DNA of 64,000 nt from Yersinia vastinensis (lineage in GTDB: Bacteria > Pseudomonadota > Gammaproteobacteria > Enterobacterales > Enterobacteriaceae), in contig NZ_CACVAF010000003.1 of NCBI RefSeq assembly GCF_902726565.1, positions 62,001-126,000 on the forward strand, given 5' to 3'. A program made the translations under genes and the position numbers. Under the pieces are notes generated by a model, which was not told where the DNA came from, did not search any database, and was given only the letters and a program-made list of their open reading frames with translations. The stretch's first letter is position 1; every line of letters begins with the position of its first letter. Shown here one piece after another: positions 1-64,000 of this stretch.

Positions 1-1
1 T

Positions 2-559
2 ACTCCCAGCGATGGAGAGATCCGTTTCTTCAATCAACGGCTGAATACCTTAGCCCCTTTCCAGCGTATTCGGATGGGCATGAGTATTAAATTTCAGATC
101 CCCGGTATCTTTCCAGAACTGACTGTTGAGCAGCATTTACAACTGTCACTCAGCCATTTACGCCCTGAAGTTCGTTCGCAGGCGGCCAGTGTCGATGAGC
201 TATTAGAGCGCTTTAAGCTCACCACGGAATACCACCAACTTGCAGGTAATTTGTCTCACGGTAAGAAACAGTGGCTGGAAATTGCCATGGCAGTGTCACT
301 TCGCCCCACCCTACTGATGCTTGATGAGCCAGTAGCCGGTTTATCTATCGACGAAACCTATCTCACCGGCGAGCTAATCAAACAGATGCAAAGCGATGGC
401 CTGACACTGATGGTAGTGGAACACGACATGACATTCGTGCGGCAGATTGCCTCACAAGTCACGGTACTCCATGGCGGGCATGTTTTTGCTGATGGCAACG
501 CCACCGAAGTGCTGGCGCGCGAGGATGTGGCGGATATCTATTTGGGGAAAGCAGTATGA
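2..559 (+). CDS. urtD: Urea/amide ABC transporter ATP-binding protein UrtD, 5'-truncated by window edge
   Basis: ATPase subunit of a branched-chain-amino-acid-type (HAAT) importer; UrtD and UrtE together power uptake of urea or short amides. The reading frame is open to the left edge, so the N-terminus and the Walker A motif lie outside the window. Visible are a FQIPGIF segment like that of UrtD/LivG, the signature-like LSHGKKQWLEIA, Walker B LLMLDEP and the H-loop VEHDM. The stop overlaps the urtE start by 4 nt (ATGA), so the two are translationally coupled. The neighbouring amidase and AmiC-AmiR genes favour urea or amides over amino acids as substrate. That assignment comes from context. 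Confidence 0.85.
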   Translation, partial: TPSDGEIRFFNQRLNTLAPFQRIRMGMSIKFQIPGIFPELTVEQHLQLSLSHLRPEVRSQAASVDELLERFKLTTEYHQLAGNLSHGKKQWLEIAMAVSLRPTLLMLDEPVAGLSIDETYLTGELIKQMQSDGLTLMVVEHDMTFVRQIASQVTVLHGGHVFADGNATEVLAREDVADIYLGKAV

Positions 560-1275
560 ATAGCGTGGTTTTACAAATAGAGGGCCTGACAGGCGGCTAC
601 GGCGGCGGGCAAGTGCTCAATGGCGTCACATTACAACTGCATGCGGCGGAGGTTTTGGGGCTGATTGGCCGAAATGGTGTAGGCAAAACCACCCTGATGC
701 GCACCTTAATCGGTGCCGTGCCAGCCAAACAAGGCCGTATTTTGATCGGTGAAATCGACATCACACATGCATCACCGCAGCGCCGTGCTCGCCTCGGGAT
801 TGGCTATGTGCCGCAAGGACGTGAAGTGTTCGCGGGTTTGACCGTAGCCGAGAATCTACAAGTTGGAATGCAGTTTGTACGCGAACACCGCGAGTTCGCC
901 AAAGACTTGCTTGAGCGGGTGTTGGATTACTTCCCGATTTTGCGCCAAAGACTCAAACAAAAAGCCGGCACCATGAGTGGTGGCGAGCAACAACAGCTGG
1001 CTATCGCCAGAGCCTTAGTGGGATCGCCCAAAGTGCTACTGCTGGATGAACCTTCTGAAGGTGTCCAGCCCTCAATCGTCAACATTATCGCCGATACCTT
1101 GGTGCGAATTGCTCGCGAACTGCATGTCGCGGTGATTCTGGTAGAGCAGGATATCGCCATGATTCAACGTGCAGCACAGCGTTGCAGCGTAATGGACAAG
1201 GGCCAAGTGGTAGAGACCCTGACTCAACAACAGCTTTCTGATGATCTTTTAATGCGCCGCCATCTGGCTCTGTAG
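556..1275 (+). CDS. urtE: Urea/amide ABC transporter ATP-binding protein UrtE
   Basis: Second ATPase of the HAAT-type importer, 239 aa, the normal length for UrtE/LivF. Walker A GRNGVGKTT is at about residues 38-46, the Q-loop follows in GYVPQGREVF, the signature is MSGGEQQQLAIARAL, Walker B is VLLLDEPSEGVQP and the switch region is LVEQDI. The EGVQPS after Walker B is characteristic of UrtE. It acts on the cytoplasmic face with UrtD and the permeases that must lie left of the window. It is followed 48 nt later by an acetamidase/formamidase gene, which suggests that imported amides are hydrolysed directly. Confidence 0.88.
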   Translation: MNSVVLQIEGLTGGYGGGQVLNGVTLQLHAAEVLGLIGRNGVGKTTLMRTLIGAVPAKQGRILIGEIDITHASPQRRARLGIGYVPQGREVFAGLTVAENLQVGMQFVREHREFAKDLLERVLDYFPILRQRLKQKAGTMSGGEQQQLAIARALVGSPKVLLLDEPSEGVQPSIVNIIADTLVRIARELHVAVILVEQDIAMIQRAAQRCSVMDKGQVVETLTQQQLSDDLLMRRHLAL

Positions 1276-1323
1276 CCAGACATCGCGACGACGCAGATAC
1301 CCTTACGATATGGAGAATTGCTA

Positions 1324-2313
1324 ATGAAATGGCTGGAAGAATCAATCATGGTCAAACGTGGTGTGGGTGCCGGACGTAAACCAGTAACCCACCATCTGAC
1401 GGAAGAGATGCAAAAAGAGTTCCACTACACCATCGGCCCTTACTCAACCCCGGTGCTGACCATTGAACCCGGAGACCGCGTTATTGTAGACACTCGCGAT
1501 GCGTTCGAAGGAGCTATCAATTCAGAACAAGATATTCCGAGCCAACTGCTAAAAATGCCGTTTCTCAATCCACAGAATGGCCCCATCATGATTAATGGTG
1601 CAGAGAAAGGAGATGTGATTGCGGTTTATATCGAATCCATGCTGCCGCGAGGTGTTAATCCGCACGGTATCTGCGCCATGATCCCCCATTTTGGTGGGCT
1701 GACCGGAACAGACTTGACCGCCATGCTAAATGATCCACTGCCAGAAAAAGTACGCATGATTAAGCTCGATAGCGAAAAAGTCTATTGGAGCGAGCGCCAT
1801 ACTCTGCCTTACAAACCCCATATTGGCACGCTGAGTGTCTCGCCAGAAATTGACTCAATCAATTCACTGACACCGGATAATCATGGCGGGAATATGGATG
1901 TGCCGGATATCGGGCCGGGAAGTATTACCTATCTGCCGGTACGCGCCCCTGGTGGACGCCTGTTTATTGGTGATGCCCACGCCTGCCAAGGGGATGGGGA
2001 AATCTGTGGTACCGCGGTGGAGTTTGCTTCGATAACCACTATCAAGGTGGATTTGATTAAGAACTGGCAGCTCTCTTGGCCACGAATGGAAAACGCAGAA
2101 ACCATCATGAGCATCGGCAGCGCACGCCCATTAGAGGATGCCACCCGCATTGCTTACCGTGACCTGATTTACTGGCTGGTGGCCGATTTTGGCTTCGAGC
2201 AATGGGATGCTTACATGCTACTGAGCCAATGCGGCAAAGTGCGATTGGGTAATATGGTTGACCCGAAATACACCGTCGGCGCCATGCTGAATAAAGAACT
2301 GTTAGCGCAATAA
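1324..2313 (+). CDS. Acetamidase/formamidase family amidase
   Basis: About 329 aa, cytosolic, FmdA_AmdA family: hydrolyses formamide or other short amides to ammonia and the acid. The family motif GDAHACQGDGEICGT sits in the C-terminal half, with PHFGG and NHGGNMD segments in the middle. ATG 1324 is chosen because GGAG (1312-1315) stands 8 nt upstream; an in-frame TTG at 1318 has no such spacing. It follows urtE by 48 nt, so it is probably co-transcribed with the transporter, and a strong terminator-like hairpin comes right after it. Exact amide preference cannot be read from the sequence. Confidence 0.85.
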   Translation: MKWLEESIMVKRGVGAGRKPVTHHLTEEMQKEFHYTIGPYSTPVLTIEPGDRVIVDTRDAFEGAINSEQDIPSQLLKMPFLNPQNGPIMINGAEKGDVIAVYIESMLPRGVNPHGICAMIPHFGGLTGTDLTAMLNDPLPEKVRMIKLDSEKVYWSERHTLPYKPHIGTLSVSPEIDSINSLTPDNHGGNMDVPDIGPGSITYLPVRAPGGRLFIGDAHACQGDGEICGTAVEFASITTIKVDLIKNWQLSWPRMENAETIMSIGSARPLEDATRIAYRDLIYWLVADFGFEQWDAYMLLSQCGKVRLGNMVDPKYTVGAMLNKELLAQ

Positions 2314-2320
2314 TCCTTGC

Positions 2321-2345
2321 CCCCGGTGCAGACCGGGGTATTTTT
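2321..2345 (+). terminator. Rho-independent terminator after the amidase gene
   Basis: Perfect 7-bp stem CCCCGGT / ACCGGGG (2321-2327 and 2332-2338) with a GCAG loop, followed by TATTTTT. It lies between the amidase gene and amiC. Because amiR encodes an ANTAR RNA-binding antiterminator, this site could be conditional rather than absolute; that is inference. Confidence 0.75.
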
Positions 2346-2390
2346 CGCGTTCGCTCAATCGCCATTTCTAACGGGCATAAGCAGGTGCAT

Positions 2391-3557
2391 ATGAGTTCAG
2401 ATACACCCATCAATGTTGGCTTACTGTACTCCTTCAGTGGCGTGACTGCGGCACAAGAACTGTCGCAATGGCGCGGGGCGACACAAGCCATTGCTGAAAT
2501 TAACCAACATGGTGGCGTCAACGGTAGGTTACTGAATGCTATCCATTTTGATCCACAATCTGACGACACTCTGTTTCGTGCACTGGCAGAGCAATTGATT
2601 GTAGAACATGAAGTCAATGTGATTTTTGGTGGCTACACCTCAAGTAGCCGCAAAGCCATGTCACCGATAGTAGAAAAATATCGACGATTGCTGTTCTATT
2701 CACAACTGTATGAAGGTTTTGAGTTTTCGGAGAACATTTTCTATGGGGGGGCTGCCCCCAACCAAAACTGCGTGCAGTTGGCCGACTATCTCACTGGTCA
2801 GTTTGGTGCGCGGGTATATCTCATTGGTTCTCGCTACATTTATCCATACGAATGTAATCGCAATATGCAGGAGCTGATTCTGCAACGCCACGATGGCGCA
2901 GTGATTGGCGAGCGCTATCTTGACCTGAATGCACCTTATGAAGCTTTCCTCCCCATCATTGAGGAGATCGCGAAAAAGCAGCCAGACTTTATTTTCAGTA
3001 CCGTGGTCGGGCAAACCGTGCCCTTTTTATATCAAGCTTATCAAGCTGCAGGCTTAGATCCCGCCCGTATGCCGATTGGCAGCCTGAATACATCAGAAAC
3101 TGAAATTGCCATTATGGGAGCAGAAGTGGCGCAGGGCCATTTCAGTTCAGCGCCCTATTTCCAAAGCATTGCCAGCAAAACGAATCAGTCGGCACTCAAG
3201 CAATTCCACCAACAATTTGGGTCGGAATTCACCACGGATATGAATTGGGAGGCCACTTACAGCCAAGTGCATTTGTTTGCTAAAGCTATGGCTGAATGCG
3301 GCAGTGACCACATTTATCCACTGTCCGCTGCCCTGCGTGGCAGCCAGTTTGATGCGCCACAAGGCCGTATTCGTATCGACCCACTGAATCAGCATACCGG
3401 GTTATATCCACGCATAGGTATGGCCAATGAACGGGGGCAATTTACCATCGTGCAGGAGTCACGCCGTATCGTCGAACCCGACCCTTACATGACGAATCAG
3501 ATACAGGGTGATTGGGTTACCAAACTCACGACAGTGGGGTATCCACATGCGACCTAG
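2391..3557 (+). CDS. amiC: AmiC-type amide-sensing binding protein
   Basis: About 388 aa, periplasmic-binding-protein fold (peripla_BP_5/6, as in UrtA and AmiC) starting directly with NVGLLYSFSGVTA and no signal peptide, so it is cytosolic like Pseudomonas AmiC rather than a transporter binding protein. AmiC binds small amides and releases its partner AmiR when loaded. Start ATG 2391 is preferred; an in-frame GTG lies 6 nt upstream. Its end overlaps the amiR start by 11 nt, the arrangement expected of the AmiC-AmiR pair. In this cluster it most likely reports the presence of the amides carried by the Urt-type transporter. A cytosolic UrtA-like binding protein is the less likely alternative. 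Confidence 0.82.
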   Translation: MSSDTPINVGLLYSFSGVTAAQELSQWRGATQAIAEINQHGGVNGRLLNAIHFDPQSDDTLFRALAEQLIVEHEVNVIFGGYTSSSRKAMSPIVEKYRRLLFYSQLYEGFEFSENIFYGGAAPNQNCVQLADYLTGQFGARVYLIGSRYIYPYECNRNMQELILQRHDGAVIGERYLDLNAPYEAFLPIIEEIAKKQPDFIFSTVVGQTVPFLYQAYQAAGLDPARMPIGSLNTSETEIAIMGAEVAQGHFSSAPYFQSIASKTNQSALKQFHQQFGSEFTTDMNWEATYSQVHLFAKAMAECGSDHIYPLSAALRGSQFDAPQGRIRIDPLNQHTGLYPRIGMANERGQFTIVQESRRIVEPDPYMTNQIQGDWVTKLTTVGYPHAT

Positions 3558-4185
3558 CGATAGCCGAATCAGTGCGACGGCACTGTTACTCAGCCGGGGG
3601 ATCCGCTGCGTAGTGCTACACCCCGATGATGAAGACGGTGAAACCCTCACGAATCATTTACGCCGCATGGGCTTTAAAGTTCAGGCTTTCTGGCCGATCC
3701 CCGAACAACTGCCCGCAGATACTGACCTGATTTTCTATGCATTACAGTCAGATAACCCCGAGCCAGATGTGTCTTGGCTCGACCACCATAAGCATGCCCT
3801 GATAGCCGTGATTGCTTATGAGAACCCGACATTTATTGATCAGGCCCTCAACATGGGGGCCGGTAGCACTATCACCACACCCATTAGAGCCTCCGGTTTG
3901 CTATCAGCCATGGTGCTTGCTTTGCATCATGCCCAACAGCAGCGGCAGATGAGCGCCCAAATTGAGCGGCTGGAAAAAAAAGTCCTGGGTATCCGCCAGG
4001 TCAGTGAAGCCAAAGCCATTCTAATGCGGATGCACAATATTGGCGAAGAGCAGGCCTATGAGATCTTGCGCCACCAGGCGATGGATAAACGCATTACCGT
4101 CGAAGAAATTTCATGTGCATTGATTCAGGCCAATGACATTTTTTCTTGGACAACGCCAACAGTGGCCAATAGCCGGAAAAGCTGA
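3547..4185 (+). CDS. amiR: AmiR-type ANTAR-domain transcription antiterminator
   Basis: 212 aa from ATG 3547, with a GTGGGG-type ribosome site upstream; an in-frame GTG at 3508 is possible but would overlap amiC further. The N-terminal 120 residues are a pseudo-receiver domain without a clear phospho-acceptor Asp. A coiled-coil segment follows (MSAQIERLEKKVLG), then a C-terminal ANTAR RNA-binding domain (SEAKAILMRMHNIGEEQAYEILR). In Pseudomonas, AmiR released from AmiC binds leader RNA and prevents termination ahead of amidase genes. The overlap with amiC supports the same sensor-effector pairing here. Its RNA target is probably upstream of the transporter operon, outside the window. Confidence 0.85.
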   Translation: MRPSDSRISATALLLSRGIRCVVLHPDDEDGETLTNHLRRMGFKVQAFWPIPEQLPADTDLIFYALQSDNPEPDVSWLDHHKHALIAVIAYENPTFIDQALNMGAGSTITTPIRASGLLSAMVLALHHAQQQRQMSAQIERLEKKVLGIRQVSEAKAILMRMHNIGEEQAYEILRHQAMDKRITVEEISCALIQANDIFSWTTPTVANSRKS

Positions 4186-4240
4186 ATTTTGATTGCCCAG
4201 AACGCGTCGAGCATAACATTCATTATTTGTGAGGATAATC

Positions 4241-5974
4241 ATGTCAATAGCCCCCTATCTTGCCGCCGCAGTCCAGTTTGAACCCTTGATGTTTGCCAAA
4301 GAAGCCAATGTGCGTCAGTTATTGACCTTAGTTGAGCAGGCAGCACAAAAAGGAGCGCGCCTGATTACAACACCAGAAATGGCCACAACGGGTTACTGCT
4401 GGTTTGACCGGCAAGAAATCGCGCCTATGGTAGAAACGGTCCCCGGTGACAGTACTGCACGTTTTGCTGAACTGGCGCAACGGTATCAATGTTATATCGT
4501 GTTGGGGATGCCAGAAGTCGACCCGCAAACGGCTCTCTATTACAACAGTGCCGTATTAATCGGGCCACAGGGTGTGATTGGCTGCCATCGTAAAAGTCAT
4601 CCTTATATCTCGGAACCCAAATGGGCTGCTGCTGGTGATGTCGGACATCAGGTTTTTGATACCCCACTGGGGCGTATTGGCATGCTGGTTTGTATGGATA
4701 TTCACTTCCCCGAAACTGCTCGCTTACTGGCGCTGAATGGCGTAGATGTCATTTGTCACATCAGCAACTGGCTGGCCGAGCGTACGCCCGCCCCTTACTG
4801 GATCAGCCGGGCAATGGAAAATGGCTGTTACCTCTTGGAAAGTAACCGCTGGGGGCTAGAGCGAGGTGTCCAATTTAGTGGCGGCAGTTGCATTATTGAA
4901 CCTGATGGCAACATTGCTGCCGTCGTCGATGACGGGAATGGCGTGGCCTATGCCGAGATTGATATCAGTCGTAGCCGACAACGTCAGGTGCTGGGGGAGC
5001 CAGTATTTGGGCAACGCCGACCTGATTATTATCATTCACTCTTGAGCGACAGTTTTTTATGGAATCCCCAAGATTTCTTTGGGCTTTACGGGCAACAACC
5101 ATTACCGCCGGGCAAGCAGAGCCGTGTGACTGTCGCGCAATTCTCCTCCACTGAGCGAGTGGAAGAGAATCTGGCAATCATAACGACCATGACAGAAGAA
5201 GCCGTTCTTCAGCAGGGTAGTGAATTTATCGTGTTCCCTGAATTAGCCCTGACCGGTTATCTCGCGGGTGCGACTCATGCCCAAACACTGGAAAGCCCTG
5301 CCATACAGGCATTAACCCGTCTGGCCATAAAATTACGGGTGTATCTGGTGGTAGGCATGGCTGAGAAACAGCAGGATAAAAACTATCACACTCAAGTTCT
5401 GTTTGGTCCGGAGGGTATCATTGGCCGCTATCGGCAAATACATCTCTCCCAAGCACAACAGCGGTGGGCCAGCGCAGGGGAGCAATGGGGAGTGTTTGAT
5501 ACGGCACTGGGCCGAGTGGGTCTACTGTCCGGTCATGATGCTTTGCTGCCAGAATCAGCACGCATTCTGGCACTGATGGGATGCGATATTATTGCCTGTT
5601 CTGCTGCGCTTCCTATGGGGTTTACTGCGGCACATCAGGGCAGTGCTGTTATGCAAAATTACCCCATTCCTACAGGAGCCGACCCGCTTCATTGGCACCT
5701 ATTCAGAACCCGTGCGGGGGAAAATAATCTGTATCTGGCCTTTGCCAATGCTGTCGATAGCACTCATGAGCTGGGTGGATACAGCGGCATATTCGGGCCA
5801 GAAACCTTCACCTTCCCACGACAAGAGCAGTTGCTATGGCAAGACACACAAACAGTGACGCAAACCATTGATACCCGCTCTCTGATAGGCAGCCCTTATC
5901 CCACGAATGTGGTTCGCCGTAAAGATCTGGTCACCATGCGCCAACCTCATCACTACAAACCACTCCTGAATTAA
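4241..5974 (+). CDS. Tandem nitrilase-superfamily amidohydrolase (two CN_hydrolase domains)
   Basis: 577 aa, twice the usual length for a nitrilase-superfamily enzyme, because two CN_hydrolase domains lie in tandem. The N-terminal domain carries the full Glu-Lys-Cys triad: Glu46 in PEMATTGY, Lys in CHRKSHPY and Cys in LVCMDIHFPE. The C-terminal domain (from about residue 295) keeps the Glu (PELALTGY) but reads YRQIHL where Lys is expected and LLSGHDALLPE where Cys is expected, so it looks catalytically dead. GAGG (4231-4234) precedes ATG 4241. It probably hydrolyses a carbon-nitrogen bond of an amide or nitrile imported by the Urt-type transporter; the substrate is unknown. It is the last gene of the amide cluster. 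Confidence 0.82.
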   Translation: MSIAPYLAAAVQFEPLMFAKEANVRQLLTLVEQAAQKGARLITTPEMATTGYCWFDRQEIAPMVETVPGDSTARFAELAQRYQCYIVLGMPEVDPQTALYYNSAVLIGPQGVIGCHRKSHPYISEPKWAAAGDVGHQVFDTPLGRIGMLVCMDIHFPETARLLALNGVDVICHISNWLAERTPAPYWISRAMENGCYLLESNRWGLERGVQFSGGSCIIEPDGNIAAVVDDGNGVAYAEIDISRSRQRQVLGEPVFGQRRPDYYHSLLSDSFLWNPQDFFGLYGQQPLPPGKQSRVTVAQFSSTERVEENLAIITTMTEEAVLQQGSEFIVFPELALTGYLAGATHAQTLESPAIQALTRLAIKLRVYLVVGMAEKQQDKNYHTQVLFGPEGIIGRYRQIHLSQAQQRWASAGEQWGVFDTALGRVGLLSGHDALLPESARILALMGCDIIACSAALPMGFTAAHQGSAVMQNYPIPTGADPLHWHLFRTRAGENNLYLAFANAVDSTHELGGYSGIFGPETFTFPRQEQLLWQDTQTVTQTIDTRSLIGSPYPTNVVRRKDLVTMRQPHHYKPLLN

Positions 5975-6035
5975 CCTCCATCATCTGATAACTCCCGGCC
6001 AAATAGGGCTGGGGTTATCTATAGCACGGCACTTC

Positions 6036-6049
6036 TGCACATATGTGCA
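6036..6049. promoter_or_regulatory. Palindromic operator copy 1 (TGCACAWWTGTGCA)
   Basis: Perfect 14-bp palindrome TGCACATATGTGCA. It is the most distal of three copies of the same motif upstream of the SorC-type regulator gene. It is probably an operator for that regulator; no other gene start is nearby. Confidence 0.6.
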
Positions 6050-6172
6050 AAACCAACCATATCGCGCAAAATAAAAATGTGATCGAAATCCAAAATCTGT
6101 CCAGAATAAAGTGGGCTGACACAAAAATCCTTTTTCTATTTATTTAATAAAAATCAAATCATTAAAGATTTG

Positions 6173-6186
6173 TGCACATTTGTGCG
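6173..6186. promoter_or_regulatory. Palindromic operator copy 2
   Basis: TGCACATTTGTGCG, 13 of 14 positions matching the palindrome TGCACAWWTGTGCA, centred about 137 bp downstream of copy 1. The surrounding DNA is very AT-rich and likely holds the sor promoter. Confidence 0.6.
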
Positions 6187-6316
6187 ATATCTGAAGTTAA
6201 TTACAACGAGGAGATTAGATGATTATTGCAATATAACGATAGGATTCATTATTTCGTACTTTTGACTTAAAAAATAGAAAGTGATTATATCAAGTCATAG
6301 ATAACTTAGTGATATT

Positions 6317-6330
6317 TGCACAAATGTGCA
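6317..6330. promoter_or_regulatory. Palindromic operator copy 3, overlapping the regulator's translation start region
   Basis: TGCACAAATGTGCA, 14 bp, flanked to give TTGCACAAATGTGCAA (6316-6331). It ends 10 nt before the ATG chosen for the regulator and abuts its ribosome-binding site, so binding here could shut off the regulator's own transcript. A partial further match (TGCACAAATGT) lies inside the coding region at 6379-6389. Confidence 0.6.
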
Positions 6331-6340
6331 AGAGGTTGAA

Positions 6341-7300
6341 ATGGAAAAGAACGATGATCTACGCCTGATGGTGAAAATTGCACAAATGTATTACGAGCAA
6401 AATTTCACACAAGCAGAAATAGCGCGGGCGCTGGGAATTTACCGTACCAGTATCAGCCGAATGCTAAAAAAAGTACGTGAGCAAGGTATTGTCACTATTT
6501 CAATCAACTACAACTACAACGAGAATTTGTTGCTGGAACAACAGTTGAAGTCGCGCTTTAAATTACGCGAAGCAATTGTGGTCTCGTCAGAACAAGACTC
6601 ATCGCCTGAACATCAATTGATATTAATGGCTAAACAATGCGGCGCGCTGCTTAATCGAATTATTGAGAATGGCGATATTCTGGGCTTCTCTTGGGGCAGT
6701 GCTATTGCCGCACTGGTTGAGCAAATGGACACGTCTGCGGTATCGCGTCAACTGACCTGCATCCCCATGGTGGGTGGCCCATCTGGAAAATTAGAAAGCC
6801 GCTTTCATGTCAATACACTGGTCTACAGTGCAGCCATGAAATTAAAAGGTGAGTCGCTGCTGATCGATTTTCCGGCCATTCTGGAAGAGAGCGTCATCCG
6901 TGATGGTATCGTACAATCTCAGCATTATCAGGCCATTGCAGACTATTGGCAGCGGCTGGACATTGCCATTTTCGGTATTGGTTCACCGAATATTTCGGGC
7001 AATTCTACCTGGCGAGCTTTTTACGGCAGTGATGTGATTGACCACTTTAATGACCGACAAGTGGCTGGCGACATCTGCTCACGCTTTTATGATTTGCAGG
7101 GCAATCCGGTTGAAACCTATATCTCGGATAAAACTATTACGATTCAACTAGACAAAATAAAAAAGGCTCGCTATTCCATTGGTATTGCTCACTCCCACGA
7201 AAAAATCAGCGGGATCATTGGGGCCATCAAAGGAAAATATATTAATAGTTTGGTAACAACAAAAGAAACCGCCGAGGAGATACTTAAAATAACGGCATAA
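6341..7300 (+). CDS. sorC: SorC-family sugar-responsive transcriptional regulator
   Basis: 319 aa. An N-terminal helix-turn-helix (about residues 20-50, with YYEQNFTQAEIARALGIYRT) precedes a C-terminal sugar-phosphate-binding SorC domain related to NagB/ribose-5-phosphate isomerase folds (GDILGFSWGSAI, PMVGGPSG, IGIAHSHEKISGIIGAIKG). ATG 6341 has AGAGG (6331-6335) 5 nt upstream; the longer GTG start at 6326 would sit inside operator copy 3. It precedes the PTS operon it presumably controls, the same order as sorC in the Klebsiella sor operon. Three palindromes upstream point to autoregulation and control of the operon. Confidence 0.85.
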   Translation: MEKNDDLRLMVKIAQMYYEQNFTQAEIARALGIYRTSISRMLKKVREQGIVTISINYNYNENLLLEQQLKSRFKLREAIVVSSEQDSSPEHQLILMAKQCGALLNRIIENGDILGFSWGSAIAALVEQMDTSAVSRQLTCIPMVGGPSGKLESRFHVNTLVYSAAMKLKGESLLIDFPAILEESVIRDGIVQSQHYQAIADYWQRLDIAIFGIGSPNISGNSTWRAFYGSDVIDHFNDRQVAGDICSRFYDLQGNPVETYISDKTITIQLDKIKKARYSIGIAHSHEKISGIIGAIKGKYINSLVTTKETAEEILKITA

Positions 7301-7467
7301 ATCCTACGTCAAGATCGATGAATAGATAAAATATGGGAGAAATTATTTTAATAAAAAAACAATTCCCCCCTGATATTAAATGAAAGTTTACATATTCACA
7401 TTTTTCAATGTGTGGCTGAGTATTATCCAAATTTAAATAGACAGGGAATATGGTAACTGGAGGCAAA

Positions 7468-7887
7468 ATGGTTAATGTTATTTTTTGTGCTCACGGTGAT
7501 TTGGCCGTTTCAATGCTGAACTCCGTTAATATGGTGTATGGCGAAACACAAAATATTACCCCGTTATTATTTAACCGGGGTGAGAATGCCGAGAATCTGG
7601 TGGAGAAAATGCAAAATGTCATGGCAAAAAGTAAAAATGACACTTGGCTAATTGCCGTAGATTTACAAGGTGGTAGTCCTTATAACGCCGCAGCACGCTT
7701 GGCGTTCGGTGACAATCATATTCAGGTCATCAGCGGGTTATCACTACCACTGGCACTGGAAATTGCCGATAACCAACAAACCATGACGGTGGATGAACTC
7801 GCGGACCATTTACTCGACATTGGCACACAGTGCGTACAGTCATTCCGTCATCAACCGTGCAGTGAAGAAGAGGCCGACTTTATATGA
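7468..7887 (+). CDS. sorF: PTS sorbose/mannose-family EIIA component
   Basis: 139 aa, PTS mannose-family EIIA. The phosphorylated His is residue 9 in IFCAHGDLAVSM, followed by a conserved VDLQGGSPYNAAAR segment. CTGGAGG (7457-7463) stands 4 nt before ATG 7468; an in-frame ATG at 7450 would swallow that ribosome site, so it is rejected. It overlaps the EIIB gene by 4 nt (ATGA). It transfers phosphate from HPr to EIIB in the cytosol. In Klebsiella a sorbitol-6-phosphate dehydrogenase (sorD) lies between sorC and sorF; here that gene is missing. Confidence 0.87.
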   Translation: MVNVIFCAHGDLAVSMLNSVNMVYGETQNITPLLFNRGENAENLVEKMQNVMAKSKNDTWLIAVDLQGGSPYNAAARLAFGDNHIQVISGLSLPLALEIADNQQTMTVDELADHLLDIGTQCVQSFRHQPCSEEEADFI

Positions 7888-8375
7888 AAATCAATCTGGC
7901 AAGAATTGACGACCGGCTGATTCATGGTCAGGTCACCACAGTATGGGCAAAAGAGGCGAAAGCCGGGCGTATTATTATCTGTAGCGACGAAGTCTATAAC
8001 GATGAAATTCGCAAAACATTATTAAAACAAGCCGCACCGCCGGGAATTAAAGTGAATGTTGTTAATATCGAGAAGGCGGTGGCTGTTTATCACAACCCTA
8101 ATTATGCCAATGACACCGTGTTTTATTTATTTACCAACCCTACTGATGTTTTACGACTGGTAGAGCAAGGCGTAAAAATCAATGTTATTAATATTGGCGG
8201 CATGGCATTTAAACAAGGAAAAACACAATTAACCAAAGCAGTTTCGGTTGATCAGAATGATATTAATGCTTTTTATGCATTAGGTGAACGTGGCGTTCAT
8301 TTAGATTTACGGGTGGTCACTTCCGATCCACAAGTGGATGTGATTAAAAAATTACGCGAGCTGGAATCTAAATAA
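7884..8375 (+). CDS. sorB: PTS sorbose/mannose-family EIIB component
   Basis: 163 aa, normal EIIB(Man-family) length. The phosphorylated His is residue 14 in RIDDRLIHGQV. The protein accepts phosphate from EIIA and passes it to the sugar entering through EIIC/EIID. The start overlaps the EIIA stop by 4 nt. A 133-nt gap with a long hairpin separates it from EIIC, the only sizeable gap in the PTS operon. Confidence 0.88.
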   Translation: MKINLARIDDRLIHGQVTTVWAKEAKAGRIIICSDEVYNDEIRKTLLKQAAPPGIKVNVVNIEKAVAVYHNPNYANDTVFYLFTNPTDVLRLVEQGVKINVINIGGMAFKQGKTQLTKAVSVDQNDINAFYALGERGVHLDLRVVTSDPQVDVIKKLRELESK

Positions 8376-8443
8376 CGATACCTAACTTGATAAATAAATA
8401 ATAACCCAAGCTTTATTAAACATTTAAATCCGATTACTTAATC

Positions 8444-8496
8444 TGGACAAAAAGCCGTTTTTATCTCGAATAACTCGAGAGGCTCTCTATTGTCCA
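8444..8496 (+). other. Long nested hairpin between EIIB and EIIC genes
   Basis: TGGACAA (8444-8450) pairs with TTGTCCA (8490-8496). Inside, AGCC pairs with GGCT and TCTCGA pairs with TCGAGA, giving a three-tiered stem that ends directly before the AAAGGGG ribosome site of the EIIC gene. There is no T-run, so it is more likely an mRNA processing or stability element than a terminator. Confidence 0.45.
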
Positions 8497-8508
8497 AAGG
8501 GGTCCACC

Positions 8509-9306
8509 ATGGAAATAAGTTTAGTACAGATAATCTTGATATTTATTTTCGCCTGTATTGCCGGTATTGGCAGTGTGCTAGATGAGTTCCAAACTCATCG
8601 GCCGTTAATTGCCTGTACCATCACCGGCCTCATTCTTGGTGATATGACCACTGGCGTTATTCTTGGCGGTACGCTGGAGTTAATCGCTTTGGGCTGGATG
8701 AACGTGGGAGCGGCACAATCCCCCGACTCCGCACTCGCCAGTATTATTTCGACTATTCTGGTCATTGTCGGCCATCAAAATATTGCGACAGGGATTGCCA
8801 TTGCCCTCCCCGTCGCGGCTGCGGGTCAAGTACTGACCGTCTTTGCCCGCACTATCACCGTCGTTTTCCAACATGCAGCAGATAAGTACGCAGAAAAAGC
8901 CAATTTTGCCATGATCGATTTAATGCATGTCTCGGCATTACTGGTCCAGGCCTTGCGTGTCGCCATACCGGTATTGATTGTCTCCATTTTTGTCAGCGCC
9001 GATACCGTCAGCCATATGCTCAGTGCCATTCCTACCGTTGTCACCCATGGGTTGCAAATTGCCGGTGGATTTATCGTGGTGGTGGGTTACGCCATGGTGC
9101 TCAACATGATGGGCGTGAAGTACCTGATGCCTTTCTTCTTCCTCGGTTTTATTGTCGGGGGCTACCTCGGTTTCAGCCTGCTCGCCTTCGGCGGCATCGG
9201 CCTGATTATTGCTCTGCTGTATATCCAGTTAAACCCACTTTATCAGAAACCAGCGGCCCCAGTTGTGCAGGCCAGCCAAGCCAAACTCGATGAATTAGAA
9301 GATTAG
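8509..9306 (+). CDS. sorA: PTS sorbose/mannose-family EIIC permease
   Basis: 265 aa, strongly hydrophobic with about six to seven membrane segments, family EII-Sor. The start EISLVQIILIFIFACIAGIGSVLDEFQTHRPL and the GWMNVGAAQSPDSALAS motif are typical of SorA/ManY/AgaC proteins. AAAGGGG precedes ATG 8509. It forms the sugar channel with EIID, whose gene starts 11 nt after its stop. Confidence 0.88.
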   Translation: MEISLVQIILIFIFACIAGIGSVLDEFQTHRPLIACTITGLILGDMTTGVILGGTLELIALGWMNVGAAQSPDSALASIISTILVIVGHQNIATGIAIALPVAAAGQVLTVFARTITVVFQHAADKYAEKANFAMIDLMHVSALLVQALRVAIPVLIVSIFVSADTVSHMLSAIPTVVTHGLQIAGGFIVVVGYAMVLNMMGVKYLMPFFFLGFIVGGYLGFSLLAFGGIGLIIALLYIQLNPLYQKPAAPVVQASQAKLDELED

Positions 9307-9317
9307 GAGACGCCGAT

Positions 9318-10148
9318 ATGACCACATTAAACAAACAATTAACCCGGTCTGATCTGTTTAAAATGTTTTTACGCAGTAACTTACAGCAGGCTTCTTTTAA
9401 CTATGAACGCATCCACGGTCTGGGCTTCTGTTATGACATGGTGCCCGCAATCAAGCGCTTATATCCGCTGAAAGAAGATCAAATTGCCGCCTTAAAACGT
9501 CACCTCGTGTTCTTCAATACTACCCCGGCGGTCTGCGGCCCTGTCATCGGTGTTACAGCCGCAATGGAAGAGGCTCGTGCTAATGGCGCGGATATCGATG
9601 AAGGCGCGATCAATAGCCTGAAAGTTGGGTTGATGGGGCCATTGGCTGGGGTCGGTGACCCACTGATTTGGGGAACTCTGCGCCCAATCACCGCCGCCTT
9701 GGGTGCATCACTCGCACTGAATGGCAATGTGCTGGGGCCAATTCTGTTCTTCCTGTCATTTAACTCCGTCCGTCTGGCACTGAAATGGTTTGGCCTGCAA
9801 TACGGCTTCGTCAAGGGGATCAATATCGTCAAAGATCTCGGCGGCAACTTACTGCAAAAACTGACTGAGGGTGCCTCAATTCTGGGCTTGTTTATCATGG
9901 GGGTTTTGGTCACCAAGTGGACCAGCATCAACGTGCCGCTAGTGATATCGAAAACACCGGGCCACGACGGCGCAACAGTGACCATGACGGTGCAAAACAT
10001 ACTTGATCAACTTTGCCCCGGTCTGCTGGCTCTCGCACTGACTCTGTTAATGATGCGTTTACTCAAACGAAAAATTAATCCTATTTGGCTCATCTTCTCC
10101 CTGTTTGGCCTCGGAATTGTAGGCGCCTGGCTTGGCATTCTGGCTTGA
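9318..10148 (+). CDS. sorM: PTS sorbose/mannose-family EIID component
   Basis: 276 aa, EIID(Man-family). Conserved features are the N-terminal LTRSDLFKMFLRSNLQQASFNYER region, PAVCGPVIGVTAAMEE and GLMGPLAGVGDPLIWGT, with a C-terminal membrane region. AGGAGACG precedes the ATG. It works with EIIC as the membrane part of the transporter. The next gene, encoding the reductase, follows after 66 nt. Confidence 0.88.
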   Translation: MTTLNKQLTRSDLFKMFLRSNLQQASFNYERIHGLGFCYDMVPAIKRLYPLKEDQIAALKRHLVFFNTTPAVCGPVIGVTAAMEEARANGADIDEGAINSLKVGLMGPLAGVGDPLIWGTLRPITAALGASLALNGNVLGPILFFLSFNSVRLALKWFGLQYGFVKGINIVKDLGGNLLQKLTEGASILGLFIMGVLVTKWTSINVPLVISKTPGHDGATVTMTVQNILDQLCPGLLALALTLLMMRLLKRKINPIWLIFSLFGLGIVGAWLGILA

Positions 10149-10214
10149 TTAATGCCCGGGGATTTTTATTCGACCTGCTGTTTTTATATTTATCAAAAAT
10201 TGAGGTGGTTCCAC

Positions 10215-11465
10215 ATGAAAACAAAAGCACTACGTTTATATGGCAAAAATGATCTTCGCCTAGAAAGTTTTACCTTACCGGAAATCGGCGACGATGAAAT
10301 ACTGGCCACCGTCGTCACTGACAGTATTTGCCTCTCTTCGTGGAAAGAAGCCAATCTAGGTGCCGACCATAAAAAGGTACCCGATAACGTAGCGGAAAAT
10401 CCGATTATTATTGGTCATGAATTTTGCGGTGATATTCTGCAAGTCGGTAAGAAATGGCAGCACAAATTCAAACCCGGTAGCCGTTATGTCATTCAGGCTA
10501 ATTTGCAATTACCTGACCGCCCTGACTGCCCTGGATATTCCTTCCCTTATGTCGGGGGAGAAGCGACCCACGTCGTTATCCCTAATGAAGTGATGGAGCA
10601 AGATTGTCTGCTGCCTTATCAAGGCGAAAGCTATTTCGAAGGGTCGCTGGTCGAACCGCTGTCTTGTGTTATCGGCGCGTTTAATGCCAACTACCATCTG
10701 GTTCCCGGCACTTATCAGCATAAAATGGGGATTAAACCCAGTGGTAAGGTGTTAATTCTTGGTGGCACTGGCCCGATGGGATTATTGGCCATTGATTACG
10801 CTCTGCACGGCCCCATTAATCCGGCCTTATTAGTCATAACCGACCGTCACCAGCAAAAACTGGATTATGCTGCACGCCTTTATCCGAGCGAGCCACAAAC
10901 TCAAGTACATTATCTCAATACCCAACAAACTGACGATCAATTCGAACGTTTATTGGCACTGACCGAGGGTAAAGGTTATGACGATATCTTTGTTTTCGTA
11001 CCTTCAGCAGAATTAGTGACCCTAGCTTCCAGCTTACTAGCGCCGGATGGCTGCTTTAATTTCTTTGCTGGACCGCAGGATAAGAATTTTATGGCATCGG
11101 TTAATTTCTACGATATCCATTATTCCTTTACCCATTATGTCGGTACTTCTGGAGGGAATACTGATGACATGCGAGAAGCGGTGAAGTTAATTGAAGAAAA
11201 GAAAGTCAATGCCGGGAAAGTGGTTTCCCATATTTTGGGACTCAATGATGCGGCGGAAACCACATTGAACTTACCGAAAATCATTGGAGGTAAAAAGTTG
11301 GTTTATACCGGAAAAAATATACCGCTGACATCATTAAGTGAACTAATGAGCCAGCCACAAGATTTGCCGTTATTACAGGAACTGCAAACCATTTTGCATA
11401 AAACTGACGGGCTATGGTCGAAAGAAGCTGAAGATTTTGTTTTAGCCCACGCTCAAGAGATTTAA
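10215..11465 (+). CDS. sorE: L-sorbose-1-phosphate reductase (zinc-type MDR dehydrogenase)
   Basis: 416 aa from ATG 10215 with GAGGTGG upstream; the longer in-frame start at 10152 lacks a ribosome site. Medium-chain dehydrogenase with a GHEFCGDI zinc-site segment, EPLSCVIGAFN, and a Rossmann motif in KVLILGGTGPMGLLAIDYAL. By similarity to SorE it converts sorbose 1-phosphate to sorbitol (glucitol) 6-phosphate. The next step, oxidation to fructose 6-phosphate by SorD, has no gene here and would have to come from elsewhere, for instance a glucitol operon. It is the last gene of the unit and a terminator follows. Confidence 0.83.
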   Translation: MKTKALRLYGKNDLRLESFTLPEIGDDEILATVVTDSICLSSWKEANLGADHKKVPDNVAENPIIIGHEFCGDILQVGKKWQHKFKPGSRYVIQANLQLPDRPDCPGYSFPYVGGEATHVVIPNEVMEQDCLLPYQGESYFEGSLVEPLSCVIGAFNANYHLVPGTYQHKMGIKPSGKVLILGGTGPMGLLAIDYALHGPINPALLVITDRHQQKLDYAARLYPSEPQTQVHYLNTQQTDDQFERLLALTEGKGYDDIFVFVPSAELVTLASSLLAPDGCFNFFAGPQDKNFMASVNFYDIHYSFTHYVGTSGGNTDDMREAVKLIEEKKVNAGKVVSHILGLNDAAETTLNLPKIIGGKKLVYTGKNIPLTSLSELMSQPQDLPLLQELQTILHKTDGLWSKEAEDFVLAHAQEI

Positions 11466-11495
11466 CGATTCACAACACAAATAACTCGATGGCCC

Positions 11496-11530
11496 TCGCC
11501 AGCGAAGATGCCCATCTCGCTGGCGATTTT
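11496..11530 (+). terminator. Rho-independent terminator of the sor operon
   Basis: Perfect 10-bp stem TCGCCAGCGA / TCGCTGGCGA (11496-11505 and 11517-11526) with an 11-nt loop and TTTT, 30 nt after the sorE stop. Confidence 0.8.
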
Positions 11531-11760
11531 ATGACTAAGTCCCCATAAGGTATTCATCGCTGTTGGCATCGCACAAAAATTCACAAGTCTGTGTGAAAGG
11601 TTATTTTCATCAGACTTAAGCATTTATTATTATTTTCAATGTGTTAAATAAAACTCCTCTTTTTTCCCCGTTATAAAGTTTGTGATATCAGTCATCTCAA
11701 TGTTAAGCACAAAACCTAACAATAGTGTCAATTAAATACGCTTTTGCAGGAGTGGTTGAG
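11531..11760 (+). promoter_or_regulatory. AT-rich promoter region of the tetronate cluster, weak CRP-like half-site
   Basis: No gene is seen here. TGTGA-N6-TCATC at 11681-11696 matches the CRP half-site TGTGA well and the other half (TCACA) poorly. AGGAG at 11748-11752 serves the next gene. The region must hold the promoter of the 11761-18792 unit because a terminator precedes it. Confidence 0.35.
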
Positions 11761-13029
11761 ATGTCTATCCAACTTGGCGTGATTGCCGATGATTTTACCG
11801 GTGCTACCGATATCGCCAGTTTCATGTCTGATAATGGCTGGAAAGTGATACAAATTATCGGCGAGCCATCAAACGACATGGCATGCCCGACAGATGTTGA
11901 TGCGGTAGTTATCTCATTGAAAAGTCGTTCTATTCCGGCTGAAATGGCGGTAAAACAGTCGCTAGCCTGCTTACAGTGGTTAAAAGAAACAGCGCAAGCA
12001 CGGCAGATTTATTTTAAATATTGCTCCACATTTGACTCCACGCCAGAGGGGAATATCGGCCAAGTCAGTGATGCACTCATGTCAGCCTGTGGTGTACAAC
12101 AAATCGTGCATTGCCCTGCTCTGCCACAGAATTTGCGCACGGTTATTCATGCTCATCTGTTTGTGAATGGTCGGCTACTGAATCAATCTGGAATGGAAAA
12201 CCATCCGATTAACCCAATGCACGAGGCTGATTTATGCCGCGTACTGGCACCACAGGTCACAGGCCATGTCGGTTCACTTAATCTGGCGGTCATCCAACAA
12301 GGGGGGCCGGCGATCACTCAGCAACTCACCGCGCTGGCTCAACAGGGAGTGAATCATGTTATCGCTGACACACTGACTGCCTGCGATTTAGATTCTTTGG
12401 CTCACGCATTAGCAGGCCAGCCTCTACTTGCTGGTGGTTCGGGGCTGGCAGGTGCATTGGCAAAATATTTCCCTTCACAAACTACCGCCGCTGCACGCAC
12501 CCTGACCTTCCCTACGCAGAAAAAAGCGGTGGTACTTTCCGGCAGTTGCTCTGTCATGACCAACCGTCAGGTCGCACATTACCGCCAACATGCCGCACAT
12601 TTGTCGCTGGACGTTGAACGTTGCATTTCGGCGGACTCGGCATACATCCAGCAGATTGCCGATTGGGTTGAACAACATCTTGCTGATCGTTTCGCACCCT
12701 TGGTTTCTGCCACTCAACCTCCCGCTGAAATCTCGGCGATTCAACAACACTATGGCGAGCAGCGTGCCAGTCTGGCCGTTGAGGAGACCTTTGCGCAGCT
12801 TACTCGTCAGTTGCTGGTGCGTGGTGTCAATATTTTCATCGTGGCAGGCGGCGAAACGTCTGGCACCGTCGTAAAACAGCTCGATGTGAAAACATTAGAG
12901 ATTGGTAAATCAATTGCACCCGGAGTGCCATGGGTGCGAGATGCACAACATGGGCTGATGATGGCGCTTAAATCCGGCAACTTTGGTAATGAAGACTTTT
13001 TCCGTCTGGCGCAGGAGTATTTCGCATGA
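11761..13029 (+). CDS. otnK: 3-oxo-tetronate kinase (four-carbon acid sugar kinase family)
   Basis: 422 aa from ATG 11761 (AGGAG 8 nt upstream); the frame is open further left but without a ribosome site. DUF1537 N-terminal domain starts with LGVIADDFTGATDIASF, the conserved substrate-binding Asp pair; the C-terminal nucleotide-binding domain carries VAGGETSGTVV and GVPWV. OtnK phosphorylates 3-oxo-tetronate at C4 in D-erythronate or L-threonate catabolism. It overlaps the otnC start by 4 nt (ATGA). No OtnD-type tetronate dehydrogenase gene is present in the cluster, so the true entry substrate is uncertain. Confidence 0.85.
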   Translation: MSIQLGVIADDFTGATDIASFMSDNGWKVIQIIGEPSNDMACPTDVDAVVISLKSRSIPAEMAVKQSLACLQWLKETAQARQIYFKYCSTFDSTPEGNIGQVSDALMSACGVQQIVHCPALPQNLRTVIHAHLFVNGRLLNQSGMENHPINPMHEADLCRVLAPQVTGHVGSLNLAVIQQGGPAITQQLTALAQQGVNHVIADTLTACDLDSLAHALAGQPLLAGGSGLAGALAKYFPSQTTAAARTLTFPTQKKAVVLSGSCSVMTNRQVAHYRQHAAHLSLDVERCISADSAYIQQIADWVEQHLADRFAPLVSATQPPAEISAIQQHYGEQRASLAVEETFAQLTRQLLVRGVNIFIVAGGETSGTVVKQLDVKTLEIGKSIAPGVPWVRDAQHGLMMALKSGNFGNEDFFRLAQEYFA

Positions 13030-13685
13030 ACACGATGCCACTATCTGAACAACAACTGCGTGATGATTTGGTGAACTATGGCCGCTCACTGTTTCAGCGC
13101 GGATTGAGCAGCGGCGGATCGGGCAATATCAGTGCGAAGTTACCTGACGGCGGCTTTTTGGTAACCCCGACTAACTCTTGCCTTGGCGAACTTAACAGCC
13201 AGACATTAAGCAAATTGGATGCCGAAGGCCACTATCTCAGCGGTGATAAACCGTCGAAAGAGGTGCCTATGCACTTGGCGATGTATCGTGTGCGGCCACA
13301 TTGTGGCGCGGTGGTGCACCTTCATTCACCTTATCTGACGGCACTGTCCTGCTTGACGGATATTGACCAGACGAATTGTTTGCCATCAATTACTCCATAC
13401 TATGTTATGCGCATCGGTCAGCTTCCGTTGCTGCCTTATATGAAACCGGGCGATCCGGCTATCGCGACCGCATTGGCAGAATCTGCGCTGAACCATAACG
13501 CCGCGCTATTGGCCAATCACGGCCCGGTAGTCAGCGGCTCCACCCTGCGCGAAGCGGTCTTTAATGCCGAAGAACTTGAAGATACGGCCCGGCTGTATTT
13601 TCTATTGAAACCCTATGCCTACACTCAATTGAGCGCATCAGATATTGATGAACTACGTCAGGTGTATCGCAACAAAATTGGATAA
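13026..13685 (+). CDS. otnC: 3-oxo-tetronate 4-phosphate decarboxylase (class II aldolase/adducin family)
   Basis: 219 aa, the usual length. Zinc ligands are seen in VVHLHSPYLTALS and LLANHGPVV; the N-terminal SSGGSGNISAKLPDGGFLVTPT is the substrate phosphate-binding part. OtnC decarboxylates 3-oxo-tetronate 4-phosphate to dihydroxyacetone phosphate and CO2. It is translationally coupled to otnK by an ATGA overlap, and the regulator gene starts 5 nt after its stop. Confidence 0.87.
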   Translation: MNTMPLSEQQLRDDLVNYGRSLFQRGLSSGGSGNISAKLPDGGFLVTPTNSCLGELNSQTLSKLDAEGHYLSGDKPSKEVPMHLAMYRVRPHCGAVVHLHSPYLTALSCLTDIDQTNCLPSITPYYVMRIGQLPLLPYMKPGDPAIATALAESALNHNAALLANHGPVVSGSTLREAVFNAEELEDTARLYFLLKPYAYTQLSASDIDELRQVYRNKIG

Positions 13686-13690
13686 ACGCC

Positions 13691-14500
13691 ATGATCCCTG
13701 AACAGCGTCGTGATTTTATCTATCGCTATGTACATGAACAGAATGTCGTGTCTTTTAAAGATCTCGCCGACATCATGAATGTATCGCATATGACCGTGCG
13801 CAGAGATATTCAGATGCTGGAAGCCGAAGGCAAGGTGGTGGCAATTAATGGCGGCGTCAAGCTGAACAACATGCTGAAACTTGAGTTGGCCTACAGCGAA
13901 AAAGCGTCGCTCAATCATGGGCTAAAACAGAATATCGGTGCGCTGGCCGCAATGCTTATCGAGCCGGGGCAGACGCTGTATTTGGATGCCGGCACAACAC
14001 TGTTTGAGGTGGCAAAAGCCATCGCTGCCAGCAACTGTTTTAATCTGACGGTCGTGACCAATGACTTCACCATCAGTAGCTATTTAATGGATATGCCGCA
14101 CATCACGTTATATCACACGGGAGGACTGGTCGATCGCCGTAACCGCTCATGTCTGGGCAACAGCGCGGCTAATTTCTTTAATGCTATCAACATTGATGTT
14201 GCGTTTCTCAGCAGCAGTTCATGGGAATTGGAGCGAGGAATGTCGACACCAAGCGAAGGTAAAGCGATGGTCAAGGCAGCGGTTATGCGCGCATCCCGGC
14301 GCACCATATTGGTATCCGATAGCAGTAAATATGGTAAGTACGGCATGTTCCATATCTGCAACCTACAACAGTTGAGTGACATCATTTCTGATGTGCATCT
14401 ACCGTCTGAGGCACAGCAACAGATTGGCGAACTCGGGGTGAAGTTACATCTGGTTAACGAAGAGGTGAGAAAATCATGCTCAAATTCGCAGCCAACCTGA
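13691..14500 (+). CDS. DeoR-family transcriptional regulator
   Basis: 269 aa. DeoR winged helix-turn-helix in the first 57 residues (SFKDLADIMNVSHMTVRRDI), then a sugar-phosphate sensor domain with LYLDAGTTLFEVA and the VSDSSKYGKYGM signature. Encoded inside the operon between otnC and otnI, it is likely a local repressor answering to a phosphorylated pathway intermediate. Its last 25 nt overlap the otnI start. Confidence 0.87.
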   Translation: MIPEQRRDFIYRYVHEQNVVSFKDLADIMNVSHMTVRRDIQMLEAEGKVVAINGGVKLNNMLKLELAYSEKASLNHGLKQNIGALAAMLIEPGQTLYLDAGTTLFEVAKAIAASNCFNLTVVTNDFTISSYLMDMPHITLYHTGGLVDRRNRSCLGNSAANFFNAINIDVAFLSSSSWELERGMSTPSEGKAMVKAAVMRASRRTILVSDSSKYGKYGMFHICNLQQLSDIISDVHLPSEAQQQIGELGVKLHLVNEEVRKSCSNSQPT

Positions 14501-15261
14501 GCTGGCTATTTAACGAAGTCCCACTGATTGAACGGTTCGGTCAAGCCGCTGCCGCTGGGTTTCAGGGTATAGAGTGCCTATTCCCCTACCATGAGCCGAT
14601 TGATAGCTTAATCAGCGCGCAACAAAATAGTGGGCTGCCGGTGGTCTTGATCAACGCCCCTCCGGGATATTGGGAGCAAGGTGAACGGGGGTTAGCCTCA
14701 CTGCCGGAGCGAGAGGACGAGTTCAGACAAAGCCTACAGCAGGCGCGAGAATATGCTCTGGCATTAGGGTGTCAACAGATACACATAATGGCAGGAAATA
14801 GAAATAACGCTATATCCAAAGAACAACAATACGAAATTTTAATAAAAAGACTGTGTTATGCAGCAGATTATTTATTAGCGGACAACATCAGGGTCCTCAT
14901 CGAACCATTAAATAGTGAAGATATGCCTGATTATTTTATTTCAACATTTACACTGGCAGAACAGTTAATTAAAGACTGTCACAAAGAAAATATCTTTCTT
15001 CAATTTGATATTTATCACTGTCAGAAAATCCAAGGGAATATTACACGTACTTTGCAGCACTATTGGCCATTAATTTCACATTTACAAATCGCTTCGGTGC
15101 CTAATAGACATGAACCCGACGGCGGTGAAATAAATTACCCATGGTTGTTTAATTATCTGGCGTCACATGGTTATTCAGGGTGGATTGGTTGTGAATATCA
15201 ACCAAAGACTACCACGTCAGAAGGATTAGATTGGTTTACTCATTATAAAACAATTAATTAA
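14476..15261 (+). CDS. otnI: 2-oxo-tetronate isomerase / hydroxypyruvate-isomerase family
   Basis: 261 aa TIM-barrel sugar isomerase. Metal-binding positions are seen in VLIEPLNSEDMPDYF, FDIYHCQ, LQIASVPNRHEPDGGEINYP and GCEYQP, all conserved in Hyi/OtnI. It starts within the DeoR gene, with AGAGGTGAG upstream of ATG 14476. OtnI interconverts 2-oxo- and 3-oxo-tetronate, so with OtnK and OtnC it makes three of the four Otn pathway steps. Base composition drops towards AT in its second half. Confidence 0.85.
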   Translation: MLKFAANLSWLFNEVPLIERFGQAAAAGFQGIECLFPYHEPIDSLISAQQNSGLPVVLINAPPGYWEQGERGLASLPEREDEFRQSLQQAREYALALGCQQIHIMAGNRNNAISKEQQYEILIKRLCYAADYLLADNIRVLIEPLNSEDMPDYFISTFTLAEQLIKDCHKENIFLQFDIYHCQKIQGNITRTLQHYWPLISHLQIASVPNRHEPDGGEINYPWLFNYLASHGYSGWIGCEYQPKTTTSEGLDWFTHYKTIN

Positions 15262-15314
15262 TAACCTACACCCAAAGTATCTCTGTATGGCGGGTCATAT
15301 TTAGGAATTAAATT

Positions 15315-16127
15315 ATGTCTAATCACGTTATTATTTCGCTAGCACCAGTAGCAGCAGACTCGACCCGAGTAGAACCCGCTGAGGTGGCACAGGATATTTT
15401 AGCTTGTGCTGAGGCCGGTGCTGCGGTCGTTCATCTTCATGTTCGCGACAAGCTGGGCAAACTCACCCCAGATGTCACTGACTTTGCCGCCACCATCGCA
15501 CCGGTTCTCAGCCAGACCGAGATGATAGTTCAAGCCTCTACCGGTGGTGTCTCTACAATGAACATTGAGCAACGTTGCACCCCACTACAGTGTAAAGGGG
15601 TTGGCATGGCCTCGCTCAACGTCGGATCGGTGAATCTAGGTGACCATGTTTATCTCAATCCAACACCCGACGTAGAGTATTGCTCACGCTTAATTGTTGA
15701 AAAGAATATTATCCCTGAATTTGAAGTCTTTGAAATAGGGATGATTAATAACATTATTCTCCTTCAGGAAAAAATAAAATTCAAACAACCTCTCCTCTTT
15801 AATATTGTATTAGGACATAGAGGATCAACACCCGCAACCATCGATGCTTTAATCGCTATGCGACAATTTATTCCCCGCAATGCACTGTGGGCAATTACCC
15901 ATTTTGGCCGTCGCGACTTTTCCTTAATTGCCGCAGCAGTCGGCATGGGGGCATCAGAAGTCAGAATTGGTTTTGAAGACAGTCGATATATTAATGCCAC
16001 TGATACCGTGGAATCTAATCTGCCACTGGTGAAAAAGTTGGCCAACATTATCACTAGCATGGATAAACAGGTCGCTACACCTGAGCAAGCCAGGAAAATG
16101 CTCAATATCGATATTAATAATCGTTAA
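15315..16127 (+). CDS. Beta-keto acid cleavage enzyme (BKACE, DUF849)
   Basis: 270 aa TIM-barrel zinc enzyme of the 3-keto-5-aminohexanoate cleavage family. Zinc ligands His40 and His42 are in VVHLHVRD; QASTGG, SLNVGS and the catalytic-region GASEVRIGFED are family hallmarks. These enzymes join a beta-keto acid with acetyl-CoA and release acetoacetate plus a new acyl-CoA. A BKACE gene is not part of the known Otn pathway, so the cluster may handle a related keto acid. It follows otnI by 53 nt and an ERIC-type element comes after it. Confidence 0.83.
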   Translation: MSNHVIISLAPVAADSTRVEPAEVAQDILACAEAGAAVVHLHVRDKLGKLTPDVTDFAATIAPVLSQTEMIVQASTGGVSTMNIEQRCTPLQCKGVGMASLNVGSVNLGDHVYLNPTPDVEYCSRLIVEKNIIPEFEVFEIGMINNIILLQEKIKFKQPLLFNIVLGHRGSTPATIDALIAMRQFIPRNALWAITHFGRRDFSLIAAAVGMGASEVRIGFEDSRYINATDTVESNLPLVKKLANIITSMDKQVATPEQARKMLNIDINNR

Positions 16128-16150
16128 TTTAATTATCTGTTTACCCAGCG

Positions 16151-16276
16151 ATACCCAAAATAATTCGAGTTTCAGGAAGGTAGCAAGTGAGATAGTTCCG
16201 ATGAGCTTACTGTAGTAAGTGATTTGGGTTATTGAGCACAGCCAACGCACATGCAACTTGAAGTATGGCGAGTATA
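16151..16276. repeat. ERIC-type intergenic repeat
   Basis: About 126 bp with the ERIC core GATGAGCTTACTGTAGTAAG, a GCCAACGCACATGCAACTTG arm and near-inverted ends ATACCC/GAGTAT. It lies between the BKACE gene and the BASS-type transporter gene, inside what otherwise looks like one transcription unit, so it may affect processing of that mRNA. A second copy of this subtype is at 59699-59823. Confidence 0.8.
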
Positions 16277-16319
16277 TTTAATTCGTCGCATTCTGATGAT
16301 GTGACAAGTGAGGTTTATT

Positions 16320-17666
16320 ATGGCTATCAGTTCGTCTGTCTATAAAGCCGGATTACTGGTTTCTGCATTAGGCGTTATTATTTCTCTTGCAGGGATGGTG
16401 ATGCAATCCACGGGTTTATGGCATCCTGGATTAGTAATTTTTATTACTGGTTTTGCGATTGGCGCCGGGCACTGGCCGGGGTTACGCAGTTATCAATTCA
16501 CCTTGTGGATCATTGCCGGTTTTGTCGCGGCAATGATTTACTCCAAAGATCTGATTATCTGGGGCGGTTTCAACATCACCCATAAATGGATCGTCTTTTT
16601 AGTGATTCAGGCCACCATGTTTAGTATGGGAACCAAACTCACCATCAAAGACTTTGCTGATGTGGCAAAAATGCCATGGGCCGTGTTCGTCGGCACCTTT
16701 TGTCACTTCTTAATCATGCCACTGCTCGGCTATGCACTGACGCAAATCTTCAGTTTCCCGCCGGAAGTCGCAGTTGGCATTATTTTGATAGGTTCATGTT
16801 CCAGCGGCCTGTCATCGACGGTGATGGTCTATATCGCCAATGCCAATCTGGCGCTGGCAATCTCAGTGACTGCCGTCTCAACACTGGTCGCCACCGTCAT
16901 GACGCCATTGTGGGTCAATATTCTGGCCGGTTCGTTAATTGAAGTGAAATTGCTGTCGATGGTCATGGATGTCATCAAAATTGTGATGATCCCAATAGGC
17001 GCAGCCATTCTGCACGATTACCTGAAAACCTATGCAGGTCAACAAGGTAGGCGCGTCGTGCAAACCATTGCCGCGGGCTGTGCGATATGGCTGCTGTTTA
17101 TGATCTTTGGTGGCTGGGATCGCTTGTTCGAAACCGCATCAGCCGATACACAGATGCTGGCAGTTGTCGCTAATTTCTTCGCCGGCGGCATCATCTGGAG
17201 TCTGTTCTACAACTGGCTAACCACCAAATCCGACAAGGTTCTGCTGGCGATGCCAAAAATTTCCATGATGGGCATTATCTTCTTTACCACTACAGCCGCC
17301 GCTGCTGGGCGCGATAATCTGATGCAAGTCGGCATTTTACTCTGTGTCGCGATGCTAATTCATAACTGTGGTGGATTCCTGATCGGTTACTGCATGAGCC
17401 GCTGGGTATTCCGTCTGGATATCGAATCATCACGCACTATCGCTTTTGAGGTTGGTTTACAAAATGGTGGCATGGCGTCAGGGCTAGCTGCGGCAATGGG
17501 CAAACTGGCGACGGTCGGGCTGGCATCGGCTGTTATGACGCCGCTGGGCAACGTCACCGGATCACTACTAGCCAACTACTGGCGTAGAAAAGACCTAACG
17601 GACCAGCGCACTCGAACCGGCACGACTAAACCTGACTCATCACTTTCTGAAACTCACTCTGCATAA
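16320..17666 (+). CDS. Bile acid:sodium symporter (BASS)-like membrane transporter
   Basis: 448 aa, about ten membrane segments, with MFSMGTKLTIKDF, CSSGLSSTVMVYIANANLALAISVTAVST and EVGLQNGGMASGLA, all characteristic of the BASS/SBF fold. GTGAGG precedes ATG 16320. Members import organic anions such as pantoate, keto acids or bile acids with Na+. In this cluster it is the only transporter, so it probably brings in the acid degraded by the Otn and BKACE enzymes. A hydrophilic tail of about 30 residues follows the last segment. Confidence 0.8.
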   Translation: MAISSSVYKAGLLVSALGVIISLAGMVMQSTGLWHPGLVIFITGFAIGAGHWPGLRSYQFTLWIIAGFVAAMIYSKDLIIWGGFNITHKWIVFLVIQATMFSMGTKLTIKDFADVAKMPWAVFVGTFCHFLIMPLLGYALTQIFSFPPEVAVGIILIGSCSSGLSSTVMVYIANANLALAISVTAVSTLVATVMTPLWVNILAGSLIEVKLLSMVMDVIKIVMIPIGAAILHDYLKTYAGQQGRRVVQTIAAGCAIWLLFMIFGGWDRLFETASADTQMLAVVANFFAGGIIWSLFYNWLTTKSDKVLLAMPKISMMGIIFFTTTAAAAGRDNLMQVGILLCVAMLIHNCGGFLIGYCMSRWVFRLDIESSRTIAFEVGLQNGGMASGLAAAMGKLATVGLASAVMTPLGNVTGSLLANYWRRKDLTDQRTRTGTTKPDSSLSETHSA

Positions 17667-17675
17667 GGAGGCCGT

Positions 17676-18095
17676 ATGCTAACGCAACTCACCTTGGATA
17701 CCGCGCAACAGGCTGTCAACCATGCACTGGCGCTGGCAAAAAATGACTATGACAACCGGCCGCTAAGTGTCGCGGTTTGTGATCAACAGGGATTTTTACT
17801 GGCATTTGCCCGGATGGATAGCGCAAAGTTACTGACTATCGAACTGACGCAACGTAAGGCCTATACCAGTAGCCGGCTTGGTGCAACCACCGAGGTTTTT
17901 TTGCAACGACTGCAAAACGAGCAGTTGGATATCGGTTATTTCGGCGATGATCGCTTTACCGCCCTGCCCGGAGGTATCCCATTGCTGAATGCCAATAAAC
18001 AGTGCGTCGGGGCAGTCGCTGTGGGGGGATTATCCGCCAAAGAAGATCATGAAGCGGCCATCAAAGTCGCCCAGTTTATGCATGAATTAGCGTAA
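17676..18095 (+). CDS. GlcG/HbpS-like protein
   Basis: 139 aa, DUF336 fold (LDTAQQAVNHALALAK, SVAVCDQQGFLLAFARMD, GGIPLL, GAVAVGGLSAKEDHEAA). AAGGAGG precedes ATG 17676, 9 nt after the transporter stop. Relatives include GlcG of glycolate operons, the PduO C-terminal domain and the haem-binding HbpS. Its role is not established; the operon position suggests an accessory role in acid catabolism. Confidence 0.75.
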   Translation: MLTQLTLDTAQQAVNHALALAKNDYDNRPLSVAVCDQQGFLLAFARMDSAKLLTIELTQRKAYTSSRLGATTEVFLQRLQNEQLDIGYFGDDRFTALPGGIPLLNANKQCVGAVAVGGLSAKEDHEAAIKVAQFMHELA

Positions 18096-18132
18096 CCTTT
18101 TACCCGCAGAACAATCTGTGAAGGATAACAAA

Positions 18133-18792
18133 ATGAAAAAAATTGCTCTATTTCACACCAGCGCTGCCACGCTTGGCATGATGCAAACGCTGATTGCCGA
18201 CCATATGCCACAGGCTGAAGTGATGCACATCATTGAAGATTCGATGATTAAGCAGGTCATGAAGCACGGCGGTGTGAGTCCTGAAATCAGCGCTCGCATT
18301 GCCGGTTACATTAATAATGCCGAGAAAGCGGGCTGCGAGATTTTTATGACCGCCTGTTCGTCAATTGGCGGCGCGGTGGAGCAATGCCAGTTTATGACGC
18401 CACTCAAGCTTACACGCATTGATTCTGCGATGGTCGATGAAGCGATTGCGCTTGGTGGACGGATTTCGGTGCTCGCCACCGTTGCCACAACACTGGAGCC
18501 GACGCTGGAATTCGTACGTCGTAAAGCGGCGGCGGCCGGTAAAAATTTGGATATTGTCCCCATGCTGATGCCAGAGGCATTCATCGCCCTGCTGGATGGC
18601 GACAACGCCACTCATGATCGTATCGTTGCCGAAGGGTTACAAAAAGCTCTCGCCAATAGCGACGTGGTGATGTTGGCACAAGCATCAATGGCCAGAGTGC
18701 TGACCACTTTGCCAACACCGCCATCCATCCCGGTACTGACTTCACCAGAACGCGGTATCCTCTGGCTAAAACAGCTCGCCGAAGCGGTATAA
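18133..18792 (+). CDS. Asp/Glu/hydantoin racemase-family protein
   Basis: 219 aa from ATG 18133 with AAGGA upstream; a GTG at 18118 is an alternative. The first catalytic Cys is present at about residue 75 in FMTACSSIGG. The second half reads VVMLAQASMARV where racemases have a Cys-Thr, so a two-base racemase mechanism is doubtful; one-Cys members include maleate isomerase and decarboxylases. It ends the long tetronate-type operon and is followed by a hairpin. Confidence 0.72.
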   Translation: MKKIALFHTSAATLGMMQTLIADHMPQAEVMHIIEDSMIKQVMKHGGVSPEISARIAGYINNAEKAGCEIFMTACSSIGGAVEQCQFMTPLKLTRIDSAMVDEAIALGGRISVLATVATTLEPTLEFVRRKAAAAGKNLDIVPMLMPEAFIALLDGDNATHDRIVAEGLQKALANSDVVMLAQASMARVLTTLPTPPSIPVLTSPERGILWLKQLAEAV

Positions 18793-18814
18793 TCTGATCA
18801 GGTATCCATGACTA

Positions 18815-18839
18815 ACAGCGGAGAATATTTCTCCGCTGT
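18815..18839. terminator. Hairpin between converging transcription units
   Basis: Perfect 11-bp stem ACAGCGGAGAA / TTCTCCGCTGT with a 3-nt loop, between the end of the racemase-family gene (+) and the end of the ArsR gene (-). There is no T-run, so it may act as a bidirectional terminator or an mRNA end-protecting stem. Confidence 0.5.
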
Positions 18840-18853
18840 ATACATTAAGGCAA

Positions 18854-19204
18854 CTATTCGCTCGCTGGCAGATGTTTGGCCGTCGACGCATCGGTGGTCG
18901 TATCATTCTCCACTGCATTCAGCAGCACATCCAATAAACCAGGGAAACGGGCATCAATATCATCGCGCCGCAGCGATAACAAACTCTCTCGTCCACAAGG
19001 CCGCTGCCAGATAACACCACTTTCACGCAGCACACGCCAATGATGGGTCAGGGTAGATTTAGATAAACCGTGCACCAGCGTGCCACATGCGTGTTCTCCT
19101 CCCGCTGCCAGCCTACGCACCACAGCCAACCGCAGTGGATTACCTAAAGCCGTCAGCACATTTTCCAAACGGATCTGCTCACGCTCAGGGTGATTTGCAA
19201 TCAT
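18854..19204 (-). CDS. ArsR-family winged-helix transcriptional regulator
   Basis: 116 aa. Winged helix with RLENVLTALGNPLRLAVVRRLA and the recognition-helix region LSKSTLTHHWRVLRESGVIWQRPCGRES, typical of ArsR. No CVC metal box of classical ArsR is seen; single cysteines occur at HACGT and RPCGR. It is transcribed away from the EF-G gene, with 330 bp between the two starts, so it could control that gene. That link rests on position only. Confidence 0.82.
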   Translation of the reverse strand: MIANHPEREQIRLENVLTALGNPLRLAVVRRLAAGGEHACGTLVHGLSKSTLTHHWRVLRESGVIWQRPCGRESLLSLRRDDIDARFPGLLDVLLNAVENDTTTDASTAKHLPASE

Positions 19205-19534
19205 AGTGTTCCTATTGATAAATGACCATCGACAACCCGACGGCCTGATTTGGCCACATCCACTGGCCCTTCGCGGGCGGCAATATAGCCTATACTCTCT
19301 GTCAGCCCTACTGATAATTCGAGCCTCAGGGTAAACCCTCTCTCCATTGCTCTTCGCTATTATTGCACAGTTTCAGAACAAATAATTAAATTGTACGTGT
19401 ATATTCGAACAATAGGACTATACTGATCGCGATTACCTGACTATCAACAGCAAGGCAAAACATAAACCAACAACTTCCCGGCAGGGTATCAAATTGCCTG
19501 CCCCGAAATTGCCATCATCTATTAAGGACTTAAT
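19205..19534. promoter_or_regulatory. Divergent promoter region between ArsR and EF-G genes
   Basis: 330 bp without a gene. Towards the EF-G gene there is an AT-rich stretch and a TATACT hexamer near 19420, a possible -10 box without a convincing -35. AAGGAC stands before the EF-G start. No clear operator palindrome was recognised. Confidence 0.35.
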
Positions 19535-21643
19535 ATGGCACGCAAAACTCCTATCGAGCGCTATCGCAACATCGGTATCTCAGCCCACATCGACGCCGGA
19601 AAAACCACCACTACCGAGCGTATTCTGTTCTACACCGGCGTCAGTCATAAGCTGGGTGAAGTGCATGATGGCGGCGCGACAACTGACTGGATGGCACAGG
19701 AGCAGGAACGTGGCATTACCATTACATCGGCTGCCGTGACCTGTTTCTGGAAAGGTATGGACAGAACTTTACCAGAGCACCGAATCAACATTATCGATAC
19801 CCCAGGACATGTGGATTTCACCATTGAGGTGGAACGTTCCATGCGGGTACTTGACGGTGCAGTCATGGTGTATGACGCTGTCGGTGGCGTACAGCCGCAA
19901 TCAGAAACCGTGTGGCGCCAAGCCAATAAATACCGTGTACCCCGGCTGGCATTCGTCAATAAAATGGACCGCCCTGGTGCTGATTTCTTCCGCGTGCGGC
20001 AGATGATGATTGATCGCCTGAAAGCCAATCCGGTACCCATTGTGATTCCAATTGGCAGTGAAGATCACTTCACCGGTGTGGTGGATTTGCGGCTGATGCG
20101 CGCCATTATCTGGGATGAGGCCTCTCAGGGGATGACTTTCAGCTACGAGCCAATCCCAGAGAATCTGATTGCGACAGCCAATGAGTGGCGCGAAAAAATG
20201 GTCTCCGAGGCGGCTGAAGCTTCAGAAGCACTGATGACAGAATATTTGGAAACTGGCGACCTGACAGTGGATGAAATCACCCAAGGTTTGCGTATCCGTA
20301 CTATTGCCGGTGAAATCCAGCCAATGATGTGCGGCAGTGCTTTCAAAAACAAAGGTGTACAGCGCATGTTGGATGCCGTGGTTGAACTGATGCCATCACC
20401 CGTGGATATTCCACCGGTTACGGGCACAGATGAAGACGGCAACGAAGTGAGCCGCAAGGCCGATGATAATGAAAAGTTCTCGGCGCTGGCCTTCAAATTG
20501 ATGACCGACCCCTATGTTGGTCAACTCACTTTCGTGCGCGTCTATTCCGGAGTACTGAGCAAAGGTGACAGTGTTTATAACCCGATTCGCGGCAAGAAAG
20601 AGCGCATTGGCCGTATCGTCCAAATGCACGCAAATAACCGGATTGAAGTGGATGAAATTCGTGCCGGCGATATCGCCGCCTGTGTAGGGCTGAAAGATGT
20701 CACCACCGGGGAGACATTGTGTGATCCGAATGCGGTCATTACGCTGGTGCGCATGGAATTCCCTGAACCGGTGATTTCACAAGCCATTGAGCCGAAGACC
20801 AAAGCCGACCAGGAGAAAATGGGGATCGCGCTACAACGCTTGGCATCGGAGGATCCGTCGTTTCGTATTCGTACTGACGAAGAGTCCGGCCAGACGATTA
20901 TCTCCGGCATGGGCGAATTGCATCTGGAGATCATTGTTGACCGTATGAAACGTGAGTTTGGTGTGGAAGCCAATATCGGTAAACCACAAGTAACGTACCG
21001 CGAAACTGTGCGCAAAACCGTGACCGATGTTGAAGGTAAATTTGTCCGCCAATCTGGTGGCAAAGGGCAATATGGTCACGTGGTCTTTACCCTTGAACCA
21101 CAGGAGCCGGGCAGCGGCGTAGCTTTTGTCGATGCCACTAAAGGCGGCGTAGTACCCCGTGAATTTATCGGAGCGGTAGAAAAAGGTGTGCTCGAGGCCA
21201 GCAATACCGGGGTTCTGGCGGGTTATCCCGTAGTGGATGTAAAAGTCACGTTGACGTTCGGTTCCTACCACGAAGTGGATTCATCCGAACTGGCGTTTAA
21301 AATGGCTGCCATCTTTGGTTTCAAAGAAGCCGCCAAACGCGCATCTCCGGTGATTTTGGAGCCGGTAATGAGTGTGGAAGTGGAAACGCCTGAAGAGTAT
21401 GCCGGGAACGTAATGGGTGATCTTTCTTCTCGCCGAGGTATGGTGCAGGGCATGGAGGAGATGGTTGGCGGTGGGAAGATTATTCGAGCAGAAGTACCGT
21501 TATCTGAAATGTTCGGCTACTCAACCGTATTGCGTTCCATGTCACAGGGCCGCGCGACCTATACAATGGAATTCAAGCACTACGCTGAAGCACCACGTAA
21601 TGTGGCCGATGCTATTATCGCCGCTCGGGGCAGTAAAAGTTAA
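19535..21643 (+). CDS. fusA: Translation elongation factor G, second-type copy outside the str operon
   Basis: 702 aa, full EF-G with all five domains. G1 is AHIDAGKTT (about residues 17-25), switch [14 protein letters not shown] for guanine binding, and domain IV contains [11 protein letters not shown]. It catalyses translocation and, with RRF, ribosome recycling. It is clearly EF-G but differs from the recalled E. coli sequence at many positions, and it stands alone between an ArsR gene and a terminator, not with rpsL-rpsG-tuf. It is therefore most likely a paralogue of the str-operon gene. Whether it replaces that copy or works under stress or inhibitor exposure is unknown. Confidence 0.85.
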
Positions 21644-21662
21644 GCTGCGATAGTCAAAAAAC

Positions 21663-21699
21663 AAAAGCTGCCGGTTATTTTTAGCCGGCAGCTTTTTTT
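21663..21699 (+). terminator. Rho-independent terminator after EF-G gene
   Basis: 12-bp perfect stem AAAAGCTGCCGG / CCGGCAGCTTTT with a 10-nt loop, continued by a 7-nt T-run. Confidence 0.9.
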
Positions 21700-22014
21700 A
21701 TGCCAGCGTGATCACTTTTTTACAAAAAAGGCCGCCTATATTTGTGATGCGAACATCATTTCATGATAAATATTTGTCGCCCCTGTCTAATTTTTATTCT
21801 ATTTGTTTTCCACGCCAAATACAGTTGATTATTTAATTAACTGATTTATAAGTAATTTATTCTTTTGTTTATTTTAACCTCTCTCAGTCACTGAATTCTA
21901 TCCATGTGATACCCCTCACGTTCTTAATATTCAAACGTGACCTTAGTCTCAAGTTTTACTGGCCTGCTTACCTATTATTCTTACAAGCAAGTTAAATGCC
22001 CCAGGAGAAGCCAG
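21700..22014 (+). promoter_or_regulatory. Upstream region of the ascorbate-type PTS operon with operator-like inverted repeat
   Basis: About 315 bp, very AT-rich, no gene. TCACGTT (21916-21922) and AACGTGA (21934-21940) form a 7-bp inverted repeat around an 11-nt AT-rich spacer, about 75 bp before the EIIA start; it could bind a dimeric regulator. No regulator gene is encoded in this cluster. Confidence 0.4.
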
Positions 22015-22470
22015 ATGGACATTATTTTTAATCATTCATTACTTTCTCTAAATAAAGAGATATCAACTCCAGAGGAAAGTATTCGATATGCCGGGCAATT
22101 GATGGCCAATCAAGGTATTTGCTCAGAAGCATATATAGATGAAATGTGTCATGTCTTTCAGGTCTTCGGTTCAGCCATTGTTCTTGATTACGGCATTGCT
22201 ATGCCGCATGCGCGACCAGAAAAGGGCGCATTGAAAACAGGGTTTTCGCTGGTCACTGTCGTGAATCCACTTAACTTTGGACATGAGGAGTTTGATCCCA
22301 TAAAGGTTGTTATTGCTATCTCCGGAGCTGATGCAGACAGCCATATAAAAATGATCCAACTTATCGCTACATTAATTGAATCTGGAATCGTCGATTTTCT
22401 GGAGAATGAAAATGATCATCACACCGTGATGGATTTTATTCAGAGAGAAATGGAGGAGTCATTATGTTAG
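22015..22470 (+). CDS. PTS ascorbate-type EIIA component
   Basis: 151 aa, fructose/mannitol EIIA fold of the UlaC/SgaA branch, with the phosphorylated His in GIAMPHARPEKGA. AGGAG (22003-22007) precedes ATG 22015; the frame stays open further left but without a ribosome site. It phosphorylates the EIIB subunit encoded next, which it overlaps by 7 nt. The absence of the ula catabolic genes (lactonase, decarboxylase, epimerases) argues against L-ascorbate as the substrate. Confidence 0.83.
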   Translation: MDIIFNHSLLSLNKEISTPEESIRYAGQLMANQGICSEAYIDEMCHVFQVFGSAIVLDYGIAMPHARPEKGALKTGFSLVTVVNPLNFGHEEFDPIKVVIAISGADADSHIKMIQLIATLIESGIVDFLENENDHHTVMDFIQREMEESLC

Positions 22471-22745
22471 TTATCAGAACAGTATGCGGTAATGGCATTG
22501 GCAGTTCATTAATGGCTGCCAGTAATGTAAAAAAAATCTGTGATGAGTTAGGTGTTAAAGCTGATATTGCCTCTGTTGATCTCGCTAATGCCGTCGGCGA
22601 AAAAGCAGACCTGTATATTACGATTAAAGAGTTAGCAACCCAGTTCCCTGCGCACTGCAATGTGGCTGTTATTCGTAGTTATGTGCATAAAGCAAAAATA
22701 GCGGAAGATATTACAGACGAAATAAAAAGAATAGCCGGAATATAA
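22464..22745 (+). CDS. PTS ascorbate-type EIIB component
   Basis: 93 aa, UlaB/SgaB type, with the phosphorylated Cys8 in RTVCGNGIGSSLM. It takes phosphate from EIIA and gives it to the incoming sugar on EIIC. The start overlaps the EIIA stop by 7 nt and GGAGG lies in the overlap region. Size is normal for a free-standing EIIB. Confidence 0.86.
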   Translation: MLVIRTVCGNGIGSSLMAASNVKKICDELGVKADIASVDLANAVGEKADLYITIKELATQFPAHCNVAVIRSYVHKAKIAEDITDEIKRIAGI

Positions 22746-22773
22746 TACACAATTATAAACTGAGGTAAACATT

Positions 22774-24165
22774 ATGCAGGCTTTACTCTCTTTCTTGTCA
22801 GAAATATTTAGTCAGCCAGCATTTCTGATGGGGATAATAGCGTTTGTCGGTTTAGTGGCATTGCGCTCACCAGGAAATAAATTATTAACCGGGACACTAA
22901 AACCTATTTTAGGTTACCTGATGTTAAGCGCAGGTGCAGGTGTCATTGTCGCCAACCTTAATCCTCTTGGGGGAATTATTGAAGCGGGTTTTAATATCCG
23001 TGGCGTTATCCCTAATAATGAAGCTATTGTTTCTGTTGCACAAAAAGCCTTAGGTGTGGAAACAATGAGTATTTTGCTATTAGGCTTTATTTTTAATCTT
23101 ATTATTGCCCGCTTTACTAAGTATAAATATATCTTTTTAACAGGCCACCACTCCTTCTTTTTGGCATGCCTTTTCTCCGCCGTACTGCAAGCCGCAGAGT
23201 TTCGTGGGTGGGAGTTAATACTGATTGGCGGCTTCTTGCTCGGCTCTTGGTCAGCGATTTCACCTGCAATTGGTCAACGTTATACCAAGCAAGTTACCGA
23301 AGATGGCGGTATTGCGATGGGGCACTTTGGATCACTGGGTTATTACATATCAGCTTGGATCGCCAGCAAAACCGGTAATCCTGCGAATTCTTTCGCTGAT
23401 ACTGAAATCTCAGAGAAATGGGGGTTCCTACGTGATACCACGGTGACAACCGGTATTGTGATGTTCGTTATTTACTTTATCTGTAGTGCGGTTGCAGGAA
23501 GTGAATATCTTCGAACAATCACTGATCAAAATATGCTTATCTTCTCTATTTTGACCGGTTTGCAATTTGCGGTTGGCGTGGCGATTGTATACAACGGCGT
23601 ACGTTTAATTCTGGGCGATCTGGTTCCCGCATTCCAAGGGATCAGCCAGAAATTAATACCTAACTCAATACCTGCCGTTGACTGTGCCGTGTTCTTTACC
23701 TTTAGTCCCACCGCCGTCGTAGTTGGCTTTATCTGTTCATTTATCGGTGGCTTAGTCGGAATGTTATTCCTCGGCGCATTTGGTATGGCGCTGATTATTC
23801 CGGGCATGGTGCCTCACTTCTTCTGCGGCGGTACGTCAGGTGTCTTTGCCGATAAATTAGGGGGCAAACGAGGTTGTATGATTGCTTCATTTATTGGTGG
23901 CATCTTCTTGGCTTTCCTGCCGGCAATGTTGTTACCGACGCTGGGAAGTCTAGGATTTGAAAACAGTACATTTGCCGATTTCGACTTCGCCGTATGGGGA
24001 ATTATTATCGGAAATGCCTTTACTGAATTTGGTCAAATTGCCATTTATCTGATTTGCCTGCTACTCGCTATCGCTTTAATGCTGCCATTTTGTTTCCGCT
24101 CAGTCAAAGTTGTGGGTGATACCCTTAGCTATGAAGAACTTATGGCCCGTAAAAAAACGGAATAG
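22774..24165 (+). CDS. PTS ascorbate-type EIIC permease (UlaA/SgaT family)
   Basis: 463 aa membrane protein with about eleven segments. It begins with a hydrophobic helix and RSPGNKLLTGTLKPILGYLMLSAGAG, the family start; TGHHSFFLACLFSA, SAISPAIGQRYTKQVT and PHFFCGGTSGVFADKLGGKRG are further UlaA-type segments. It carries the sugar across the inner membrane while EIIB phosphorylates it. The actual sugar is unknown; the kinase and aldolase next to it suggest one that is phosphorylated twice and then split. Confidence 0.86.
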   Translation: MQALLSFLSEIFSQPAFLMGIIAFVGLVALRSPGNKLLTGTLKPILGYLMLSAGAGVIVANLNPLGGIIEAGFNIRGVIPNNEAIVSVAQKALGVETMSILLLGFIFNLIIARFTKYKYIFLTGHHSFFLACLFSAVLQAAEFRGWELILIGGFLLGSWSAISPAIGQRYTKQVTEDGGIAMGHFGSLGYYISAWIASKTGNPANSFADTEISEKWGFLRDTTVTTGIVMFVIYFICSAVAGSEYLRTITDQNMLIFSILTGLQFAVGVAIVYNGVRLILGDLVPAFQGISQKLIPNSIPAVDCAVFFTFSPTAVVVGFICSFIGGLVGMLFLGAFGMALIIPGMVPHFFCGGTSGVFADKLGGKRGCMIASFIGGIFLAFLPAMLLPTLGSLGFENSTFADFDFAVWGIIIGNAFTEFGQIAIYLICLLLAIALMLPFCFRSVKVVGDTLSYEELMARKKTE

Positions 24166-24178
24166 TTATTTTATCGTT

Positions 24179-24201
24179 GAGCGGGAGAACCTTTCCCGCT
24201 C
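24179..24201 (+). other. Intercistronic hairpin between EIIC and kinase genes
   Basis: GAGCGGGA (24179-24186) pairs with TCCCGCTC (24194-24201), 8 bp with a 7-nt loop and no T-run. It probably tunes transcript stability between the PTS genes and the two enzyme genes. Confidence 0.45.
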
Positions 24202-24225
24202 CTGACAATACCATCAGGAGTCGTT

Positions 24226-25188
24226 ATGGCTATATTGTCTGTAGGGTTTTCATGTTTTGATCAATTCTTTTTTATTAACCATTGGCCAGAGGAGAATACC
24301 AAGAACTTTAGCCATGACTTTATCGAAAGCGGAGGTGGCCCTTGTGCCAATGCAGCATGGCTACTAGGGCTTTGGGGCGAGAACATTCATTATATTGGCC
24401 ACTTGAATCAAGACATCTATGGACAGCGTATTGTTGATGAATTCTCTCAAGTAGGTGTGAATACTGACAATATTGTATTCTCCGATGAAATGATCACACC
24501 GCTGGCTTCTATTTTAGTTAATCGATTGAATGGTTCCCGGACGATTATTACACGAAAACTGCAAGTTCCACCCTCATTAACCTTTGACCAAAAATTAAAA
24601 CTTGATGATTTTGCCGAACGACTTATTGCTAAAAATGAAGAGGTGACCATCTTAATTGATGGACATGAACCTGAAATTAGTGAGTATTTAATTAAAAAAT
24701 TGCCACGCGCTCGTGTTGTGATGGACGGCGGATCATTAAGAAAAAGTAACCTTCATTTAGCACAATTTACCGACCATCTTGTTGCCAGTGAACATTTTGC
24801 CCGAGACTATTTGGGAATTACTGAGTTCAAAAGTGAATCACAACTAAAAACAGCACTACAAGAATTAAATAAAATATGCCGAGGCGAAGCATATATTACT
24901 TTAGGTGAAAAAGGGTGTGCATTCCTAAAAAATGGATTATTACAAATCGTTCCGGCCTTTGTATGTAATACGGTAGATACGACGGGCGCCGGCGATATAT
25001 TCCATGGTGCATTTACCTATGGAATTCATTATTCCTGGCATATTGACAATATTATTTTATTTGCCAGCCTTGCAGCAGCTATTGCTATTGAGAAAAAAGG
25101 CGTCAGAGAGTCGATGCCAGATCTTTCTGTCGTTCATAAATCATTGACGAGTTACGAAAGAAATTTGCAACAGTATTTTGAAGATTGA
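24226..25188 (+). CDS. PfkB-family carbohydrate kinase
   Basis: 320 aa ribokinase fold. The N-terminal GGGPCANAAWLLGLWG binds sugar, and the PfkB signature DTTGAGDIFHGAF supplies the catalytic Asp and anion hole. It phosphorylates a sugar or sugar phosphate with ATP. Between an ascorbate-type PTS and a class II aldolase it probably adds the second phosphate to the PTS product before cleavage, like tagatose-6-phosphate kinase. The gene is notably AT-rich compared with the otn and fus regions. Confidence 0.83.
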   Translation: MAILSVGFSCFDQFFFINHWPEENTKNFSHDFIESGGGPCANAAWLLGLWGENIHYIGHLNQDIYGQRIVDEFSQVGVNTDNIVFSDEMITPLASILVNRLNGSRTIITRKLQVPPSLTFDQKLKLDDFAERLIAKNEEVTILIDGHEPEISEYLIKKLPRARVVMDGGSLRKSNLHLAQFTDHLVASEHFARDYLGITEFKSESQLKTALQELNKICRGEAYITLGEKGCAFLKNGLLQIVPAFVCNTVDTTGAGDIFHGAFTYGIHYSWHIDNIILFASLAAAIAIEKKGVRESMPDLSVVHKSLTSYERNLQQYFED

Positions 25189-25221
25189 CTTATTTCATGA
25201 ATTAATTCCTAAGAGGTGACT

Positions 25222-26082
25222 ATGTTAGTATCAATGAAGGACATGCTTAACCATGCCCTACGGGATGGCTATGCCGTAGGACAGTTCAATATTAATAACC
25301 TTGAATGGGTGGGTGCAGTATTAAGTACAGGTAAACAATTACGTTCGCCAGTGATATTAGGTGTCTCCGGTGGGACAATTAAACATATGCTCGGTCTTAA
25401 ATGTATTCATGATATTGTCGTCAATGCGATGGAATATTTGGATATAGACACCCCCGTTGCATTACATTTAGATCATGGGACATCTCAGGAAGTTTGCGAG
25501 GCGGCAATAAAGGCCGGTTTCAGCTCAGTCATGTTCGATGGTTCACATCTACCATTCAATGAGAATCTGGATATCACTCGCCGCGTCGTTGAATTTGCAC
25601 ATCAGCGAGGTGTTTCAGTCGAAGCAGAGTTAGGCACCATTGCGGGGAGTGAAGACGGTATCGTCAATTCAGCCGTTATTTACGCTGACCCCCAAGAGTG
25701 CGCCATTCTGGTGAAAGAGACAAATGTCGATTGTTTAGCGGCGGCTCTTGGTTCTACTCACGGATTATATAAAGGGAAAGCCAAATTAGGTTTTGCTGAA
25801 ATGGAACATATTGCTGCATTGGTGAAAGTTCCATTAGTACTTCACGGGGGCACCGGAATTGCCGCTGAAGATATGCGCCGGGCTATTTCTTGCGGGACAG
25901 CAAAAATCAACGTCAATACTGAAAATATGTATGCCTGGTGCGAAGCCGTTAAAGCGATGTTTTTGGCTGACGATGGTCACGATGTTAATGATCCTCGGAA
26001 AGTCATCCGAGAGGGGCTAATTCCAGTGAAAGAGATGATTGCCCAACGCATTCATTTATTTGGTTCAGATCAACGATATTAA
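25222..26082 (+). CDS. Class II ketose-bisphosphate aldolase (GatY/KbaY type)
   Basis: 286 aa. Zinc ligands and catalytic residues are seen in HLDHGTS, SVMFDGSHLP, VEAELGTIAGSEDG, GSTHGLYKG and LHGGTG. AAGAGG precedes ATG 25222. Members cleave a ketose 1,6-bisphosphate to dihydroxyacetone phosphate and an aldehyde; GatY and KbaY use tagatose bisphosphate. No GatZ/KbaZ stabilising subunit gene is present. Together with the kinase it completes a transport-phosphorylate-split route. Confidence 0.84.
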   Translation: MLVSMKDMLNHALRDGYAVGQFNINNLEWVGAVLSTGKQLRSPVILGVSGGTIKHMLGLKCIHDIVVNAMEYLDIDTPVALHLDHGTSQEVCEAAIKAGFSSVMFDGSHLPFNENLDITRRVVEFAHQRGVSVEAELGTIAGSEDGIVNSAVIYADPQECAILVKETNVDCLAAALGSTHGLYKGKAKLGFAEMEHIAALVKVPLVLHGGTGIAAEDMRRAISCGTAKINVNTENMYAWCEAVKAMFLADDGHDVNDPRKVIREGLIPVKEMIAQRIHLFGSDQRY

Positions 26083-26151
26083 TGAATTGTTACCTGTAAT
26101 TCAGCCGTGGGTAATCTGGTGCGGGTATCTATGCGATATCCTATTATTCAA

Positions 26152-26189
26152 TATGCCCTGCTCTACAATGAAATTCTGGGCAGGGCATA
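26152..26189. terminator. Hairpin between converging aldolase and XRE genes
   Basis: TATGCCCTGC (26152-26161) pairs perfectly with GCAGGGCATA (26180-26189) over an 18-nt loop. It lies between the ends of the aldolase gene (+) and the regulator gene (-), so it may serve both as terminator. Confidence 0.5.
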
Positions 26190-26221
26190 ATAGATAATGC
26201 CGCACGAAAAATGCACGTCAT

Positions 26222-26812
26222 TTAGAAAGTGACCGGCGTATTCACCCACAGCACTTTTGCTGCTGACTCACCGATATTACGGTAACCGTGTGGAACATGG
26301 CTGGGAAAATAAAATGAATCGCCCACGCCAAGGGTATATGTCTCCTCGCCTAAATACAGCGCAATTTCCCCCTCAAGCACATAGCCCATTTCCTCGCCAT
26401 GATGTTCTATTTGCCCATCACTGGCGACACCCGGCTCAATAATATGAATATTGCCCTGTAATAATCCGCCCTTATGGTGATGGGTCAGATTTTCTAGCGC
26501 AATTCCCCCCTTTTTACTTCGGTGAACAAAGCGCTTACGCACCCGCTGCTCCGGTTTTAACACCGGTGAATCAGCCACCCAACTTTCTGCCATCAAATCA
26601 GAGATATTCGTTTCCAGTGCGCTCGCTAGCCGATGCAACATCGCCAAAGAGGGGGACGCCACTTCATTTTCCAACTTGGACAATAAACTCTCTGAGCATC
26701 CCACTTTCAGTGCCAATTGTTTTAGCGTGATGTCCTGCGCCAAGCGAGCATGACGTAAACGCATCCCTAAATCAGATAAAGCAAAACTGCCGTTATCGCC
26801 ATTTTTTTTCAT
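26222..26812 (-). CDS. XRE-cupin transcriptional regulator
   Basis: 196 aa from ATG 26812; an in-frame TTG at 26833 would add 7 residues and neither start has a strong ribosome site. N-terminal XRE helix-turn-helix (LRHARLAQDITLKQLALKVGCSESLLSKLENE), then a C-terminal cupin sensor domain (EHHGEEMGYVLEGEIALYLGE, DSFYFPSHVPHGYRN). This PuuR-like architecture usually controls amino-acid or polyamine catabolism. It sits directly downstream of the ABC transporter-amidase operon on the same strand and probably regulates it. Confidence 0.84.
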   Translation of the reverse strand: MKKNGDNGSFALSDLGMRLRHARLAQDITLKQLALKVGCSESLLSKLENEVASPSLAMLHRLASALETNISDLMAESWVADSPVLKPEQRVRKRFVHRSKKGGIALENLTHHHKGGLLQGNIHIIEPGVASDGQIEHHGEEMGYVLEGEIALYLGEETYTLGVGDSFYFPSHVPHGYRNIGESAAKVLWVNTPVTF

Positions 26813-26845
26813 AAATTGATATCTGCTGCTCAAAGAGGCTCAAAC

Positions 26846-26867
26846 GCCCGGCGTATCCGTGCCGGGC
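26846..26867 (-). terminator. Hairpin after the amidase-DUF1989 gene
   Basis: GCCCGGC / GCCGGGC 7-bp stem with an 8-nt loop, about 29 nt after the stop on the minus strand, between that gene and the XRE-cupin gene. The following T content is low, so termination may be partial. Confidence 0.45.
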
Positions 26868-26895
26868 AACATGATTGACACACTGACATTATTGA

Positions 26896-28845
26896 TTATT
26901 CCGTGACACTAAAATGCACATCCTGTGGGTTACAACCATTGATTGGAACAATGTCTTGCGGACAAGCCGACATGACGACAATAGAGTCCAACTCGGCGCG
27001 AATCTCAACATAATCGCCAGCTTTGCTCACTGTCGGTAACCAGGAAATGGTGTAATCCGGGTTAACGGGTGTGTTCATCCACAGGTTCAAGGGTTGTGGC
27101 ACTTCTCTAGCCCTCAGCCCGATAGCATTCAGTGCCAGACGCATATTATCGGCACAACTATCATGGTATTCAGTGATCCCCATATTGCTATAACGATAAA
27201 GATCACAAGCTGCAATCAGAGTATCGTGCACACCCGGCGAGGTATCGGTCAGCAATGTTCCGATGGTACGACGCTGATTAGTGACTAATGGATCTCCCGG
27301 CTGAGGAATGATTTTATCAATAAATGCGCGGGTATGTTCCATTGATGAAAATTCACTCAGATCCGCGCTATTGAATAACCAGGTATCACACACCTGACTG
27401 CCGGGGGTGTTGATGATCCGGATAATTTGCCCTTTGCTCAAACGCACAGCCCGACCGCAACGGGCGGGTACTGTGTAGATTTCACCCAGCACCGGCGTGC
27501 CGTCAGCAGAAATAGGTGAGGATAAGGTAGCATTGGTGCCCAACGCGCTACCGTTGTCTTTTTCACAGCAAGCAGGATAAGTGTGGGTGCTCATGGTAAC
27601 TCCTATGGGTTGATTTGCCAGTTCTGTCAGGCAACAGGCTAATGCCTGCGCGCCAAGGTGCAGATACTGAGGATCTGTATATTCAGCCGGGTTATGGCTG
27701 ATGCCGTTATGGCTGGGGACAAAAAACATACTGGTGGGGCAATGACAGGCAAGATGCATCGCATCATGAAATGCACCAGAAGTCAGGGTGGCAGCCTCTA
27801 TCTGTAGTGCCTGAACGCAAGCATATTGTTGTGCCAGTAGCTCGCGATTAAATGCCACTGGCGCGTGACTGAAGATGCACTCGACCAACACGTCAGATGC
27901 AGAAAGTTGCTGCATCCAGTCATCAAACTGAGCCAATATTTGCGGATCGGCATGGCGAAAATCGAGGGTAAAAGTGGCTCGTCCCGCAATGGTATTTATG
28001 GCGTTGGGTGTAATCTCCCAGCGGCCAAACGTCAAGCGCAGTTGGTCCTCGGGTAACGTAGTGGCAAGTTGTTCCAATTGATGCGCAATGTGGCGCGCCA
28101 GCGACATCGCATCTTTACGATCTGCCATCGGGGTGGTTCCCGCATGGGCCGATTGCCCTAGACAAGTCACTTGATACCAGCGCACACCTTGGATACCCTG
28201 CACCACCGCTAGCGGTTGGTTGGCCTGTTCTAATACTGGACCTTGTTCAATATGCAGCTCAACGAACGCCGCCATTGGCACAGTGCCACGACGCGGTAAC
28301 TGTGGAAAACGTTGATGGCAGTCCGCTAATGCCTGCGCTAATGTCACCCCTTGAGCATCCTGATGATCCCGATAACCGGCTAAGCGCTGTGGCTGAACAA
28401 AAGCGCTGGAACCCATCGCACCCGGAGAAAAACGGCTCCCTTCTTCGTTCATCCATACCACCACTTCGATGGGGCGTAATGTGCTGATACCCGCTTCAAC
28501 CAAGGCACTCAAACACTCCATGCCGGCAATCACGCCATAACAACCGTCAAGGTTGCCACCACACGGCTGAGTATCAATATGGCTACCCGTCACCACTGGC
28601 GGTAAATCTTCGCGCCCCGCCCGACGAATAAACAGATTGGCGCAATCATCAGTCATCACTTCACAGCCTAAGGTATAGGCCCAATCAATTAGCCACGCTC
28701 TGGCATCTAACTCCTCGGTGGATAAAGCCTGCCGATTAACGCCGCCATTCTCCAATGCACCAAAGCGAGCGAGTTGCACTAATTTATCCATCAATCGTTG
28801 TTGGCTGATATAGCCGGCTAACTGCATCCCCATAGAATCAAGCAT
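26896..28845 (-). CDS. M20-type hydantoinase/carbamoylase amidase fused to a DUF1989 domain
   Basis: 649 aa. Residues 1 to about 412 are an M20-family amidase like N-carbamoyl amino acid or allantoate amidohydrolase, with metal ligands in GSHIDTQ, NLDGCYG, WMNEEGSRF, ELHIEQGPVLE and PSHNGISHNPAEY. From residue 418 a DUF1989 (urea carboxylase-associated type) domain follows. ATG 28845 is chosen because GGAGG lies 6 nt upstream; it overlaps the ATPase gene stop by 8 nt. At the domain boundary an in-frame ATG (27594) has its own AGGAG at 5-nt spacing, so a free DUF1989 protein could also be made. It probably breaks down a ureido compound brought in by the adjacent ABC transporter. Confidence 0.82.
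   Translation of the reverse strand: MLDSMGMQLAGYISQQRLMDKLVQLARFGALENGGVNRQALSTEELDARAWLIDWAYTLGCEVMTDDCANLFIRRAGREDLPPVVTGSHIDTQPCGGNLDGCYGVIAGMECLSALVEAGISTLRPIEVVVWMNEEGSRFSPGAMGSSAFVQPQRLAGYRDHQDAQGVTLAQALADCHQRFPQLPRRGTVPMAAFVELHIEQGPVLEQANQPLAVVQGIQGVRWYQVTCLGQSAHAGTTPMADRKDAMSLARHIAHQLEQLATTLPEDQLRLTFGRWEITPNAINTIAGRATFTLDFRHADPQILAQFDDWMQQLSASDVLVECIFSHAPVAFNRELLAQQYACVQALQIEAATLTSGAFHDAMHLACHCPTSMFFVPSHNGISHNPAEYTDPQYLHLGAQALACCLTELANQPIGVTMSTHTYPACCEKDNGSALGTNATLSSPISADGTPVLGEIYTVPARCGRAVRLSKGQIIRIINTPGSQVCDTWLFNSADLSEFSSMEHTRAFIDKIIPQPGDPLVTNQRRTIGTLLTDTSPGVHDTLIAACDLYRYSNMGITEYHDSCADNMRLALNAIGLRAREVPQPLNLWMNTPVNPDYTISWLPTVSKAGDYVEIRAELDSIVVMSACPQDIVPINGCNPQDVHFSVTE
27600..27604 (-). 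promoter_or_regulatory. Internal ribosome-binding site before an in-frame ATG in the fusion gene
   Basis: AGGAG on the minus strand, 5 nt before ATG 27594-27592, which begins MSTHTYPACC. It lies exactly between the amidase and DUF1989 parts and would allow separate translation of the second domain (26896-27594). Confidence 0.6.
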
Positions 28846-29650
28846 GTCCAGCCTCCGGTTCATCCAGCTGTAACGGGCGTTTAAACCACGGGGCCAAAAA
28901 CGACTGCAATCGGTCAGTCTGTGGTTGGCGAAATAAGGTCGCGGGAGCGCCGGTTTCAATAATTGAACCTTCCGCCATAAACACCACGCGGGTTGAGATT
29001 TTGGCAGCGAATGACATTTCGTGCGTCACCATCACCATGGTCATCCCGTCATTTGCCAGCACTTTAATGACGTCCAGCACCTCTTCTACTCGTTCAGGAT
29101 CAAGAGCCGATGTCGGTTCATCGAGTAACAGCAACTCGGGTTCCAGTGCCAACGCTCTGGCAATCCCCACCCGCTGCTGTTGCCCACCAGAAAGCCGTGC
29201 TGGACGGGCGTCTGCTTTATCCAACATCCCCACTTGCGCCAGCGCCGCTGCCGCTTTTTTACGTGCAGCTTCGCGAGGGAGTTTCTTACCCAGAATCAAT
29301 GGCGCGCAGACATTCTCCAGCACCGTCATGTGCGGCCACAGATTAAATTGCTGGAAGACCATGGCCAGCGGACGGCGTACGTCGGCAATTAATGCCGCAC
29401 TGTCGCGATGCTTCAACTCACGCCCAGAGCTGCTATAACCGAGCAACTGCCCCTTAATCAGAACTTCCCCTTCGTCATAGGCTTCAAGAAAATTCATGCA
29501 GCGTAATGCCGTTGTTTTCCCTGAACCGGAGGGGCCGATTAAGGTGACAATTTCACCGGCATTCACCGTCAGATTTATCCCGCGAAGTACCCAGTTGGCA
29601 GCAAAGGATTTGCCCAAATTACGTAATTCAATAATGGGTTCAGCACTCAT
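28838..29650 (-). CDS. Polar amino-acid-type ABC transporter ATP-binding protein
   Basis: 270 aa, GlnQ/HisP family. Walker A GPSGSGKTT, signature RLSGGQQQRVGIARALA, Walker B LLLLDEPTSALDPE and H-loop VTHEMSFA. It energises the two permeases encoded just upstream (4-nt gap). Its stop overlaps the start of the amidase-DUF1989 gene by 8 nt, linking uptake and hydrolysis. Substrate is probably an N-carbamoyl or other modified amino acid. Confidence 0.88.
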   Translation of the reverse strand: MSAEPIIELRNLGKSFAANWVLRGINLTVNAGEIVTLIGPSGSGKTTALRCMNFLEAYDEGEVLIKGQLLGYSSSGRELKHRDSAALIADVRRPLAMVFQQFNLWPHMTVLENVCAPLILGKKLPREAARKKAAAALAQVGMLDKADARPARLSGGQQQRVGIARALALEPELLLLDEPTSALDPERVEEVLDVIKVLANDGMTMVMVTHEMSFAAKISTRVVFMAEGSIIETGAPATLFRQPQTDRLQSFLAPWFKRPLQLDEPEAGHA

Positions 29651-29654
29651 AATA

Positions 29655-30293
29655 TTATCCCTCTAGTGCCTGACGGCTGAGTATGCGCACACCGACACTA
29701 ATCCCTTGTGCCAGCAGCCAATAACTGAGGATTAGCAAGGTGTAAGGCACAATGTAGGTGTAGGTATTGGCGACAATTTGCCCGGTAGTCATGGTCAGCT
29801 CAGGGACCGTAATAATCGATGCCACCGCACTCTCTTTGATCGTTAAAATAAATTGGTTCCCCAACAGTGGCAGACTAAAGCGCAAAGCCTGCGGTGTTTG
29901 GATGTACCAAAAACTCTTCCATGCTGAAATATCATGTACTTGTGCCGCTTCCAATTGCCCGTGCCCGATGCTTTTCCATGCCGTACGGAAGATTTCACCG
30001 AAATAAGCAGAGCTATAAATCGCCAGTGATAACACCGTGGCTTCAATAGCACTGAGCGTGATACCAATGGCAGGTAAACCAAAATAGAACACCGCCAGTT
30101 GCGCTAAATAAGGCGTGCCACGAATCAGCCACACATAAGTGCGCCACGGCCAGAACAACCAACGGTTATTGCGACATACCGCTTGTAAAATAAACCCGGC
30201 GAAAGCGCCGATGACTGCAGCACTCATGCTGATAACCAGCGTGACGCCCAAGGCGCGGGCAAAATCAGGTAGATAAAGCAGGAAATCGCTCAT
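29655..30293 (-). CDS. Polar amino-acid-type ABC transporter permease (second)
   Basis: 212 aa, HisM/GlnP family with about five membrane segments. The cytoplasmic coupling loop is seen in HGQLEAAQVHDISAWKSFWYIQTPQALRFSLP (EAA-type loop). It overlaps the preceding permease gene by 4 nt. It forms the membrane channel together with that permease. Confidence 0.87.
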   Translation of the reverse strand: MSDFLLYLPDFARALGVTLVISMSAAVIGAFAGFILQAVCRNNRWLFWPWRTYVWLIRGTPYLAQLAVFYFGLPAIGITLSAIEATVLSLAIYSSAYFGEIFRTAWKSIGHGQLEAAQVHDISAWKSFWYIQTPQALRFSLPLLGNQFILTIKESAVASIITVPELTMTTGQIVANTYTYIVPYTLLILSYWLLAQGISVGVRILSRQALEG

Positions 30294-30952
30294 CGACTCT
30301 CCTTATGCCAACGCCGCTCAACATAGCTGCCTAGCAGGGCCAGCAGGCTGGTCAGAACGAGGTAAGACAAAGCAATCGCCACATACACTTCTAGCGGGCG
30401 GTAGGTTGCCGATGCCAATTGCTGCCCTACCCGCATCAAATCAGTAATGGCAATCACTGACACCACCGCCGAGGCTTTAATGACATCGATTAATTCTGAA
30501 ATCAGTGATGGCATCGTGATACGCAACACTTGGGGAATTTGGATATGCCACAATGTCTGGCGCGGACTCAGCCCACACATGGCGGCGGCCTCCAACTGCC
30601 CTGGCGCAATAGCATTAAAACCACTGCGTAAAATTTGCGATTGATAGGCGGCGGTATTGAGTGTCAGCGCCATGACCGCCGCCAGATAACCGGGCAGTGA
30701 CAGCCCCAATTCTCCCGGTAGGTAAAAACACAGTAAAATCTGTGCCAGAACTGGGGTGCCACGGAACAAACTGATATAGACACGGGCGAATCCTCTGCTC
30801 AATCGCGAGCGGCCACTTTCCATCAGGTAAATCACTACACCGATAAAAAAACCGGCAACAATGGCCACGACACACAGTGAAGCCGTCGTCAGCGCGCCGT
30901 CTAACAACATCGGCAGCCAAGCCGTCAGCAATTGGACAAATTCCCCCATCAT
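30290..30952 (-). CDS. Polar amino-acid-type ABC transporter permease (first)
   Basis: About 220 aa, HisQ/GlnP family. Membrane segments surround FRGTPVLAQILL and the EAA loop APGQLEAAAMCGLSPRQTLWHIQIPQ. Two adjacent ATG codons (30952, 30949) follow AGAGG; either could be the start. The gene lies 9 nt after the binding protein gene. It pairs with the second permease. Confidence 0.86.
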   Translation of the reverse strand: MMGEFVQLLTAWLPMLLDGALTTASLCVVAIVAGFFIGVVIYLMESGRSRLSRGFARVYISLFRGTPVLAQILLCFYLPGELGLSLPGYLAAVMALTLNTAAYQSQILRSGFNAIAPGQLEAAAMCGLSPRQTLWHIQIPQVLRITMPSLISELIDVIKASAVVSVIAITDLMRVGQQLASATYRPLEVYVAIALSYLVLTSLLALLGSYVERRWHKESR

Positions 30953-30961
30953 CAATCCTCT

Positions 30962-31819
30962 TTACAAACTTGGCGCTGGCATTTGGTCTGCCGGAACATC
31001 CATCACGAAGCCGAACCATTTCTGCTGCAATGCTTTCATGGTGCCGTCGCGGTTCGCTTCACTGATGCCATCACTGAACAATTTGACCAAGGTGGCGCTG
31101 TCATCGCCCTTACGCCCAACCCAACCAAAATAGGTAGTTGGCCCTAACATGGGTTTGAGTGTGGTAAAGACACCCGGACGGGCTTTAATTAATGGGCCAA
31201 GATTCGCCAGTGATTGGGCAACACCATCTAGCCGTTTGTTTGCTAAATCGGCATAGGCTTCATCAAAAGAGACATACTGTTTGATTTCTTTGATACCCGG
31301 CTTGCCACTGGCTTTCAGTTTTTCATTGAACTCTTGCAACACTTGGAGCTGGCCAGAACCGGCTTGTGATCCCACCACCTTGCCACTCAGGTCATCTAAC
31401 GTGCTGATAGAACTGTCGTTATCACGTTTGAGTAGTGCAACTGTGGATTCGGCAATCGGTACAGTAAATGCGAAATGGTCCATGCGCTGTTTATTCACCG
31501 TCACGGCGGTGACGACAAAATCGAATTTCTTGGCATCAAGGCCGGGCAATATGCCTTGGAAAGGTAAATCAAGTTGTTTGACCTCTACACCCGGCAGGTT
31601 TTTCTGCAAAATATGGTTCATTAAATCAACGTCATAACCCACAATTTTGCCATTTTCGACCGATTCAAATGGTGCATAACGCGCTTCCGTCGCGATGGTT
31701 ATCGCCTTATTGGTTTTAATATTGTCCAGCAAGTCTGCGCTATGCGCGGTCGCAGAGAATACGCTGGCAGCACACAGCATTGCCCAGCACAAAGGTATCG
31801 CTTGTTTACGTCGTGTCAT
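30962..31819 (-). CDS. Amino-acid-type ABC transporter periplasmic binding protein
   Basis: 285 aa, SBP family 3. ATG 31819 gives a clear signal peptide (MTRRKQAIPLCWAMLC...TAHSA, cleavage near residue 26); longer in-frame starts would bury it. The mature part begins DLLDNIKTNKAITIATEARYAPFES and carries GYDVDLMNHILQ, GILPGLDAKKFDFVVTAVTVN. It captures the substrate in the periplasm. First gene of the transporter-amidase operon. The FDFVVTAVTVN segment and context do not identify the ligand. Confidence 0.86.
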   Translation of the reverse strand: MTRRKQAIPLCWAMLCAASVFSATAHSADLLDNIKTNKAITIATEARYAPFESVENGKIVGYDVDLMNHILQKNLPGVEVKQLDLPFQGILPGLDAKKFDFVVTAVTVNKQRMDHFAFTVPIAESTVALLKRDNDSSISTLDDLSGKVVGSQAGSGQLQVLQEFNEKLKASGKPGIKEIKQYVSFDEAYADLANKRLDGVAQSLANLGPLIKARPGVFTTLKPMLGPTTYFGWVGRKGDDSATLVKLFSDGISEANRDGTMKALQQKWFGFVMDVPADQMPAPSL

Positions 31820-31885
31820 GATTGCCGCCCCATTTAAAGTCATGTGAAATGTATTCAAGTAACTTGAATGTAATGACATAAGCAT

Positions 31886-32205
31886 GAACTATGCCAGCGG
31901 GCATAAAGTGAAAAAATAAATGGCAAAAATTGGCGTAACAGATTGTAATTAAATAGATATTTTTTAAATTATCGATGAGCAACAAAAACGCGAAAACAGC
32001 AGAAAGGCAGGAGAGTGCGCAGTCAGCGCAGACTTATCGCACAGAAAAAGTGCAAATTTGCGCTTTTTCTGTGCAGAGTGAGATAGACAAAAATGTGAGC
32101 ACTACGCGATAACTTTCTCTGGCTTATCGATGTACTCTAAATAGGAATTATCCTTTCAAATTCAATAATCTTATCCAGATCGACATTCTGCACAAACCGC
32201 ATTGA
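31886..32205. other. Intergenic region with an 18-bp-arm inverted repeat
   Basis: No gene seen. At 32039-32074 a 36-bp near-perfect palindrome (arms GCACAGAAAAAGYGCAAA, one T/C difference) is centred on AAATTT with almost no loop. It could be a bidirectional terminator or an operator. The rest is AT-rich and must include the promoter of the ABC transporter operon on the minus strand. Confidence 0.5.
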
Positions 32206-32385
32206 GCCACCCTTCTTGCCGCTGCTGCCCCCGCCAGTTATGCCGATCAACTTCATTTATATGCCGGTGCCGGGCTGCGCCTTCCTGTAGAAGATATCAT
32301 TACGCAATTTGAAGCTAATACAGGGCATAAAGTAACCGTGGAGTATGGGGATCCGGCCAAATACTCACCCGTTACCAATAGCTGA
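32206..32385 (+). pseudogene. Remnant of a ModA-like binding protein gene
   Basis: Frame 1 of this stretch reads YADQLHLYAGAGLRLPVEDI followed by ITQFEANTGHKVTVEYGDP, the mature N-terminus of a molybdate-type extracellular binding protein (LxVYAAAGL...FExxTGxKV). It stops at TGA 32383 after about 50 residues; a normal protein has about 230 more. The signal peptide part is in another frame upstream (stop at 32203). After the break, another frame reads PLPIADKRWVFSQGQLVLL up to the modD start, possibly the tail of the lost transporter ATPase gene. A large internal deletion is inferred. Confidence 0.6.
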
Positions 32386-32438
32386 TAAGCGCTGGGTATT
32401 TTCTCAAGGACAATTAGTTTTACTTAAGGAGAATGAAG

Positions 32439-32761
32439 ATGATCTATCTTTCCGATGCTGATTTAGATCGATTGCTCTTGGAAGATATCCAGTATGGCGA
32501 TCTCACTACCCGTTCACTGCTTATTGGTCAGCAAATGGGGCGTATGACCCTAACCCGCAAACATTCAGTCCCGCACAAATCAGTGCATTATTACCGCAGG
32601 CAAAAGCCTATGCGCCTTTTTGCCATTTAGCTGCAACCGGTGGGGTGACGAAAACCAATATTGCGGAGTATGCCGCGACAGGAATTGATTTGGTGATTAC
32701 ATCTGCCCCTTATTACAGCCAGCCGGCGGATATTAAAGTGCAACTGTCTCCTAATCACTGA
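32439..32761 (+). pseudogene. modD: modD remnant with internal deletion and frame change
   Basis: ATG 32439 with AAGGAG upstream opens [20 protein letters not shown], the ModD start (quinolinate phosphoribosyltransferase-like family). After about 42 residues the frame changes near 32563, and frame 2 then reads [20 protein letters not shown] and [20 protein letters not shown] to the stop at 32759-32761, the ModD C-terminus. About 170 central residues are missing. With the modA remnant just upstream this marks a decayed molybdate-uptake locus. Confidence 0.7.
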
Positions 32762-32776
32762 CGGTGAATAGCGATG

Positions 32777-32802
32777 AAAAACGGGGCTAAATATTTGCCC
32801 CG
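32777..32802 (-). terminator. Rho-independent terminator of dsdXA
   Basis: On the minus strand CGGGGC / GCCCCG (32797-32802, 32782-32787) forms a stem around a 9-nt AT loop followed by TTTTT, 29 nt after the dsdA stop. Confidence 0.75.
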
Positions 32803-32830
32803 CTTTTCATACTGTTATCTGGTCATGACG

Positions 32831-34162
32831 TTAAATTCTCGCCGTCGCGAGGTATTTTTCCATCTCTTCAACTGGCACCATGCCACCGCCGGTTGCCCAT
32901 ACCAGATGAGTTGCATTTTGCATTTTCTCAGCACTCAATTGATGATTTTGCAAATAATCAGCATTGCTGCTCACCCGTGCAGGGCCGGGCATCCCCGCCA
33001 GAGCGGAAGGTTCCAAACGGATACCTTCATGCCGGTTAAGAAGGCCCAGCAGATCATACATTTCGGCATCACTTAAGGTGTAGAAACCGTCCAGTAAACG
33101 CTCCATGGCTCGGCCAACAAACCCGGAAGCTCGGCCTACCGCCAAGCCATCTGCGGCAGTAATGTTATCGATACCGATATCCTGCACAGAAATACCATCA
33201 TGTAGACCGGTATAAACACCCAGTAACATGCAAGGTGAATGTGTTGGCTCGGCAAAAATACAATGAACATGGTCGCCAAACGCGAGCTTTAAGCCGAAGG
33301 CCACACCACCGGGGCCACCACCTACACCACAAGGGAGATAGACAAACAGCGGGTGATCTTCATCCACCAGAATCCCTTGTTCGGCAAATTGCTGTTTCAG
33401 TCGGCCACCGGCTACCGCGTAACCCAGGAACAAGGTTGGCGAGTTTTCATCGTCAATAAAGAAGCAATTTGGATCAGACTCTGCCTGTTTGCGCCCTTGT
33501 GCTACCGCCACGCCATAGTCCTGCTCGTATTCAACAACATTGACACCGTGCTCACGCAATTTGCGTTTTTTCCATTCACGGGCATCTGCTGACATATGCA
33601 CACTGACACTGAACCCTAGCTTGGCGCTCATAATACCAATCGACATTCCCAAATTACCGGTAGACCCCACCGCGATGCGATACTGACTGAAGAATTGGCG
33701 GAAATCATCAGAGAAGAGTTTGCTGTAATCATCAGTGACGGCCAGTAGACCCGCTTGTAATGCCAGTTTTTCCGCATGAGTTAAAACTTCATAAATACCA
33801 CCACGCGCTTTAATCGAACCGGAAATCGGTAAGTGACTGTCTTTCTTTAAGAGTAAGCGGCCCGTCATTTCAACCCCATAACGCTGCTGCAGAACTTGCT
33901 GCATCGCAGGGATAGCCACAATGTCGGACTCAATAATGCCCTGCGTTTTTTGTGTCTCAGGGAAGGCCTGACACAAATAAGGGGCAAAACGCCGCAGCCG
34001 AGCTTCAGCATCAGTGACATCCTGTTGCGCTAGCCCAACATAAGGTAGCCCTTTTTCCAGGGTAGTCGCCTGCGGGTTAAACCACGTCACCTCCTCCAAA
34101 TTGATAAGCTTTTTGACCAAAGGGAAGTCGGTAATTAATTTATCAATTTCAGTGCTTTTCAT
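32831..34162 (-). CDS. dsdA: D-serine dehydratase (D-serine ammonia-lyase)
   Basis: 443 aa, matching DsdA along its whole length ([29 protein letters not shown]). The PLP Lys is in [14 protein letters not shown] and the phosphate-binding glycines in [13 protein letters not shown] 34162 is chosen by comparison with E. coli DsdA; the in-frame ATG 34183 overlaps dsdX. It converts D-serine to pyruvate and ammonia, detoxifying and using D-serine. Transcribed after dsdX and, by analogy, induced by DsdC. Confidence 0.95.
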
Positions 34163-34179
34163 AAAAAGTCTCTTTTCGA

Positions 34180-35514
34180 TCATATGATGTAAGAAAGTAG
34201 GAAAGTCGTGCCCAATGCAATCACCGACGCGATAAAGGTCGCGGTTGTATAATATTTAAATGTTTCACTCAGCGTTGCGCCGCAATATTGTTTTACCAAC
34301 CAGAATAGCGAGTCAGTGACGATGGTGAAACCAATGGCACCAGAGCCAATCGCCAGCGTGATAATTTCTGGGCTGACATTGGGATACATCGGCAATATAG
34401 GGGACACAATGGCCGTTGCCCCCATCATGGCTACGGTGGCGGAGCCAACCGCGGCATGCAGAATCAAGGCCACCAACCACGCTAATAAAATCGGATGCAT
34501 GTCCAGATTCGATAAAATCACCGCCAACGCATCGGCTAACCCGCTGGCTTTTAATATTCCGTTAAATGCGCCACCAGCCCCGATAATTAACAGGATATTG
34601 GCAATAGAAGAAAAGCTCTCTTCTGTTTTCGCCAGTAGCGTACTCATTCCCATATTTTGCCGGATACCCAGCGTGTAATAGGCAACAAATGCGGCAATAA
34701 ACATGGCGGTAATAGGGTTACCGATAAACTCTAATAGTAAATAGAGGGTGGTGCCCTTCTCCATATTCAGTTCTGCGGTGGTTTTTGCCAGCATCAGAAT
34801 AATCGGCAGCAGCACAGTAAATAAGGTTGCTCCCAATGAGGGTAATTCATCCTCATTACGTACTTTGATTTCAGAGAATGCTTCCGGTACGGTTTTAAAT
34901 GGCAGGCGTTTACCCACAATACGCAGGAACAATGGCCCACCAATTAATGATGCCGCTAACCCGACGAGTAATCCGTAAACAATCACTTTGCCAATATCAG
35001 CGCCCAATGCATTGGTGACATACATAGCCGCCGGATGCGGTGGAACCACGCAATGGACCGCCATCAACGCAGTACACAGTGGGATAGCTAATTTCAGCAA
35101 AGAAGTATTGGTTTTTTTTGCAATGGAAAATGCCAACGGAATCAATAAGACAACACCAACTTCAACAAAAAGAGTGATACCGCAAATTAACCCGACCAAC
35201 ACCATAGTGACATCCGGTGATAGCCAGCGACAGCGCTGTAAGGTAATACCGATGCGCTCTGCAGCACCGGATATTTCCATCATTTTACCTAAGATTGTCC
35301 CCAACCCAATGACGGCGGCCAAGAAGCCTAATGTTCCGCCAATCCCACCTTCAATGGAATTCACCATTTCCAGCGGATTCATGCCCATTAATAATCCGAC
35401 ATAGAAACTGGCTAATAACAGTGCCAGAAAGGGATGTATTTTCAGTTTTACAATGGTGAAAATAATAATGATGCTCGTTAATAACGTCCCCACTACCCAT
35501 ATTTGTGAGTCCAT
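34180..35514 (-). CDS. dsdX: D-serine transporter DsdX (GntP family)
   Basis: 444 aa, about twelve membrane segments, close to DsdX of E. coli throughout ([72 protein letters not shown]). AGAGG precedes ATG 35514; an upstream TTG is not used. It imports D-serine by proton symport. First gene of dsdXA, divergent from dsdC. Confidence 0.94.
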
Positions 35515-35742
35515 AGCCAACCTCTTCTAATAATAAGTTCTGCCCTCATTGAATAAGAATTGGTCGGTACTGACAAATGATAAAAAACACCTTTCAGATG
35601 ATCTGGATTGAATCAAAAGTGCAATATTGGTCAAAGTTTTACTGTTAACTCCGATTTGCATCACATTAGATAACCCTAAATGCCGTATCCGCCCATCATT
35701 GCGGTATACTATTTCAACAAAAAAGATTGCCTGAGAAGCCAT
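35515..35742. promoter_or_regulatory. dsdC-dsdX divergent promoter region
   Basis: About 230 bp between divergently transcribed dsdC and dsdX, expected to hold the DsdC operator and both promoters. AT-rich tracts are present but I could not define the DsdC box with confidence. Confidence 0.5.
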
Positions 35743-36684
35743 ATGTACCCAGAAAAAAGCTATATCACCCGCAATAAATTGCTAAATGGCTACCAGCTAT
35801 CGAAACTCTATACTTTTGAAGTTGCCGCACGGCACAGCTCATTTGCGCTAGCGGCTGAGGAGTTATCTATCAGCCCTAGTGCGGTCAGTCACCGGATTAA
35901 CAGTTTGGAAGAAGAATTAGGCTTTAAACTGTTCCAGCGTTTTCACCGTAAAGTAGAACTCACCACTGAGGGAGAACGAGTATTTTGGGTACTGAAATCG
36001 TCATTGGAGTATCTAAATCAGGAAATCTTGGAAATAAAAAATCAGGAGCTGTCTGGCACACTCACCCTCTATTCTCGCCCTTCCATTGCCCAGTGCTGGT
36101 TAGTCCCCAAATTGGCCGATTTTGCCCAGCATTACCCCGCCATCAGCTTGAATATTTTGACCGGCAATGAGAATGTCAATTTCCAAGGCGGCGGTATTGA
36201 TTTAGCGATTTATTTTGATGATAAAACGCCAGAGAAACTCTCTTATCAGCATTTGATGGATGAATCGATGGTTCCGGTCTGTAGCCCAGAATATGCAGAA
36301 AAACATCAGCTTAATGGCAACCTCGTCAATCTGCGGCAATGCACCTTGCTGCATGACCGGCAAGCCTGGAGCTATGATTCGGATATTAGTGAATGGAATA
36401 CTTGGGGCCAACAAGTGGGCTTTGATATTGATCCGACACAACGCAGCATGGGTTTTGACCGCTCAGATTTGGCGATTATCGCAGCTATGAATCATGTCGG
36501 TGTTGCCATGGGCCGAAAGAAACTGGTCACCAAACGGCTGGAAAACCAAGAGCTTATTATGCCGTTCCCGGATCTGGAAGTGAGGTGTGAACAGCGCTAT
36601 TACATCTCAACGCTATCTGACCGACAGTGGCCGAAGATTAATGCCTTTATCCAGTGGCTAAAAAAGAGGGCGGATGAGTCCTAA
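35743..36684 (+). CDS. dsdC: LysR-type activator of D-serine catabolism
   Basis: 313 aa. LysR helix-turn-helix near the N-terminus (SSFALAAEELSISPSAVSHRINSLEEELGFKLFQRFHRKVELT), then a GcvA-type effector domain (SGTLTLYSRPSIAQCWLVPKL, IDLAIYFDD, CTLLHDRQAWS). ATG 35743 matches the DsdC start in E. coli; a longer frame exists. It activates dsdXA in the presence of D-serine and lies divergent to dsdX, as in E. coli. Confidence 0.92.
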   Translation: MYPEKSYITRNKLLNGYQLSKLYTFEVAARHSSFALAAEELSISPSAVSHRINSLEEELGFKLFQRFHRKVELTTEGERVFWVLKSSLEYLNQEILEIKNQELSGTLTLYSRPSIAQCWLVPKLADFAQHYPAISLNILTGNENVNFQGGGIDLAIYFDDKTPEKLSYQHLMDESMVPVCSPEYAEKHQLNGNLVNLRQCTLLHDRQAWSYDSDISEWNTWGQQVGFDIDPTQRSMGFDRSDLAIIAAMNHVGVAMGRKKLVTKRLENQELIMPFPDLEVRCEQRYYISTLSDRQWPKINAFIQWLKKRADES

Positions 36685-36689
36685 CCAAC

Positions 36690-36714
36690 AGGCGCTTATC
36701 TCGTATAAGCGCCT
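36690..36714 (+). terminator. Hairpin after dsdC
   Basis: AGGCGCTTAT / ATAAGCGCCT 10-bp perfect stem with a 5-nt loop, just after the dsdC stop, followed by AGAATT. Likely the dsdC transcript end. Confidence 0.55.
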
Positions 36715-36740
36715 AGAATTGCTGACAAACCCCGTGATTA

Positions 36741-36814
36741 GGCATAGCCCCCGCGATGCGGCTATGCCCGAATATCTCAGGCGACAAGACCTCGTTGTAA
36801 ACGACCGCCTGAGA
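36741..36814. other. Two further hairpins in the convergent gap
   Basis: GGCATAGCC / GGCTATGCC (36741-36749, 36760-36768) and TCTCAGGCG / CGCCTGAGA (36775-36783, 36806-36814) form two separate perfect 9-bp stems directly before the end of the ABC ATPase gene. With the preceding dsdC hairpin this makes three stems in 125 bp between converging units. Confidence 0.5.
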
Positions 36815-36817
36815 GGA

Positions 36818-37609
36818 TTATGACATTGCGGCGGCTTTTTGCGCCAAGTCACGGCTATACTGACGGCTGGCATCCACCAACATGTTTGTATAGGCGGTTT
36901 TTTCGCAATCGGTGGTGAGATCTTCGGTATTCAGGGTTTCCAGTATTCTGCCATGTTGCATCACTGCCACGCGGTGACATAGGTGCGCAATGACCCCCAA
37001 ATCGTGAGTGACCATCAGATAAGTGAGTTTCTCCCGCTGTTGTAACTCTGCCAACAAATTTAGAATTTCTGCTTGCACCGACACATCCAGTGCCGAAGTG
37101 GGTTCATCGAGCAGCAAGACACGCGGCTCCAGAATTAGCGCCCGAGCAATTGCCACCCGCTGGCGCTGTCCCCCTGAAAGCTGGTGTGGGTATCGCTGAC
37201 GAAATAGCCGGTTGAGGCCCACTTTTTCCAAAATGCTGTCAATACGCTGGTCGCGATCCCCCATGCCATGGATGATCAATGGCTCGGAGAGAATATATTC
37301 AATCGTATGACGTGGATGCAGTGATCCATAAGGGTCTTGGAACACCATCTGCACATGACGGCAGCGATCGCGTTCAATCCGGTGCGCCAGCGGTATTTGA
37401 TTCAGCGTGAGTTGCCCACTCCAGTGGTTAAACAGCCCCGCCAGACATTTCAGCACCGTGGTTTTACCTGAACCAGACTCCCCGACTAAACCAAAAATCT
37501 CACCGTTGTTAACGGCCAGATTCACATCAAACAGTACCTGATTCTGCTGGCTACCCTCGCCAAAAATAAGGTTAAGGTTATTAATTTCAATCATTGCATT
37601 TGCAGACAT
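36818..37609 (-). CDS. Dipeptide/oligopeptide-type ABC transporter ATP-binding protein (DppF-like)
   Basis: 263 aa. Walker A GESGSGKTT, signature QLSGGQRQRVAIARAL, Walker B VLLLDEPTSALDV, H-loop VTHDLGV; QDPYGSLHPRHT is typical of OppF/DppF. ATG 37609 has AAGGAG 6 nt upstream; longer frame rejected. Last gene of a five-component importer (binding protein, two permeases, two ATPases). The linked acid-sugar dehydratase suggests the substrate may be an acidic sugar or a conjugate rather than a peptide. Confidence 0.87.
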   Translation of the reverse strand: MSANAMIEINNLNLIFGEGSQQNQVLFDVNLAVNNGEIFGLVGESGSGKTTVLKCLAGLFNHWSGQLTLNQIPLAHRIERDRCRHVQMVFQDPYGSLHPRHTIEYILSEPLIIHGMGDRDQRIDSILEKVGLNRLFRQRYPHQLSGGQRQRVAIARALILEPRVLLLDEPTSALDVSVQAEILNLLAELQQREKLTYLMVTHDLGVIAHLCHRVAVMQHGRILETLNTEDLTTDCEKTAYTNMLVDASRQYSRDLAQKAAAMS

Positions 37610-37619
37610 AGCAAGCTCC

Positions 37620-38495
37620 TTAACCATTCATCCAAGCCGGGTCTCGCACCATTACTGGCAGACGGTCACGGCGATTATTCAGATCAGGAAGTGCATTGAG
37701 TAAGCCGCGAGTATAGGGATGCTGCGCACTCTCAAGATCGCAAGCGGCAATGGATTCCACCACGCGCCCGGCATACATCACCAGCACTCTATCGCAGAAA
37801 CTGCGCACCAGATTGATATCATGACTGATAAAAATCAGCCCCAAGCCGCGTTCTTGAACTAAATCATCCAGCATCGCCAAGACCTGTAACCGCACAGACA
37901 CATCCAATGCCGAGGTGGGTTCATCGGCGATCACCATTTCTGGCCCGGTGATAAGCATCATGGCTATCATAATTCGCTGCCCCTGACCGCCAGATACTTC
38001 ATGTGGATACAGGCTATACACCCGCTGTGGCTGGCGAATACGTACCACTTCAAACATGGATAGCACCCGCTCCCGTGCCTCCTGACGCGACACTTTATGA
38101 TGTGCCAGATAGGCTTCCGCTACCTGATCGCCGACACAAACTACCGGGTTTAATGAGTATTTCGGGTCCTGCATAATCATCGACATCCGCTTACCACGCA
38201 CCTCACGCATTTTGGCTTCACTGGCGCGCAGTAAATCCACTTCAGCAAAGCGCAAAGTGTTGGCATGGATTTGCGCACTGGCAGGATGTAATTTCAGCAG
38301 CGCACGCCCTACTGTGGATTTGCCGGAGCCGGACTCACCAACAATTGCCAGTTTTTCTTTGCCCAGCGAAAATGAAACGCCGCGTACCGCGTCAGTCACC
38401 TGTTTGCCATTAACGAAGCTCACCCGCAGGTCATCTACTTCCAGCAAAGGCACTGATTTATTCTGTTCTGGGATCGAGAATGTCACGTAGGCCAT
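37620..38495 (-). CDS. Dipeptide/oligopeptide-type ABC transporter ATP-binding protein (DppD-like)
   Basis: 291 aa. Walker A GESGSGKST, QDPKYSLNPV, signature EVSGGQGQRIMIAMML, Walker B MVIADEPTSALDV, H-loop ISHDINLV, and the C-terminal PYTRGLLNALPD region of OppD/DppD proteins. The start overlaps the permease gene by 38 nt; AGGAG abuts ATG 38495 directly, so GTG 38486 could be used instead. Signature reads SGGQGQR rather than SGGMRQR. Confidence 0.86.
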   Translation of the reverse strand: MAYVTFSIPEQNKSVPLLEVDDLRVSFVNGKQVTDAVRGVSFSLGKEKLAIVGESGSGKSTVGRALLKLHPASAQIHANTLRFAEVDLLRASEAKMREVRGKRMSMIMQDPKYSLNPVVCVGDQVAEAYLAHHKVSRQEARERVLSMFEVVRIRQPQRVYSLYPHEVSGGQGQRIMIAMMLITGPEMVIADEPTSALDVSVRLQVLAMLDDLVQERGLGLIFISHDINLVRSFCDRVLVMYAGRVVESIAACDLESAQHPYTRGLLNALPDLNNRRDRLPVMVRDPAWMNG

Positions 38496-39366
38496 CTCCT
38501 AAGAAGTTAAACGCCAGACTGTTCAGCAGGATTGCCAGACCAGGGATAGTCACTAGCCACCAGCACTCCATCATGTAACGACGGCCACTGGAAATCATTG
38601 CTCCCCACTCTGGGTCAGGTGGTTGAGCACCCAGACCAAGGAAGCCCAGCCCAGCAGCGGTTAAAATAATACCGGCCATATTCATCGTGATACGGATAAT
38701 GACTGATGGCAGGCACAGCGGCACAATGTGGCGCAGCAAAATGCGTAGGGGTGATGCGCCCTGCAATTTCACTGCCGAGACAAAATCGGCATTGCGAAGC
38801 GAGAGCGTTTCGGCCCGCGCCAAGCGAGCAATCGGCGGCCACGCGGTCAGTGTTATCGCGATAACCACATGCTCTAGACCGGGGCCTAAAGCTGCGACAA
38901 ATGCCAGCGCCAACACCAAACTGGGGAATGAAATAAAAATGTCGGTAATACGCATCAGGATACTATCGACCTTACCACCGAAATAACCGGCGACCACGCC
39001 AAGTAACAACCCGATAGGACCAACCGTTACGGATACCAGAGCCACTATGTACAACGTGGTGCGCGCACCATAAATCAAGCGGCTGTATTGATCCCGGCCA
39101 AACTCATCCGTACCAAACCAATGCTGGCTACCGGGAGCCTGTAATGCATTACCGAGGTCCTGTGCCAGCGGGTCATGCGTCGCCAGCCAAGGCGCAAAAA
39201 AAGCCACCACTAACAATAATCCAATAATGGAGACGCCAATAGCCGTCAGCGGATTTCTCATTAAAGCGTGGAAGAAGTTAAGTACCCGCCGTAGCCCGCG
39301 CTTCCAGCCCTGATTTTGCATTTCAGGACGAGCCACAACATTATCGGGTTCAGAGGAAAGCATCAT
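38458..39366 (-). CDS. Dipeptide/oligopeptide-type ABC transporter permease (DppC-like)
   Basis: 302 aa. OppC N-terminal membrane helix after a short cytoplasmic tail, HWFGTDEFGRDQYSRLIYGARTTL, a periplasmic motif of the family, and the EAA loop LQGASPLRILLRHIVP. Six membrane segments. It overlaps the DppB-like gene by 4 nt (ATGA). Confidence 0.88.
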   Translation of the reverse strand: MMLSSEPDNVVARPEMQNQGWKRGLRRVLNFFHALMRNPLTAIGVSIIGLLLVVAFFAPWLATHDPLAQDLGNALQAPGSQHWFGTDEFGRDQYSRLIYGARTTLYIVALVSVTVGPIGLLLGVVAGYFGGKVDSILMRITDIFISFPSLVLALAFVAALGPGLEHVVIAITLTAWPPIARLARAETLSLRNADFVSAVKLQGASPLRILLRHIVPLCLPSVIIRITMNMAGIILTAAGLGFLGLGAQPPDPEWGAMISSGRRYMMECWWLVTIPGLAILLNSLAFNFLGDGLRDILDPRTE

Positions 39367-40403
39367 TGATTCGTCCTCGGGTCGAAGATCTGATAGAGCA
39401 TGTCAGACAGTAAATTCAGTGAGACGAAGATCAGGCCAACCAACAACACGCAGCCCATCACCGCATTCATATCACCGAGTAATAAGCTGCCGGTCAGATA
39501 GGAACCAAAACCGGGCCAGGAGAAGACCGTCTCGATCAATACCGCGCCTTCTAATAAGGAACCATATGCGAGCGCGACCACCGTCAGTAATTGCACCAGA
39601 ATGTTGCGGAACGCATGGCCCCATAACACCTGAAACTCGGACAAACCTTTCACTTTGGCGGTGATGATGTATTCCTGCGACAACTGCGCCAACATAAAAC
39701 TACGAGTCATACGGCTGATATAAGCCAAAGAGTGAAAGCCGAGAATGGTTGCAGGCAGCAGCAAGTGATTAACCGCACTGCGGAACACCTCCCACTCACC
39801 GGCCAGCGCCGAGTCAATCAGCAATAAACCAGTACGTCTGTCCACCAAACCGTCATAGGCCATATCAACCCGACCGGCGCCGCCCACCCAGTTTAGCCAA
39901 GCATAGAACACCAGCAGCCCCATCATCCCGACCCAGAAAATCGGCGTTGAGTAGCCCGCTAAACTGATGAAACGCACCGCATAATCGGCAAATTTGCCAC
40001 GGCGTGCCGCCGCCATCACACCCAGTGGAATACCCAGACCGGCCCCCACGATAATGGCCATCGTGGCCAGTTCAATGGTGGCAGGGAACACACGGATAAT
40101 GTCATCCACCACCGGGCGGCCCGTCAGCAAAGCATTGCCGAGATCACCGTGGATAAGTGAGTTAAAGTAGATAAAGAACTGTGTCCAGAGCGGTTTATCT
40201 AGCCCCAGTTGCAGGTATACCTGTTGGTAGGTACTTTGATCCGCATCTTGACCAACTATCGCCAAAACCGGGTCAATCGGCATCACCCGACCAATAATGA
40301 ACGTCAGGATCAATAAACCGAATAAGGTCACAGCAACCTGTAAAAGGCGCTTTGATAAACGCCGTGCAATACCGTGCGGTGCAAACCAGTCTGAAACCTT
40401 CAT
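39363..40403 (-). CDS. Dipeptide/oligopeptide-type ABC transporter permease (DppB-like)
   Basis: 346 aa from ATG 40403, preceded by GGGAGG at 5-nt spacing. N-terminal membrane helix, QLGLDKPLWTQFFIYFNSLIHGDLG, and the coupling loop KVKGLSEFQVLWGHAFRNIL. Forms the channel with the DppC-like permease. An insert around residues 175-205 (VGGAGRVDMAYDGLVDRRTG) is present as in other DppB relatives. Confidence 0.88.
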   Translation of the reverse strand: MKVSDWFAPHGIARRLSKRLLQVAVTLFGLLILTFIIGRVMPIDPVLAIVGQDADQSTYQQVYLQLGLDKPLWTQFFIYFNSLIHGDLGNALLTGRPVVDDIIRVFPATIELATMAIIVGAGLGIPLGVMAAARRGKFADYAVRFISLAGYSTPIFWVGMMGLLVFYAWLNWVGGAGRVDMAYDGLVDRRTGLLLIDSALAGEWEVFRSAVNHLLLPATILGFHSLAYISRMTRSFMLAQLSQEYIITAKVKGLSEFQVLWGHAFRNILVQLLTVVALAYGSLLEGAVLIETVFSWPGFGSYLTGSLLLGDMNAVMGCVLLVGLIFVSLNLLSDMLYQIFDPRTNQ

Positions 40404-40418
40404 GCTATCCTCCCGAAA

Positions 40419-40446
40419 CGGGCAAAGCACACTGACACTTTGCCCG
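40419..40446 (-). other. Intercistronic hairpin between binding protein and permease genes
   Basis: CGGGCAAAG / CTTTGCCCG 9-bp perfect stem with a 10-nt loop in the 65-nt gap after the binding protein stop. Such stems commonly keep binding-protein mRNA more abundant than permease mRNA. Confidence 0.55.
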
Positions 40447-40468
40447 GGGTTAGGTTGCGTGCAGTGAG

Positions 40469-42079
40469 TTATCGCTGCTTATACACCTGTAGCAGGCGGG
40501 TAGTGGTTGATGGATGCGGAACGTAATCAACCACGTCTTTGCGCACCACGACAGAATCCACCATTTGTGAGATAGGCAAGATAGCCGGGAATAGCGCGTC
40601 ATAGCGCTCTTGCACTTCCACGTACATTTGCTTTTGTTTGGCCGGGTCTTTCTCGATTAACGCGTTATCAATTAAGTCATTCAGTTGTTTATCGTAGAAA
40701 GAGGTGCGCCAGCCTTGGAAGTTGGTCAATTTAGCGGCATCACTGTTATCCGGGTTATAGGCAACCGAGCGCAGACTGGAGTGAGGATGTGGGTCTACAC
40801 CGCCACCACCACGGCCCACCAACATGTCGAACTGGCGATCACGCATTGCACCATAGACCTGATTACCCGTGCCGGTTAGGATTTTGGCTTGGATCCCAGC
40901 TTGGGCCAATGTGGATTGAACGGACGTGGCAACGTTGATAAAGGGTGGATCAGACAGCACTCGCAATGTGGTGGTGAAACCGTCCGGATAACCGGCCTCT
41001 GTGAGCAGCGCTTTGGCTTTCGCTACATCGAGTTTATAGCCGGGATCAGGCAGTGTGACATCCATTCCCTTTTGGATTGGGCGTTGGTGGTAAATACCGT
41101 AACCCGGCATGATAGTTTGGTTAATTCCGTCATAATCAATTAAATACCTTACGGCCTCGCGCACTTTAGGATTAGCAAAATGCGGTTCTTTCAGGCTCAT
41201 GGCAACATAATAAAGGGTGCCACGCTGGACTTCGTCGACTTTAATTTCCGGGCTATTTTTCAGTGCATTGATGTCGGGCACCGACATACCGCTGGCAATA
41301 TCAATATCCCCTTTTTCAATCATTAACCGCAGTGCTTGTGACTCCGTCATATGGCGGAAGATCACCCGCTTCATTTTGGCGTCACCCTGCCAGTAATTAT
41401 CCACCCGGCTGATACGCAGCACATCTTTTGCCTGCCACACATCCAGCTTAAACGGGCCTGATCCCGCCTCATTGGTAGTCAACCAGCCATTACCCCAGTC
41501 ACCGTTTTTCTCGTGTTGCATCACGGTAGCGCGATCAAGAATCGAACCACTGCCCAAGGTTGCCAGTGAATAAATCACCAGTTTGGGGTCGGTTGGTTTA
41601 GGTAGTTCAATCTCTACCGTGAGGGGATCTTTGGCACGGATCAATTGCTCGACGTTATCGGCAGTGAAACCGTAAGACTTCCACGTGGTGGCCTGCGCCA
41701 AATTCAGATGCATCAGGCGATTCATCGACCAGGCAAAATCGGCGGCAGTCACCGGATTACCAGAGTGGAATTTCATACCGTCACGCAAGGTAAAGGTGAT
41801 TAACTTGCCGTCATCACTGATTTTCCACTCCGTGGCCGCACCGGGTAAGACTTTACTTGGGGTGTGCGGATCCAGTTCCACCAGCGAGTCATACATATTC
41901 ACAATGATAGAAACGGCATCATTGCCGGTCATCGCCGCTGGATCAAGTGACAGCAGGTTGTTCATATTCATGCCAACAATCAGTTGGTCATCGGGTGTTT
42001 TAGCCATACTGACGCCAGTCGACGTCAGAGTGATCAGTAGGGTAAGGAGGAGTGTTCTTACTATTATTATCGCGTTCAT
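40469..42079 (-). CDS. Dipeptide/oligopeptide-type ABC transporter binding protein
   Basis: 536 aa, SBP family 5. Signal peptide MNAIIIVRTLLLTLLITLTS with cleavage after VSMA (about residue 26). Family motifs include DSLVELDPHTPSKVLPGAATEW, FTLRDGMKFHSGNPVTAADFAWSMNR and NEAGSGPFKL. First gene of the importer. Ligand not determinable from sequence; SBP family 5 members bind peptides, nickel, glutathione or opines. Confidence 0.87.
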   Translation of the reverse strand: MNAIIIVRTLLLTLLITLTSTGVSMAKTPDDQLIVGMNMNNLLSLDPAAMTGNDAVSIIVNMYDSLVELDPHTPSKVLPGAATEWKISDDGKLITFTLRDGMKFHSGNPVTAADFAWSMNRLMHLNLAQATTWKSYGFTADNVEQLIRAKDPLTVEIELPKPTDPKLVIYSLATLGSGSILDRATVMQHEKNGDWGNGWLTTNEAGSGPFKLDVWQAKDVLRISRVDNYWQGDAKMKRVIFRHMTESQALRLMIEKGDIDIASGMSVPDINALKNSPEIKVDEVQRGTLYYVAMSLKEPHFANPKVREAVRYLIDYDGINQTIMPGYGIYHQRPIQKGMDVTLPDPGYKLDVAKAKALLTEAGYPDGFTTTLRVLSDPPFINVATSVQSTLAQAGIQAKILTGTGNQVYGAMRDRQFDMLVGRGGGGVDPHPHSSLRSVAYNPDNSDAAKLTNFQGWRTSFYDKQLNDLIDNALIEKDPAKQKQMYVEVQERYDALFPAILPISQMVDSVVVRKDVVDYVPHPSTTTRLLQVYKQR

Positions 42080-42255
42080 GGACCATCTCCGGTAAGAAAA
42101 GGCTAGATCTGAATGCTTGTTTTTATAGGTCGAGTTAATTTTTTAAATCGCGTAGAGAATACCTAAAGTCATTGACGCTACAGGATGGCTATCTGCTCGC
42201 ACTCACCCAAATCACTGACTCGAGGAATGAGTTAGCGAGCAGTCAACCTGCAACG

Positions 42256-43407
42256 TCAAGAACGCAAGGTATTAGCTTCGATATAGTCGAAATTAATATC
42301 CTCGCCTAATCCCGGCCGGGTGGGTAACGAGACATAACCGTCGCTGTCCATCGGGTCGATGATGCTATTGAGGTAAGCGGCTGGTTCATCATAATCAAGG
42401 AATGGATGCAACAACCCACGCTCATACCAGCGGCAGTTACGAATAGCACCGACAACGGCCAGATTTGGTGCACCGTTACCGTGAATTTCACAATCCATGC
42501 CAAAAGACTCCGCAAGATGGGCTACTTTCAAACAAGGGGTAATCCCGCCCACGCCCTGCACACCAGCGCGTAAAATATCGCAGGCACCGGCTTTTACCCA
42601 ATCGGCACGGCTGAAGTATTTTCCTGCCAGACTTTCAGGGCCGATTATGTCTATCTGTAGGTTTTCTCGCAGCCAGCAATACGAAGCCATGCTCTGCTCT
42701 TCCATCGGCTCTTCAAACCAACTGAAATTCAGCTTTTGTAGTTCGCGGCCAATATAAAGTGCATCACTGCGGCTGTACCAATGGTAACCATCCAGCATCA
42801 ACGCAATATCTGGCCCGACGGCTTCGCGTACCGCGGCACAGGCACGAACATCCATTTGTGGGCTTGGTGCAAAAGAGACGGGGGGCATCCAAGTATGCAA
42901 CTTAATACCCTTATACCCTCTGGCAACCAGTTGCTCGGCAAAGCGGGCGTATTCATCCGGTGTGGAAAGCCCATCGGCTAATTCATCACCGCACATGGTG
43001 CTGCCGTAGGCCAACACTTTGTCGCGATACCCTCCAAGCAATTTATAGACCGGCTGACCCAGCTTGCGCCCCAACAAGTCCCAAATAGCCTGCTCGGCAA
43101 TAGCCAGCGCCCGATCAGTTAACTGATTAGCACTGCCCCGCTGCCAATGGACCAAATCATTCCATAGCCGCTCACGATCAAAAGGGTTCTGCCCGATCAA
43201 TACCTTTTTAAAGAAGCTGTTAATGATATGCGGACGAATCACTTCTGGTGGTGCAAATGCATAACCACAATCACCTTCATCAGTGGTCAAGGTCAGCATG
43301 GCCATTTTTGCCAATGACTCCTCGCCGGGATGCGAATGCCCTGCGGTATCGGAAACACGCCGGGTTGGATAAGAAAATACGGTCACATCTACTGATATTA
43401 TTTTCAC
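42256..43407 (-). CDS. Enolase-superfamily (mandelate racemase subgroup) acid-sugar dehydratase-like protein
   Basis: 383 aa from GTG 43407. N-terminal capping domain, then a TIM barrel. Metal ligands fit Asp206 (LDGYHW), Glu232 (WFEEP) and Glu258 (GPES). Candidate catalytic residues are Lys169/His171 (KLHTW) and His309 (CEIHGNGAP). The His at the end of the barrel places it with the mandelate racemase group, most of which dehydrate acid sugars. The exact substrate is unknown. It lies 176 nt upstream of the binding protein gene on the same strand, so it probably forms a catabolic unit with the dipeptide-type transporter. Confidence 0.75.
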   Translation of the reverse strand: MKIISVDVTVFSYPTRRVSDTAGHSHPGEESLAKMAMLTLTTDEGDCGYAFAPPEVIRPHIINSFFKKVLIGQNPFDRERLWNDLVHWQRGSANQLTDRALAIAEQAIWDLLGRKLGQPVYKLLGGYRDKVLAYGSTMCGDELADGLSTPDEYARFAEQLVARGYKGIKLHTWMPPVSFAPSPQMDVRACAAVREAVGPDIALMLDGYHWYSRSDALYIGRELQKLNFSWFEEPMEEQSMASYCWLRENLQIDIIGPESLAGKYFSRADWVKAGACDILRAGVQGVGGITPCLKVAHLAESFGMDCEIHGNGAPNLAVVGAIRNCRWYERGLLHPFLDYDEPAAYLNSIIDPMDSDGYVSLPTRPGLGEDINFDYIEANTLRS

Positions 43408-43857
43408 CTGATTACCTGCCTTTAGAGTTCATCTCGTGTTCAAAAGGAACAAGGGGATTTCACTGGTTCCTTCTGACTCCATGGCCGCTATCCCTGCAAG
43501 CTACGATGTCTAATCCCTTATTTTTAATAATGATTTGCACAAGCCAATTACTAGAACAACAGATCTTTTAAAATGGAATGATATTTCACTTGCTCAGTAT
43601 TGAAGATAACACTCCATTAGTCATTAGGAAATTGGCTGCAAAAAAGGCAATAAAGGCGGGGTTTTTTGGGCAAATGCATAAATTGCTGTGAGCGCCATCA
43701 CGATGAAATGGCGAGAAAGTGTTCGACTTCACAAAATCCTATTTGGCGATGCAGTGATCCATTCTGAGCGCTAAACAAATAACACCCGATTCATTTGCCT
43801 ATTTTTCAATCAATAGACAAAGGCTATCTCAACGATAGGCAAAGCTGCCCCACTAGC
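43408..43857. other. Intergenic region, no gene seen
   Basis: About 450 bp, AT-rich. A GGAAC/GTTCC hairpin lies near 43447-43471. Open frames here overlap the start of the dehydratase gene and have no ribosome site. The promoter of the minus-strand dehydratase-transporter unit should be within it. Confidence 0.4.
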
Positions 43858-43899
43858 TTGATAAAGGTCAACCATCGCTCAACGCAGCCCAGAGATAAT
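43858..43899 (+). promoter_or_regulatory. FNR-type site and -10 box upstream of the peroxidase gene
   Basis: TTGATAAAGGTCAA (43858-43871) matches the FNR consensus TTGAT-N4-ATCAA at 9 of 10 positions. GATAAT (43894-43899) is a good -10 box. A start about 7 nt after it (near 43906) puts the FNR site centre at about -41.5, the class II activator position. This fits anaerobic activation, as known for E. coli yhjA. Confidence 0.65.
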
Positions 43900-44040
43900 C
43901 CCACTAAATAAATAAGGTTATTGACAGGATAAAAACCCTACACCCAGCGTCATTGGCGTTGCTGACCGGTAATGTCAAATACCAATGGGGATAAATGTGA
44001 AAGTGACTCATCACTTTCCACACAACAAAGGAGTGCTGCT

Positions 44041-45462
44041 GTGATAAGAAAATGGCTAATTGGCGGAGGTATACTCATAGTTGCAGGTTATCTGGCCGTA
44101 GCAGGTTATATCTACATGACCGATAACGCGCGCAGTAAGGCATTAATCAGTGAGGAGAAACCATTAAATAACAATGCTGCATCCTCAGTAAGCAACACAA
44201 AATTCACGAGTCAACAAATCAGTAATCTGTTTTACCAAAAGGGGTGCGATTATTGCCATACCAGCAGCGCGTCTCTCCCGTTTTATGCCGTTATTCCGGG
44301 CGTGAAACAATTAATGGATTACGATATTCAGCAAGGCAGCCAATATTTCTCATTGGAACCGACTTTATCGGCCATTAAAGAAAATCGTGCTGTACCGGAA
44401 GCTGATTTGGCGAAAATTGAATCGGCAATTGCCCGGGAACAAATGCCACCACAACGCTTCGAAGTTTTGCATTGGTCTTCCGGCATCAATGCTGATGAAC
44501 GCAATCAAATACTTGATTGGGTAAAATCACAACGGGCAGAGCATTTCCCGTCCAACAGCAGTAGTGATATGCAGCATCTGACGCTGCAACCTCTCCCTGA
44601 TGCCCTGCCGGTAGACAGTAAAAAAGTGGCATTAGGATCGCGTCTATTCCACGACCCAAGACTATCCAGCGATAACTCTATCTCTTGTGCCAGCTGCCAC
44701 TTACTCACGAAAGGTGGGGTCGATAATCTGGCAACATCGACAGGGGTTGACGGCCAAAAAGGTGGCATTAACGCGCCGACAGTCTTCAATGCTGTGTTCA
44801 ATGTTAATCAATTCTGGGATGGTCGTGCCGTTGATTTACAACAGCAAGCGGGTGGACCTCCGCTTAACCCAGTAGAAATGGCATCGGCCTCATGGGATGA
44901 CATCATTCATAAACTGCAACAGGATCCGCAGTTAACTCAGGAATTTGTTCAAGTTTATCCGCAAGGTTATTCCGAACAAACCATTACTGACGCTATTGCC
45001 GAATTTGAGAAAACACTGACGACCCCAAATAGTCCTTTTGACCGCTATTTAAAAGGGGATGCGACTGCCTTAACGGCCAGCCAGAAAAACGGTCTGGCAT
45101 TATTCCAGCAAAACAAATGTGATACCTGCCACGTGGGTAAAAATCTGGGTGGGCAGTCTTATGATTTAATGGGATTAAAAGGCAATTACTTCGCTGATCG
45201 ACCAAGAGAGCTGACTGCCGATGATCATGGGCGCTTTAATGTCACCCAAGATCCTCGCGATATGCACCGTTTTAAAACGCCGGGTTTGCGCAATATTGCA
45301 CAGACAGCACCTTACTTCCACGATGCTCAGGCCGAAGATCTGACTCAAGCAGTGGAGATGATGTTGAAATATCAAGTGGGAACCCAACTGCCACCACAGG
45401 ATGTTAAAGATATCGTCGCCTTCTTGGAAAGCCTGACCGGAGAATATATTCCACATCAGTAA
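44041..45462 (+). CDS. ccp: Triheme cytochrome c peroxidase (YhjA/Ccp type)
   Basis: 473 aa from GTG 44041, preceded by AAAGGAG at 7-nt spacing; an in-frame ATG at 43972 would add 23 residues but lacks a ribosome site. An N-terminal membrane anchor (about residues 5-26) is followed by three CxxCH haem sites: CDYCH (69), CASCH (216) and CDTCH (360). The two C-terminal haem domains are the classical bacterial peroxidase (FWDGRAVDLQQQAGGPP, TPGLRNIAQTAPYFHD); the first is an extra electron-entry domain as in E. coli YhjA. It reduces periplasmic hydrogen peroxide with electrons from the quinol pool. Confidence 0.92.
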   Translation: MIRKWLIGGGILIVAGYLAVAGYIYMTDNARSKALISEEKPLNNNAASSVSNTKFTSQQISNLFYQKGCDYCHTSSASLPFYAVIPGVKQLMDYDIQQGSQYFSLEPTLSAIKENRAVPEADLAKIESAIAREQMPPQRFEVLHWSSGINADERNQILDWVKSQRAEHFPSNSSSDMQHLTLQPLPDALPVDSKKVALGSRLFHDPRLSSDNSISCASCHLLTKGGVDNLATSTGVDGQKGGINAPTVFNAVFNVNQFWDGRAVDLQQQAGGPPLNPVEMASASWDDIIHKLQQDPQLTQEFVQVYPQGYSEQTITDAIAEFEKTLTTPNSPFDRYLKGDATALTASQKNGLALFQQNKCDTCHVGKNLGGQSYDLMGLKGNYFADRPRELTADDHGRFNVTQDPRDMHRFKTPGLRNIAQTAPYFHDAQAEDLTQAVEMMLKYQVGTQLPPQDVKDIVAFLESLTGEYIPHQ

Positions 45463-45481
45463 CGAGCATTAATATTAAAAA

Positions 45482-45511
45482 ATATCCGCAGTGTCATTTA
45501 TCTGCGGATAT
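45482..45511 (+). terminator. Hairpin after the peroxidase gene
   Basis: ATATCCGCAG / CTGCGGATAT 10-bp perfect stem with a 10-nt loop, 20 nt after the stop; followed by CCTTCC rather than a T-run, so termination strength is uncertain. Confidence 0.5.
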
Positions 45512-45722
45512 CCTTCCTGCTGATATCATCCCCTCATCGCTCATATTCAGAATGATTAGCCAACGTTTGTCTTACTTAATTTAGAATTGATAGGATTATT
45601 CTTGTAAGTGACTGGTAAAAAATGAGTTTACGATAAAATACATTGCCTAAAAATAAGACCTCGGGCTATTCTCCCCCTTACTTATAACGAAATGTAACAG
45701 AGATTACCTAAGGAAAATAAGC

Positions 45723-46886
45723 ATGGATCGTCGTACACTTTTAAAATCATCAGGTTTATTACTGGGTGGATTAACGTTAGGTAGCTTTATTCCTAGCGCT
45801 CAGGCAAAAAATACTAAAACACCGCCGCAAATACTGATACCCAGCGAACAGCACCCACTATTACTTAATTTTAATGAAAATTCGCTGGGAATGTCGCCTA
45901 AAGCACATCAGGCGATTATTGATGCCCTCCCCACTGCATTCCGTTATCCAGATGCTGCTCGCGAAAAATTGATTACCAATATTGCCACTGAATACCAACT
46001 CAAAGACGAGAATATTTCTTTAGGAAATGGCTCTTCAGAGACTATTCAGGCGGTAATTCAGGCTGTTATTCGTCAGGCTGAACAAGATAATACGCCGATT
46101 CAACTCGTGGTACCGGACCCAACGTTTAACTATGCCGAGCTATATGCCAAGCCTTTTGGTATCCCGATAGAAAAAGTCGTTTTAACTCAAGAAATGGCAT
46201 TCGACCTGCCAGCAATGCAGAAGAAAGTCGCCGACTTCAATGGCCGCTCGATTGTCTATCTGTGTAATCCTAATAATCCGACCGCTACCATCACACCATC
46301 AAACCTTATTGATGATTGGGTTAAAAATGCCACACCAGAAACACTGTTTATTATTGATGAAGCCTATGCAGAGTTTGTGAATGATCCGGCGTTTCACAGT
46401 GCCATTGAGTTAGTCCAGGCGGGCCACAAGAATCTATTGGTAACCCGGACATTCTCTAAAATATTTGCGCTGGCGGGTCTAAGAATTGGGTATGGTATTG
46501 CGCACTCGCAACTGATTGCGGCAGTAGAAAACTTTGTCTCACTGGATAATACCAATACCGCAGGAGCCGTTGCAGCATTAGCCTCCTTGCAGGATAAACA
46601 GTTTGTACAACAAAGCCGTCAGTCTACTGATCAGGCACGCCGCATAGTCACTAAGGCACTGGACCAATTAAAATTGGCTTATCTGCCCTCACAGGCAAAC
46701 TTCGTCTTTCACCAAATACCTGGCGATGTCAAAACTTATCAACAACGTATGAAGCAATATCATGTATTTGTTGGTCGTGAATTCCCACCCGCTGTTGGTT
46801 GGAACCGCCTGACATTAGGGACACCTGAAGAGATGGTGGCGTTTGTCACTGTATTGAAAATGTTCCGTGCTAACGGTTGGGTGTAA
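45723..46886 (+). CDS. Tat-exported class I/II aminotransferase (HisC-like)
   Basis: 387 aa. It opens with a twin-arginine signal, MDRRTLLKSSGLLLGGLTLG, with cleavage near PSAQA (about residue 28), so the enzyme folds with PLP in the cytosol and is exported to the periplasm. The body is fold-type I: NENSLGMSPKAHQAI, GNGSSETIQA, LCNPNNPTAT, IIDEAYAEF and the PLP Lys in TRTFSKIFALAGLRIGYG. Most HisC-like relatives are cytosolic. The next gene encodes a PheC-like periplasmic dehydratase, which points to aromatic amino acid transamination in the periplasm. Ribosome site AAGGA precedes the ATG. Confidence 0.82.
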   Translation: MDRRTLLKSSGLLLGGLTLGSFIPSAQAKNTKTPPQILIPSEQHPLLLNFNENSLGMSPKAHQAIIDALPTAFRYPDAAREKLITNIATEYQLKDENISLGNGSSETIQAVIQAVIRQAEQDNTPIQLVVPDPTFNYAELYAKPFGIPIEKVVLTQEMAFDLPAMQKKVADFNGRSIVYLCNPNNPTATITPSNLIDDWVKNATPETLFIIDEAYAEFVNDPAFHSAIELVQAGHKNLLVTRTFSKIFALAGLRIGYGIAHSQLIAAVENFVSLDNTNTAGAVAALASLQDKQFVQQSRQSTDQARRIVTKALDQLKLAYLPSQANFVFHQIPGDVKTYQQRMKQYHVFVGREFPPAVGWNRLTLGTPEEMVAFVTVLKMFRANGWV

Positions 46887-46917
46887 CCGTCATTATCTCG
46901 TGTCATCAATTTATAAA

Positions 46918-46937
46918 AGGGAGGCCATTCCCTCCCT
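46918..46937 (+). other. Short hairpin between aminotransferase and PheC-like genes
   Basis: AGGGAGG / CCTCCCT 7-bp stem with a 6-nt loop in the 92-nt gap; no T-run. Could be an attenuating or stabilising stem within a two-gene unit. Confidence 0.4.
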
Positions 46938-46978
46938 AAGCCCCTACAAACGCTTTTATAAAAATAATAGGAATAAAA

Positions 46979-47743
46979 ATGAAGATTATCTCTCTGGGCA
47001 TCATGATCGTGGCATTACTCAGCAGCCAACAAACCTTGGCAAAAAGCTGGCAGGAGATACAACAAAGCGGGGAACTGCGTATTGGTGTTCCTGGTGATTA
47101 CGCGCCTCTGGCATTTCACGATAAGCAGGGACAGTTGGTCGGTTACGATATTGATATGGCAAAATCCCTCGGCGAGAGTTTGCAACTAAAAGTGAATTTT
47201 GTGCCAAGCAGCTGGCCAACACTTTCTGAGGATCTAGCAGCAGATAAATTTGATATTGCTATGGGCGGTGTCACAGAAACACCTGGCCGCGCGGCACAAT
47301 TTGCCTTATCTAACCCAGTAGTTAAAAACGGTAAAATTGCATTAGCCAACTGCCAGCACGCTAAAAAATTCCCGACACTAGACGCTATCGATAATGAAGC
47401 GGTAAAAGTGATTGTGAATCCGGGGGGGACCAACCAATCTTTCGTCGATGCCAACATCAAGAAAGCACAAATTATCCGCACCAAAGATAATGTTGCCAAT
47501 TTACAGGGTGTGCGAGATCAAAGTGCCGATATTATGTTCACTGATTTGATCGAAGGGGATTATTACCAGAGCAAAGAACCGGGCGTATTTTGTGTTGCGA
47601 CGCCCGAAATACTCCCCGGTACCGGCAGCTACAAAGTGTATATGATGGCGAAAGATAATCAGCCGCTTCTTAGTGAAGTCAACCAATGGCTGAGTGGTGA
47701 GACAAAATCCACCTTAGCGCATAAGTGGAATATTTCCGAATAA
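46979..47743 (+). CDS. pheC: PheC-like periplasmic cyclohexadienyl dehydratase
   Basis: 254 aa. Sec signal peptide (MKIISLGIMIVALLSSQQTLA, cleavage near residue 21), then a solute-binding-protein family 3 fold. It shares with Pseudomonas PheC the segments GDYAPLAF, GYDIDMAKSLGESL, VPSSWPTL, FDIAMGGV, IVNPGGTNQSFVDANIKKA and DLIEG, which go beyond general binding proteins and include the catalytic region. PheC dehydrates and decarboxylates prephenate or arogenate to phenylpyruvate or phenylalanine. The adjacent Tat-exported aminotransferase supports an enzymatic role rather than transport; no permease or ATPase genes are near. Confidence 0.78.
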   Translation: MKIISLGIMIVALLSSQQTLAKSWQEIQQSGELRIGVPGDYAPLAFHDKQGQLVGYDIDMAKSLGESLQLKVNFVPSSWPTLSEDLAADKFDIAMGGVTETPGRAAQFALSNPVVKNGKIALANCQHAKKFPTLDAIDNEAVKVIVNPGGTNQSFVDANIKKAQIIRTKDNVANLQGVRDQSADIMFTDLIEGDYYQSKEPGVFCVATPEILPGTGSYKVYMMAKDNQPLLSEVNQWLSGETKSTLAHKWNISE

Positions 47744-47780
47744 GCCTCCATTAATCACCCACTATTTTTATCTTAAAACC

Positions 47781-47884
47781 ATTGGAGCTACAGGTAGGCA
47801 GCAAACGAGTTCATCCCGATGAGCTGACTCAGGTCAGTGATTCGGGTGCATGAGAGTCGCTAACCCCCTGTAGCTTCAAGTAAT
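47781..47884. repeat. ERIC-like repeat, tandem copy A
   Basis: About 104 bp beginning ATTGGAGCTACAGG and ending CTGTAGCTTCAAGTAAT, with inverted ends and the ERIC-like core GATGAGCTGACTCAGGTCAG. Nearly identical to copy B, differing at a few positions in the core. It lies in the convergent gap between pheC and the KR gene. Confidence 0.75.
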
Positions 47885-47893
47885 AAAAGTACA

Positions 47894-48014
47894 ACCCAAA
47901 GTAATTGGAGCTACAGGTAGGCAGCAAACGAGTTCATCCCGATGAGCTGACCCAAGTCAGTGATTCGAGTGCATGAGAGTCGCTAACACCCCTGTAGCTT
48001 CAAGTAATTTGGGT
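47894..48014. repeat. ERIC-like repeat, tandem copy B
   Basis: 121 bp with full inverted ends ACCCAAAGTAATTGGAGC... / ...GCTTCAAGTAATTTGGGT and the same core as copy A. It ends one base before the stop codon of the KR gene. Its stem could terminate or protect the end of the long minus-strand operon transcript. Confidence 0.78.
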
Positions 48015-48749
48015 TTAAGCCGTTAATCCGCCATCCAACACTAACGCCTGCCCGGTCATATAACGACTATCATTGCCTATCATAAAAGCACTGACACGAG
48101 CGACTTCTTGCGCGTCACCTAAACGTCGTAACGGGATTTGCTTGCGTAATCCTTTTAAGGCTTCAGTCGGCATATTGCGTGTCATGTCGCTATCAATGAT
48201 CCCCGGCAGCAAACAGTTTACCCGGATACCAAAGCGGCCCATCTCCAGCGCCAATGAGCGGCCCAAACCAATCATCGCGGCTTTACTGGCACCATATGCA
48301 CTCTGCCCGATATTCCCCTTGATGGCAGTGACTGAAGACATCAGTAACACCGCGCCCTCACCTTGCATCATCATTGGTGGCAAGAGGTGCTTATTCCAGT
48401 AAAAAATAGCATTCAGATTGGTATCTATGACGTTACGCCAGTTATCACCATTCTGCTGAATGTGTAAGCCATCTCCTGTAATGCCAGCATTATGGATAAC
48501 GGCACCAGGCGGGCCATATTTTTCTAACAATTGTGGGGCCAACACATCAACATCAGCTTCATTACTGCCATCGCAGCGATAGCTGGTCACTCGACCGGAC
48601 AACTCTTCGCAGCTATCGATAACATCGTGGCTCTGTTGTTCACCATGACGCCAAGTAAAAACAACATCCCACTCTTTGGCTAGCTCTTCAACCAAGGCGC
48701 GGCCAATGCCACGGCTTCCCCCCGTAATTAACACCCATTGCCTGCTCAT
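48015..48749 (-). CDS. 3-ketoacyl-ACP reductase (FabG-type KR)
   Basis: 244 aa short-chain dehydrogenase. NADPH-binding TGGSRGIG (9-16), HNAGITGDGL, and catalytic Ser139, Tyr152, Lys156 (MSSV, AYGASK). It reduces a 3-ketoacyl-ACP to the 3-hydroxyacyl form. Last gene of the operon, 4 nt after the ACP gene; together with KS, dehydratase and ACP it forms a dissociated fatty-acid-type cassette. No enoyl reductase gene is present, so the product may be unsaturated, hydroxylated, or completed by the cell's FabI. Confidence 0.87.
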   Translation of the reverse strand: MSRQWVLITGGSRGIGRALVEELAKEWDVVFTWRHGEQQSHDVIDSCEELSGRVTSYRCDGSNEADVDVLAPQLLEKYGPPGAVIHNAGITGDGLHIQQNGDNWRNVIDTNLNAIFYWNKHLLPPMMMQGEGAVLLMSSVTAIKGNIGQSAYGASKAAMIGLGRSLALEMGRFGIRVNCLLPGIIDSDMTRNMPTEALKGLRKQIPLRRLGDAQEVARVSAFMIGNDSRYMTGQALVLDGGLTA

Positions 48750-48753
48750 AATA

Positions 48754-49002
48754 TTACTTCTTCTGCTCGGCCAGCTTCTGACAAAGCTCGCCTAATGTCA
48801 TATCCGGGCTGTCCATAAACATCTCAGCGTTTAATGTTGCGCCGAATTCACGCTTTGCTAGCACCATCAACTCAACATAATCCAGGCTGTCGAGTTTTAA
48901 CTGATGCAGTGGCATTTCAGGTGACAGCTCAGACATCTCCAAGTCTTTGGCGTCACACAACATTTCACATACGGTGTCATAAACGTGTTGATACTTTTCC
49001 AT
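48754..49002 (-). CDS. Acyl carrier protein
   Basis: 82 aa, acidic, four-helix ACP with the phosphopantetheine site Ser39 in LKLDSLDYVELM. It is not the housekeeping acpP sequence, which has GADSLD. It carries the growing chain for the neighbouring KS, dehydratase and KR. 13-nt gap from the dehydratase gene, ribosome site AAGGA. Confidence 0.88.
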   Translation of the reverse strand: MEKYQHVYDTVCEMLCDAKDLEMSELSPEMPLHQLKLDSLDYVELMVLAKREFGATLNAEMFMDSPDMTLGELCQKLAEQKK

Positions 49003-49015
49003 GGTCTTATCCTTT

Positions 49016-49846
49016 TTAATGCGCGGCTAACGGCCACGTTTTTAATGTTACAGCGGTGGTCATTAATGGCCCGATATCAGTTCGGGCCTGAATAGCCGAG
49101 CGCAGTACCCAGCCATCATCTGAATTACCGACAATCAGTGTCGGCTCGATGGCATAGTGCAGTGCGCTGCGGACAAATAGTTGTGGGTGGTTGATACGCA
49201 GTAAATCAGTACTGAAATGCACATCATGGTGAGTCTGAATAACCGGCACAGACTTAAAGATATCAATCAATGTCTCTGCCTGAATGCCCGGTAATACCTG
49301 TTTGGCCATAGCCAGTGTTTCTGGCGCTGCAACCAACAATTTAAACAATAACGCATCGAAAAAACCCCAACACTCAGCGGGTTGCGATACGTCACCCGGA
49401 AATTGCTGACTGAGTTGATAAACGTCATCGGCAGATAATGTGGCCCATGGTTCATTGTCAGTCTGTACTAGCGTGGGCGCACTACGCAGCTTGCTGTTAA
49501 AGCAATTTTCGCCATTTCCACTGCTCTTCAAATTGCCACTTACCTGCCCCGGCACTTGGCTGAGCTGTAACTGATACGGCGTATGGCACAATACCGGTTG
49601 ACGTAAGCGCGCGGTAAAACGCAGAAAATCTGCGTCGGGTACGGCGCTTAATAACGCCGTACTGAGCTGATATTTGATATCCAGCATTGCGCGCATACCG
49701 TGGACAGTCAGTTGCTCCTGCCCCAGATGTTGTGCGTGCCGGAGATCAAAATGGATCGGGTTGTAATCGCCAGAAAACGCCGCCCAACGTTCTGCGTCAC
49801 TGAGGCTGTAGTTGTAGTTAAAAACTGTATTAAAACTCATGTTCAA
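49016..49846 (-). CDS. MaoC-like 3-hydroxyacyl dehydratase
   Basis: 276 aa. N-terminal hot-dog domain with the hydratase-2 motif FSGDYNPIHFD; catalytic Asp27 and His32. The second half is divergent and probably a degenerate hot-dog that completes the fold, as in two-domain MaoC enzymes. It would remove water from 3-hydroxyacyl-ACP. Overlaps the KS gene by 4 nt. Alternative role: (R)-specific enoyl-CoA hydratase feeding precursors. Confidence 0.78.
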   Translation of the reverse strand: MNMSFNTVFNYNYSLSDAERWAAFSGDYNPIHFDLRHAQHLGQEQLTVHGMRAMLDIKYQLSTALLSAVPDADFLRFTARLRQPVLCHTPYQLQLSQVPGQVSGNLKSSGNGENCFNSKLRSAPTLVQTDNEPWATLSADDVYQLSQQFPGDVSQPAECWGFFDALLFKLLVAAPETLAMAKQVLPGIQAETLIDIFKSVPVIQTHHDVHFSTDLLRINHPQLFVRSALHYAIEPTLIVGNSDDGWVLRSAIQARTDIGPLMTTAVTLKTWPLAAH

Positions 49847-51093
49847 TCCAACCCAATAACCAATGCCGCATTCGCCCCACCAAAACCGAAACTCAAGTTC
49901 AATGTGTTGCGTAGCACGCCCGACCGATGCCCTTCACTGATATAATCAAGGTCACATTGCGGATCCGCATTTTTCAAATTGCAAGTCGCAGGCATCAACT
50001 GATGTTGCAGTGCTTGTAAGCAGATAATGGATTCAAAGCTACCGGCGGCGGCAATCAAATGACCGGAATAGGATTTGGTGCTCGACAGTGGCGTGGTATA
50101 GGCCGCCTCACCAAATGCCTGCTTAATGGCTTGCGTTTCGTTCAAATCATTAAGCTGAGTTGAGGTGCCATGCAGGTTAACGTAGTCAATTTCATCCGCA
50201 CTCAACCCTGCCTGCTGTAAAGCGTGTTGGATAGTTTTCACGCGCGCCACTTTATCTTCTGCAGGTGCAGTGAAATCAAAAGCATCGGAATAGTTACCGT
50301 AACCTTTTATCTCGCCAAGAATGTGAGCGCCACGGGCAATAGCGCCTTCCCGCTCTTCCAAACACAACACTGCCGCCCCTTCAGACAGCACAAACCCGTT
50401 GCGATCTAAGCTAAATGGGCAACTGGCTTTACTCGCCTCTTCTTGCTCACGCGCCAGCGCTCCCAAAATATCGATATTCCACACTGCGGCATCACTGCGC
50501 AGTGATTCACCCGCCCCAGCCAGCATCATTGTGGCTCGTCCACTGCGGATGATTTCAAAAGCATCACCAATGGCAATAGTCCCGGTGGCACAAGCAGCGA
50601 TCGGTGAATTCTGATAACCGCGTAATCCCCAATACAAACTACACGCCGCAGTACCGGCATTCGGCATCGACAAGAAACAACCGAACGGTGTGCCCAGTCC
50701 AGTTTCTAAATAACCTTCATAGTTATCATGAGTTTCATCCTGACCTGCCCAACCACTGCCGATGATGGTGCCGCAATCGAGCAAGTCGTAGTAATCCGCT
50801 GGGGACTTTTCAGCAAATGCCATTGCCATGGCTTCTCGTGCTGCGGCCAGCGCTAATCGTGCATAGCGCGGCAAGCGGCGGCGTATTGCAGCAGGCACCG
50901 CTTTCAGATTAGGTTCCGCATCCAACAGGCCAAAAAATCGCGATTTGATGCCCTGTTCGGATTTATCGTAATAACGGTAACCCAATTGGTAATCCATAAT
51001 CGCTGCCCAGCTTTGCTGCGCGGTCATGCCCATTGGCGTCACACTGCCATAACCGGTGACAACAACCCGGCGCTGTTTGATGCTATTTGTCAT
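49843..51093 (-). CDS. Beta-ketoacyl-ACP synthase (FabF-type KS)
   Basis: 416 aa thiolase-fold condensing enzyme with the full Cys-His-His set: Cys168 (IAACATGTIAIGDA), His308 (YVNLHGTSTQLND) and His345 (STKSYSGHLIAAAGS). It elongates acyl-ACP with malonyl-ACP. It is separate from the housekeeping fab genes and sits in the exporter operon, 4-nt overlap with the TolC-like gene upstream and with the dehydratase gene downstream. No chain-length-factor partner is present, unlike aryl polyene clusters. Confidence 0.88.
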   Translation of the reverse strand: MTNSIKQRRVVVTGYGSVTPMGMTAQQSWAAIMDYQLGYRYYDKSEQGIKSRFFGLLDAEPNLKAVPAAIRRRLPRYARLALAAAREAMAMAFAEKSPADYYDLLDCGTIIGSGWAGQDETHDNYEGYLETGLGTPFGCFLSMPNAGTAACSLYWGLRGYQNSPIAACATGTIAIGDAFEIIRSGRATMMLAGAGESLRSDAAVWNIDILGALAREQEEASKASCPFSLDRNGFVLSEGAAVLCLEEREGAIARGAHILGEIKGYGNYSDAFDFTAPAEDKVARVKTIQHALQQAGLSADEIDYVNLHGTSTQLNDLNETQAIKQAFGEAAYTTPLSSTKSYSGHLIAAAGSFESIICLQALQHQLMPATCNLKNADPQCDLDYISEGHRSGVLRNTLNLSFGFGGANAALVIGLD

Positions 51094-52487
51094 GATTTAA
51101 TTCCTTTACTGTCCCGGCTGTTATCAACACCCCCGCCCAAAGCCAACCACAATTTCATGGTCGCGTTCAGGTAGTTATATTGAAGCTCAAGCAAATTGGT
51201 TTCACTGGTCAGCAGGGCATCCTGCGCATCCAGTAAGGTCTGAAATGAGACGGCGCCTGCTTGATATTGGCTATTGGTCAGGCTCAGTCGGCGTTGACTG
51301 AGTTGCAGGTTTTGCCACTGATTTTGTTTTTGTTGCTGATAACTGAGCCGCGCCGTCATCGCGTCGTCGACATCTTTAAGCGCGCTATAGACCTTGCTGC
51401 GAAAATTTACCGCAGCCAATTGCACATCCAACTTCGACTGGTCAATAGTGAGCTGCACGGTGTTCCACTGTAAGAAAGGCAGTGCGCTATTAACACTCAG
51501 CGTCCGACTAGGGTTGCTGAACCATTGTGAGAAGACAGCGCTGCCCGCATCCAGCGAGGCCCCCAACGACAGTGTTGGATAGAAATTCAGTTTCGCGACA
51601 TCCGAACCCGCTAATGCAGCACGTAACCGCCACTCGGCGGCTTGCACATCGGGCCGCTGCGCAATCACCTGTAGCGGCAAACTCTCGGCGATCGGCACCT
51701 GTTGTTGTAAATCCAGTGCCTTGCGCTCGGCCTGACGATAATCCGGCGCGCGATTAAACAGTAGCGCCATGGCATTACGCGCAGCTTCCCGCTGCTGTTC
51801 AAGATTGTGATACTGGTTTTGACGATCCAGTAATGCCTGTTGTGCCTGCAACAGTTCTATTTCACTGGCATCCCCTGCCGCCAAGCGCGAACGCACGATA
51901 TTAAGTGTGTCTTGCGAGATAGCCAACGCAGCCTGTTGGTAACCCAACTGCTGATTGAATTTAGTAATCTGCCAGTAGAGATCAGCGGTAGTGCCAATCA
52001 ATGAAAGTGCGGTTTCCTGACGATCTTGCTCAGTGGCATTGACCAGCCAGGCAGATTGCTCACGCGCACGAGCCAGTTTGCCCCACAAATCCAGCTCGTA
52101 ACTCAAGCCAAATGAGGTGCTATAACTTTCTCGTGGTTGAGTGTTTTCATTCAATGAGCGAGTATTGCTGCCGGTGCCCGTTAAGGTGACGCTCGGGTGC
52201 AAATTGGTATTAGTTAACCCCGCCGTCAAACGTGCCTGTTGTAATTTCAATCCGGCGGCAGCCAGATCGTTATTACTGAGCAACATGCGGTTGATGCTTT
52301 CAGACAATTGCGGATCATCGAAATTTTCCCACCAGTGCACACTGTGGTGCAGATAACCGCTACCACTGTCTTTAACTCGCCATTCGTCAGGTACTGACAG
52401 CATTGGCCGCTGATAGTCACTTTTCAGTAACGAGCCGCAACCGGTGAGTAGTAGGATAATTATCCCGGCGTTAATTAATTTGATCAT
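51090..52487 (-). CDS. Outer-membrane efflux lipoprotein (TolC/NodT family)
   Basis: 465 aa. Lipoprotein signal IIILLLTGC with the acylated Cys at residue 17, then two OEP repeats of long helices (LSESINRMLLSNNDLAAAGLKLQQARLTAG; second repeat from about residue 250 to 440). It forms the outer-membrane duct for MacAB, whose genes directly precede it with a 4-nt overlap. Having its own duct shows the system does not rely on chromosomal TolC. Confidence 0.87.
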   Translation of the reverse strand: MIKLINAGIIILLLTGCGSLLKSDYQRPMLSVPDEWRVKDSGSGYLHHSVHWWENFDDPQLSESINRMLLSNNDLAAAGLKLQQARLTAGLTNTNLHPSVTLTGTGSNTRSLNENTQPRESYSTSFGLSYELDLWGKLARAREQSAWLVNATEQDRQETALSLIGTTADLYWQITKFNQQLGYQQAALAISQDTLNIVRSRLAAGDASEIELLQAQQALLDRQNQYHNLEQQREAARNAMALLFNRAPDYRQAERKALDLQQQVPIAESLPLQVIAQRPDVQAAEWRLRAALAGSDVAKLNFYPTLSLGASLDAGSAVFSQWFSNPSRTLSVNSALPFLQWNTVQLTIDQSKLDVQLAAVNFRSKVYSALKDVDDAMTARLSYQQQKQNQWQNLQLSQRRLSLTNSQYQAGAVSFQTLLDAQDALLTSETNLLELQYNYLNATMKLWLALGGGVDNSRDSKGIKS

Positions 52488-54460
52488 TCTCGTGCCAGCG
52501 CCTCGGTTGGATGCAAACGCGCGGCATTGCGTGCAGGGAAAAAGCCAAATCCCAAACCAATAAGCGCAGAGAAACTACAGGCCAAGACCAACGGCGGCCA
52601 AGTGAAAACCATGGTAAAGGTCTGAGTCACCGAAGAGAAAATCACCCCTGCCAGCGCGGAACCCACAATACCAATCAGGCCACCAAGGGTGCAGATGACC
52701 ACAGCCTCAATCAAAAACTGGAGCATGATGTCGCTCGGACGTGCGCCTACGGATAGACGAATACCAATTTCATGGGTGCGCTCTGTCACGGACACCAACA
52801 TAATATTCATCACACCTACCCCCCCCACCAGCAGAGAAATTGCCGCTATGGAGGTGATCAGCAGTGTCATGGAGTCAGACGTTTTCTGAATCGCCTTGCT
52901 CATCTGGTCATTGTTCAGAATAAAAAAGTCCCGCTGACCATGAGCCTGCTCCAGTAGCTTTTCGACATCATTTTGCACGTCATTAAGGTTGTAACCTTCA
53001 CGCACCCGCACCGCTATTGACTCCAGTGGAATATCCCCCGAAATACGCTCGGTCAGAGAGGTGTATGGCATCCAGGCAGCCAATAATCCGCCGAATGACG
53101 AACCGCCGTGCTTGGCGACCCCCATGACGCGTAATGGAATGCCACCGAGTTGCACGATTTCGCCTATTGGGTTTTCCCCTGCGGCAAATAGTGTGTCACT
53201 GAGCTCCGGTTGTAAAATGACCACCGGCTCACGCGCATTCACATGGTGCTGGGTAAAATCTTCACCCGCCGTGAAATTCAGTCCTTTCACCTGAAAATAG
53301 CCATTGCTAACCCCAGAGAGCGACACCATCACTTGCTTATCACCACGTACTGCCGTCACCATTTTACTTACCACCGGTGACAAACTATCGACATAGGGTT
53401 GGCGGCCTAACAGCTCGACATCTCTTTGCGAAAGTGCACGTTCAAAGTCTGGGCGAGGTTTATCCCAACCCAACCCAGGGCGAATGTCCAGATTACTGGT
53501 TCCCAGCTGGCTGATTTCGTTGAGAATTTCCTGTCGCGCACCTTCCCCTACGGCCATTGAGGACACCACCGAGGAGATGCCGATAATAATGCCGAGCATC
53601 GATAAAAAAGCACGAATACGGTGCCCCAGTAGTGAGCGCCAGGCCATTTTGATAGCCTCTCTAACACTCAACCACCAGTGCGGGCGACCCGTGGCGACCG
53701 TGGCGGGCAGTGCGGCGTTGACCGCCGCCGCGCCGATGGCTTCATTATTGTTATCGGCAATAATTTCACCGTCGCTTATCTCGATAATACGCTGTGCCTG
53801 ATTGGCGATATTGCGGTCATGGGTCACGATAATAATGGTGTGCCCGGACTGATGCAGGCCGTGCAAAATCCCCATTAGCTCCTGCCCACTGGCACTATCT
53901 AGCGCACCGGTCGGCTCATCAGCCAAGATAATACCGGCACCATTCATCAGCGCGCGGGCAATACTGACGCGCTGCTGTTGCCCGCCAGAAAGCTGTGCCG
54001 GTTTATGTAGCAAATGTTGACCAAGACCTAAACGGCGCAGCAGATAAGTGGCGCGTTCCTGACGCTCGGCCATACTCATGGCGGTATAAAGCGCGGGGAT
54101 CACCACATTTTCAGTCGCTGTTAAATACGGCATCAAGTGATAGCGTTGAAAAATAAAACCGATATATTGGCTGCGTAACTGCGCAAGTTGCTCGCTGCTG
54201 GCCTGACGCGTCGGGATGTCATGAATCGACATCTCCCCCTGCGTCGGTTTATCTAAGCAACCAATAATATTCATCAGCGTTGATTTACCCGAGCCGGAAG
54301 CACCAATAATCGCAACCATTTCACCGCGATGAATCGACAGTGAGATATTCTTGAGCACCGCAACAGAGGCAGTACCGGAAGCGAAATGGCGATAAATCCC
54401 CTTGAGTTGGATCAACGGGTTACCGTGGATGTCACCGGGATGAACCGTATTAACGTCCAT
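52484..54460 (-). CDS. macB: MacB-type ABC exporter
   Basis: 658 aa. N-terminal ATPase (Walker A GASGSGKST, signature LSGGQQQRVSIARALM, Walker B IILADEPTGALD), then four membrane segments with a large periplasmic MacB domain (about residues 310-530) and the FtsX-type C-terminal permease (VGGVGVMNIMLVSVTERTHEIGIRLSVGAR). MacB-type machines act as mechanotransmitters that push periplasmic substrates through MacA and a TolC duct. The likely cargo here is the GG-leader peptide product. 11-nt overlap with macA. Confidence 0.9.
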   Translation of the reverse strand: MDVNTVHPGDIHGNPLIQLKGIYRHFASGTASVAVLKNISLSIHRGEMVAIIGASGSGKSTLMNIIGCLDKPTQGEMSIHDIPTRQASSEQLAQLRSQYIGFIFQRYHLMPYLTATENVVIPALYTAMSMAERQERATYLLRRLGLGQHLLHKPAQLSGGQQQRVSIARALMNGAGIILADEPTGALDSASGQELMGILHGLHQSGHTIIIVTHDRNIANQAQRIIEISDGEIIADNNNEAIGAAAVNAALPATVATGRPHWWLSVREAIKMAWRSLLGHRIRAFLSMLGIIIGISSVVSSMAVGEGARQEILNEISQLGTSNLDIRPGLGWDKPRPDFERALSQRDVELLGRQPYVDSLSPVVSKMVTAVRGDKQVMVSLSGVSNGYFQVKGLNFTAGEDFTQHHVNAREPVVILQPELSDTLFAAGENPIGEIVQLGGIPLRVMGVAKHGGSSFGGLLAAWMPYTSLTERISGDIPLESIAVRVREGYNLNDVQNDVEKLLEQAHGQRDFFILNNDQMSKAIQKTSDSMTLLITSIAAISLLVGGVGVMNIMLVSVTERTHEIGIRLSVGARPSDIMLQFLIEAVVICTLGGLIGIVGSALAGVIFSSVTQTFTMVFTWPPLVLACSFSALIGLGFGFFPARNAARLHPTEALARE

Positions 54461-55643
54461 TGCTCACTCCCGATGGCGTGCCCATCAATACCACCTGATC
54501 ACCTGGTTCTAGCCCCTCTTTGACCTCGGCATACTGCGCATCGCGCAGCCCCAGAGAGACCCAGCGCACCCGCTTCTGTTTGTCTTTGATAATCTGGACT
54601 TGATAGCGTTTATTCGCGTTTGGTGCTAAACCAGATTGCGGTGCACCGAGAGCCGACAATGGCACGCGCAGCACATTTTTAGCTTGTGCGGTAATAATGA
54701 AGACCTGTGCCGTCATTGATGTGCGCAATAGCCGCTCATGGTTAGCAATGCTGAATATGCCGTTGTAATAAACCGCAGAAGGCTGTTGGTTGTTTGCTTG
54801 CCCAGAACTCTCTTCGCGTAAGCTGTCTGCGGACGCTTCCTGAATGGCATCCATCTGGCTTTCGTAGCGACGTTCAGGATCAGCTACCACATAGAACCAC
54901 AGCGGTTGCCCAGCATGGACTTTGAGTATGTCGGTTTCTGAAATGCGTGTTTGTACCGTCATGGTATCGACATTGGCCAATACCAGAATGGTCGGCGCAG
55001 TCTGTGAGGAAACAATAGTTTGCCCCTCTTTGGTGACGATCCCCAGCACTTCACCATCAATCGGTGCCAAAATACGAGTAAAGCCCAGATTGGCTTTTGC
55101 GGTTTCCAGTGCCATTTGGCTTTGTACAATTTGAGCGTCGTTAACATGCAATTGTGCTAACTGACTGTCATATTGCGCCTGCGCTTTTTCCAGCGTACTT
55201 TTTACACCAGATCCCTCTTTTGCCAGCGTCTGTTGACGACGAAACTCAAGCAGATATTGGCGCAACAATGCCGCCGACGCCTGTTTCTGCGCCTGCGCAC
55301 TTTGTAATTCAGCCTCTGATTTACGCAATTCGTTTTGCTGCAAGGTCGGGTCAATTTCAGCCAACAACTGACCACGAGTGACGCGGTCGCCCTGTTTGAC
55401 ATACAGCTTGGTTAACTGCCCATTGACCTGTGCGCCCACATTGACCTGCAATGAGGGCTTTAAACTGCCGGTTGCCATGACATTGCGTTCAATATCACCA
55501 CGACTAATTGTTTCGGTTAACGGTGGCGTATCTTGCGAACCGCCCGATAACAACAGTGCCGCCAGTGCGCCAATCGCCAGCAAAACGATAACCAATAGGG
55601 CGAGTGATAGCCGCTGCTTCTTGTTCAACATGTTAATACGCAT
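54450..55643 (-). CDS. macA: MacA-type periplasmic adaptor
   Basis: 397 aa membrane-fusion protein. N-terminal anchor (about residues 12-33), lipoyl halves (VGAQVNGQLTKLYVKQGDRVTRGQLLAEID and ILAPIDGEVLGIVTKEGQTIV) flanking a coiled-coil hairpin, then beta-barrel and membrane-proximal domains. It joins MacB to the outer-membrane duct. Start shares 1 nt with the stop of the C39 exporter gene upstream. Confidence 0.89.
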   Translation of the reverse strand: MRINMLNKKQRLSLALLVIVLLAIGALAALLLSGGSQDTPPLTETISRGDIERNVMATGSLKPSLQVNVGAQVNGQLTKLYVKQGDRVTRGQLLAEIDPTLQQNELRKSEAELQSAQAQKQASAALLRQYLLEFRRQQTLAKEGSGVKSTLEKAQAQYDSQLAQLHVNDAQIVQSQMALETAKANLGFTRILAPIDGEVLGIVTKEGQTIVSSQTAPTILVLANVDTMTVQTRISETDILKVHAGQPLWFYVVADPERRYESQMDAIQEASADSLREESSGQANNQQPSAVYYNGIFSIANHERLLRTSMTAQVFIITAQAKNVLRVPLSALGAPQSGLAPNANKRYQVQIIKDKQKRVRWVSLGLRDAQYAEVKEGLEPGDQVVLMGTPSGVSNGR

Positions 55644-57793
55644 CAGTTAACCGCCGCAGGAGTGAGGTGAGCGGAGGCCACAGGTTGAATGCAGCTAACC
55701 AGTTGGCCATCATTTAAGCGGAAAACTCGGTCAAACATCGGCAGCACGCTTTCACTGTGAGTGACGGTGATCAATGTTTTTTGGTATTCGCGGCAATGGG
55801 CCAATAACGCCTGCATTACCTGCTGGGCGGTATTTTCATCCAGATTGGCGGTGGGTTCATCCAATACCAAAACCGGGCAATCACTGTACATGGCGCGAGC
55901 CAGTAGTAGCCGCTGGCGCTGCCCTAAAGAGAGTGCGGCATGGCTTTCACGTACCAACGCACTGAGACCACCGGGCAATTTATCGATGACATGGGCCAAT
56001 TGCAGCCCTTGCAGCGAACGTTCAATACGCTGGCGTTTGCTCGCGTCTAGATGCCCATCAAACAAAGTGATGTTTTGTAATACCGAGGCGTTGAACAGAA
56101 TATCTTCCTGACTTTGCAGGAAAAACAACGAATGAGCCTGCTGGAAATCCACCGGTTCACCATCCACGATCACTTGCCCTTGCTGTGGTGGCATCAATCC
56201 GGCCATCACTTTCAGCAAGGTACTTTTTCCAGCACCGGACTCACCGACAATCGCCACGCTTTGTCCACGCGTCAGAGACAGTGACAAGTCACGTAATACC
56301 GGCTGACGGGCATCATAGGCAAAGCGAAGATTCTGATAAACCAACTGATGGTTAAACTCCGGTGGTGCTTTGGGTACCGCAGAGCTTTTTTCCGGGGCCG
56401 ATGACTGCCCTGCGGGGAACAAATCGCGCGCGCGAATATCAATTACGTGCAATTGGTTCTTCTGCAAAATGGCATAGAAGATTTTGGTGATGTAAGAGGT
56501 GAAAATTTCACGCACAAAACTGTAGGCAAAAAACTCGCCCAAACTCAATGTGCCTTGCTTTAACAATGGCAACGCCAGCAGCATGAAGAACACCATTTCC
56601 AAACTGCCGATGAGCTGATAGAGGCTATTTTTGACCTGGTCGTAGATTTTCTTCTTCTGTAATGCGGTAAATAATGACAGCGCCAAACCGGCGAATACCC
56701 CTTGGCGTTGGCTGGATAAACCGGCAGATTTAATGGTGGAAAACCCCTGAATGGTTTCCAGAATAAAATCACTTTGCTCGGCACCTTTCACCTGTAACTG
56801 CTGGGTGTAATAGCGGTCACGGTAGATGGCCCAAATACTGATAAGCCCCATCAGCATCACACCAATAGCCGATACCATCGCCAACAATGGACTCATATAA
56901 CACATCACGGCCAATGCAATCGCGCCGATTATCCAGTCAGTCCGCAGGCCATTATCCAACTCAATTTTTTGTGTCGCGGCCATTTGCCAGTTTGAGAACC
57001 GACTGAAGATGTCACCAGGCGCCCGCTTATCAAAGAAGTTAAGCGAGTGACTAAGTAATCGGGAGAAACCCGCCACACTGTTCAGCACCACAAAATGTTT
57101 AATATAGCGCTCGGTGATATATCGCACGGCAAAAGCCAGTGACGTCGAAACCACAAAGGCTAAGAGAAAATAGAAATAGGGAAAATCTTTATCGCCAGCG
57201 GAGGAAAATACGTCATTAATGGCGCTACTGACCATCGTCGGCATAATAAACAGCGTCAGGGAGATCAAAAATGCCAGCGTCATCAGCCAGTAGATCCCTC
57301 GGATATTCGCCGTCTCCTTCAAGCTCATGCAGTCGAGCGCACTGAGTCGTTTACTGTGTTCGATTTTTTTCACCGCGTCTGAGTCTGCTGGCGTGTCAGG
57401 ATCCAGTACTAACGCATAACCGCTGATTTCTGCTTTTAAAGCATCCATGGGTAGCAGTTGCTGCCCAATCGCGGGGTTCATGACGCAGACATAGTTGCCT
57501 TGGCGATAAGCAAGCAGCACATAATGGTTGGCACCATAATGCAAGATAGCCGGCAGCGGTAAAGCCGACAGCTCTTGATGTTCAAACACCACTGGGTAAG
57601 CCGGTATGGCCAGCTCAGATAAAATAGTACAAAGCGTGGCCAGAGATGTGCCATGCCCTGAGGCAGGATAACGCTCACGCAAGCTTTCCAGCGGGGCATT
57701 GATGCCTTGGGTCTGTGCCAGCATCGAAATACAGGCCAATCCACATTCATTGGTTTCGCTTTGAAAAACGAGCGTTGGGATTATCTTTTCCAT
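55643..57793 (-). CDS. C39-peptidase-containing ABC exporter (bacteriocin type)
   Basis: 716 aa. N-terminal C39 peptidase (1 to about 130) with Cys17 (NECGLAC) and His90 (GANHYVLL); the third position is Asn106 (MNPAIG) where Asp is usual. Six membrane segments (about 165-430) follow, then an ATPase with Walker A GESGAGKST, signature SLGQRQRLLLARAMY and Walker B VLVLDEPTANLD. Such proteins cut leaders after Gly-Gly while exporting small peptides. The obvious substrate is the GG-leader peptide encoded at 59827-60015. 25 nt after the acyltransferase gene. Confidence 0.9.
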   Translation of the reverse strand: MEKIIPTLVFQSETNECGLACISMLAQTQGINAPLESLRERYPASGHGTSLATLCTILSELAIPAYPVVFEHQELSALPLPAILHYGANHYVLLAYRQGNYVCVMNPAIGQQLLPMDALKAEISGYALVLDPDTPADSDAVKKIEHSKRLSALDCMSLKETANIRGIYWLMTLAFLISLTLFIMPTMVSSAINDVFSSAGDKDFPYFYFLLAFVVSTSLAFAVRYITERYIKHFVVLNSVAGFSRLLSHSLNFFDKRAPGDIFSRFSNWQMAATQKIELDNGLRTDWIIGAIALAVMCYMSPLLAMVSAIGVMLMGLISIWAIYRDRYYTQQLQVKGAEQSDFILETIQGFSTIKSAGLSSQRQGVFAGLALSLFTALQKKKIYDQVKNSLYQLIGSLEMVFFMLLALPLLKQGTLSLGEFFAYSFVREIFTSYITKIFYAILQKNQLHVIDIRARDLFPAGQSSAPEKSSAVPKAPPEFNHQLVYQNLRFAYDARQPVLRDLSLSLTRGQSVAIVGESGAGKSTLLKVMAGLMPPQQGQVIVDGEPVDFQQAHSLFFLQSQEDILFNASVLQNITLFDGHLDASKRQRIERSLQGLQLAHVIDKLPGGLSALVRESHAALSLGQRQRLLLARAMYSDCPVLVLDEPTANLDENTAQQVMQALLAHCREYQKTLITVTHSESVLPMFDRVFRLNDGQLVSCIQPVASAHLTPAAVN

Positions 57794-57818
57794 TTTCTAC
57801 TATTCTTCGTAAGTGACA

Positions 57819-58775
57819 TTATTCATTAATAAAAAACAATGAATGTGAGTGCCATAACAGCCAGTCTTGTGGGTGCTGCGTCATTGATATTTCAATCAAT
57901 TCAGGGAGTCTTTTTTTCACTTCCCGAGCATTAAGCGATGGATAAATATGGATTTTTATTCCTTTGTCGTAATACAGATAATAAAAAACCACTTGCGCTG
58001 AAAGTGCTCTGGCAAGACGGATAATGCCACTGTGTAAATTGGCCGGACGACTGAACAGATGACAGGGCATTTTTGCCGTTTCTGTCGTCTGGTTATTGAT
58101 GGTGTAATCCGGCGTAATATCCGGAAAAATCATAATATTTCGCTTATGCTCTGCGGCTTCCATAATGGCATCCATCAGGTTGCCAGCAATGGCACGGCTA
58201 TCTGCATGAATAGAGCAATAAGAGATATTCACCCCACCCATTTGCCGAGCCTGCTCTTCATAAGCTTCTGCGCTAGCAGAGACCACCACCGTCGCCTGGC
58301 CGGGATACGCGCCTGCGCCCACCATCCCTGCAAGCACATCAGAGACCATATGTAACGGTGCCAAAATAACTGGCGAACCGGCCTCGTGCAGTGCTTTAAC
58401 GTGACTGTCTAATTGCTCGGTGCATGCAGCCAATTGCGCTAAAACACGCCGATTTTGTCCAAAAGTCGCGGCTAATTCCAATATCTGACGGCGCTGGGCG
58501 GTACGGATAAAGTTCCGTGCCGATGGGCTTTTCTGACCGTTCAACAAGCACTGGCTATTGGCCTCGGCCACCAGAGCCAGATTCTTCTGCTGGCGTGACG
58601 ACAAACCGAAAGCCCGGCGCAAAGCACCGAGCATCAGTAAAAAGCGATAATCACCGTGCCGTAATATCCCGATAGCCAGTTTGGCCTGCAAGCGGGCAAA
58701 TACCTGCCCACTGAAAGCCAACTTATCCAACTGGTTTCTCCAGGCGAAATAACCCCATACGGCTAACAGTCTCAT
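57819..58775 (-). CDS. LpxL/HtrB-like acyltransferase
   Basis: 318 aa. The region PVILAPLHMVSDVLAGMVG corresponds to the HX4D/E acyltransferase motif of LpxL but with three residues between His and Asp; IMIFPDITPDY and HLFSRPANLHSGIIRLARALSAQVVF follow as in late lipid A acyltransferases. These take acyl groups from ACP, so it could use the acyl-ACP made by the operon's own cassette. The acceptor is unknown: the exported peptide or a lipid are both possible. It shares 1 nt with the DsbA-like gene upstream. Confidence 0.72.
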   Translation of the reverse strand: MRLLAVWGYFAWRNQLDKLAFSGQVFARLQAKLAIGILRHGDYRFLLMLGALRRAFGLSSRQQKNLALVAEANSQCLLNGQKSPSARNFIRTAQRRQILELAATFGQNRRVLAQLAACTEQLDSHVKALHEAGSPVILAPLHMVSDVLAGMVGAGAYPGQATVVVSASAEAYEEQARQMGGVNISYCSIHADSRAIAGNLMDAIMEAAEHKRNIMIFPDITPDYTINNQTTETAKMPCHLFSRPANLHSGIIRLARALSAQVVFYYLYYDKGIKIHIYPSLNAREVKKRLPELIEISMTQHPQDWLLWHSHSLFFINE

Positions 58776-59473
58776 TATTTCTCCAGCGCCTTGTCGTGCT
58801 CGAGTAATGACAAGAGGTGATCCGAGAACGCAGGGAATTCACGATCCTGTAACGCTATCCATTTTTTGCCGACAATAAAGGTTGGCGTCGCATCAACGTT
58901 GTAATGGGCGGTCACCGCAGTCATATAAGCAATCAGTTCTTTAACCTGCGCTGACTGACTAACTTGCTGGTATTTAGCGACATCAATGCCATTGGCTATC
59001 AGCCAAGCTTCAAGCTTGCTGTTATCGCTAAAATCGATGTTGTCTTCGAGTACCGCTTTGTAGGCGCTCGCCCGATGCTGAGATTCAATACCCATCACAG
59101 ATAAGGTGGCAAACATCGGTGCAAAACGCCCCAAACCGGTCGTCTTATCACTGCTGATATGCAGGCGAACAAAACGAGTACCTTCTGGCATGCGACGTTC
59201 TAATTGGGCGACATTATCTTCGTTAATGGCACAGTAATGGCAGCCATAAGAGAAGATTTCGATGATGCTTTTATCATCTTTAATCGGGCTATTTTCGATT
59301 TCACTACTACTAATAGAAAACAGGCTTTCCTGCGGATCCTGATTGAGCACGAAATAATGGAAACAGGCCGTTGTTATCAATGAAGAAATAATAATAACTA
59401 ACAGTGTGTAGCCTATGAAGAATCCCTTACTTCTAAACAGACCTTTTTGGGCAGCCCCATTATTTATAGACAT
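58775..59473 (-). CDS. Membrane-anchored DsbA-like thiol oxidoreductase
   Basis: 232 aa. A signal anchor (about residues 17-43) holds a periplasmic thioredoxin-fold domain with an active site Cys78-His-Tyr-Cys81 (SYGCHYC) and the cis-Pro loop DATPTFIVG. A helical insert lies between, as in DsbA. It probably forms disulfides in the four-Cys exported peptide. First gene of the operon that runs to 48015. Confidence 0.83.
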   Translation of the reverse strand: MSINNGAAQKGLFRSKGFFIGYTLLVIIISSLITTACFHYFVLNQDPQESLFSISSSEIENSPIKDDKSIIEIFSYGCHYCAINEDNVAQLERRMPEGTRFVRLHISSDKTTGLGRFAPMFATLSVMGIESQHRASAYKAVLEDNIDFSDNSKLEAWLIANGIDVAKYQQVSQSAQVKELIAYMTAVTAHYNVDATPTFIVGKKWIALQDREFPAFSDHLLSLLEHDKALEK

Positions 59474-59698
59474 AGTAAGTTGTATTCACAATCAGGGTTC
59501 AGGTAAGACATAAACAGGGTCAAATCACCGTTATGTCCGAGAAATAACATCTTTAACATTCATCTAATGCGAAAATTCTTGAATTTAAGCATCGGTGACA
59601 TAATAAAAAAATAAATCAGGCAAGCACAGCAACTCACCCCGTACTTGCCTGTAGGGTATCGTTAAACATTAATAAAATTAACGAAGGCTTAATTTGCC
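59474..59698 (-). promoter_or_regulatory. Gap between peptide gene and operon with a weak terminator/attenuator
   Basis: On the minus strand CAGGCAAG / CTTGCCTG (59651-59644, 59624-59617) forms an 8-bp stem with a 19-nt loop, followed by ATTTATTTTTTTA. It lies between the peptide gene and the DsbA-like gene and could end most peptide transcripts while letting some through. No other gene is seen. Confidence 0.5.
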
Positions 59699-59823
59699 AT
59701 GCCCAAAATAAATCGAGTTGCAGGAAAGCGACAAGCTAGATAATTCCGATGAACTTACTGTGGTAAGTGATTCGGATTATTAAGCGTAGCCAACGTACAT
59801 GCAGCTTGAAATAAGGCGGGTAT
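59699..59823. repeat. ERIC repeat abutting the peptide gene
   Basis: 125 bp, ends ATGCCC/GGGTAT, core GATGAACTTACTGTGGTAAG and GCCAACGTACATGCAGCTTGAA, the same subtype as 16151-16276. It ends 3 nt from the stop codon of the peptide gene and so is transcribed as its 3' untranslated region. Confidence 0.82.
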
Positions 59824-59826
59824 ATC

Positions 59827-60015
59827 TTAACGGCAATTTGCTACGCTAGTTGGTGCAGCAGTGCGGCTAACAACTTTACCGTGCTTGTCAGTACAAGTAG
59901 TAATAGCTTGGCAAGTCAATGTGGTGCTACCAGTCAGCCACTCATAAGTATCTTTACAAGTTTGACCAGTACCGCCAACGATTGTATTGGCATCAGCCAT
60001 GTTCATTTTTTTCAT
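59827..60015 (-). CDS. Small cysteine-rich peptide with double-glycine leader (microcin/bacteriocin-like precursor)
   Basis: 62 aa. A 15-residue leader MKKMNMADANTIVGG ends in Gly-Gly, the cleavage site of C39 peptidases. The predicted mature part is 47 residues, rich in Thr, with four Cys (mature positions 5, 20, 26 and 46) and a C-terminal Arg; two disulfides could form. AAAGGG precedes the ATG. The leader pattern resembles short enterobacterial GG peptides I associate with the DUF4762 family. Its genes for cleavage and export, disulfide formation and acylation follow on the same strand. Activity (toxin, signal or other) is not shown by the sequence, and no immunity gene is obvious. Confidence 0.8.
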   Translation of the reverse strand: MKKMNMADANTIVGGTGQTCKDTYEWLTGSTTLTCQAITTCTDKHGKVVSRTAAPTSVANCR

Positions 60016-60340
60016 GAGAAACCCTTTAAAAGAGAATAAAAATTTATAGCCTATTATTTAATAGCCCATTGAAGTATGCGTTTTGAATATTAGGTAAACC
60101 CTGATACTCAATTAATCCAACGCAGAGAATTTATACTACATTAACAAAGATAATTACAGCAAAAATAACATTTATTTATTCTAAAATTAATACATAAATA
60201 AATGCCACGAGGGTTCGCTGCCATATTTAAATAACAGTAAACAAACCTCGCTTTATGAATATAAAAATAATAAAACTAAAACGCTATTTTATATTCATAA
60301 TAATTATGCACTCAACCGGTGAGTGCATATATATCTGAGT
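60016..60340 (-). promoter_or_regulatory. AT-rich upstream region of the peptide gene, with a hairpin after the adhesin gene
   Basis: 325 bp, strongly AT-rich, no gene. TATGCACTCA / TGAGTGCATA (60304-60313, 60319-60328) is a perfect 10-bp stem just after the adhesin stop, a likely transcript end of the fimbrial operon. Towards the peptide gene TATAAA and CATACT hexamers could be -10 boxes but no convincing -35 was found. Confidence 0.45.
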
Positions 60341-61171
60341 TTAAAGATACGACATAATCACAACTCCACTGCCACTAAACGTACCAGCATCAGGTAATGC
60401 TGCCGCGTGAAGTGTTGATTCAATCAAGAAAGAGGTATTCCCGACATTACCCGTGACTGTCACACCATTGGATAAATCTTGCCCAGAAACTTTTAATGTC
60501 GATGTGAGATTGCCATTTTGTCCCATAGGGATGCTTTTGCCCCCTACCAAAGTCAACTTCAGCGATGTTGTGGCAGTGCAGTTGATGATTAATGGTTCAC
60601 TTTTTATTGCACCATCAACAGTTTGCTGGTTAAGCGAACCATAATTGATATAGACATCACCCGTAATATCACAAGTTTCTGGTGTGGGTGGAACTGCACC
60701 ACAATAAGAGCCTGGGATGGATTGACCGGTAAAGTTAATATCATTACTGCCTTGCCAATACATGACACCAAAGCAAGTGCCCGCCGCGCGCAATTGGTTT
60801 GTGGTTGTCGTTGCCCAACTACCGGAGGTGCCATTTTGAGCAATAAATGCCGTTCGCATATCTTGGGCGGTTGCGCCACGAGAAACAATGACACGCGTTG
60901 AGGCATAAGAGGGGTTCGCGCACAATTCATCAATATCACTTGAATAGTGACATATTGCGACAGAACAAGATGTGGAATTACACAGTACCCCGGTTAATTC
61001 TTCGCTCGGCCACGAAAAAGTTCCTTGATATTGAGTCCCTACTCGCGTCTGTGTCGAAACCCAAGCACTGGCCTGGCTATAAAGCGGCAATAAGAATAAC
61101 CCGCAAGCGATTAACCCACCAAAAAGATGACTTAACCGTATAGCCGGCTGCTCTATTTGTTTAAGTTCCAT
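60341..61171 (-). CDS. Fimbrial tip adhesin (MrpH-like)
   Basis: 276 aa, longer than pilins. Signal segment within the first 36 residues (HLFGGLIACGLFLLPLYSQASA). An N-terminal receptor domain with several Cys (CNSTSCSVAICHYSSDIDELC, CFGVMYW, GSYCG) is joined by PPTPETC to a C-terminal pilin domain ending VVIMSYL. This two-domain plan and its position as last structural gene match MrpH of Mrp fimbriae. It would sit at the fimbrial tip; its receptor is unknown. Confidence 0.75.
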   Translation of the reverse strand: MELKQIEQPAIRLSHLFGGLIACGLFLLPLYSQASAWVSTQTRVGTQYQGTFSWPSEELTGVLCNSTSCSVAICHYSSDIDELCANPSYASTRVIVSRGATAQDMRTAFIAQNGTSGSWATTTTNQLRAAGTCFGVMYWQGSNDINFTGQSIPGSYCGAVPPTPETCDITGDVYINYGSLNQQTVDGAIKSEPLIINCTATTSLKLTLVGGKSIPMGQNGNLTSTLKVSGQDLSNGVTVTGNVGNTSFLIESTLHAAALPDAGTFSGSGVVIMSYL

Positions 61172-61211
61172 GGTTTATGTCCATATATTAATAGTATCAA
61201 TCTGCCGCATA

Positions 61212-61757
61212 TTAATAATATTGCAGGTTAAAAGTGGCGACTGCACTGAACTCACCGCGTTTAATTGTGCGTTGAGTTATTGCTTGAGGTTCACCCCGCA
61301 CATAGGCTTTTAAGGTGATAATATTATTACCCACAGTCAGCCCAATATCGTCACTGGATTGATTTAATAGCAAAGGCTTACCGGCCAATGTTTCAAGACC
61401 AATACCGATACCAACATCATTACCATCGACGGCTAATAACCCCGGCAAATTAGCGTTATCATTACCCGTGAATATGATATTAGCTGTCGTCCCTAAACTG
61501 ACGTCACAATCAACCAAATGTATTTGAAACTGTTTGCCTAAAGTTCGTTGATTCGAATAAAGATATTTATCGACCACTGTACCAAAGTTCAAACTAATGG
61601 CTTCATCACCTGGGCGAATCGTGCAAGGTTCAGCGACTAATGCACCATGAAAACGCATATTGTCTACCGCGGATACTGGCAGGGTCCCAATAATATGCAG
61701 AACCAATGCGCTTAAAATATAACGTCCATGGCGTGTCAGCAGATTTAAATTAGCCAT
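61212..61757 (-). CDS. Fimbrial subunit (MrpG-like)
   Basis: 181 aa pilin. Signal peptide to about residue 30 (LPVSA), then MRFHGALVAEPCTIRPGDEAISLNFGTV, the paired Cys (EPC...DC) typical of pilins, and a C-terminal FSAVATFNLQYY with the penultimate Tyr and beta-zipper pattern recognised by the chaperone. Positioned between the MrpF-like and adhesin genes. Confidence 0.82.
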   Translation of the reverse strand: MANLNLLTRHGRYILSALVLHIIGTLPVSAVDNMRFHGALVAEPCTIRPGDEAISLNFGTVVDKYLYSNQRTLGKQFQIHLVDCDVSLGTTANIIFTGNDNANLPGLLAVDGNDVGIGIGLETLAGKPLLLNQSSDDIGLTVGNNIITLKAYVRGEPQAITQRTIKRGEFSAVATFNLQYY

Positions 61758-61766
61758 TATGTTATC

Positions 61767-62261
61767 CTATTGGTAATCCACTAATAACGTAGCGGTAGCC
61801 TCAAAACTCCCTTCACTTAATGTCGCGCCCGTCGCTTGGACAGGAACTGCCTGAAGCGTCGGCGGATTATTTTTGTCATAAGCAATCCGTGTATTCAGTG
61901 TGAAAGGGGCACCATTTCTCAGTATACGAATGCCCAGATCGGGGATATTGGTTTGTATTGCAGAGAGATCAAATGTGGTAACAGATGCACTCACTATCGT
62001 CAGACCTAATTCCAAGCTGCTGCTTACCGCTTCGCACGTCACACTGTAAGGCACGGTCTGGGTATAATTAATTCCATCAATTTTCTTCACCCCCAGATTT
62101 TCACCAAAGGGCACATCAATGGTATTTCCACCGCTGATGACACAAGGCGGCGGGTTAATTAATGTGCCGGAAAACTGCATATTGTCCGCATGTGCTAACG
62201 AGCAGCTGAAGGCCAAAAACATAGCGACGGTACAGCACGAAGTGAGTGAATTCATATTCAT
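61767..62261 (-). CDS. Fimbrial subunit (MrpF-like)
   Basis: 164 aa pilin with signal peptide to SLAHA (about residue 25), mature start DNMQFSGTLINPPPCVISGG, a second Cys in VTCEAVSS and C-terminal FEATATLLVDYQ. Its start shares 1 nt with the stop of the preceding subunit gene, to which it is clearly related. Confidence 0.83.
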   Translation of the reverse strand: MNMNSLTSCCTVAMFLAFSCSLAHADNMQFSGTLINPPPCVISGGNTIDVPFGENLGVKKIDGINYTQTVPYSVTCEAVSSSLELGLTIVSASVTTFDLSAIQTNIPDLGIRILRNGAPFTLNTRIAYDKNNPPTLQAVPVQATGATLSEGSFEATATLLVDYQ

Positions 62262-62803
62262 TACTGGTACTCCACAACCAAGGTCGCTGTGCCGGAAAAA
62301 TATCCTGTGCTTAACGTCGAATTTATCTGCTTAACCGGTACTGCCTGTAATACAGGGACAGCCGGGTAGGTAAAATTAAATTCGCTATTCAGCGGCAATT
62401 CCTGACCACTTCGCATCAATTTGATCCCCAGATTCGCATTACTGGTTCTCAGAACGGCGGTATCAAAACTCGCCCCATTGCCCTTGATGCTCATTTTCAG
62501 CGCATTGGTTGCCGCCGCAGTACAGTCCAAGGTGTAGGTCACTGGCTTCATATACTGAATACCATCAATATTTGACGTCAGGAGGTCATCACCAAAGTCG
62601 ACGTTAATGTTGTTATTGCTGTTAATGACGCAAGGTGGCGCTGCAAAAATATTGACCGAGACCGTCACCGTCGCCGTCTTATTTAATGCCCAAACTGGGC
62701 TGCTAAATAATGTCGTCGTTCCTACGATGGCCGTCATCCCAATCATGGCTTTCATGACCATCGGGGTCAGCCGGGTAACTATTCCCTTACAAACAACAGC
62801 CAT
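62261..62803 (-). CDS. Fimbrial subunit (MrpE-like)
   Basis: 180 aa pilin. Signal region to about residue 39 (SSPVWA), then TVTVSVNIFAAPPCVINSNNNINVDFGDDL, a second Cys in YTLDCTA and C-terminal FSGTATLVVEYQ. AAGGA precedes ATG 62803. Close in pattern to the next subunit (LGIKLMRSGQ / LGIRILRNGA), suggesting gene duplication. Confidence 0.83.
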   Translation of the reverse strand: MAVVCKGIVTRLTPMVMKAMIGMTAIVGTTTLFSSPVWALNKTATVTVSVNIFAAPPCVINSNNNINVDFGDDLLTSNIDGIQYMKPVTYTLDCTAAATNALKMSIKGNGASFDTAVLRTSNANLGIKLMRSGQELPLNSEFNFTYPAVPVLQAVPVKQINSTLSTGYFSGTATLVVEYQ

Positions 62804-62845
62804 CCCATATTCCTTATTGCTATTATGACCCCACGAAAGCTGTTG

Positions 62846-63592
62846 CTATTTGACGCTTTCAACCACAGAACAAGTGCTACCCGTACAACCAAAGATCAGT
62901 TTTGGACGGCCACCGAAATCATTGACATACGTCAACACGGGTTTGCTGCCCAATGCTGCTGCACTCACTTCCAACATGCCTTGTGACTTTGGAGCAATCA
63001 TCAGTGGTTTGAAGCCCGCAGCGGTTTTCCCGGTTTTGCTCTCACTGGCATCCACCAGCGTGACGTAATATGGCGTCGGGTTATTAACCTGATAACGATC
63101 ACCCTGACGTGTCAGCTTTAATTTTTCCTGCCAAGGTGTCGACATATCAGCCTTTTGTGGCACGATGCTGGCGGGACGATAAAAAAGTTTGATGCGTGTT
63201 TGCAGCGCAATTTGTAAAGTATTGGGTTTGTCCGACCGTGGTGGAATTTCACGCAGGTTAAAATAGAACAGTGTTTCCCGGTCTTGCGCCAACTGACTTA
63301 CCACCGGCAGTGTTTGTATTTTTAACTGGCTAAGTGCACCTGGCTCAACACGCTGAACCGGTGGGACCACCGTCAATGGCGTATTAATTTTGTTACCCTG
63401 CTCATCTTCAATCCAGCCCTGCGCCAGATAAGGCAGTTGCTTATTCTGGTTGCTGATATTCAAGCTGATCGACTTATCACCACCATTAATGATCGCTCGG
63501 GTTCTGTCCAAAGCGATCGCTGCCGTGGCTTGCTGTGCCATAAGTGCCGTCACCAAAACGGTGGTGATACGCAGTTTGCTAGTCAATTTCAT
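62846..63592 (-). CDS. Periplasmic fimbrial chaperone (MrpD/PapD-like)
   Basis: 248 aa. Signal peptide to about residue 24, then two immunoglobulin-like domains: IALDRTRAIINGGDKSISLNISNQN, the signature LFYFNLREIPP and LQTRIKLFYRP before the domain 2 part ending in paired Cys (FGCTGSTC). It donates a strand to subunits and delivers them to the usher. 42 nt before the MrpE-like gene. Confidence 0.9.
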   Translation of the reverse strand: MKLTSKLRITTVLVTALMAQQATAAIALDRTRAIINGGDKSISLNISNQNKQLPYLAQGWIEDEQGNKINTPLTVVPPVQRVEPGALSQLKIQTLPVVSQLAQDRETLFYFNLREIPPRSDKPNTLQIALQTRIKLFYRPASIVPQKADMSTPWQEKLKLTRQGDRYQVNNPTPYYVTLVDASESKTGKTAAGFKPLMIAPKSQGMLEVSAAALGSKPVLTYVNDFGGRPKLIFGCTGSTCSVVESVK

Positions 63593-63691
63593 TACCTTTC
63601 CCTTCGAATTAATTGTGTTAGAACCTGCCGATAGCGCTCACCATTAATGCTCAAACGGGCAGTTATCCGCAGGCTCTCTTACCAAAATGTT

Positions 63692-64000
63692 CTACTGTGA
63701 TACTGGAGGCTTACTCCCCGCCGCTATCGGCTGGCAAGGCAACAGTAAATTCGCCAGCACCGAAGGAGAAAGCATCTTCGGTAGAGTGATGCTGCATTGC
63801 GCCTGTCCATTCCAGTTCACAGACATCGTTTCACCGGCTTTGATCCCACTGAGATAAGTCGAACCATCGTCGTTAACAATGCCGGTCTCTTGCTGATTTT
63901 CATTCAATACGGTGGCCCCAAATGGAGGGGATGAGCCATCAACCATACGAATCATAGCCATCGCTTTTTCACCTGAAATCACATTAAAGCGGCGATAACC
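63692..64000 (-). CDS. Outer-membrane fimbrial usher, C-terminal end (partial)
   Basis: The frame is open to the right edge and reads GYRRFNVISGEKAMAMIRMV, DGSSPPFGATVLNENQQETGIVNDDG and YLSGIKAGETMSVNW, the C-terminal plug-like domain of PapC/FimD ushers (PFGA, G...G...YL.G). About 102 residues are inside the window; the beta-barrel lies outside. It secretes and assembles the subunits encoded downstream. 99 nt separate it from the chaperone gene. Confidence 0.88.
   Translation of the reverse strand, partial: GYRRFNVISGEKAMAMIRMVDGSSPPFGATVLNENQQETGIVNDDGSTYLSGIKAGETMSVNWNGQAQCSITLPKMLSPSVLANLLLPCQPIAAGSKPPVSQ

Follow-up and report, generated by a model that had tools for sequence, protein, structure and literature searches.

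Organization of the locus

The window is the whole stretch of 64,000 nucleotides from Yersinia vastinensis that was analysed, and its ORF list places eleven leftwards-transcribed genes from position 60015 down to 48015 (Table 1). Adjacent ORFs overlap by 1–11 bases or are spaced by 4–25 bases, except that 353 bases separate the peptide gene from the DsbA-like gene; an imperfect palindromic repeat dispersed in the genome is situated in this gap and is not part of the conserved module. The ORF list bears out the original prediction of eleven same-strand genes headed by a Gly-Gly (GG) peptide with four cysteines, and Pfam and NCBIfam concur with its family names. The DsbA-like oxidase has a hydrophobic N-terminal anchor (judged by eye), and the MacAB tripartite set is complete, with a PF12704 match of 134.5 bits, a MacA model score below the equivalog cut-off and a TIGR01845 channel.

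A second leftwards-transcribed block, a chaperone-usher fimbrial operon (60341 onwards), stops 325 bases short of the peptide gene on its upstream side and extends past the window. Its last gene encodes a putative tip adhesin that matches the MrpH C-terminal domain, with the N-terminal domain at 20.9 bits falling below its cut-off of 27; the usher is 853 aa long in L149.

Table 1. Features of the peptide module and adjoining fimbrial operon in the window.
Feature	Coordinates	Strand	Basis
Usher (outer membrane), C-terminal part, continues past window	63692..64000	-	ORF; G000:C3:125986-127629
PapD-type periplasmic chaperone	62846..63592	-	PF00345, PF02753
Fimbrial subunit	62261..62803	-	PF00419
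Fimbrial subunit	61767..62261	-	PF00419
Fimbrial subunit	61212..61757	-	PF00419
Putative MrpH-like tip adhesin, final gene of the fimbrial operon	60341..61171	-	PF24223 42.7 bits (cut-off 27)
DUF4762 precursor peptide, 62 aa	59827..60015	-	PF15959 41.8 bits
Imperfect palindromic dispersed repeat, peptide-DsbA gap	59665..59828	-	32 matches within this genome
DsbA-like oxidase (CHYC active site, cis-Pro motif)	58775..59473	-	Pfam, residue check
Remote LpxL-like acyltransferase (H142-x3-D146)	57819..58775	-	Pfam sub-threshold, hhalign
C39-peptidase ABC exporter (C17/H90/N106)	55643..57793	-	Pfam, NCBIfam
MacA-type periplasmic adaptor	54450..55643	-	PRK11578 293.7 bits (cut-off 342)
MacB-type ABC transporter	52484..54460	-	PRK10535 738.6 bits (cut-off 966)
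NodT-type outer-membrane channel	51090..52487	-	TIGR01845 266 bits, above cut-off
FabF-like beta-ketoacyl synthase, KS (C168/H308/H345)	49843..51093	-	Pfam, NCBIfam, solved relatives
MaoC-type dehydratase (D27/N29/H32)	49016..49846	-	Pfam
Dedicated acyl carrier protein, ACP (S39)	48754..49002	-	Pfam
Ketoreductase, KR, classical SDR (S139/Y152/K156)	48015..48749	-	Family and residue match

The precursor peptide

The 62-aa peptide exceeds the gathering cut-off (27 bits) of PF15959 (DUF4762), a family of unassigned function; our literature search found no paper naming DUF4762, which is apparently unstudied. A 15-aa leader with GG at positions 14–15 precedes a 47-aa core containing C20, C35, C41 and C61 and a DKxG motif that includes K44. 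The GG pair is present in all 76 distinct peptides, and K44, G46 and C35 are each equally invariant (76/76), making K44 a candidate acylation site. Five cysteines occur in 29 of the 76 cores and six in 5, such that further disulfide pairings are possible. In two related genomes (G228 and G741) C20 and C41 are jointly lost and the DsbA-like gene is missing between the peptide and acyltransferase genes; this correlated loss, a single event, makes C20–C41 and C35–C61 the probable pairs.

The core evolves faster than the module enzymes. Its pN/pS of 0.36 (11 Yersinia copies) is nonetheless near the 0.21–0.28 of the pilins and adhesin (8–10 of the 11 copies for DsbA, MacB, the adhesin and one pilin), with no sign of diversifying selection, and the peptide is under purifying selection.

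The acyl cassette and acyltransferase

The acyltransferase scores 20.6 bits against PF03279 (lipid A acyltransferases), below the 22.3 cut-off, and 10 of its 18 members examined match this family with E up to 0.01. H142 and D146 are present in all 65 covering copies and hhalign aligns H142 to the LpxL histidine, but the resulting motif is HX3D whereas lipid A acyltransferases carry HX4D/E. A solved-structure search with this protein returned one chance-level match and nothing else, and no member of the GNAT family was matched among the eleven proteins (Pfam, E up to 0.01 or 0.001).

Comparison with its solved relatives makes the KS FabF-like, and its active-site cysteine is retained in 66 of 66 covering copies. 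The eleven genes include neither an enoyl reductase nor a second KS, confirming the predicted lack of an enoyl reductase and chain-length factor. Aryl-polyene clusters carry a KS/chain-length-factor pair, and the lone FabF-like KS rules out a cluster of that type, as originally proposed. The additional suggestion of a short hydroxy- or enoyl-type chain is tentative, as five Serratia loci lack both MaoC and KR.

Distribution of the module

The module is present in 55 named loci from 21 named genera including Serratia, Klebsiella, Enterobacter, Citrobacter, Hafnia, Providencia, Rahnella and Pantoea, and in ten named Yersinia species; record titles indicate a mixture of clinical, plant, insect and environmental genera. 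All eleven genes occur in identical order in 49/55 loci, which rules out a chance neighbourhood; five others have nine of the eleven and one is cut. The peptide is found in 54/55 (the exception is interrupted by a contig end) and the C39 exporter in 55/55, in agreement with the predicted single module for making and exporting the peptide; acyl cassettes consistently lacking the peptide and C39 genes, named there as the contrary pattern, were looked for and not found among these loci. The module tree was built without the broken or cut loci L054, L061 and L093.

Catalytic residues are invariant wherever covered (58–66 copies per residue in 67 stretches examined), including C17 and H90 of the C39 exporter in 64/64 copies (PF03412, 82.7 bits in the window protein). 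The acyltransferase gene lies between the DsbA-like and C39 genes in every named locus covering all three.

By megablast, neither plasmids nor E. coli yielded a near-identical copy; protein searches identified distant copies (27–46 percent identity) in 14 of 72,556 plasmid records. Those on E. coli and Salmonella plasmids keep the enzymes with no peptide detected; a GG-peptide pattern search of these and of the Chimaeribacter plasmid copies gave no candidate with a plausible core. Genome G651 and its plasmid relative L147 have neither peptide nor DsbA. L148, a far-diverged and rearranged plasmid copy, encodes a different GG peptide with two cysteines beside the same acyl, acyltransferase, C39 and MacAB genes; its acyltransferase adjoins C39, it has no DsbA match, and a CS1-type usher is located two genes upstream (TcfC 56.4 bits, cut-off 29.4).

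Linked chaperone-usher fimbriae

The fimbrial operon, which begins just beyond the coordinates of the original description and was overlooked in that otherwise correct account of an eleven-gene module, is a general feature: of the 53 named loci that can be judged (two of the 55, L053 and L061, are cut by contig ends and were set aside), 52 have a chaperone-usher operon on the module's strand within about 11 kb. It is upstream in 35 and downstream in 17, and the downstream type has a FimB-like recombinase and an invertible-type repeat pair. Linked ushers fall into several groups in separate clades with unlinked ushers interspersed; in this tree the downstream label includes the Enterobacillus usher L122 (FimB-type, upstream), and the unlinked label includes L124, which lies about 13 kb from G700 copy 3 on its opposite side. 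Although nested among downstream-type loci, the modules of Yersinia have an upstream, MrpH-type fimbria, and Yersinia seems to have changed both the fimbrial partner and its side. The separate usher clades, this change and the CS1-type usher at L148 make the link look functional.

Proposed pathway and alternatives

The reading we favour, with a probability of roughly 0.55, is a dedicated module for one secreted, disulfide-bonded peptide that cooperates with chaperone-usher fimbriae, probably carries an acyl group on lysine and is exported in two steps. As a putative fimbria-linked lipopeptide factory the eleven-gene set is probably new, and it suggests a previously undescribed secreted peptide acting jointly with attachment. 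Following synthesis of the DUF4762 precursor, an acyl chain would be built in the cytoplasm by KS and ACP, usually with MaoC and KR, and transferred by the LpxL-like enzyme, most likely onto the K44 side chain; for an enzyme that depends on acyl-ACP a side-chain acceptor is likelier, because the core N-terminus becomes available only once the exporter has cut the leader. Judging from its family and intact catalytic residues, the C39 exporter would cut after GG and deliver the core to the periplasm, where the DsbA-like protein would form the disulfides, probably in the pairs given above. MacA-MacB-NodT may then expel the product, as its protein families and the STII precedent (below) indicate, to act where the linked fimbriae attach.

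Acylation is favoured because K44 is invariant and because L148 pairs another GG peptide with the same acyl genes. Against it, the acyltransferase is a remote LpxL relative with HX3D in place of HX4D/E, and K44 could alternatively be a structural or target-binding residue. Should the peptide prove lipidated, we know of no earlier ribosomal peptide that owes its acyl group to an LpxL-type enzyme, and the chemistry would be new in bacteria that are otherwise well known; the factory is widespread in gut and environmental bacteria, the apparent neglect of DUF4762 notwithstanding. The fimbrial link makes this gene-cluster guess testable by asking why fimbriae would need a private secreted peptide. 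More tentatively, the loci may represent a new class of surface system in which fimbriae have a companion lipopeptide, lipidated on lysine with a custom acyl chain by an LpxL-descended enzyme, relayed by two ABC transporters and acting at a site fixed by the fimbria, with partners (FimB-, MrpH- and CS1-type) swapped while the factory is kept.

The somewhat unlikely alternative of a lipidated class II microcin, an antibacterial peptide released where fimbriae draw prey cells near, accounts for the GG leader and dedicated C39 exporter and for the faster evolution of the core. Bacteriocin clusters often have additional peptides or precursors; L068 and L070 each have a second peptide in tandem, and Serratia silvae has orphan precursors. 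A lysine-acyltransferase gene of the toxin-activating kind is also listed among possible modification genes near some Serratia marcescens class II microcins in part of a 2026 survey (PMC13101503). However, the adaptor is MacA and not of the CvaA/HlyD type, the core pN/pS gives no sign of diversifying selection, and no small ORF is shared as an immunity candidate. In the peptide-DsbA interval of 54 loci no ORF of at least 40 aa was common to more than three loci, barring second peptides; among the twelve most widely shared ORFs of the 1.2 kb that follow the module (30 stretches), no candidate was seen apart from apparent shadows of the recombinase gene. This search was of the locus, and genes within the window's module abut. 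The term microcin-like holds for the leader and exporter and is weakened by the missing immunity candidate and purifying selection; the identity of the peptide as a microcin is not established, and its filing in class II was dropped because the expected immunity gene was sought at the locus and not found. We regard a role in surface colonisation or aggregation as slightly likelier than that of a classical microcin.

Another target (lipid A, another glycolipid or a pilin) for the acyl cassette and the LpxL-like enzyme, with the peptide leaving unlipidated, is rather unlikely. The closest family of the acyltransferase is that of the lipid A enzymes, glycolipids are among the MacB substrates given in part of a MacB review (PMC5985334), and no peptide is detectable beside the enzymes of the E. 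coli plasmid copies; but the window's genome already encodes three other PF03279 proteins, the acyltransferase gene keeps its place between DsbA and C39 and adjoins C39 even in L148, and the peptide is nearly always present. A host-directed effector resembling the heat-stable enterotoxin STII in route and not in sequence is improbable: the periplasm, DsbA and MacAB-TolC route is shared (PMC5985334, in part) and host attachment fits the fimbriae, but the peptide has no sequence relative among solved structures, the host genera are mixed, and STII has no parallel to the acyl cassette.

Least probable is a passive link, with the module riding fimbrial islands uncoupled from their function, since although five copies persist with no fimbriae nearby (the named P. 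rettgeri RB151 locus, G700 copy 2, G449 C1, G690 and G651), ushers are abundant (5–26 per genome; 217 in 17 genomes averaging 5.3 Mb) and other genes intervene for about 6 kb in L050 and L055 and about 10 kb in L052, an usher this close is expected by chance in only about 3 percent of cases (arithmetic from these 17 genomes), the strand is the same throughout, ushers of different groups occur on either side with an apparent replacement in Yersinia, and the CS1-type usher beside L148 makes a companion lipopeptide likelier.

Comparison with known systems

Our literature search, judged from brief entries, found no description of the module, whole or in part. Class II microcins are similar small secreted Enterobacterales peptides with a short GG leader and a C39-peptidase ABC exporter; the module differs in having MacA-MacB-NodT, a KS/ACP cassette, an LpxL-like enzyme, a DsbA-like gene and an attached fimbrial operon, and in having no immunity gene found. 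Term searches of the main texts of two surveys of such microcins (PMC9746304, PMC13101503) gave no mention of MacB, DsbA or fimbriae. Lipidated RiPPs (selidamides, lipolanthines such as microvionin, goadvionins and nostolysamides) likewise combine a ribosomal peptide with an acyl group, here a predicted one. GNAT-family enzymes act on lanthipeptides in these systems and nostolysamides carry a fatty acyl on Lys, according to part of one account (PMC13060382), whereas the module has a remote LpxL-like enzyme, its own KS/ACP and disulfides.

The predicted two-step export has a precedent in STII, a disulfide-bonded peptide that proceeds by Sec to the periplasm, is acted on by DsbA and leaves through MacAB-TolC (PMC5985334, in part); the module differs in using a C39 exporter in place of Sec, its own oxidase and channel, and acyl genes. 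EbfG GG-leader peptides and the C39 exporter PteB are needed for biofilm development in Synechococcus elongatus, and the abstract describing them mentions neither an acyl cassette nor a fimbrial operon (PMC4997328).

The putative adhesin of the window resembles, in its C-terminal domain, the tip adhesin of Proteus mirabilis MR/P fimbriae, for which we know of no associated peptide module. MR/P fimbriae have the MrpI recombinase with an invertible element, and the FimB-like recombinase and invertible-type repeats of the downstream type are a second likeness.

Gene content and conservation of the module

A synthesis and export system for a lipidated, disulfide-bonded, microcin-like GG peptide had been proposed from the sequence of the window alone, and all eleven of its genes are present at the predicted positions, transcribed from the minus strand (in order: peptide, DsbA-like protein, acyltransferase, C39 exporter, MacA, MacB, NodT-type channel, KS, MaoC, ACP and KR). 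Pfam searches with the window proteins identify the peptide as DUF4762 and confirm the DSBA, Peptidase_C39/ABC, MacB, OEP, ketoacyl synthase, MaoC and ACP domains. The last gene (KR) codes for a short-chain dehydrogenase; its Pfam label 'Enoyl-ACP reductase' is a name only and an enoyl reductase is rejected, as S139/Y152-x3-K156, the classical set, is present and in FabI enoyl reductases Tyr and Lys are farther apart. The acyltransferase scores under the Pfam cut-off for lipid A acyltransferases, a family matched by 10 of 18 of its relatives at E up to 0.01. Three other PF03279 proteins are encoded in the genome, and a profile alignment of the module enzyme with these (E 0.00046, but 33 percent probability) pairs the histidines and places the acid one residue closer in the module enzyme, which by these comparisons is a remote relative of the lipid A acyltransferases.

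A census obtained by scanning contigs with an acyltransferase alignment, such that free-living cassettes fall outside its counts, yields 55 distinct named loci in 21 named genera plus one unclassified member of the Enterobacteriaceae. All eleven genes are present in one order and on one strand in 49 of these (tblastn). Five Serratia loci (L064–L067 and L069) have nine genes, without MaoC and KR, and the operon closes with ACP followed by a FimB-type recombinase gene, which leaves KS and ACP as the components of acyl supply common to all. Locus L061 starts within the acyltransferase at a contig end, and genes are broken in the assembly at a few loci (e.g. L054 and L093). The predicted association of cassette and peptide stands against the refuting case of cassettes without the peptide, which is present at 54 of the 55 loci, with the C39 exporter at all 55. 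Catalytic positions of the C39, acyltransferase, DsbA, KS, MaoC, ACP, KR and MacB proteins are invariant in all covering copies (58–66 per position from 67 stretches, a few overlapping); the third C39 catalytic residue, usually Asp, is Asn in 64 of 64 copies. The eleven genes are a conserved module.

The closest relatives of the window's module proteins across the loci are those of Y. alsatica and Y. frederiksenii, and at E up to 1e-15 an acyltransferase match is absent from two of five other sampled Yersinia genomes. An acyltransferase relative is present in 47 of 392 sampled genomes of the family (two of them only at 25–27 percent identity) and DUF4762 in 7 of 394 sampled genomes of the order with the Pfam model, or 8 of 394 with our own profile, the two samples differing so that these frequencies are not comparable. 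In the literature searched (one collection) DUF4762 is named in no paper, and searches on the module and on its parts brought up no description of the module, including by term searches of two microcin papers. The peptide belongs with a known kind, the GG-leader secreted peptides.

Coordinates of features in the window and in related loci
Feature	Position	Location	Remarks
Imperfect palindromic dispersed repeat	59665–59828 (window)	Gap separating peptide and DsbA genes	32 matches in own genome, E up to 1e-5
Divergent module	L148:159–14898 and L196	pE41, AP028512.1	Rearranged, without DsbA-like match
Orphan DUF4762-type peptide	L128:9365–9643	Serratia silvae G296	Off module
Orphan DUF4762-type peptide	L143:1495–1716	Serratia silvae G296	Off module
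Wzy_C/PglL-like ligase gene	L074:7257–8927	Providencia, between fimbria and peptide	PF04932, 66.9 bits
1429-aa protein	L052:3788–8077	Enterobacillus tribolii, immediately before peptide gene	C-terminal FKBP-type isomerase domain

Cysteines and the conserved lysine of the peptide

A profile search of the fetched loci gave 76 distinct peptides (weakest match 1.9e-6; named loci 5e-19 or better). GG, C35, K44 and G46 are invariant in all 76 and D43 is retained in 73. C20 and C41 are missing only in genomes G228 and G741, and C61 is replaced by Trp in locus L081 alone; where other peptides deviate at C20 or C61, the cysteine is present but shifted in the alignment. The cores contain four (40 peptides), five (29), six (5) or two (2) cysteines. 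The extra cysteine of the five-Cys cores often lies right after GG and, being unpaired, might be a second modification site or a dimer site.

Both two-Cys peptides are encoded without a DsbA-like gene, the peptide gene adjoining the acyltransferase, and retain DKHG. Plasmid pE41 of S. marcescens (L148) likewise encodes a two-Cys GG peptide, which is not DUF4762-type and lies outside the 76, and has no DsbA match. This coincident loss suggests that the DsbA-like protein serves the peptide and that the pairs are C20–C41 and C35–C61, with two such events being few and giving support rather than proof. K44 outlasts a disulfide, the behavior expected of an obligatory modification or contact site. 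RTX toxins are acylated on lysine, and by analogy with these and the nostolysamides we infer acylation of the peptide, with K44 as the probable site and the chain type likewise predicted. Gene content neither favors nor disfavors the short hydroxy- or enoyl-type chain first proposed. Lysine acylation is described for the nostolysamides (PMC13060382) and is raised as a possibility, via a different enzyme, for Serratia microcins (PMC13101503). Judging from the protein families, the leader would be removed and the peptide exported in two steps, and two-step export has been published for STII (PMC5985334).

The two orphan peptides of Serratia silvae both retain GG, four cysteines and the lysine. 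The dispersed repeat in the peptide–DsbA gap of the window is one that we take to be reminiscent of the Yersinia YPAL repeats.

Linkage to fimbrial operons

The peptide gene of the window begins 325 bases past an MrpH-like tip adhesin gene, the last of a chaperone-usher operon whose usher gene extends beyond the window. Usher, chaperone and pilin genes are upstream on the module strand in 34 of the 55 loci. The opposite flank was fetched and checked for the others, and a fimbrial operon is located downstream on the module strand in 17, mostly within about 1 kb, with about 6 kb of other genes intervening in L050 and L055; at the Enterobacillus locus L052 it is about 10 kb upstream. With two loci undecidable, a fimbrial operon is near the module in 52 of 53; at the other, Providencia rettgeri RB151 (L072), none was found over about 9 kb on the upstream side and 18 kb on the downstream side. 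The chance of a same-strand usher within 12 kb of a random place is about 3 percent (our own arithmetic from 217 ushers in 17 genomes). Outside the 55 loci, four copies have no nearby fimbriae (G700 copy 2, G449 C1, G690 and G651), that of G651 also being without peptide and DsbA. Genome G700, with 36 usher matches, contains three module copies with different peptides (L098–L102 and L123–L125), and fimbriae adjoin two of the three.

Because the 52 linked loci are non-independent through relatedness, trees of ushers and module proteins were built, both of them quick trees with long branches. The linked ushers (35 upstream and 15 labelled downstream-type, with 26 others) split into several groups with unlinked ushers in between, and that of G700 copy 1 (L099) clusters with unlinked ushers. 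In the module-protein tree, Yersinia with its upstream MrpH-type operon is nested among the downstream FimB-type loci, with SH-aLRT values of 100 and 92 percent at the two forks above it (midpoint root). G228 has a further usher type downstream, 32 percent identical to the FimB-type query. About three independent pairings of module and fimbria are required, or four including pE41, and this is the strongest evidence for peptide and fimbria working together.

The downstream-type loci contain an inverted repeat pair ahead of the first pilin gene, with arms 288–305 bases apart. It was found in 18 of 99 stretches listed for the scan, with a FimB-type recombinase gene adjoining 17 of them and a weaker pair without one in L111. 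Mononucleotide shuffling of eight stretches, 160 shuffles in all, gave no such pair. In a second set it is present in 10 of 12 stretches, and both exceptions (L188 and L195) are also without a recombinase match; several stretches of the two sets cover the same loci. Repeat and recombinase together have the architecture of a phase-variable promoter of fimbriae, with inversion putative. The window's own fimbrial operon has no such pair in the fetched stretch L149.

Other genes adjoin the module at some loci. The ligase-like protein of Providencia is possibly a glycosyltransferase acting on pilin, and a relative of the 1429-aa Enterobacillus protein also precedes the peptide gene in Pluralibacter (L053). 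In Rahnella and Ewingella (L057, L058, L060 and L062) cheR-, cheB-, cheY- and cheZ-like genes were recognized by eye on the upstream side, placing the module in a motility region there.

Selection and possible roles

Over 11 Yersinia copies the peptide has a pooled pN/pS of 0.33 (0.36 in the core and 0.21 in the leader), the values being 0.04–0.21 for the module enzymes and transporters, 0.21–0.28 for the pilins and adhesin and 0.09 for the chaperone. As to an immunity gene, the gap from the peptide to the DsbA gene contains no shared small open reading frame that would qualify as one across 54 loci. Past the end of the module, over 1.2 kb in each of 30 stretches, the most-shared small frames, judged from ORF lists, resemble shadows of the recombinase gene. 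These values and the absence of a shared immunity frame speak against a fast-evolving bacteriocin, an antibacterial action being still compatible with them. A GG-peptide/C39 pair serves biofilm development elsewhere (PMC4997328), and given this precedent and the linked fimbriae, a role in attachment would be slightly more likely than killing.

Plasmid copies

Five plasmid copies were fetched (L144–L148). Three on E. coli and Salmonella IncF-type plasmids (L144, L145 and L146) have the module with no peptide gene detected; annotation of the Salmonella copy is fragmentary and an IS1 remnant is upstream of the module in L144. On the module strand, a CS22/SEF14-type fimbrial operon is annotated in L145, about 12 kb upstream, and in L146 the gene of a type 1 fimbrial protein is located about 2.6 kb downstream, while L144 and L147 have no fimbrial genes among their annotated features. 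In the divergent module of pE41 a CS1-type usher gene (TcfC over the cut-off, CooC_C just under) is located two genes upstream of the peptide on the module strand, and a LuxR-type regulator gene, near the cut-off, is farther upstream on the same strand. The set comprises this usher, a 426-aa protein, the GG peptide of 53 aa, MacA, MacB, channel, KS, MaoC, ACP, KR, acyltransferase and C39, suggesting that the superfamily is wider and includes peptides and fimbriae of other kinds.
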